A stretch of 21,589 bases of DNA. It comes from a virus. Positions within the stretch are counted from its first letter, which is position 1; every line of letters starts with the position of its first letter. This document shows positions 1 to 21,589 of this stretch, in pieces. Below the pieces are notes generated by a model that worked only from the letters and a program-made list of their open reading frames with translations, had not been told where the DNA came from and ran no database searches. The translations under genes were made by a program, and so were the position numbers. The stretch covers positions 1-21,589 of IMG/VR virus record IMGVR_UViG_3300025030_001400; one strand, written 5' to 3'.

Positions 1-2
1 CG

Positions 3-470
3 ACCGTACCGACCACTTCCGAGGTGCTGCTGGCCACGATCCAGCGTCAGCGTCCGCTGAACCCGATGATGATCTACGAACAGGCCTTGGCGACTTCCGC
101 CGTCGCAGCGACGACATCCGTTGAAGTCACCACGACCGTCACCGGCTTGCTGGTAAGTTCGTCTGTCATCGTCAACAAGCCGACTTGCACAGCCGGCCTG
201 ATCATCTCCAATGCGCGCGTATCGGCTGCGGATACCTTGGCGGTGCAGTACACCAACCTGACAACCACTTCAATCAACGTGCCTTCCGAGACCTACACGA
301 TCGGCAACGTGCAATTGCAGGGGCCAGGGTTGGGTTTGACCACGACCGCCGGTCTGTTTGTGGCGCAATCGTACTACCCATCGTTGCAACAAAGCCTGAA
401 GCTGGCGGAGTCCTTGCGGACTGCATTGCTGGCGATCGACACCGTTGCAGCCACTGGTGCAAGCACGTAA
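3..470 (+). CDS. Phage virion-type protein, C-terminal part (5' end outside window)
   Basis: The frame is open from the left edge and ends at TAA 468-470. An in-frame GTG at 24 exists, but sensible coding continues upstream of it, so the gene is best treated as 5'-partial. The visible ~155 residues are rich in Thr, Ser, Val and Ala, with alternating beta-type stretches and almost no charge, and finish in a short Leu/Ala-rich helix (around LAESLRTALLAID). This composition suits a beta-sandwich phage structural protein, such as a decoration or head-associated protein near the capsid gene. I recognise no named family. It is followed by an intrinsic terminator, so it appears to close an upstream transcription unit, probably the head genes. 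The structural role is inferred from composition and position only. Confidence 0.6.
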   Translation, partial: TVPTTSEVLLATIQRQRPLNPMMIYEQALATSAVAATTSVEVTTTVTGLLVSSSVIVNKPTCTAGLIISNARVSAADTLAVQYTNLTTTSINVPSETYTIGNVQLQGPGLGLTTTAGLFVAQSYYPSLQQSLKLAESLRTALLAIDTVAATGAST

Positions 471-507
471 AAGAAAAGTTGCAAGTTTTTGATGTAATCT
501 GTACAGT

Positions 508-535
508 AAACCCACCTCTAAAACGGGGTGGGTTT
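508..535 (+). terminator. Rho-independent terminator after the upstream structural gene
   Basis: The arms AAACCCACC (508-516) and GGTGGGTTT (527-535) are perfect complements. The stem can extend by one T-G and one C-G pair (517-518 with 525-526), leaving a 6-base loop. A T-rich run (533-539, one A interrupting) follows. It sits 38 bases after the stop at 470 and 27 bases before the TTG start at 562, so it separates the upstream gene from the sugar cassette. Confidence 0.85.
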
Positions 536-549
536 ATTTCATTTAATCC

Positions 550-555
550 AAGGAG
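550..555 (+). promoter_or_regulatory. Shine-Dalgarno AAGGAG for the TTG start at 562
   Basis: AAGGAG lies 6 bases before TTG 562. It fixes this non-ATG start, which gives the glycosyltransferase N-terminus MRISIVVPAYNG exactly at its first beta strand. No ATG or GTG nearby gives a complete domain. Confidence 0.8.
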
Positions 556-561
556 AACACT

Positions 562-2094
562 TTGAGAATATCCATTGTCGTCCCCGCCTATAACGGGGAA
601 AGATTCATCGCCAACGCAGTCAGAAGCGCACTCGCGCAGAAGCTCATCAACCCGGACACAAACGAACAGGCGCTGTACGAAGTCATCGTGCGCGATGATG
701 GATCCACGGACGGTACACTCAAGGCTCTGGAAGGTATCACTGACCCCAGACTGCGCATTGTTGCTGGCAAGAACTGCGGGGCTATCGCCAAGTCATTCCA
801 GGCGGCATTTGACCTGGCTGACTCTGAATACGTGGCCGTGATGGGGCAGGATGACCTGATCGATGAAAACTATCTCCAGCGCACACTGGCTGAATTCAAG
901 GATGATATCGTGATGGTTGGCTGCCAGCCGCGCTTCATTGATGCCGACGGCAACCCCTATACCAACCTGGCAGATTCCCGCCTTTCCATCCCCAAAGCGG
1001 TCAATATGACGCGCGCCAACTGGCAGGCATTATTCAAGATCGGGAACATTTACTTCGGTATTAATACATATTTGCGCACCGCCGTCATGGAAGCCGGCGG
1101 CTTTGATGAAAAGGCTGGCTGGCTGCTGGACTGGGATTTGTATACCCGCTTGGTCAAGAACCACGACATCCATGTGATCGAAGAAGAGTTGTGTTCACTC
1201 GGGATCCGTAATGACACCACCAGTTGCATCACCCTGGACAAGATTCCAGACCAGCACCGATACGTGCGCTACATCCGCGAAAAGAACTACCCGCCAACGG
1301 CCAAGATGAAGGTGGCCATCGCCACGCCGTTCTACATGAGCCAGGAATATTCCCATTATGGTGAATCGCTGATCCATACCTGTACCATGCTGACTCTGGC
1401 CGGCATCGAATGGGAACTGATCCGGGTCAACGGTGATTCCTATGTCGATCGCGCCAAGAACACCATCATCGCCAACTTCCTCGAAACGGATTGCACCGAT
1501 CTGATCATGATCGATTCAGACGAACAGTGGAGTCCGATCGCCATCTCACGCCTGTTGCAGCACCCGGAAGAGATCGTGGCGGCCGCGTACCCGTTCAAGA
1601 ACAACTGGGGCAAGTTTGCTGGCAACCCGCTGACCAAGGTGGTTGACGGGGTTAATCAGTACGCTGGCTGGCGCGAACTGTCTGACGGCTCCTGCCTGCT
1701 GGAAGCCTACAATGTCTCTGGCGGGTTCATGCGCATCAAGCGCAGCGCGCTGGAGACGTATGCAGACGCATACCCAAATGATGTCTATACGGACGATTGT
1801 GCGTGGCCTGGACGCCCTGGGCGCATCTATACCGCGTACTTCATGTGCGACATCGTGAATCACCAGCGTTACGGCGAGGATTCCTATTTTTGCCGGCGCA
1901 TGAAAGAGATCGGCATCAAGCTGTGGATTGACCCGAACATCACCATCACCCACTACGGCATCAAGGGTTGGACCGGCAATTTCCATGAACACATCCTGAA
2001 AACCCCGGAAGAACTGAAAAGGATGGCCGACGAGTTGATGGAGAAAGCGCAGGAAAAAACTGTCGTGCACCAGCCCGCTTTGAGCAAATCATGA
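562..2094 (+). CDS. Double-domain glycosyltransferase (two GT-A modules)
   Basis: 510 residues. Residues 1-240 form a family 2 GT-A domain: first strand ISIVVPAYNG (3-12), nucleotide-binding RDDGSTDGT (44-52), a DXD-like GQDD (95-98) and the acceptor-side LLDWDLY (188-194). Residues 249-490 form a second GT-A-like domain starting again with a strand (VAIATPFYMS) and carrying DSDEQW (318-323, a DXD motif), SGGFMRI (386-392), GEDSYFCRRM (438-447) and DPNITITHYG (457-466). It would transfer sugars from nucleotide-sugar donors, probably in the cytoplasm. The TTG start is supported by AAGGAG at 550-555. The stop overlaps the next start as ATGA, so it is translationally coupled to a sugar C-methyltransferase. 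Acceptor and sugar cannot be deduced; a virion protein, host surface glycan or DNA base are all possible. Confidence 0.88.
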   Translation: MRISIVVPAYNGERFIANAVRSALAQKLINPDTNEQALYEVIVRDDGSTDGTLKALEGITDPRLRIVAGKNCGAIAKSFQAAFDLADSEYVAVMGQDDLIDENYLQRTLAEFKDDIVMVGCQPRFIDADGNPYTNLADSRLSIPKAVNMTRANWQALFKIGNIYFGINTYLRTAVMEAGGFDEKAGWLLDWDLYTRLVKNHDIHVIEEELCSLGIRNDTTSCITLDKIPDQHRYVRYIREKNYPPTAKMKVAIATPFYMSQEYSHYGESLIHTCTMLTLAGIEWELIRVNGDSYVDRAKNTIIANFLETDCTDLIMIDSDEQWSPIAISRLLQHPEEIVAAAYPFKNNWGKFAGNPLTKVVDGVNQYAGWRELSDGSCLLEAYNVSGGFMRIKRSALETYADAYPNDVYTDDCAWPGRPGRIYTAYFMCDIVNHQRYGEDSYFCRRMKEIGIKLWIDPNITITHYGIKGWTGNFHEHILKTPEELKRMADELMEKAQEKTVVHQPALSKS

Positions 2095-3296
2095 GATGCC
2101 GCCACTGCGCGGCGGAGTTGACGGTGCAGATGGTGGACCTGGGCTCGGCGCCACCATCGAACGCTTTCCGGGACGGGCCGGACGGGGTAGAGCAATATTA
2201 CCCGCTGCAGGTGCTGGTCTGTACCGAGTGCTGGCTTGCGCAGACCAACCTCGACCTGTTCAAGATGGACTACGACGAGTTGTTCACGGCTGATTATCCA
2301 TATTTTTCCAGCACGTCGGCCAGTTTCGTTGCGCACGCCAAGCACTATGTCGAGGGTATGACAGAATCTTTGGGGTTGGGTCCGGACTCGCTGACTGTTG
2401 AGGTTGGATCGAACGATGGGTATTTGCTGCAATCCGTAAAGACACCTTGCTATGGAGTTGAACCAACAGCTACTGGCTACAAAGCCAATGAAAAAGGTAT
2501 CAAAACCGTCCATAGTTTTTTCACTGAAAAACTGGCAATAGAATTATCAAAAATTGGGAAGGCAGATTTGATGGTGGCAAATAATGTGCTCGCCCACGTC
2601 CCGGACATCAACGATTTCGTGAAGGGCTTCACCGCGCTGCTGAAGGATACCGGCGTTGCTACTTTCGAGTTTCCGCACTTGCTGAAAACTGTGCAAAGTA
2701 ATGATTTCACGCAGATGTACGCCGAACATTATTCCTACCTGTCGCTCACGGCCGTCAAGCGGATATTCAATTCTAATGGCCTGCGCATCTTTGATGTGGA
2801 GTGCCTGACCACGCATGGCGGCAGTCTGCGCGTGTATGCGCAAAAGGCAAATGGCGGGCTGCGCGAGCCCACCAATTTCGTGCGGATGATCATGGACCGT
2901 GAAGAAGAGGAAGGGGTGAAGACGCAAAAGTTCTACACCGATTTCCAGAAGGCGGCAGAGCGCGTGAAAAATGATTTGCTGATGTTTCTGCTGCAAGCCA
3001 AGCAACTCGGGCGCACCGTGGTCGGCTTCGGCGCGGCGGCCAAGGGCAACACACTGATCAACTTTGCCGGGGTGCGCGAGGACTTGGTGCAATACGTGGT
3101 CGATGACACACCCAGCAAGCAGGGTAAGTTCCTGCCCGGCAGTCGCATCCCGGTGCAGGCGGAATTCACCACGAAGCCGGACTATGTGCTGATTCTTCCT
3201 TGGAATTTTGGCGCTGACATCATCAAAAAACTGGAACCGATGCGCACGCATGGATGCAAATTCGTGACGGCCGTGCCGAGACTGGAGATACTGTGA
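2091..3296 (+). CDS. Zinc-ribbon sugar C-methyltransferase (TylCIII/NovU-type, SAM-dependent)
   Basis: 401 residues with the full three-part architecture of nucleotide-sugar C-methyltransferases. An N-terminal zinc site has CxxC at C3/C6 and C44/C47. A central SAM-binding Rossmann domain has VEVGSNDG (103-110), and EHYSYLS (212-218) corresponds to the conserved family motif containing the catalytic-region His; HGGSLRVY follows (242-249). The C-terminal domain has GFGAAAKGN (312-320) and DDTPSKQGKFLPGSRIPV (338-355). Family members methylate a carbon of a dTDP/GDP-keto-sugar or act as related sugar enzymes. The ATG at 2091 overlaps the glycosyltransferase stop, which links branched-sugar formation to its transfer. 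No deoxysugar biosynthesis genes are visible here, so the keto-sugar would have to come from the host or from genes outside the window. Confidence 0.88.
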   Translation: MRCRHCAAELTVQMVDLGSAPPSNAFRDGPDGVEQYYPLQVLVCTECWLAQTNLDLFKMDYDELFTADYPYFSSTSASFVAHAKHYVEGMTESLGLGPDSLTVEVGSNDGYLLQSVKTPCYGVEPTATGYKANEKGIKTVHSFFTEKLAIELSKIGKADLMVANNVLAHVPDINDFVKGFTALLKDTGVATFEFPHLLKTVQSNDFTQMYAEHYSYLSLTAVKRIFNSNGLRIFDVECLTTHGGSLRVYAQKANGGLREPTNFVRMIMDREEEEGVKTQKFYTDFQKAAERVKNDLLMFLLQAKQLGRTVVGFGAAAKGNTLINFAGVREDLVQYVVDDTPSKQGKFLPGSRIPVQAEFTTKPDYVLILPWNFGADIIKKLEPMRTHGCKFVTAVPRLEIL

Positions 3297-3346
3297 AACC
3301 TTGCATTAAATGCGGATCAATCTTGCAATCATATCAAGAGTGCTAA
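3293..3346 (+). pseudogene. 17-codon zinc-ribbon remnant between the two methyltransferase-type genes
   Basis: GTG 3293 overlaps the methyltransferase TGA (3294-3296) and reads MKPCIKCGSILQSYQEC before TAA 3344-3346. The CxxC near the start resembles the beginning of the zinc ribbons that open many phage HNH/homing endonucleases and small zinc proteins. It stops after 17 residues, and unrelated sequence follows up to the next gene. It may be the stump of a gene replaced by the CmcI-like cassette, or a chance micro-ORF. Confidence 0.35.
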
Positions 3347-3385
3347 ACATCCTGTAGACTTCATGCAGAGCAAAGGATATTTACT

Positions 3386-4135
3386 ATGAACAAAAATGTT
3401 CCCCACATATTGATTGATTTGGAAAATAAAACGCTCAATGGCGAGCCGCTCTATAGCAAAGCATCATTTGATCTATTGAACGAACTGCAAATCAAGGTCG
3501 GCTGGGAATTGCGATACCCATACACTGCATCATGGTTAGGTTTCCAACTTCTTCAAATCCCGCCTGATGCCCTACGAATTCAGGAGATCATCTACCAGCA
3601 ACGTCCTGATTTCATCGTAGAGACCGGCGTTGCGCACGGTGGCTCGGCGATCTTTATGGCAAGCATCTGCAAACTGATGGGTATTGGTCATGTAATCGGG
3701 GTAGAGAAAGGGCTTATTTGCCGAGAACAAATCGAAGCCCATGAACTTTCAGAATACATTACCCTCATCGAAGGTGATTCTGTTGGTAAAGAAATTGTGG
3801 ATCAAGTGTATAGATCATGCAGTGGAACGGATCGCGTTCTCCTTATCCTTGATAGTTGCCACAGCAAAGCTCACGTACTGGCCGAACTTGAGGCATATGC
3901 TGGTTTGATTCGGCCAGGGTCTATGATTATCGTGCAGGATGGGAATATGGCTACTCTGTGCGATACGCCGCGTGGTGATCCAGCTTGGCTACAGAACAAC
4001 CCACAAGAGGCTGTAAAGGAATTCATCAAACGACACCAAGAATTTATCATTGAGCAGCCTGACTTGAAGTTTGACAATGACGGGATAGCGAGTAACATTA
4101 CCTATCATACGAATGGATTCCTGAAAAGAATCTAA
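3386..4135 (+). CDS. CmcI-family SAM-dependent protein (annotated cephalosporin hydroxylase / rhamnosyl O-methyltransferase family)
   Basis: 249 residues of the CmcI fold. VETGVAHGGS (78-87) is the SAM-binding glycine loop. GVEKGL (105-110) ends the second strand. LDSCHSKAHV (155-164) is the metal/catalytic strand with conserved D and H, and QDGN (184-187) follows the next strand. Members include CmcI and rhamnosyl O-methyltransferases, and many lie in polysaccharide clusters. Beside a glycosyltransferase and a sugar C-methyltransferase, O-methylation of a sugar is more plausible than antibiotic hydroxylation. AAAGGA (3372-3377) precedes ATG 3386 by 8 bases. The gene is separated from its upstream neighbour by 89 bases containing a zinc-ribbon remnant, so it may have entered as its own unit. 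The family call is firm; the substrate is inferred. Confidence 0.82.
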   Translation: MNKNVPHILIDLENKTLNGEPLYSKASFDLLNELQIKVGWELRYPYTASWLGFQLLQIPPDALRIQEIIYQQRPDFIVETGVAHGGSAIFMASICKLMGIGHVIGVEKGLICREQIEAHELSEYITLIEGDSVGKEIVDQVYRSCSGTDRVLLILDSCHSKAHVLAELEAYAGLIRPGSMIIVQDGNMATLCDTPRGDPAWLQNNPQEAVKEFIKRHQEFIIEQPDLKFDNDGIASNITYHTNGFLKRI

Positions 4136-4151
4136 CCGCAAGGAGATCATC

Positions 4152-4244
4152 ATGCACAAATCTGATGTCAAAGAATCCCCTCACGACGCGATAAAGTCTG
4201 CTTCTCCTTCGGACACTCACCTGACCGTCGACGCAGGGGACTAA
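4152..4244 (+). CDS. 30-residue leader ORF coupled to the GIY-YIG gene
   Basis: ATG 4152 is preceded by a strong AAGGAG (4140-4145), and the stop TAA 4242-4244 is immediately followed by the ATG of the GIY-YIG gene at 4245. The peptide (MHKSDVKESPHDAIK...DAGD) is hydrophilic, with no membrane segment or recognisable motif. Because the GIY-YIG start has no ribosome site of its own, this ORF may serve mainly to carry ribosomes to it. It could also be the truncated start of an interrupted gene. Confidence 0.55.
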   Translation: MHKSDVKESPHDAIKSASPSDTHLTVDAGD

Positions 4245-4859
4245 ATGAAACAGTTTTATACCTACCTTCACTGCCGCCCGGACGGGATGCCGTTTTATGT
4301 TGGCAAAGGTGGTGGTAGCAATAGCGAACGTCATCATGATTTCAAATGGAATAGAAACAAACACCACAAAAATATCATCGCCAAGCACGGTGCTGATAAC
4401 ATCCTTGTTTACATTTTCCATTGCGATTCAGAACAGCAATCGTTAGATGATGAAATTCAGCAGATCGCGCAGCTTCGCCGCGAAGGCTATGAGTTAGTCA
4501 ATATGACAGATGGTGGTGAAGGTACGAGTGGACTCAAGCATTCTGCTGAAAGCCGCGCCAAAATGTCTATTAATAGTCAAGGTAAAAATTTAGGTTTAAA
4601 GAGATCATTCGAAACACGCGCGAAGGTTGGTGCTGCTAAAAAAGGGAATAAATATTGTCTTGGTTTAAAACGCCCTCCTGAATTTGGAGCTGCAATATCA
4701 GCACGGCAATTAGGCAAAAAACCATCACCAGAATCTGTTGCAAAAATGGTTGCTACAAAAACAGGTAAATCATGGTCTGCTGCCAGAAGATTAGCGTTTG
4801 AAAATAGTAAATTCGTCAACATCAGGAACAATGTCAGCGGACAATTCAAAAGGAGATAA
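4245..4859 (+). CDS. GIY-YIG endonuclease with NUMOD3-like DNA-binding repeats (homing-endonuclease type)
   Basis: 204 residues. The N-terminal nuclease domain has YTYLH (5-9) and FYVGKG (17-22), the two halves of the GIY-YIG motif. A helix carrying the candidate catalytic glutamate follows (DDEIQQIAQL, E70), then NMTDGGEG (86-93). The C-terminal half is built of NUMOD3-like repeats: GLKHSAESRAKMS (96-108), GLKRSFETRAKVG (117-129), and GLKRPPEFGAA with GKKPSPESVAKM (140-150, 157-168). Such modules grip DNA in phage homing endonucleases. The gene is free-standing, with no intron or intein visible around it, and AT-richer than its neighbours. It starts directly on the stop of the 30-residue leader. 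It probably cuts related phage genomes at this locus. Confidence 0.87.
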   Translation: MKQFYTYLHCRPDGMPFYVGKGGGSNSERHHDFKWNRNKHHKNIIAKHGADNILVYIFHCDSEQQSLDDEIQQIAQLRREGYELVNMTDGGEGTSGLKHSAESRAKMSINSQGKNLGLKRSFETRAKVGAAKKGNKYCLGLKRPPEFGAAISARQLGKKPSPESVAKMVATKTGKSWSAARRLAFENSKFVNIRNNVSGQFKRR

Positions 4860-4861
4860 AA

Positions 4862-5398
4862 ATGAACAAATTTAATGCGTATCCAAAAATCATGCTCCAC
4901 CCGAGTCATTCCCCAGCAGTATTTAAAGCGTTGACTGCTGAGGAGCAAAAACTCAAAGGCTTGTTTGCGCCCGTGCCTGAATGCCTTTCACCCGAGCGCT
5001 ATCCGCCAGTCACTGTCACCACGCTCGACCAGGAGAAGCTGTATGCCTCGAAAGGCTACCGGCCCGCGAACAACCCAACTCCGCAGGAATACGATGAGGC
5101 CATCCTTGAAAGCAAGCATGTGGATGGCTTTGTATATCAGGCATACCCAAAGTACAAATATCATGCCGTAAATATCCCGGTCATCGTGAAGGATGCTGCC
5201 GAAGAGGAAGCTCTGGGCGAAGGCTGGGAAGATGCACCGATCATCGCGTCCGAGGATGATATTCAGAAAGCGCCGCCCACGGTGAAGAAGGCCAGGGTAG
5301 CGAAAGCGAAGAAGGTCAAAACAAAGGCCAAGCGAGCCGTGCCCAAAGGAATCGTCAAGCGCAGCAAAACCAACAAGGACGCACAGCAAGCAGCATAA
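4862..5398 (+). CDS. Hypothetical phage protein with a repeated YPKxxxH motif and Lys-rich tail
   Basis: 178 residues. AAAGGAG (4848-4854) lies inside the end of the nuclease gene, 7 bases before ATG 4862. Two related elements are visible, YPKIMLHPSHSPAVFKA (7-23) and YPKYKYHAVNIPVIVKDA (95-112). The second is followed by AAEEEALGEGWEDAP (112-126), a phrase common in small proteins of phage structural regions. Residues 142-175 are strongly basic (VKKARVAKAKKVKTKAKR and beyond), and could bind nucleic acid. I know of no assigned function. Its position just upstream of the tailspike suggests a virion-associated or assembly role, but this is inference. Confidence 0.72.
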   Translation: MNKFNAYPKIMLHPSHSPAVFKALTAEEQKLKGLFAPVPECLSPERYPPVTVTTLDQEKLYASKGYRPANNPTPQEYDEAILESKHVDGFVYQAYPKYKYHAVNIPVIVKDAAEEEALGEGWEDAPIIASEDDIQKAPPTVKKARVAKAKKVKTKAKRAVPKGIVKRSKTNKDAQQAA

Positions 5399-5469
5399 TT
5401 TAGCAGCACAGTATCGACGTGATGTCGAGACAATCCCACAGTGCCTGACGGCCGACGGAAAGGCAGAAA

Positions 5470-7677
5470 ATGCAAAAGTTCGATGAGCCTCTTGTAAATC
5501 AACTCACCGGTCTTCCACTGGCCGGCATCAGCGTAACGATTCAGAATTATCCAAGCGGAGCGACCGCGACGATTTATGGATCCAATGACGTTTCGTCTAC
5601 TCCGCTAACCCAGCCGCTCACCTCTCAAGCCGACGGCACATTTCCGTTCTATGCCGCAGACGGTCACTATCAAATAGTCGCAACCCCACCAGGCGGACAG
5701 CCGGTGGTCACCGACTTTCTAATGCAGGACATCACTCAAGCGGCCGGGATCAACGTAGCATCCCAGACCCACGCTGCCGCTGCAAAAACAGATTTGGACG
5801 AAGCCGATGAATTCCCGCTTGCGGACAGTGCTGTTAGTTATGGATTGAAAAAAATTCAGTGGTCTGATATCAAGAATGCGATCTTAGCGTTATTTTCACC
5901 AAGTTCCGGTTCTTCCTTAATCGGCTTCCTCCAATCCGGTACTGGTGCTGTTGCGCGCACTATGCAGGAGAAGGGGCGTGAGGTCGTAAGCGTTAGGGAC
6001 TTCGGTGCGGTTGGGGATGGGGTGACTGATGACACAGTTGCATTTCAATTAACAGCATCTATGGTTGACGGGTTTGTTACTCATTCCTCTGTCTATGCAT
6101 CTATGCCGTCTGCACCTTTTGCAAAAATATTTGTTCCACAAGGCAATTACTTGATTACAACCGACATAGATACTGAGGGCAAGGATATTATTTGGGTTAT
6201 TGAAACCGGGGTAAATATTACAGGATTGGATTTTCTTAATGGTAGAGTTTATAGGGAAGGACTTCGTATCAATGCTACACATCATGGCATTCTCGACCAT
6301 GCTTGTTCTTTCGCAATAAATGCACACAGAACAAATAGTCTTGGAAAACCAGCAGGTATTTTTGGTATCACTCACCCAAATCAACTATCTTCATATTCAG
6401 ACCGTGACTCTGTAGGTTTATATTTTGAAAACAAAGCTGCTGCCCCTGTGGATACCTGTGTAGGATCAAATTATACTGCTTCAACTCTTATTCCGGTGAC
6501 GCCAGTGGATGTGACTAAGCTAAGAATAGGGATGATAATTGATACTGCCCACTCCCCTAATAAATATTCAGGGGTAATTACAGAATGGGCTTCAGATGGC
6601 ACACAAGTAACTGTGTCAGCGTGGTATGAGGTAACAGGGACAACAGGAGTGGCAGGAACTCCGCCGAATGGTGTCGATGCTTATATTAATCCTTTTACGA
6701 AGGCATGGGCAGGTAATGCGCAAATAGAACTTGACGCAAATTCTATAGCGACTCGTGCGGTAGGAATGGAACTTGGATGTAGGAATTCAAAGACGGTTTT
6801 AGCCATTGGTGACGCAGACTCTGCAACGAATTATGTATGGGGTTATGATGCGGTAAGTTTTGGGCCTAACTATTCAACCTCTGGGTTTATTGCTAGAGGG
6901 GGATTTCTTCGTGGTTTTCATGCGTCAGGAAACATTGAAGCAGGAATCTCTGTAACCGCTCGTAACGGGGTATTTCCAGTCACAGGGTTTGAATCCAGAT
7001 GCGACTCCGCATATCAAATTAATTGTATGCCTGACGGGGTAAACTCAGCGTTTAATGTCAGAAATAGTGGCACAATGGATATAGGCAGTTCTGCTACAGC
7101 AGCAAGCAGGTTCATTAGACTACGCTCATCTGGACTTACTGCTGATTACGATGCAAGAATTTTGTGGAGTGGTGGTAGTGCTTCGACAGGTCAGGGAACA
7201 TTGAGATTTACTGCGGCAACCTTAGAAGCACAAGGGGTTTTCAGACCTTATACAGATAATTCATCATCACTTGGTGGGGCATCTAACAGGTGGACAACTG
7301 TATATGCAACTACAGGTACAATCGACACATCAGATGCCCGCGAAAAACAGGACATATATCTGTTGGATGAAGCTGAGAAACGGGTAGCATTATCCCTTAA
7401 AAAACTTGTAAAAAAATTTAGGTTCAAAACTGCCGTTCAAGAAAAGGGTGCTGATGCTAGAATCCACGTTGGAGTTATTGCACAAGAGGTTATCTCTGCG
7501 TTTGCAGCAGAGGGATTAAATGCCCATCGCTATGGCATCCTTTGTTACGATGAATGGGAAGAGCAAATTGAAAAATTGGATGTCTCCGGGGAAGTATTGC
7601 AAGAACAACGGATTGCTGGTGATATGTATGGTATTCGGTACAATGAGTTACTTGCCTTTGTTATAGCAGCGCTATAA
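5470..7677 (+). CDS. Tailspike/tail fibre with S74 intramolecular chaperone
   Basis: 735 residues. Residues 1-80 form a beta-rich attachment module (MQKFDEPLVNQLTGLPLAGI..., ADGTFPFYAADGHYQI). A linker leads to RDFGAVGDGVTDDT (176-189), the usual entry to a pectate-lyase-like beta-helix of phage tailspikes. The centre is Gly/Asn/Thr-rich and AT-rich in DNA, suggesting an exchanged receptor-binding part. The C-terminus is a peptidase S74 chaperone starting at TSDAREKQDI, with the Ser-Lys dyad expected at S621 and K626. It cuts itself off after trimerisation. The frame ends at RYNELLAFVIAAL. A coiled-coil continuation typical of S74 proteins runs on in a different frame to 7796, so this end looks frameshifted. 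GGAAAGG (5457-5463) is a modest ribosome site. Confidence 0.88.
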   Translation: MQKFDEPLVNQLTGLPLAGISVTIQNYPSGATATIYGSNDVSSTPLTQPLTSQADGTFPFYAADGHYQIVATPPGGQPVVTDFLMQDITQAAGINVASQTHAAAAKTDLDEADEFPLADSAVSYGLKKIQWSDIKNAILALFSPSSGSSLIGFLQSGTGAVARTMQEKGREVVSVRDFGAVGDGVTDDTVAFQLTASMVDGFVTHSSVYASMPSAPFAKIFVPQGNYLITTDIDTEGKDIIWVIETGVNITGLDFLNGRVYREGLRINATHHGILDHACSFAINAHRTNSLGKPAGIFGITHPNQLSSYSDRDSVGLYFENKAAAPVDTCVGSNYTASTLIPVTPVDVTKLRIGMIIDTAHSPNKYSGVITEWASDGTQVTVSAWYEVTGTTGVAGTPPNGVDAYINPFTKAWAGNAQIELDANSIATRAVGMELGCRNSKTVLAIGDADSATNYVWGYDAVSFGPNYSTSGFIARGGFLRGFHASGNIEAGISVTARNGVFPVTGFESRCDSAYQINCMPDGVNSAFNVRNSGTMDIGSSATAASRFIRLRSSGLTADYDARILWSGGSASTGQGTLRFTAATLEAQGVFRPYTDNSSSLGGASNRWTTVYATTGTIDTSDAREKQDIYLLDEAEKRVALSLKKLVKKFRFKTAVQEKGADARIHVGVIAQEVISAFAAEGLNAHRYGILCYDEWEEQIEKLDVSGEVLQEQRIAGDMYGIRYNELLAFVIAAL

Positions 7678-7796
7678 AACTAAAGGATGAAATAGACAAA
7701 AAGCTAAGCCTAATCAACACTATCACAAGGACTAACATGGAAAGCATAATCGCACAGCACTACGCTGACCTGCTTAACGCAAGGAATAAGCAATGA
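7674..7796 (+). pseudogene. Out-of-frame C-terminal coiled coil of the S74 chaperone
   Basis: Reading from 7674 in the frame -1 relative to the tailspike gives IKLKDEIDKKLSLINTITR and then TNMESIIAQHYADLLNARNKQ, stopping at TGA 7794-7796. This amphipathic helix is what normally follows LLAFVIAA in S74 domains, and its stop overlaps the next gene's ATG as ATGA. Removing two bases (GC) from the GCGC at 7669-7672 would rejoin the frames as ...FVIAAIKLKDEID.... No slippery heptamer is visible between the last -1-frame stop (7644-7646) and the tailspike stop. A 2-base insertion or sequence error therefore fits better than programmed frameshifting. Confidence 0.6.
7737..7796 (+). CDS. Possible 19-residue ORF coupled to the gp4-like gene
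   Basis: Within the out-of-frame tail, ATG 7737 has AAGGA (7727-7731) 5 bases upstream. It encodes MESIIAQHYADLLNARNKQ and ends at 7796, overlapping the next ATG by 4 bases. It could now be translated alone and help initiate the neck gene. More likely it is just the end of the broken S74 tail. Confidence 0.3.
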   Translation: MESIIAQHYADLLNARNKQ

Positions 7797-8545
7797 CCAT
7801 CTTCATACCGCCATCATCACTTCCTGCGGACACAATGCGCTCAATCGCGCAGGACAGTTTTGAGCAGATCAAGGTTTATGCGCCAGGGGTGGATATTGAT
7901 GCCGCCGATGCCGCGCGCGCGCTGAGTCTCACGAACCAGATGCTGGGTGAATGGGCAAACGAGAAACTGGTTTGCTTCGCCAACTTGGAGCAATCCTTCC
8001 CGCTTGTTCCGGGGGATCGCACCTACACGATCGGCACCGGCGGCGATATCAACAAGGTCCGTCCGCTGAAAATCGAAACCGGACCGGGAATCGCCTATCT
8101 GTTGGACTCAAGCAGCAACCGTTTTGAAATTGAAGTCATCGAGCAGGATGAGTGGAACCAGATCAAGCTTCTGACCGTGACAGCGCAGTACCCGAACAAA
8201 CTATTCTACGATCCGCAGTATCCGCTGGGGATCATCAACATCTTCCCGACACCTGAAACAGCGCATACGGTGTACTTCGACTCACGCCTGAAACTGGCCA
8301 GCATGAACGCCCTGGATACTGCATTCAGCCTGCCGGATGGGTACGCGCAGGCGATCAAAAGCAATCTTAGCGTCCGGCTCTGGCGGTATTACAAACAGGG
8401 GGCACCAGACCAGGACTTGAAAGACGAGGCAAGCAACGCGCTGGCGGCGATCAGGCGCACAAACCTGAGGCAATCACCGGTGCAGTATGATACAGCCATC
8501 GTGAACACCGCCGCGCGCGGCTACAACATCCAGAATGATTCATAG
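7793..8545 (+). CDS. Neck/tail accessory factor, P22 gp4-like head-tail connector
   Basis: 250 residues. The N-terminal helical part (DTMRSIAQDSFEQIKVYAPG, then DAADAARALSLTNQMLGEWANEKL, 36-59) has the dal..lN.mL.eW pattern of P22 gp4-type connectors. A beta-rich stretch follows (FPLVPGDRTYTIGTGGDINKVRP, 69-91). The C-terminal third is helical again, with basic residues. P22 gp4 is about 166 residues, so this is a longer relative. Such proteins bind below the portal ring, close the head after packaging and dock the tail. AAGGA (7781-7785) lies 7 bases before ATG 7793. The next gene, a gp10-like hub, starts 2 bases after this stop, the expected partner order. Confidence 0.75.
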   Translation: MTIFIPPSSLPADTMRSIAQDSFEQIKVYAPGVDIDAADAARALSLTNQMLGEWANEKLVCFANLEQSFPLVPGDRTYTIGTGGDINKVRPLKIETGPGIAYLLDSSSNRFEIEVIEQDEWNQIKLLTVTAQYPNKLFYDPQYPLGIINIFPTPETAHTVYFDSRLKLASMNALDTAFSLPDGYAQAIKSNLSVRLWRYYKQGAPDQDLKDEASNALAAIRRTNLRQSPVQYDTAIVNTAARGYNIQNDS

Positions 8546-8547
8546 TC

Positions 8548-10002
8548 ATGTTGAGCCCGATTTTTGACAGTTTCAATCGCGACAGGTCAAGAAGTGGGAA
8601 TACTGACCAGTGCGTGAACATTTATCCTGAAGACATCGACGGGCCGAAGGGGCCTGAAATCGGACTGCTTATCAGCGTGCCCGGAAAGCGGTTGCTTGGA
8701 ACAATCGGCCCCGGCCCGATCAGGGGGATGTACGAAGGCAACGATGGACTGATGTACGTGGTAAGTGGTGCCGGGGTGTATTCGGCCACCACAGGGTACG
8801 CGGGCACCCTGCTCGGCACGATTGACAGCAGTTCTGGTGCCGTGTCGATCATCAACAGCCCAACACAAATTCTTGTTGTGGACGGTACCGGCGGATGGGT
8901 GTGGGATAGGGTTGCGCTGACCTTTACGAAAACCATCGAAAATGCCGGGACTGATTGCGTGAATCCTACGGCCGCCATTTATCAGGACGGCTTCGGCATC
9001 GTCAACTCTGACGACAATCAAATCTACCAGACGAACTACAACGACCTGGCCGCGATGACATCCGGATCACCGGCGACGGCAAACAATGCATATGTCCAGA
9101 ACAGTTCAAAAAATGTGGTTACCTTGTTCGACCTGAAGGAAGAGGTTTGGATATTCAAGGAAGATTCGATTGAGATATGGATCAACCAGGGAGCAGCCGG
9201 TTTTGCCTTCACGCCGCTGCAGGGCGTGTCTATCCCGGTCGGCTGTTCCGCGCTGGCATCCGTGGCGCAACTTGGCGAAAGCATCGCATGGCTTGGTGGC
9301 AGCGAACAAGGCAACGGCGTGGTGTATATGTCGGTAGGCTATCAAGCCGTCCCGATTACCACCCCCGCACTATCAACCCGGTTCCAGAATTTTTCATCCT
9401 TGTCTGATGCGGTTGCCTGGGGGTATCAGAAGGACGGGCATTATTTCTACGTGATCACGTTCCCAATCGAAGGGGAATCGTGGGCATATGACCTGAAAAC
9501 CAAAAAGTGGCACCGCCGCGCGGGGTTCAATAATGGCGTCATGACACGCGACATCGCCAATTGTTCCGTATTTTTCAACGGGCTGAATATCGTTGGCGAC
9601 TACCAGAACGGGAACATCTATGCGCTGGATAACGAGGTTTTTACCGACAATGGGATGAACAGGAAATGGGTGCGGTCGTGGCGCGCGCTTCCTTCTTCCA
9701 TGCCGCAAGGTGTACCAATGAGCTTCGATTCACTCCAGATTCTGCTGGAAACCGGCATCACCGTGCCCGCCGGGACGAACCCGCAGATCATGCTGCGCTG
9801 GTCAGACGACGGTGGGTACACATGGACGCAGGAATTTCAAGTTCAAATGGGCAAGACGGGCGAAACATCATGGCGCGCAATAAAGATCCGTTGCGGTTCA
9901 ACCAAAATCGGTACCGGCATGGACCGTATTTGGGAAATCTCAGGGGTTGATCCGGTCGAAATCAAGATCACTGGTGCTACCTTTGAGGGCGGCCCAGCAT
10001 AG
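8548..10002 (+). CDS. Packaged-DNA stabilisation protein, P22 gp10-like tail hub
   Basis: 484 residues, close to the ~472 of P22 gp10. The N-terminus has the family-type opening (SFNRDRS...QCVNIYPEDIDGPKG) leading to VPGKRLLG. Repeated beta-propeller-like blades follow: GPIRGMYEGNDGLMYVVSG, WIFKEDSIEIWINQG (about 197-211), and a block with ALASVAQLGESIAWLGGSEQ and DGHYFYVITFP. A later segment AYDLKTKKWHRRAG resembles the gp10 region with a Trp-bearing strand. In P22, gp10 sits between gp4 and the tail needle, stabilising DNA in the head. No Shine-Dalgarno precedes ATG 8548; with the upstream stop at 8543-8545, translation is probably coupled. The family call comes from pattern and neighbourhood. 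Confidence 0.8.
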   Translation: MLSPIFDSFNRDRSRSGNTDQCVNIYPEDIDGPKGPEIGLLISVPGKRLLGTIGPGPIRGMYEGNDGLMYVVSGAGVYSATTGYAGTLLGTIDSSSGAVSIINSPTQILVVDGTGGWVWDRVALTFTKTIENAGTDCVNPTAAIYQDGFGIVNSDDNQIYQTNYNDLAAMTSGSPATANNAYVQNSSKNVVTLFDLKEEVWIFKEDSIEIWINQGAAGFAFTPLQGVSIPVGCSALASVAQLGESIAWLGGSEQGNGVVYMSVGYQAVPITTPALSTRFQNFSSLSDAVAWGYQKDGHYFYVITFPIEGESWAYDLKTKKWHRRAGFNNGVMTRDIANCSVFFNGLNIVGDYQNGNIYALDNEVFTDNGMNRKWVRSWRALPSSMPQGVPMSFDSLQILLETGITVPAGTNPQIMLRWSDDGGYTWTQEFQVQMGKTGETSWRAIKIRCGSTKIGTGMDRIWEISGVDPVEIKITGATFEGGPA

Positions 10003-10064
10003 TTGAAATCGCCTGCAATAGCGAGTAATGTGTTCAGTATTGAAAGCGGCAATAGGGCCGGAAA

Positions 10065-10070
10065 AAGGAG
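10065..10070 (+). promoter_or_regulatory. Shine-Dalgarno AAGGAG selecting ATG 10078
   Basis: AAGGAG lies 7 bases before ATG 10078. The frame is open back to a TTG at 10003 directly after the gp10-like stop, but that start has no ribosome site and gives a poorly composed N-terminus. 10078 is therefore the start. Confidence 0.8.
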
Positions 10071-10077
10071 AATAAAA

Positions 10078-10671
10078 ATGGTAAATTATCAAGCACTGCT
10101 GCAAAAATATATGCACATGGTTGCCGGAGAAGAAGGAACAACATTCATATCTGACAAGCCTGATTGGATAACCGATGATGAGTGGAAAGAATTGGTTTTT
10201 GCTAATCAATCAGTTTTGCGCAACTGGGGCTCTGGCATTGTAGAAACCACAATTCCAGAAGTATATGACACAGAAAACGATGTGATGCTTATCGGCAAGG
10301 AAGCAGAAGCGTACCAAGCAAAAGTTGATCGCATTTGTGCGTCCGATCCTTATCTCGCGCTACGACAAGATTTGTGTTGCCTGCTCGGGAAATATTCGTG
10401 TGACTTGGTAGATACGAAAGGATTATTTAAGGATGTGGCAATTCGTGCTCTTGAAAAATCATTGCTTGAACTGAAAACCATAAACATCGGATTGTCACCA
10501 AAGGACTATTGGGAGTTGATTTTGTATCTCGGTGGTGAAATAACTGCGGTAGAAAATGGATTTAAGGGGAAAGCCCCATCTCAAAACGGGATAGAATTTT
10601 TTGTTAATCCATGCGCTCAAAGTATAGGGCTTGAAGTGATCCTTGATAAATATATCAAGACACCAGCATGA
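10078..10671 (+). CDS. Unknown AT-rich gene inserted in the tail operon (moron-like)
   Basis: 197 residues from ATG 10078 with a strong ribosome site. No family is recognised. The product looks soluble and helical: MVNYQALLQKYMHMV, a WITDDEWKELV segment, an acidic middle, and a C-terminal half with Cys residues (CCLLGKYSC) and LSPKDYWELILYLGG. It has no signal peptide or membrane segment. The DNA is AT-richer than the neck genes on either side, and the 75 bases before the gene form the largest gap in this part of the operon. Both points suggest late acquisition. The stop overlaps the next start as ATGA. A role in virion structure, superinfection immunity or anti-defence cannot be distinguished from sequence. 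Confidence 0.7.
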   Translation: MVNYQALLQKYMHMVAGEEGTTFISDKPDWITDDEWKELVFANQSVLRNWGSGIVETTIPEVYDTENDVMLIGKEAEAYQAKVDRICASDPYLALRQDLCCLLGKYSCDLVDTKGLFKDVAIRALEKSLLELKTINIGLSPKDYWELILYLGGEITAVENGFKGKAPSQNGIEFFVNPCAQSIGLEVILDKYIKTPA

Positions 10672-11078
10672 GCGTTACCAAACTAAATATCAACGCCGCC
10701 ACACCGCTGCTTGTCGGCAAGGATGACCGGATTTCGCCGGCATGGTACAATATCCTCTCCGCACTGATTCCCGGCGGCAGAAGCATCCAGGCGCCGCTCG
10801 ACGGGTTCAGTATCACGATCGAGGATGGAGTCGAAACGCTTATCCTGAACCCTGCCAGCGCGCTGGCAGCCGGAACGATCATCATGCCATCTGGCGCGGG
10901 TGATGGTGCCAAGGTAAAAATCACTTCCACGCAAACCATTACTACTTTGACAATTACCGCAGCGAAAGGGCAAACCGTCATGGATGCACCGACCGAACTT
11001 ACGGTTAGTTTGATCGCGCCGTATGGTTATGAGTTTGTTTTCGACGCTGATAGTGCTACGTGGTACCGGGTGCAGTGA
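10668..11078 (+). CDS. Small beta-structured phage virion-type protein
   Basis: 136 residues. The sequence reads as repeated short beta strands: FSITIEDGVETLILNPASAL, AAGTIIMPSGAGDGAKVKI, TQTITTLTITAAKGQTVMDAP and a C-terminal YEFVFDADSATWYRVQ. The pattern LNPAsaLAaGTIimPsgagDGakVkI...Qtittlti...aTWYRV recurs in small proteins encoded in phage tail regions and in fibre C-termini, and suggests a trimeric beta fold with a terminal Trp-Tyr-Arg strand. The start overlaps the upstream stop (ATGA), and the stop overlaps the next start (TGATG). It may form a tail tip, knob or decoration. It lies where P22-like phages have tail-needle functions, but it does not resemble the coiled-coil needle gp26. 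Confidence 0.65.
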   Translation: MSVTKLNINAATPLLVGKDDRISPAWYNILSALIPGGRSIQAPLDGFSITIEDGVETLILNPASALAAGTIIMPSGAGDGAKVKITSTQTITTLTITAAKGQTVMDAPTELTVSLIAPYGYEFVFDADSATWYRVQ

Positions 11079-11539
11079 TGGATGACTTGGTGACCGACCC
11101 ACGGGAAAGACTGAACGAACTGCAACGGGTGATGAGCACAATGCCGCAGGCAGAGGGGTTGGTAACCACGCATCACTTCGTACCCGGCCAATATTTGCGC
11201 AAGCTCTGGCGGCCAGAGGGCACGGTGATCATCGGTAAAGTGCATAAAGCACCGCACTTCTTCCTGTGTGCCATGGGTGAGATCGCCGTATCATCCGGGG
11301 ATGGCAACTGGAAGACGTTGAAAGCCGGGGATGTGATCGAATCGCAACCGGGCACAAAGCGCATCACGGTGGCCTTGACTGACGCAATCGGGATAACCGT
11401 ACACCAGACCTCACTTACCGACCTTGACGAAATCGAAGCTGCACTGATCGAGCCGGATGAACTGGCTTTGTTTGATGCGCGGAACGAGTTGCGAAATTTG
11501 GAAATTGGGGACACAATGAACAAACTAACGTCGGGATGA
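11078..11539 (+). CDS. Cupin-fold phage protein
   Basis: 153 residues from ATG 11078, which overlaps the previous stop. A GTG six codons upstream (11060) is less likely because it lies inside the neighbouring gene. The core runs THHFVPGQYLRKLWRPEG, TVIIGKVHKAPHFFLCAMGEI, KTLKAGDVIESQPGTKRI and ITVHQTSLTDLDEIEAALI. The order of strands, the HKxxH pair and the PGTKR turn are those of small cupin-like proteins repeatedly found in phage structural operons. Metal binding through the His residues is possible. The function in phages is unknown to me; its position suggests a virion component or assembly factor. The next gene begins 15 bases downstream with its own excellent ribosome site. Confidence 0.7.
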   Translation: MDDLVTDPRERLNELQRVMSTMPQAEGLVTTHHFVPGQYLRKLWRPEGTVIIGKVHKAPHFFLCAMGEIAVSSGDGNWKTLKAGDVIESQPGTKRITVALTDAIGITVHQTSLTDLDEIEAALIEPDELALFDARNELRNLEIGDTMNKLTSG

Positions 11540-11554
11540 TGTAAGGAGGTAATC

Positions 11555-12307
11555 ATGTCTTGGGTATATGCAGCAGTAGCAGTGGGTGGCGCATTGATTG
11601 GCGGTATTGCATCTAATCGTGCAGCCAATACGCAATCTGATGCCGCGAACAACGCCACCGCCGCGCAACAGGGCATGTTCGGAACAACGCAGCAAAATCT
11701 GCAACCGTACATGGAAGCCGGGCGCGCACCGCTGGCTCAACTGGTCTCAGGAACACAGCCCGGCGGCGATCTCATGCCGCAATCGTACACGCCATACGAC
11801 ATCGAGAAATTCAAAGCCTCACCTGAATACCAGATCATGATGCAGCAGAATGCAGAGGCGCTCAACGCATCGCAGAATGCCTCTTCTCTGTCCGGCGGCG
11901 CGAACAGCAATAACATGAAGAGCTTGATGGGGTGGACGCAAGGCAATGCAGTCAACCAGTATCAGACCGGCCTGAGCAATTATCTCCAGCAGTTCCTGAC
12001 TGGCAATCAGGCCAAGGCGCAGCAATTCGGTACATACCAAACGCTTGCCGGCATGGGGCAGAATGCCGCCGCTGGCCTGGGCGACATCGGAACAAAAGTC
12101 GGCGGGCAAATCGGCGAAAATATCATCGGTGCCGGGAACGCGCAGGCAGCGGGCACAGTCGGGGTAGGCAATGCGATCACCGGAGCCATGGGGCAAGGTT
12201 ATAATTCCTGGTTGCAGCAGCAATACCTGAACAAGTATGCGTTGAATAACGGCATGTCTGGTGCAGAGTATTCGAATGCAGAAGGCGTGCCGATTACTTT
12301 GCAGTAA
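11555..12307 (+). CDS. DNA-ejection (internal virion) protein with N-terminal glycine-zipper helix
   Basis: 250 residues. AAGGAGGT (11543-11550), a near-perfect ribosome site, precedes ATG 11555. Residues 4-20 (VYAAVAVGGALIGGIAS) form a hydrophobic glycine-zipper helix able to enter a membrane. An Ala/Gln/Asn-rich helix with QQGMFGTTQQNLQPYMEAGRAPLAQLVSG follows. This arrangement (helix, QxxLxPYxxAGxxAL, then SPEYQ and long Ala/Gly/Gln-rich helices) is characteristic of podovirus DNA-transfer/ejection proteins. They are packed in the head, leave with the DNA and help form the trans-envelope channel. The Gly/Ala-rich stretch around IIGAGNAQAAGTVGVGNAITG may be a second membrane-active segment. 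It probably acts with the next two gene products. Confidence 0.78.
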   Translation: MSWVYAAVAVGGALIGGIASNRAANTQSDAANNATAAQQGMFGTTQQNLQPYMEAGRAPLAQLVSGTQPGGDLMPQSYTPYDIEKFKASPEYQIMMQQNAEALNASQNASSLSGGANSNNMKSLMGWTQGNAVNQYQTGLSNYLQQFLTGNQAKAQQFGTYQTLAGMGQNAAAGLGDIGTKVGGQIGENIIGAGNAQAAGTVGVGNAITGAMGQGYNSWLQQQYLNKYALNNGMSGAEYSNAEGVPITLQ

Positions 12308-12317
12308 AGGATAAATC

Positions 12318-13430
12318 ATGCCCGTAAATAGTCAAATCCCACTGCAAGTCCAGCAACCTCAATTCATGACCCCCTTCGAGGGGATGTCAGGCGCGCAAAC
12401 CATTCAACAGCAGATGCAGTCAACGCAACTGAACCAGCAGAAACTTGCGGCCGGCCAGCACGAATTGAACAATCAGATGTTGTTGTCCAGAATCGCCGCC
12501 GTGCCGGGCAGCATCGATCCAGCAACCGGGCTTTGGTCGCAGACCGCTATCGACAGCATCGTTCAAGCAAACCCTGTTCTTGGGCGGGATATTCTGCAAA
12601 AACAGACCAAAGACAAAATGGCTATCGAGCAATTAAGCCTGCAAAAAAATAAAAACCTGGCGGCAATGCACAAGGCAGGTTCTGACGCTATCAATGACGA
12701 GCAGCTTGATGCTGTTGGCGCAGCAGATGCGGCACCCGCAGAAAAACGCGAAGAGGTTTATGCCGCTAAATGGGCGGAAGGGCGTGCCCGGCTGAAGAAG
12801 ACCGGACTTTTTTCAGAGGATACGCAATTCGCTGATATGTCCTACAAACAGGCAAAGGAAATCTTGTTGCGTCGCGGCGGCAAAGAAGACAAGAATGCGG
12901 TTCAAGATATTGCGAATGCGCGCGACATAATCAACGATCTAAAAACAGAGTATTCCCATCTGGATTCGAAAAGCCCGCAGGCTGCGCAGATCATGGAAAA
13001 GATTCGTGATGGTGAAGAGGCAATCAAGCGGATGAAAGCAATGCCAGGCGGAGAGAATAAAGAACCATCCAACATTCAAACTGCCCGGATATTGCTGGAG
13101 AACAAAAACAATCCTGATTTCATCAACGCATTCAAAATGGGTAAAAGCTCTGCCGATCCGGTTGGAGTTACAGCCAGCGCGCTGTACAAATCGTATACCG
13201 ATGAAGATATGTGGCCGTCAGAAATTGAAGATGCATCGCAGGATGAAAAGGTTGCCTATGTGCGGAAACTTGCCGGTGCTTTGCACAATAAAGAATCTGG
13301 GGTTAAAAAGGATGAAGTTGTCACCCGGTTCGAGGGCGACAAGGACATGGAGGGTATGGTCCTTGGCAAGAAGACTGCCAAAGGCTATGAAGTGATGAGA
13401 GGTGGCAAGCTGGCCGGGTATTATCAGTAA
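12318..13430 (+). CDS. Helical internal virion / ejection protein
   Basis: 370 residues, ATG 12318 with AAAGGA (12306-12311) 6 bases upstream. The N-terminus is Gln/Pro-rich (QIPLQVQQPQ...), then comes GAQTIQQQMQSTQLNQQKLAA and a long, charged, largely helical body (KQTKDKMAIEQLSLQKNK, AEGRARLKK, DIANARDIINDLKTEYSHLD) with few cysteines and no strong membrane helix. The sequence family is not recognised by name. A helical Gln/Lys/Asp-rich protein between a glycine-zipper ejection protein and a giant virion-delivered protein fits the second of the usual trio of podovirus ejection proteins. The C-terminus KTAKGYEVMRGGKLAGYYQ looks like a short beta element. Its stop TAA overlaps the giant gene's ATG (TAATG), so the two are translated in strict sequence. 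Confidence 0.72.
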   Translation: MPVNSQIPLQVQQPQFMTPFEGMSGAQTIQQQMQSTQLNQQKLAAGQHELNNQMLLSRIAAVPGSIDPATGLWSQTAIDSIVQANPVLGRDILQKQTKDKMAIEQLSLQKNKNLAAMHKAGSDAINDEQLDAVGAADAAPAEKREEVYAAKWAEGRARLKKTGLFSEDTQFADMSYKQAKEILLRRGGKEDKNAVQDIANARDIINDLKTEYSHLDSKSPQAAQIMEKIRDGEEAIKRMKAMPGGENKEPSNIQTARILLENKNNPDFINAFKMGKSSADPVGVTASALYKSYTDEDMWPSEIEDASQDEKVAYVRKLAGALHNKESGVKKDEVVTRFEGDKDMEGMVLGKKTAKGYEVMRGGKLAGYYQ

Positions 13431-16400
13431 TGCCATTCATCCCACTCCAAGAAAATGACGCATCTATGCAACGGCCAGATGGGTCACAGAAAGGCATGGG
13501 TTTTCTTGGGCCACTTAAATTTCACGATGGAAGAACTTCTACAGAACTTTCTGTTGGTGTAAATATAAATGGCAAGGAAACCGATATTCCTGCTTTAGTA
13601 CCAACACTTTCAAAAGATGAAATATCTTATCTATTGAGCGGTGGCAAGCCAACTGATTCTATCGTCATAAAGGCGCGCCAGCACGCTGAACAGCGCATCA
13701 AACAAGGTAAATCTGTCTTTGCTGGTCCTGATGATTATCAAGCACAGCAAACGAAAAAAATTGGTTTCACACCACTAGCGGATGCTGATGAGCCAACAAT
13801 TGCGGCGAAGCGCGGTTTCACGCCGATCGAAACACATCGCACATGGGGCAAAGCAGCGCAGGATCTCGCATCCAAGTTATACGCTCCAGACAAACAGCGC
13901 GAATATGACCGCACCAACGCGGCGATGCGCGACCATCTCGCGCTTGAACAAAATCCGATAGTTCCCGGCATACAGCGCAACTCAGGCGGCACGATTGAAG
14001 CACCTGTCTCCGCGCTTATGGCTGCCAGCCGCCGTGATGCGCAACCAACCAGCGCGTTAAGCGATAGCACAGAAGTTGCCAGGCAATTGGTCGCTGGCGC
14101 GGTGACGCGCACACCTGAAATGGTTGGATCAGCACTTAATTGGTGGGCACCGGAAGGGTCTGAAGCAGAGCGTTTAGGCAAGGTCGCAAAGGAATACTGG
14201 AAAGAAAAAGGCAAGGGATGGGAGCCTGACTTGAAAGGTCGCGGGGTTGTCGCATCCACGCTGATTGAGGGCGCCGCGCAGGTTGCCCCGTCCGTTTTAG
14301 GTATGGCCGCAGCGGCAGTAAATCCGATTGTTGGCGGCACTTTTGTGGCAATGCTCTTTGGCGGACAACAGGCTCAGGAAACATACGACAAAGGAATCGC
14401 TGCCGGATTACCACCAGAAGAGGCAACGCAGGCCGCCTACCGCACTGGGCTGATTGAAGGATTTGGGGAAACAATCGCCGATGTCACTGGCGCAAAATTA
14501 TTGTCCGGCGCCGGGAAAGCGATCTGGACTGCCTGGAAAGGAACGGCAGCCGGCGCAGCAAAAGCCGCGACCTCTCCGCAATGGGCAATGCGCTTTGCGA
14601 AGGACTGGACGGCGAATGCGACCATTCAATCCGCGACAGAATATGGTCAAGGCTATGGTGAGGCCGCTGTTGAAAAGGCTTATGGAGTTGATACCCAAGC
14701 CCCGAGTCAGGCTGGCGCACATGGCGCGCGCGTGGCTCTGGGCATGTCTGCCTTGCTTGGTATCCCAAGTGCTGTATCACAACGCAATATGGGGCAAAAT
14801 AGGGCAAAGATCGGCGAATTGCTGAATGACCCCAATGCCCCGGAAGAACTGCGCATCGGCGCGGCGAAGTTCGTGGCCAGCGACATATCGCGAGACGTTG
14901 GCAAGGAAAAGGCGGATCAATGGCTTGGGCAAGTAACCAAAGCAATCTCAACCACAGTGCCAGCCGATACCGCGCCGAGTGCGGAGTCCGTCCCACAAAT
15001 TCACAAACCAGAGAAAGCCGATGCCCTCGAAGCCGCCGACCTACTGTCAGAAGCCAAGGCAACGCCTGCAAATGCTCCCGCTGCCCAAGGCTTCACCCCG
15101 ACTGAACCGACGCAGCCAAGGCCCAAACGCGGCCCAACTGACGAAGAATCTGCACAAATGGCAAAGGACGCTGCCGCCTACCGGAAACTTCAGGAGGAAA
15201 CGCAGACCAAATCCCCACCACCCGCCCCGCCCGGTGCGCCGACTTTCACACCAGAGCCTGGCGATGTGCCGACAGCACCGCGCCATGCCGTCGCCGGGTT
15301 GCCGGTCCAGGAAATGCCGTTAAACGACTTGAAATTATCTGGGGAAGTGCCACAATTCAAGAAGGCGGCGAACGCTGCAGGAATCGTCATGCCGCTGGGC
15401 GGGAATTTTGACCGCACCGGGGTAGCGCCGATTCAGGTTTGGGAGCGGCTGAATGGCGACATGGAGATCATTTCCGGCCGGCACCGGTTCGATCTGGCCA
15501 AGCGCAGCGGCGAAGAGACATTGCCGGCGCAGATCCACCGCGAAGCCGATGGGTTCAATGTAAGACAGGCGGCCCGGCTGGATGCCGAGCTCAACATTCG
15601 AGACGAACAAGGAGGGGTGTCAGATTATGCAAGCTACTTCAAAAACTCTGCTATCGCGGAAAAGGACGCCGACGCAGCAGGACTTTTGGCGCGGCCAAAG
15701 GGAAAAGCTGGATTCGCAATCGCGCGAGACGCAGGAGAGGATGTCTTTGCCTCGCATAGTGCCGGTATCATTTCCGACGAAGCAGCCCTTGCAATAAGCC
15801 GGGCAGCACCCGGCGACAACACCATTCAGGCAGTCGGCCTGAAGATGGTGAACGAAGGAAAGAGCATCACCCTGGCCGAGAACACCATGCGCGCCATCAG
15901 CATGATGCAAAAGAACGGAGAAGCCAAGCCGGAACAGGGCGACATCTTCGGGTTCGATGACTCCGCCATCCGGGAAGCAGAAGCCATGGCCAAGCGTGCC
16001 GCCGCAGCGCAGCGCGCCATCCGGGAACAACTCGCCTCCGTGTCCGGGGCCACCAAGCGCCCGGAGATCGCCCGCAAGCTGGGCGTGGACGTGAAGGACC
16101 CGGAAGCTGTCAAAGCCAAGATCGCCGAACTGCATGCTGCCGCGAACCGGCTGGCCAACTGGCCGACACACCCTGACTTGGTGAAGGAATTCCGCGGTGT
16201 TTCACGTGAAACAGAGGCCAAGCCAGCAGCCAAAGCAGAACGCCGCCAGACCCACGCAGAGCGCCGCACGCGCTACGCCGCGATGTCGCCGGACGAACTG
16301 CGCGCCGAACTGGAAGCAAAAGACCGCCGCATCTTCACCAGCCACTTGACCGGGTTGCCGAATAAAGCCGCCTATGAAGAGGTAGCCAAGATGCCGGTAC

Positions 16401-19400
16401 AGGCCTTTGCCGACATTGATGGGCTCAAAGGGGTCAACGACACGCTTGGGCATGACGTGGGTGATGTGCTGATCCAAGCACTGGCTGGCGCGCTGAAAAA
16501 GGAAACCAATCAGGCTTTTCACATCAGCGGCGATGAATTCTATGTCCAGGGCGAGACGGTCGCCGATGTGGAAGCGATCATGAATGCCGCGCTCAAAACC
16601 CTGTCTGAACAGGGATTCGAATACACCGCGCCAGACGGCACCGTTATCACCAAGAAAGGAATGGGGTTCAGCTATGGAACAGGGAAAGACATCAAATCAG
16701 CCGAAGAGAGGCTATACGCCGATAAGCAGGCCCGAAAAGAACTCGGGCTCCGTACTGAACGCGCCGACACTCCAGCGGTGGCTGCTAAACCTGCCGCCGG
16801 GCGGAAAATTGAAACTGAAAAACAAGCCGTAGAAACCATTGGCCGTGCCGACGCGACCGAAGCAGAGAAGCAGGCTGCATGGGATGTACTGCACAAAAGC
16901 GCTGAGAAACCAACGAAAGGAATTACCGATGATAAAACCGCCGAAGCCCAGCAAAACAAACAGATCAAGAAGACCACGCAAAAAACCTTAGATAGAGAGT
17001 CTGCCAGTTCTCATCCTGCTGCAGAAACATCCGCTGTTCCGCCCATTATACCTAAAAATGCCACAAGTGATCCCCTCAAACCCTACATTGACACGCTGAT
17101 CAAACGCAAACGCTTTGCCGACGAGATCCACCTTGGCCGGAAACTGGATGCCGCGATCAACAAGGCCAAAGCCGCGATGCAGTCCGGTACCGGTACACCG
17201 GCCGACTTCACCAAGGCCGCCAAGTGGTTCCGCGACAAGGATACGGTGACTGAAAAGGCTTTGCTGGATATTGCGGATACGCTCAAGGGCAAGTATGTAG
17301 CCAAGGCCAAGCAACCCGAAAAACCAAAATACGAAACAGGCGTTCCTGTATCTGCAACTGTTTATCATGGCAGCGATCATGGCAACATAAGCCGGCAACC
17401 CTCTGGACTGACATTTTTTACAGATGACAAGGCCGCAGCAAAGCGCTACGGCAAGAATGTTGCACCTGTTCAAATCCAGTTGAAGAATCCATTGGTCATT
17501 GACTATAAGGAAGCTGATGATTCAGAGTTAATTGGCTTTGATATTCAGGACGCAATGGAAACCGGGCATGATGGAATCGTTGCGCTGAATACCGATGACG
17601 GGAAGCAGATACTCAATCAGTTCGTGGTATTCAAGCAACCAGCCGCCGAAGCTGGCAAGATCAAAGGCTATGCTGGGCAACATCGGCCTGTTACAACCGA
17701 GGGCGGCGCAGCACGGTTAGATGATTTAACTCCTGCATTCGGAGAAGATATTTACGGGAAAGATGCGGCGCAGTTTTTTGGCACCGGGGACGATACATTA
17801 GATCAAGAAACTTTGCGAATTCTAACATCTATCAGAGGCAATCCAGACGCATTGATAAGCGTTTATCGTGCAGTGCCAAGAGGTGAGCCAAGCCAAGAAA
17901 CAATAAACCCAGGAGACTGGGTTAGCGTCAATAAAAAATATGCTGCACAGCATGGGCAAGCAACGCTCAGAGGAAAATATAAAATAATTGAGCAGAAAGT
18001 GCGCGCAGCAGATTTAACGACAAACGCAGACTCATTCCATGAGCAAGGATATTATCCGAAGACCAAGGAAACCGACAAAGGATCCGCCCTTTATTCGCAA
18101 GGCCAAGCCACCGTAAATCCCCATACAGTTTCATCCCTGAAAACCGCCCTGATCGAAGCCCACATCGGCAAGGATAAACTCGCTCTATCAGCCATGATGG
18201 AAGCTGGCAAGGCGAAGGTGATTACGGCGGAACAGGCTGGGGGGATTGTTGGGGATAAGTTGTTTGCCGACATACCAGTGTTTGATGACGGCGATAAAAT
18301 TTCGGAATACTTTTCTGGAATGATTGACTTTAAATACGACGATGCCCCGTGGGGTGTGGCGGTTCTTCGTGATGATGGAGTTGTTGCAATTGGAGACGGT
18401 TTAGATAATAGTTTTGAATGGATAGAAGGAAGTAAAGAAGAGACTCTTGAATTAAATGGCTTATCAACCGTTGGGATAAACGATGATTTGTCAGATGAAT
18501 CTATATCAAGTGCAGTAAATTATCTTCTTGATAATTATGGATTTGAAGGTTCTCAGGTGGTGCTTGTAAGGGGGACATCTGCATTCGGCGGACAAGACAG
18601 AAATGAGTCCGTGATTAAAGACCCCGTGGTCGAGGCTATAGCATTTTACGGAAAAGGCCCATCAAAAGACGGAAAGCCAACTGCATTCTACAACCCCTCT
18701 GACGCGACAACTTATTTCATCGCTGATAACCTATCCGCAGACACCACAGCAGCCGACCTGAAAGGGCTTGTAAGGCATGAGATTTCTACGCACGCGCTTC
18801 ACTTAGGCCGCGATAGCAAGGAATTCCAATCCATCCTACGCCAGCTTGATTTTATGAAGGGGAACGGCAACAAGAAGGTGATGGAAGCCTTTGCGCGTGT
18901 GCCCGCTGATACCGCGCCGGAGCACGTGAGCGAGGAAAGTCTGGCCTATCTCGTGCAACACAATCCAGAACTCGGCATCGTCAAGCGCGTGATCGCCTGG
19001 TTCCGTAATTCAATCCGCTCTATCCTGTCAAAAGGAAAGTTGGCTGACTGGGCAAATAGACTGACCACCGATGATCTTCAGTACATGGCGCAGACCGCTT
19101 TATCGAGAGACAATGGTATTGAATCACGTGAAGGGGCACTGCTTTACGATGCACCCGCTGACAAATTCTATTCTCAGTTGCGGGTAGTGATGCGCGATGC
19201 CCCAGACAAGATATTCGGCAATGCCGCATCCGTGAAGCTATGGCTGCAAGCGAACGCAGCGAAGAATGAAATCAAAAAAGATGAGCTATTTTGGACGGGG
19301 ATTACCGACTGGTTTGATATTCAAGGCAAGGTCACCAAGGCCGACGTGCTGGCGTTTCTTGACCAGAATGGCGTGCGCGTGGAAACGAAGGTGCTTGGTG

Positions 19401-21589
19401 AAAACATTGAGCCTATCAGACTGACCCAAAAAGAAAATGACGAATATAGCAAACTTGACGGCATGGATGAGCGTGGAGTATTGCCGGACAATTTACGCGA
19501 ACGTTACCAAACACTTCATGCGCTAGTTTCTTCTGCGCTTGCAACATCGGAGAATAATTACAAAAAAGAAACCAAACACGGCGGCGGCAACCTAGTCCTA
19601 CCCGGCGGCTCCAATTACCGCGAAATGGTACTGATTGCACCGCAAGCAGAGAAGTGGGGCGAGAGCGACACAACCCACTACGGCGATACCGGGGGAGGCA
19701 AAGCTATCGGCTGGCTGCGCATGGACGACCGCACGACTGCGGACGGGAGAGAGGCGCTGTTTCTGGAAGAGTTGCAGAGCAAGCGTGGGCAAGCAATAAG
19801 AACCGATGGGATTTTAACTCCTGACACGCATCAAGATGAACGTATTGCCCTAAAGAAGCAACTGAACGAAGCACAAGATAAGGCGCGAGAGTTGCGCGAG
19901 CAAGGCGGTGATTGGACAAATCCTCCAGATGGTTTATGGAACCAATATCAAGACGTTATCGCTGAGACAAACCGTATTGATGACGAATTAAGAAAAATAC
20001 CCTCTCCGCGTGGAGTTCCGTCCATGCCCTTCGTCAGCGACTCAAGTGGAAAAGCAACTCAAGCATACATCACACTCAGCATGAAGCACGCAATCCTTGA
20101 CGCCATCGAACGCGGCAAGGACGTGGTGACGTGGACAACCGGAAAGCAGCAGAAAGACCGGTATTCGCTTTCTAAACAGATTCAGTCGCTATCGTGGGCT
20201 AAATACACTGATGACAAAGTTGACCTGTTTGCTGTAAAAAATGGCGGCACAGAAGAAAAGATGGGCAGATATAGCCTTGGCGAATTGCCAGATGTTGTTG
20301 GCAAAGACTTGGCGAAAAAAATATCCGATGAATTTTCAACTGGTGCGGTGAATGGCGAATATAGCGGCCTTGCTCTGGACGTAGGCGGCGAATGGACAGA
20401 TGCCATGTACGGCGACGAGAACGGGTTGAACGCCAAAGGCCAGCCAAGCATGATGACGCAGGCGGTGAACGGCATCTTCAAGCAGTTGAAGATCGAGGGG
20501 AAGGTTGAGAGTTTTGCGATGCCAACAAAACCTTGGAAAGTTACTGATAGAAACGGGAATATCTATCTATTTGACAATCGCACAGAAGCTGATGAGTATG
20601 GAGAATCGTCTGATGGAATAACAAGTAAAGCAGAAGGAGAAACGCAGCCTGGCTTCACCATCACCCCAGAACTCCGCGCCAAGGTAATGAACGAAGGGCT
20701 GCCGCTGTTCAGCCGCGAGAGCAACATCGGCGATACCGGGCGGGAAAGAGCGCCGATAGTTCCATTGGTATCAGAAGCCATCACCGGAGACAGATTCACT
20801 CTGCCCGGCGAAACTCAAGCGCAACTGTCACAGCGTAAGATACAGAACGCACAGAACCGCTGGAAGGTCATTCAAGATGCCGTTGTTGAGCAAGGGGGAA
20901 CAATCACCGAAGAAACGAACGTGGCGGACGCGATGGAACGCTTCCCTGGGCGTGTCGCCGCAGCGATGCTTGACTTTGGGAACAACAGACTGGAGCCGAT
21001 GATGAAGCAGATCGTTTCGTCTGGAACCACGCTCGATGATGTAAGTCTGTTGGCCTATGCTGAACACGCCCCAGAGCGCAACCGTGAAATGGCGAAGATC
21101 AACCCGCTGTTCCCGAATGATGGGACTCCAGGTAAATCTGGTTCTGGCATGACAGACCAAGATGCCGCAGATATCATCGCCCACTTCAAGGCGCAACAGA
21201 ACGCCAAGGATGTGTTCGCGCTGACCAACGATTTGCGCGCTATTGCCAATAAACGGCTGGACAAGCTCGCTTTGAGCGGGTCTATGTCACAGGAGCAGGT
21301 CAACGCATACCGGGCGAAATACACGGCCTATGTCCCACTCAAGGGGTTTGAGCCGATTGACGAGGCTGGGATACCCAACGGAACCGGGAAGGGTTTCTCG
21401 ACTGGAAAGAAGATAGATATGCGTGCGCTGGGTCGCGGAAGCCGCGCCGGGCAGGTGGCGCAGAATGTCTTCAGGGATTACCAATTAGGGCTTTTATTGG
21501 CTGAAAAGGCACGGCTTGGCAAGGTCGTAGCGGCCTTTGTAAAGGCTAACCCCGACAACGCCCTATGGACGGTCGGAGAAGCGCCCAAG
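13430..21589 (+). CDS. Giant polyvalent ejected protein (partial, at least 2720 residues)
   Basis: The frame opens at ATG 13430, overlapping the previous stop, and is stop-free to the right edge: 2720 codons with no C-terminus yet. Order of parts: 15-100, a virion-type N-terminal module; ~275-400, a hydrophobic Ala/Gly-rich segment that may enter membranes; ~624-740, ParB/DdrB-like; 964-~1080, GGDEF; ~1309-1404 and ~1428-1544, two ADP-ribosyltransferase-like domains; 1618-1731, an AT-rich unknown insert; ~1745-1850, HExxxH metallopeptidase-like; ~1908-2430, a large polyvalent-associated domain ending in LPLFSRES; ~2450-2720, a further LPD-type domain cut by the window edge. Pro/Ala/Lys-rich linkers separate them. 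Family knowledge: polyvalent proteins travel in the virion and carry several host-takeover or counter-defence activities. Helicase or methyltransferase domains often follow and may lie beyond the window. Domain calls are from motifs read by eye. Confidence 0.85.
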   Translation, partial: MPFIPLQENDASMQRPDGSQKGMGFLGPLKFHDGRTSTELSVGVNINGKETDIPALVPTLSKDEISYLLSGGKPTDSIVIKARQHAEQRIKQGKSVFAGPDDYQAQQTKKIGFTPLADADEPTIAAKRGFTPIETHRTWGKAAQDLASKLYAPDKQREYDRTNAAMRDHLALEQNPIVPGIQRNSGGTIEAPVSALMAASRRDAQPTSALSDSTEVARQLVAGAVTRTPEMVGSALNWWAPEGSEAERLGKVAKEYWKEKGKGWEPDLKGRGVVASTLIEGAAQVAPSVLGMAAAAVNPIVGGTFVAMLFGGQQAQETYDKGIAAGLPPEEATQAAYRTGLIEGFGETIADVTGAKLLSGAGKAIWTAWKGTAAGAAKAATSPQWAMRFAKDWTANATIQSATEYGQGYGEAAVEKAYGVDTQAPSQAGAHGARVALGMSALLGIPSAVSQRNMGQNRAKIGELLNDPNAPEELRIGAAKFVASDISRDVGKEKADQWLGQVTKAISTTVPADTAPSAESVPQIHKPEKADALEAADLLSEAKATPANAPAAQGFTPTEPTQPRPKRGPTDEESAQMAKDAAAYRKLQEETQTKSPPPAPPGAPTFTPEPGDVPTAPRHAVAGLPVQEMPLNDLKLSGEVPQFKKAANAAGIVMPLGGNFDRTGVAPIQVWERLNGDMEIISGRHRFDLAKRSGEETLPAQIHREADGFNVRQAARLDAELNIRDEQGGVSDYASYFKNSAIAEKDADAAGLLARPKGKAGFAIARDAGEDVFASHSAGIISDEAALAISRAAPGDNTIQAVGLKMVNEGKSITLAENTMRAISMMQKNGEAKPEQGDIFGFDDSAIREAEAMAKRAAAAQRAIREQLASVSGATKRPEIARKLGVDVKDPEAVKAKIAELHAAANRLANWPTHPDLVKEFRGVSRETEAKPAAKAERRQTHAERRTRYAAMSPDELRAELEAKDRRIFTSHLTGLPNKAAYEEVAKMPVQAFADIDGLKGVNDTLGHDVGDVLIQALAGALKKETNQAFHISGDEFYVQGETVADVEAIMNAALKTLSEQGFEYTAPDGTVITKKGMGFSYGTGKDIKSAEERLYADKQARKELGLRTERADTPAVAAKPAAGRKIETEKQAVETIGRADATEAEKQAAWDVLHKSAEKPTKGITDDKTAEAQQNKQIKKTTQKTLDRESASSHPAAETSAVPPIIPKNATSDPLKPYIDTLIKRKRFADEIHLGRKLDAAINKAKAAMQSGTGTPADFTKAAKWFRDKDTVTEKALLDIADTLKGKYVAKAKQPEKPKYETGVPVSATVYHGSDHGNISRQPSGLTFFTDDKAAAKRYGKNVAPVQIQLKNPLVIDYKEADDSELIGFDIQDAMETGHDGIVALNTDDGKQILNQFVVFKQPAAEAGKIKGYAGQHRPVTTEGGAARLDDLTPAFGEDIYGKDAAQFFGTGDDTLDQETLRILTSIRGNPDALISVYRAVPRGEPSQETINPGDWVSVNKKYAAQHGQATLRGKYKIIEQKVRAADLTTNADSFHEQGYYPKTKETDKGSALYSQGQATVNPHTVSSLKTALIEAHIGKDKLALSAMMEAGKAKVITAEQAGGIVGDKLFADIPVFDDGDKISEYFSGMIDFKYDDAPWGVAVLRDDGVVAIGDGLDNSFEWIEGSKEETLELNGLSTVGINDDLSDESISSAVNYLLDNYGFEGSQVVLVRGTSAFGGQDRNESVIKDPVVEAIAFYGKGPSKDGKPTAFYNPSDATTYFIADNLSADTTAADLKGLVRHEISTHALHLGRDSKEFQSILRQLDFMKGNGNKKVMEAFARVPADTAPEHVSEESLAYLVQHNPELGIVKRVIAWFRNSIRSILSKGKLADWANRLTTDDLQYMAQTALSRDNGIESREGALLYDAPADKFYSQLRVVMRDAPDKIFGNAASVKLWLQANAAKNEIKKDELFWTGITDWFDIQGKVTKADVLAFLDQNGVRVETKVLGENIEPIRLTQKENDEYSKLDGMDERGVLPDNLRERYQTLHALVSSALATSENNYKKETKHGGGNLVLPGGSNYREMVLIAPQAEKWGESDTTHYGDTGGGKAIGWLRMDDRTTADGREALFLEELQSKRGQAIRTDGILTPDTHQDERIALKKQLNEAQDKARELREQGGDWTNPPDGLWNQYQDVIAETNRIDDELRKIPSPRGVPSMPFVSDSSGKATQAYITLSMKHAILDAIERGKDVVTWTTGKQQKDRYSLSKQIQSLSWAKYTDDKVDLFAVKNGGTEEKMGRYSLGELPDVVGKDLAKKISDEFSTGAVNGEYSGLALDVGGEWTDAMYGDENGLNAKGQPSMMTQAVNGIFKQLKIEGKVESFAMPTKPWKVTDRNGNIYLFDNRTEADEYGESSDGITSKAEGETQPGFTITPELRAKVMNEGLPLFSRESNIGDTGRERAPIVPLVSEAITGDRFTLPGETQAQLSQRKIQNAQNRWKVIQDAVVEQGGTITEETNVADAMERFPGRVAAAMLDFGNNRLEPMMKQIVSSGTTLDDVSLLAYAEHAPERNREMAKINPLFPNDGTPGKSGSGMTDQDAADIIAHFKAQQNAKDVFALTNDLRAIANKRLDKLALSGSMSQEQVNAYRAKYTAYVPLKGFEPIDEAGIPNGTGKGFSTGKKIDMRALGRGSRAGQVAQNVFRDYQLGLLLAEKARLGKVVAAFVKANPDNALWTVGEAPK
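15299..15650 (+). other. ParB/DdrB-like domain inside the giant protein
   Basis: Residues ~624-740. LPVQEMPLNDLKLSGEVPQF resembles the opening strand of ParB-like domains, VAPIQVWERLNGDMEIISGRHR follows, and SGRHRFDLAKRSG (682-694) is the ParB GxHR-type box II. DdrB-like ParB domains are a known component of polyvalent proteins; nuclease or CTP-linked DNA-binding activity is possible. Confidence 0.7.
16319..16670 (+). other. GGDEF (diguanylate-cyclase-like) domain inside the giant protein
   Basis: Residues ~964-1080. HLTGLPNKAAYEEV is the canonical opening (D.LTGLxNR-like). FADIDGLKGVNDTLGHDVGD contains the metal-binding D995 and substrate-binding N/D residues, and HISGDEF (1031-1037) is the signature loop. 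The inhibitory I-site position (RxxD ten residues before the loop) reads KETN, so product inhibition is probably lost. The C-terminal part GFSYGTGKDIKSAEERLYADKQARK matches the usual final helix region. Confidence 0.85.
17354..17640 (+). other. First ADP-ribosyltransferase-like domain (H-Y-Q type)
   Basis: Residues ~1309-1404: VYHGSDH (H1313), FFTDDKAAAKRYG (Y1340), IQLKNPLVIDY, HDGIVAL and NQFVVFKQ. The order matches PARP-like ART domains of phage proteins. The residue at the catalytic Glu position is Gln (Q1397), which may abolish or change transfer activity. Confidence 0.6.
17711..18061 (+). other. Second ADP-ribosyltransferase-like domain (R-S-E type)
   Basis: Residues ~1428-1544: ISVYRAVPRGE (R1480), GDWVSVNKKYAAQHG (S1499) and NADSFHEQGYYP (E1538). 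The three elements, in this order, match ART-fold domains that recur in phage and polyvalent proteins, with the R, S and E positions all kept. Confidence 0.6.
18662..18980 (+). other. HExxxH metallopeptidase-like domain
   Basis: Residues ~1745-1850: PTAFYNPSDATTYFIADN leads to the helix LVRHEISTHALHLG (H1783, E1784, H1788), and SEESLAYLV (E1835/E1836) may give the third ligand. The HExxxH spacing, rather than HExxH, is usual for the polyvalent-protein peptidase family. Confidence 0.65.

What the first reader, a model, noticed from the sequence alone, without database searches (positions are those of the whole stretch)
13430..21589. Giant co-injected polyvalent protein, still open at 2720 codons
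A single stop-free frame occupies the last 38% of the window and joins at least seven recognisable domains to a virion-type N-terminus. It directly follows ejection genes and starts on their stop (TAATG). This is consistent with a protein loaded into the head and delivered with DNA. The particular set (ParB-like, GGDEF, two ART-like, metallopeptidase, LPDs) suggests one protein attacking several host systems at once.
Basis: partly seen in the sequence, partly recalled or inferred. Interest (0 to 1): 0.78.

Follow-up and report, generated by a model that had tools for sequence, protein, structure and literature searches.

The report
Giant injected multi-enzyme phage protein
The end of this phage fragment carries one very long gene for a multi-enzyme protein that the virus probably packs in its head and pushes into the bacterium with its DNA; it belongs to a known class, but its mix of parts, including a signalling-enzyme domain, is unusual.

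Summary
One stop-free frame, 13430-21589 (2720 codons, no N), starts on the previous gene's stop (TAATG) and runs off the contig. It looks like a real gene: a second contig is identical through residue 902, and relatives keep the order of its parts. It follows a P22 gp7-type ejection gene and an unassigned gene, in the slot of ejection protein gp16.

It is a polyvalent protein, a class described in 2017 (PMC5512222). A conserved ParB-like core recurs in 69 ORFs of the loci examined. Then come a GGDEF domain (motif SGDEF), two ART-like domains (the second keeps its R-S-E residues; the first lacks the acidic one), an HExxxH zincin with all four hallmark residues, and a ~510-aa unknown region. 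Last is the beginning of a ~900-aa C-terminal module that ends in LPD38 in relatives; the full protein should have about 3,350 residues. A distant relative, JC1 gp69, was found in purified virions (PMC9144972).

New here: GGDEF beside the ParB core is known only from this protein and one prophage remnant, and groups with small free-standing phage GGDEFs. The C-terminal module has a confident fold without PDB match. Injection is inferred; enzyme activity is untested.

The parts
8548..10002 (+). head closure Hc3 (P22 gp10-type) gene; marks a P22-like short-tailed virion module
   Evidence: PHROG phrog_578 E 2e-82
11555..12307 (+). DNA ejection protein, P22 gp7 type
   Evidence: phrog_598 'DNA ejection' E 4e-24
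12318..13430 (+). gene in the gp20 position; no family match, 63% identical copy in L003
   Evidence: position
13428..13432 (+). TAATG stop/start overlap between the gp20-slot gene and the giant gene
   Evidence: sequence printed
13430..21589 (+). giant polyvalent protein, 2720 aa present, 3' end missing; predicted full length about 3,350 aa
13472..13738 (+). mobile N-terminal module (residues 15-103); a free-standing ~100-aa protein in Acinetobacter and Methylophilales podoviruses and at the C-terminus of other phage proteins
14243..14368 (+). hydrophobic stretch (residues 272-313), possible membrane-inserting segment
   Evidence: hydropathy
15281..16246 (+). ParB/Noc-like core (residues 618-939) with SGRHR motif at 682-686; the most conserved part of the family
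   Evidence: 48% identity to NVP1183O_15 and X14 gp01; 32-sequence alignment; weak Noc/ParB profile match E 0.02
16325..16738 (+). GGDEF (diguanylate-cyclase-like) domain, residues 966-1103; D995, N1003, D1012 and SGDEF 1033-1037 present; no RxxD inhibitory site
   Evidence: PF00990 E 5e-11, above cut-off; PDB matches; phage alignment
17357..17629 (+). ART-PolyVal-like domain, residues 1310-1400; H1313 present, acidic strand-5 residue absent
   Evidence: PF18760 E 8e-6, below cut-off
17645..18073 (+). second ART-like domain, residues 1406-1548; R1480, S1499, E1538 (R-S/T-E pattern)
   Evidence: phrog_2579 E 9e-32; alignment with R and E invariant
18377..18640 (+). unknown domain, residues 1650-1737
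   Evidence: phrog_18666 E 4e-10
18662..19093 (+). zincin-like metallopeptidase, HEISTH 1783-1788 plus E1836
   Evidence: H, E, H, E invariant in 34 sequences
19217..20749 (+). X region, residues 1930-2440, shared with other giant phage proteins; function unknown, weak GNAT-like hint
20795..21589 (+). first ~265 aa of the ~900-aa C-terminal module that ends in LPD38 in relatives

Best explanation
This is the third ejection-slot gene of a P22-like short-tailed phage, enlarged into a polyvalent protein of about 3,350 residues. It is probably loaded into the head, expelled early through the channel made by the gp7- and gp20-slot proteins, and refolds in the host. The C-terminal ~900-aa module is most likely the fixed part needed for packaging or passage, and the ParB-like core binds the entering DNA or a nucleotide. 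Between them lies an exchangeable cassette of enzymes (cyclic-nucleotide synthase, ADP-ribosyltransferase, zinc peptidase) that either cuts the chain into working pieces or modifies host targets. Shown: the frame, gene order, domains, conserved catalytic residues, and conserved core and C-terminal module with a variable middle. Inferred: packaging, ejection, processing and every enzymatic act.
For: Frame and junction. gp7-type ejection gene upstream. Same slot in Vibrio phage 1.183.O (P22-like gene order). In relatives the ORF just before the giant often matches endolysin or transglycosylase families; of 24 ORFs one step further up, four match phrog_598 and four phrog_4287, both DNA ejection. 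ParB core in 69 ORFs. LPD38 in 14 of 17 giants. C module 876-933 aa in most of 45 representatives, median 637 aa from the segment seen here to the stop. Effector repertoire varies between members (methylase, helicase, PBECR5, GNAT, ART). Distant homologue JC1 gp69 (4515 aa; C-module match) in purified virions, 51 unique peptides. Precedent for a 3,500-aa ejected protein: N4 vRNAP (PMC12633501). Catalytic residues.
Against: No packaging data exist for this phage. The assignment of the gp20-position gene rests on position only. The C module matches no solved structure, so its packaging role is a guess from conservation, and most of it lies beyond the contig. The homology with JC1 gp69 covers only residues 2456-2720 by pairwise alignment.
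Confidence: 0.75

Rival explanations
1. It is a virion-packaged structural or ejection-channel component (an oversized gp16) whose enzyme domains are mostly relics; the domain mix reflects recombination, not attack on the host.
For: The first ART-like domain lacks its acidic residue; most of the length is unassigned; the most conserved parts are the ParB core and C module, not the enzymes.
Against: Zincin H, E, H, E invariant across 34 relatives; GGDEF and R-S-E residues intact. Relics would not be expected to keep them.
Confidence: 0.17
2. It is made in the infected cell and acts there, and is not carried in the particle.
For: Free-standing phage GGDEF relatives such as YuA gp44 lie outside the virion module, near an anti-restriction gene, so the domain also serves as an intracellular gene product.
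Against: Position among late virion genes in the window and relatives; JC1 relative found in virions.
Confidence: 0.06
3. The long frame is an assembly chimera of unrelated giant genes.
For: Fragment from a metagenome; no second contig was found for the 3' part.
Against: Identical second contig to residue 902; GGDEF-ParB adjacency in L161; zincin-X-C order in L090.
Confidence: 0.02

Closest known systems
Polyvalent proteins of phages and conjugative elements (Iyer et al. 2017, PMC5512222)
   Same: Several unrelated enzyme domains in one chain, zincin-like peptidase (HExxxH subset described there), ART and ParB-type domains, virion gene context; the paper reports GGDEF together with zincin and ART in an Acetonema prophage protein.
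   Different: This domain order with the ParB/Noc-like core was not found in the passages read. Pfam did not call the DdrB-type ParB family here.
Vibrio phage 1.183.O NVP1183O_15 and Shewanella phage X14 gp01
   Same: Length 2706 and 2740 aa, same slot after ejection genes in 1.183.O, 48% identical ParB core, LPD38 C-terminus in NVP1183O_15.
   Different: No detectable match to the window's GGDEF, ART or zincin regions; the middle differs.
DarB-like protein of Bcep22-like podoviruses (BcepIL02 gp70, JC1 gp69)
   Same: Same C-terminal module; virion protein by mass spectrometry in JC1.
   Different: 4515-4667 aa, annotated as DarB-like antirestriction; no match to the ParB core in BcepIL02 gp70.
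N4 virion RNA polymerase gp50
   Different: No RNA polymerase domain found here; no fold match of the C module in the PDB.
Free-standing phage GGDEF proteins (Pseudomonas YuA gp44, Bordetella MW2)
   Same: [SA]GDEF motif and the GFSFGTG and DK..R endings shared with the window domain.
   Different: 152-156-aa single-domain proteins; YuA gp44 lies outside the virion module.

Membership tests
Phage polyvalent proteins | two or more disparate effector domains in one chain | tested here: met
   GGDEF, R-S-E-type ART, zincin, ParB-like
Phage polyvalent proteins | gene lies among late virion genes | tested here: met
   head closure, gp7-type and gp20-slot genes upstream
Phage polyvalent proteins | protein carried in the virion and delivered with DNA | not testable with these tools
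   only the distant relative JC1 gp69 has virion mass spectrometry
Polyvalent zincin-like metallopeptidase | HExxH or HExxxH plus downstream glutamate | tested here: met
   HEISTH 1783-1788 and E1836, invariant in 34 sequences
Diguanylate cyclase (GGDEF) | GGDEF domain with metal- and GTP-binding residues | tested here: met
   PF00990 above cut-off; D995, N1003, D1012, SGDEF
Diguanylate cyclase (GGDEF) | makes c-di-GMP | not testable with these tools
   first motif glycine is serine; no assay
ART-PolyVal (H-Y-D type) | H, Y and acidic residue triad | tested here: not met
   H1313 present, F at the aromatic position, N/Q at the acidic position, judged against four sequences; Pfam score below cut-off
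R-S-E type ADP-ribosyltransferase | R, S/T, E signature | tested here: met
   R1480, S1499, E1538; R and E invariant in four sequences; assigned by pattern only, no profile of a known ART family matched
ParB/Noc | ParB N-terminal fold with GERR-like box | tested here: inconclusive
   PF02195 E 0.05 below cut-off, Noc structure E 0.02, SGRHR motif conserved
P22 gp16 ejection protein | sequence homology to gp16 | tested here: not met
   no Pfam or PHROG match to a gp16 family; only the slot agrees
N4-type virion RNA polymerase | single-subunit RNA polymerase domain | tested here: not met
   none found
LPD38 giant proteins | LPD38 at the C-terminus | tested here: inconclusive
   expected about 330 aa beyond the contig end; present in 14 of 17 proteins scanned

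The most novel reading that the evidence does not exclude
The phage delivers a working cyclic-dinucleotide synthase inside its particle, so a second messenger rises in the host before any phage gene is read; the same phage GGDEF clade is used both as an injected domain and as a free gene.
Probability: 0.3. Interest if true: 0.75.

Novelty: new member of a known kind. Interest (0 to 1): 0.45.

Why it matters
If delivered, one polypeptide would bring a nucleotide cyclase, an ADP-ribosyltransferase and a peptidase into the cell with the DNA. The comparison also suggests a simple rule for these giants: a conserved ParB core and a conserved ~900-aa C-terminal module with exchangeable enzymes between them. 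This makes the question of what packages and threads such proteins directly testable, by deleting or transplanting the C module. That module has a confident predicted fold with no PDB match.

Tried and rejected
N-terminus as an ejection signature: rejected; the same module is free-standing or at other proteins' C-termini, and in L011 sits in the upstream ORF. Residues 110-617: no phage match. 'LPD5' for residues 1590-1740: rejected; the Stx-phage proteins so annotated match at the zincin. X region: AlphaFold pLDDT 69, Foldseek best E 0.08, GNAT-like chains but not significant. C module: no PDB match at E<=0.001, 72 viral matches. Extension of the contig by 30 bases near its end: none. GGDEF relatives in viral contigs by a single-sequence scan: none. 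Stx-phage giant proteins were not fetched. Literature on LPD38 function: none found.

Full report
Observation. The frame 13430-21589 is open for 2720 codons, has no N, and begins on the stop of the preceding gene, TAATG. Chance would give such a run with probability near 2e-51 at this composition. The window is a complete but linear IMG/VR record of 21,589 bp, so the gene is cut by the contig end. A second IMG/VR contig is identical across the junction and the first 902 residues. No viral contig was found to continue past the end.

Setting. Upstream are a tailspike, head closure Hc3 (phrog_578, E 2e-82) and a P22 gp7-type DNA-ejection gene (phrog_598, E 4e-24), then an unassigned gene in the gp20 position. 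The giant gene therefore sits where P22-like phages keep gp16 (gene order 7-20-16 as in PMC8954989). Vibrio phage 1.183.O has the same order, with a 2706-aa gene in that slot, and Shewanella phage X14 has a 2740-aa relative. Among relatives fetched from viral contigs, the ORF before the giant often matches endolysin or transglycosylase families, and the ORF before that DNA-ejection families (four of 24 match phrog_598, four phrog_4287). This fits a peptidoglycan-crossing ejection module.

Domains. Residues 618-939 are the best conserved part, 48% identical to 1.183.O and X14. A profile finds this core in 69 ORFs of the loci examined. It resembles ParB/Noc only weakly by profile (PF02195 below cut-off), with the SGRHR box conserved. 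Residues 966-1103 are GGDEF by Pfam above cut-off and by PDB relatives. D995, N1003, D1012 and SGDEF 1033-1037 are present and there is no RxxD site; that SGDEF and AGDEF variants can be active is from my own knowledge. Residues 1310-1400 resemble ART-PolyVal (E 8e-6, below cut-off), with H1313 but F in place of Y and N/Q in place of the acid (only four comparison sequences). Residues 1406-1548 match a phage family (phrog_2579) in which R1480 and E1538 are invariant and S1499 is S or T, an R-S-E pattern. Residues 1745-1888 are a zincin with H1783, E1784, H1788, E1836 invariant in 34 sequences; Iyer et al. describe such an HExxxH subset. Residues 1930-2440 (X) recur in other giants without known function.

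C-terminal module. Residues 2456-2720 are the start of a module whose profile matches 121 ORFs. The module is 876-933 aa long in most of 45 representatives, also exists as a separate gene of 900-960 aa (L072, L086), and carries LPD38 near its end. LPD38 is found in 14 of 17 giants scanned. In complete ORFs the stop lies a median of 637 residues past the segment seen here (5-95%: 554-679), so the full protein should have about 3,350 residues (roughly 3,270-3,400). AlphaFold2 of the free-standing L072 copy gives pLDDT 84 and pTM 0.82. Foldseek finds no PDB chain at E<=0.001 but 72 predicted viral structures. It is thus a shared phage module with no solved relative.

Family pattern. Complete giants with this ParB core run from about 1,800 to over 4,000 aa, and the middle varies: methylases, helicases, PBECR5, GNAT, ART-PolyVal. 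GGDEF was found in only two proteins with the core, the window and L161, a prophage remnant in a Lysobacteraceae assembly, in a set with 133 ORFs over 1500 aa. Both share an [SA]GDEF clade with free-standing phage GGDEF proteins such as YuA gp44 and Bordetella MW2. Relatives of the core in bacterial assemblies are mainly in Proteobacteria, and frames of 3172 and 5290 aa with the core occur in one genome of the order of the L161 genome. The window's host is not determined.

Mechanism. Most likely the protein is packed in the head and ejected early. Support: the slot; the relatives; JC1 gp69, a distant relative through the C module, in purified virions with 51 unique peptides (PMC9144972); and the precedent of N4 vRNAP, about 3,500 aa, 4+/-1 copies, proposed to be threaded as beads on a string (PMC12633501). 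The zincin may cut the chain, as proposed for P1 DdrB. A GGDEF could raise a cyclic dinucleotide early and disturb nucleotide-based host responses, as Iyer et al. suggested for such domains. None of these acts is shown here.

Verdict. The feature is real and well explained as a new member of the polyvalent class. The interest lies in the probably injected cyclase-like domain and in the conserved C-terminal module without a known fold.

Noticed in passing
window 562-4135: A family 2 glycosyltransferase, a C-methyltransferase and a rhamnosyl O-methyltransferase-like gene lie before the tailspike, suggesting sugar or O-antigen modification.
   Followed up: partly
window 4245-4859: ORF with a NUMOD3 motif, as in homing endonucleases.
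   Followed up: no
window 11060-11539: Weak cupin match in a gene that is conserved next to gp7 in the Vibrio-phage relatives.
   Followed up: no
L011 5469-8336: The N-terminal module of the giant lies here near the C-terminus of the upstream ORF instead, so it moves between the two neighbours.
   Followed up: partly
L126 2603-10294 and 10104-12803: The C module is split over two overlapping ORFs in different frames: frameshift, sequencing error or programmed shift.
   Followed up: no
L161 1361-4056: GGDEF-ParB prophage remnant next to an ORF that reads like a transposase or integrase; a TAG interrupts the frame near the end of the ParB core.
   Followed up: partly
L072 597-3491: Free-standing copy of the C-terminal module with LPD38, confident predicted fold without PDB relative.
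   Followed up: yes

Follow-up and report, generated by a model that had tools for sequence, protein, structure and literature searches.

The giant protein gene at the 3' end of the window (the whole stretch of DNA analysed, a virus record of 21589 bases) encodes a GGDEF domain that is probably an active diguanylate cyclase free of product inhibition, belonging to a phage lineage and carried in a virion-linked polyvalent protein that would be delivered with the DNA. GGDEF domains in polyvalent proteins were published in 2017 with the same interpretation, so this kind of protein is already known (PMC5512222). In that study, Iyer et al. proposed cyclic-nucleotide signalling upon invasion, and their GGDEF resembles ours in being part of a giant phage protein with many domains. 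As excerpted, their text calls GGDEF "not very widespread" and makes no mention of I-site status, of a connection with stand-alone phage genes, or of the tail. What the present analysis adds is the lineage, its loss of the inhibitory I-site, and its conserved Arg-rich tail.

A GGDEF domain with catalytic residues but no I-site

The gene and its domain comprise the following features:

13430..21589, + strand: giant polyvalent-type protein, one open frame with 2720 residues inside the window and no stop codon up to its end
16283..16774, + strand: GGDEF domain in the extent shared by the phage lineage, including the Arg-rich tail, residues 952-1115 (alignment, Pfam core, phrog_5594, AlphaFold2 model)
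16412..16441, + strand: DIDGLKGVND, residues 995-1004, with Asp995, Lys1000, and Asn1003 (sequence)
16499..16510, + strand: KETN at the I-site position, residues 1024-1027, RxxD absent (sequence)
16526..16540, + strand: SGDEF signature, residues 1033-1037, with Asp1035 and Glu1036 (sequence)
16724..16726, + strand: Lys1099 (Lys in 48/48 phage rows)
16751..16774, + strand: tail RTERADTP, lineage-specific, family pattern RAxRGExP (alignment; low confidence in the AlphaFold2 model)

The frame is at least 2720 residues long and leaves the window at its 3' end. Pfam PF00990 matched residues 966-1103 (16325-16738) above chance, with E 5.2e-11 and a score of 43 bits (cut-off 23.8). An AlphaFold2 model of the domain (pLDDT 91.7) found GGDEF proteins as its top PDB matches, namely DgcB (6tts, Z 17.4) and a Marinobacter GGDEF (3ign, Z 17.1, 1.7 A over 134), and it superimposed upon PleD (2v0n) with Z 15.7 and 2.3 A over 134 residues. 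Judged by profile and predicted structure, residues 966-1103 are a genuine GGDEF domain, and the absence of this fold, which the original prediction had named as grounds for its rejection, did not come true. The domain does lie at 16319-16670 as first proposed, but that range is too short, as the unit conserved in relatives spans approximately residues 952-1115 (16283-16774). phrog_5594 matches residues 959-1115 (E 2e-19) and covers this whole unit, although the family is of unknown function and has no functional label in PHROGs.

The full diguanylate cyclase residue set is present (D995, K1000, N1003, D1012, SGDEF, and K1099). The motifs DIDGLKGVND, SGDEF, and KETN all occur in one frame at the positions first reported, D995 and E1036 had been numbered correctly, and both the intact active site and the missing I-site can be read directly from these motifs. 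The first position of the diguanylate cyclase signature, (G/S/A)G(D/E)EF, tolerates G, S, or A, while the RxxD I-site is common in these enzymes but not required. Asp995 is presumably the metal ligand and Asn1003 the guanine-site residue, roles that, together with that of Lys1000, we take from their PleD counterparts; Lys1099 presumably corresponds to the triphosphate-binding Lys of PleD, and KETN, judged by its offset, presumably occupies the position of RxxD in PleD. Hypr GGDEF proteins (cGAMP synthases) have Ser at the Asp344 position, where the window protein has Asp1012. The window protein lacks the Trp found in 47/48 rows of the lineage as well as its tail Gly (44/48 rows).

Conservation within the phage lineage

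The phage alignment consisted of 48 rows: 45 of the 54 loci from a two-motif-pattern scan, the window, L002, and L003. Near copies (L025, L026, L030, L038, and L058), the Yua/Bordetella-like L056 and L061, the cut L059, and the weak L064 were left out. The aligned domains reside in long ORFs in 44 rows and in short stand-alone genes in the remaining four. The metal Asp and the equivalents of Lys332, Asn335, GDE, and Lys442 were conserved in all 48 rows, although the Lys, Asn, and signature GDE counts are partly built in, as the loci were picked by two motif patterns. The Asp344 equivalent was Asp in 43/48 rows and Asn or Thr in the other five, while His occupied the His340-equivalent position in 39/48. 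RxxD occurred in only 1/48 phage rows versus 47/49 mostly cellular comparison rows, both sets being motif-found. The comparison rows were 48 genome-scan loci (pattern D[SG]LKW[VI]ND, many closely related) and one phage SP-15 row, with L111 (a fragment) and L119 (GGVEF, unmatched by the script) dropped. For 7 of 12 close pairs, all without the window, hand-computed dN/dS was finite at 0.04-0.24 (dS >2 in three); dS was saturated in the other five, and L047 was skipped because the alignment tool showed its first codon as M.

Two scans were independent of the catalytic motifs. The tail pattern identified 17 stretches, of which 14 were family members and 13 kept the core; seven of the 14 contigs had also come up in the two-motif scan, and six of the seven new ones had the core. 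The N-terminal pattern identified 25 stretches with 23 complete members, and the metal Asp, Lys, Asn, Asp, and GDEF were present in 23/23, though 19 of these contigs were already in the two-motif scan and three pairs had identical domain sequences. A few relatives were damaged: L127 has lost its catalytic core between intact ends, L068 has SGAEF instead of the signature, the second Asp of DxD is replaced by Val and Glu in L217 and L226, and the weak relative L064 lacks the first motif while keeping SGDEF. Degenerate GGDEF sensors exist, and L127 and L068 would suit a domain that binds GTP without turnover and serves as a sensor or structural piece. However, sensor versions usually lose their catalytic residues, whereas these persist across the alignment and in 13/14 and 23/23 members from the motif-independent scans, the second Asp excepted in two. 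This conservation makes an inactive sensor less likely, and we regard it as improbable. It also goes against free variation of the metal-binding residues, the other outcome that was to overturn the original prediction; L127 and L068 are rare exceptions.

Separation from cellular GGDEF domains

In a tree with 24 cellular rows and SP-15, the phage rows grouped apart from the cellular rows (SH-aLRT 97 by a quick method, with 39/81 inner branches open), while the GGDEF of Bacillus phage SP-15 fell among the cellular ones on a long branch. A genome scan returned 55 loci, a lower bound since a single motif pattern was used. L065-L069 scored 102-216 bits with the lineage profile and the other 50 scored ≤83 (L111 being a fragment), but scores among the stand-alone phage rows fall as low as 80, and thus the score alone cannot split phage from cellular rows. 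The window domain shares its fold and catalytic residues with PleD, WspR, and DgcR, whereas, set against the comparison rows, the phage lineage stands out by the absent RxxD, the extra tail, and shorter spacings, taken as medians. The stretch before DxD had a median of 22 in the phage lineage versus 33 in the comparison rows, with the median alone used because this spacing was read in 41/48 lineage rows, at least one of them wrongly (minimum -71). From DxD to GGDEF, the medians were 38 and 41, respectively.

Phage BLAST returned 108 records; among the matches listed, those with ≥80% query coverage reached 36% identity and shorter ones 46%. Plasmid BLAST returned 970 records, with ≤36% identity among the 60 matches listed, the annotated ones being mostly ordinary diguanylate cyclase/EAL proteins. 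A single-protein scan of viral contigs yielded no relative and PADLOC no match, and the gut records L008-L010 ("Bacteriophage sp.") were left out as unverified and unannotated. The stand-alone GGDEF genes of Yuavirus and Vojvodinavirus (MP1412_43 and FP1 APL99338) belong to the same lineage, with 36-43% identity, no I-site, and the same tail, but they are single genes of 156 residues without polyvalent fusion. In MP1412, AN14, and Churro, an annotated antirestriction gene follows the stand-alone GGDEF.

Virion genes beside the giant protein

Upstream of the giant gene are head closure, tail, and ejection genes (PHROGs), a polyvalent-protein setting among virion genes:

8548..10002, + strand: head closure Hc3 (phrog_578, E 2.1e-82)
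11060..11539, + strand: short tail fibre protein (phrog_12032, E 3.6e-30)
11555..12307, + strand: DNA ejection protein (phrog_598, E 4.3e-24)

Ejection proteins are among the neighbours in the window, L015, and L017, and head-closure- or short-tail-fibre-like neighbours occur at 7 further phage loci, although in a search of 66 loci only 8 had relatives of the window neighbours. Among 19 proteins neighbouring relatives, PHROGs matched two to ejection, one to short tail fibre, and three to other families, leaving 13 without a match. The predicted phage-delivered protein holds as a giant, multi-region protein beside virion genes, while its entry into the cell is something that we infer. Alternatively, an active domain might have its role not at entry but in the producing cell at a late stage, or by way of lysogeny. 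The window gene does sit among late genes, the Yuavirus and Vojvodinavirus stand-alone relatives lie among exonuclease, antirestriction, SprT, or hypothetical annotations, and lysogens of Bordetella phage LK3 form more biofilm, for which its GGDEF gene is suggested in the portion of that report cited here (PMC8471281). Conversely, being fused into a giant protein next to ejection genes is consistent with packaging, and phage polyvalent proteins are described in the excerpted survey as typically near virion genes (PMC5512222), leaving late or lysogenic action quite unlikely.

Proposed activity and its product

We favor a delivered, active diguanylate cyclase. Given the neighbouring ejection and connector genes, the giant protein would enter the cell with the DNA, where, as the conserved residues suggest, two domain copies could pair with one GTP each and form c-di-GMP. 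Lacking the I-site, the enzyme would not be switched off by its product, and a small number of delivered molecules could thus elevate the messenger soon after infection begins, which might alter motility, biofilm, or defence as first proposed. Were the domain active, phages would be delivering a ready-made second-messenger enzyme, with the virus adding a signalling nucleotide rather than removing one. Retention of the catalytic site and loss of the inhibitory site almost throughout the aligned lineage yield a falsifiable prediction, product-insensitive GTP turnover.

The main product might instead be a mixed cyclic dinucleotide or a linear one, directed against nucleotide-based immunity. Many anti-host enzymes occur in polyvalent proteins, such a role is raised in the excerpted text of PMC5512222, and the Asp344 site varies in five of the 48 rows. 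Nonetheless, the guanine-selecting Asn occurs in 48/48 rows (a count to which the search pattern itself contributes), Asn is tied to guanine and Ser to adenine in the available part of the Panoptes paper (PMC12657218), and the second base-contact site of the window protein is Asp, all of which render this product improbable. As described in that part, Panoptes OptS/mCpol has a related palm fold making cyclic dinucleotides in phage conflict, but it is a host defence protein in which the GGDEF motif is nearly absent, unlike the SGDEF of the window protein, and the counter-defences reported there deplete defence nucleotides (PMC12657218). A more speculative and rather improbable reading is that phages carry in their virions a feedback-free synthase of cyclic dinucleotides, evolved for this purpose and acting within the first minutes of infection. 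Instead of depleting defence nucleotides, it would flood the cell with one, quieting Panoptes-like inhibitory-signal effectors or overriding host c-di-GMP control, and the Arg-rich tail would be an addition peculiar to the lineage, made to the active site or to a partner contact.

Other domains of the giant proteins

Pyrophosphatase (InPase) beside GGDEF had suggested pyrophosphate removal. Pfam detected InPase in 5/8 scanned relatives but not in the window protein, and a profile from those five found it in 14/54 ORFs of the two-motif scan, ≤50 residues from GGDEF on either side in 8/14 (L029 and L030 are copies). A specific partnership was dropped, as same-ORF GGDEF occurred in 2 of the best 80 of at least 543 InPase relatives, both on contigs already known; the 10 kb flanks of this control may cut ORFs. 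Further regions of the window protein are:

15281..16246, + strand: possibly ParB-like region, residues 618-939, directly before GGDEF (47-48% identity to Vibrio and Shewanella phage proteins)
17357..17563, + strand: possible ADP-ribosyltransferase domain, ART-PolyVal (Pfam E 9e-6, 26.9 bits, under the curated cut-off of 31.2)
17645..18073, + strand: residues 1406-1548, phrog_2579, "ParB C-terminal domain" in PHROGs naming (E 2.1e-30)
18767..18808, + strand: LVRHEISTHALHLG, putative zincin-like metallopeptidase motif (motif alone)
20795..21589, + strand: residues 2456-2720, similar to "DarB-like antirestriction" proteins (31-33% identity, Burkholderia phages; phrog_616, E 3.7e-35)

Only GGDEF clears a Pfam cut-off; with PHROGs matching elsewhere, at 1406-1548 and at 2459-2715, the giant protein contains several unrelated domains. 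HEISTHALH is a putative zincin-like metallopeptidase motif; Pfam gave no match for this region. Such a hub domain is common in phage polyvalent proteins but not required. The ParB label for residues 618-939 comes from Pfam ParB_N, which matched below its threshold (E 0.039), and several of the matching Vibrio/Shewanella phage proteins are annotated as DNA methylase. This region and residues 2456-2720 match different proteins in different phages.

A GGDEF domain within a giant phage protein

The domain of interest lies in a single long open frame of this 21,589-base virus record:

13430-21589, + strand: open frame of the giant protein, 2720 residues, running past the window end without a stop

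The Pfam GGDEF match spans residues 966-1103 (E 5.2e-11; 43 bits, cut-off 23.8), and we re-located the originally predicted motifs DIDGLKGVND (995-1004), KETN (1024-1027), and SGDEF (1033-1037) in the protein. The original prediction had placed the domain correctly but made it too short, as the unit kept in relatives comprises residues 952-1115. A PHROGs family of unlabelled function, phrog_5594, spans residues 959-1115 (E 2e-19). An AlphaFold2 model built from 46 rows (pLDDT 91.7, pTM 0.81) has the predicted GGDEF fold and overlays on PleD; its best PDB matches were DgcR, PleD, and other GGDEF proteins (Foldseek). VIA-align superimposed the model on 3ign with Z 17.1 (1.7 A over 134 residues) and on PleD 2v0n with Z 15.7 (2.3 A over 134 residues).

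Conservation of the catalytic site and loss of the I-site

A viral scan, queried with an alignment including Yuavirus-type genes, returned 54 viral loci. The match lay in an open frame of 1,020-5,971 residues in 47 loci and of 175-957 residues in the other seven, several of the 54 frames being clipped by locus ends. GGDEF scored above the Pfam cut-off in all eight relatives scanned, some of which carry InPase, RadC, GNAT, methylase, or helicase domains beside it. Together with the window, 45 of these loci and two phage records made up a 48-row alignment. All 48 rows retained the metal Asp, the second Asp of DxD, the Lys, Asn, and Asp, GDE, and the C-terminal Lys, while the guanine-contacting Asp was present in 43. 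The catalytic site is complete and under conservation, in line with the intact active site originally predicted. The missing I-site was likewise borne out: RxxD occupied the exact position in one of 48 lineage rows (L017) versus 47 of 49 comparison rows in an identical test, the latter being 48 cellular genome-scan loci and one phage gene, chosen by motif and many closely related. The lineage also has a shorter stretch before DxD (median 22 versus 33 in comparison rows, the lineage value coming from 41 of 48 rows, some misread), and its DxD-to-GGDEF spacing has a median of 38 (range 37-42) versus 41 in all 49 comparison rows. A conserved tail (family pattern RAxRGExP; window 16751-16774) follows GGDEF and is common to the polyvalent and stand-alone versions. 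Two tail positions are each Arg in 47 of 48 lineage rows, and the tail is poorly ordered in the AlphaFold2 model.

Because the 54-locus scan used motif patterns, we performed two scans avoiding the catalytic residues. A C-terminal tail pattern matched 17 stretches, 14 of which were family members, with the core kept in 13; half of the 14 contigs had not appeared in the 54-locus scan, and six of those seven kept the core. The polyvalent-type protein of L127 (tail pattern at 37-77, reverse strand) lacks the core, as if by internal deletion, with both unit ends intact. An N-terminal LTGxxNRRAY pattern matched 25 stretches, one unrelated (L227) and one clipped by the contig end (L222). The metal Asp, Lys, Asn, Asp, and GDEF were present in all 23 others (four of the 23 contigs were absent from the 54-locus scan), with Val or Glu replacing the second Asp of DxD in L217 and L226. 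L068 (356-847), a lineage member from a bacterial bin with a long tree branch, has SGAEF, with Ala for a metal-binding acidic residue. From these scans and L068, we conclude that the catalytic residues do not vary freely (free variation would have counted against the original prediction), and that rare damaged versions exist.

Phylogeny and selection

A tree of 84 rows, built with a quick maximum-likelihood method, set 59 lineage rows apart from 25 others (24 cellular ones and one from Bacillus phage SP-15) with SH-aLRT 97; the nine stand-alone rows formed one group (SH-aLRT 93). Five lineage rows (L065-L069) came from metagenome bins labelled bacteria; among the 55 loci of a genome scan covering 84,980 species, only these five had a clearly lineage-like score. 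These rows are presumably prophages or phage DNA that was binned with bacteria. Close pairs with finite dS (7 of 12 pairs) had dN/dS of 0.04-0.24 with high dS; the window has no close relative and is not in these pairs.

Gene neighbourhood and partner domains

Upstream (5') of the giant gene, PHROGs identified tail spike/fibre, head closure, short tail fibre, and DNA ejection proteins. Proteins related to the window's head-closure- and short-tail-fibre-like proteins lie near the giant gene in seven relatives (L011, L012, L019, L028, L045, L049, and L054), and DNA ejection proteins lie 5' of it in L015 and L017; 13 of 19 neighbouring proteins of relatives had no PHROGs match. Within the giant protein, residues 618-939 share 47-48% identity with Vibrio and Shewanella phage proteins and have a sub-threshold ParB match, residues 1406-1548 match phrog_2579 (E 2e-30), and the C-terminal region shares 31-33% identity with Burkholderia phage proteins annotated as DarB-like antirestriction. 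There is also a sub-threshold Pfam match to ADP-ribosyltransferase and a zincin-like motif lacking a Pfam match. This make-up matches the description of phage polyvalent proteins in PMC5512222.

An InPase domain lies within 50 residues of GGDEF, on either side, in L011, L017, L042, L029, L035, L039, and L040; a control gave no sign of a specific GGDEF-InPase association. An annotated antirestriction gene follows the stand-alone GGDEF gene in three phages: MP1412 (L002, 8504-8932; KlcA), AN14 (L006, 3066-3479), and Churro (L007, 3034-3447).

Proposed function

The domain combines a complete, conserved catalytic site with the absence of the product-inhibition site, and its gene lies in a neighbourhood of virion genes. 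The protein is probably delivered with the DNA, whereupon two GGDEF domains would pair and c-di-GMP would be made without feedback. The original prediction interpreted the polyvalent GGDEF similarly, but the idea is not new: Iyer et al. (PMC5512222) already report GGDEF in phage polyvalent proteins and propose that it interferes with the nucleotide responses of the host or acts against rival elements. Lysogens of Bordetella phage LK3 form more biofilm, for which the authors propose the phage's GGDEF gene as a candidate cause (PMC8471281). Among the papers listed in open-literature searches, judged by title and abstract start and mostly outside subscription journals, none reports a phage GGDEF enzyme that was assayed. 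What the present analysis adds is the almost universal loss of the I-site in this lineage, together with the shortened fold and the tail.

Other genes of the window

The stretch 562-4132, next to the tail genes, holds genes for a family 2 glycosyltransferase, a C-methyltransferase, and a rhamnosyl O-methyltransferase/CmcI-like protein, possibly for surface-glycan modification. A NUMOD3-motif protein (4245-4859), perhaps a homing endonuclease, separates the methyltransferases from the tail spike. The tail spike itself (5470-7677) has a pectate-lyase-like domain, matches the endosialidase tail-spike family, and ends in an S74 chaperone of endosialidase.
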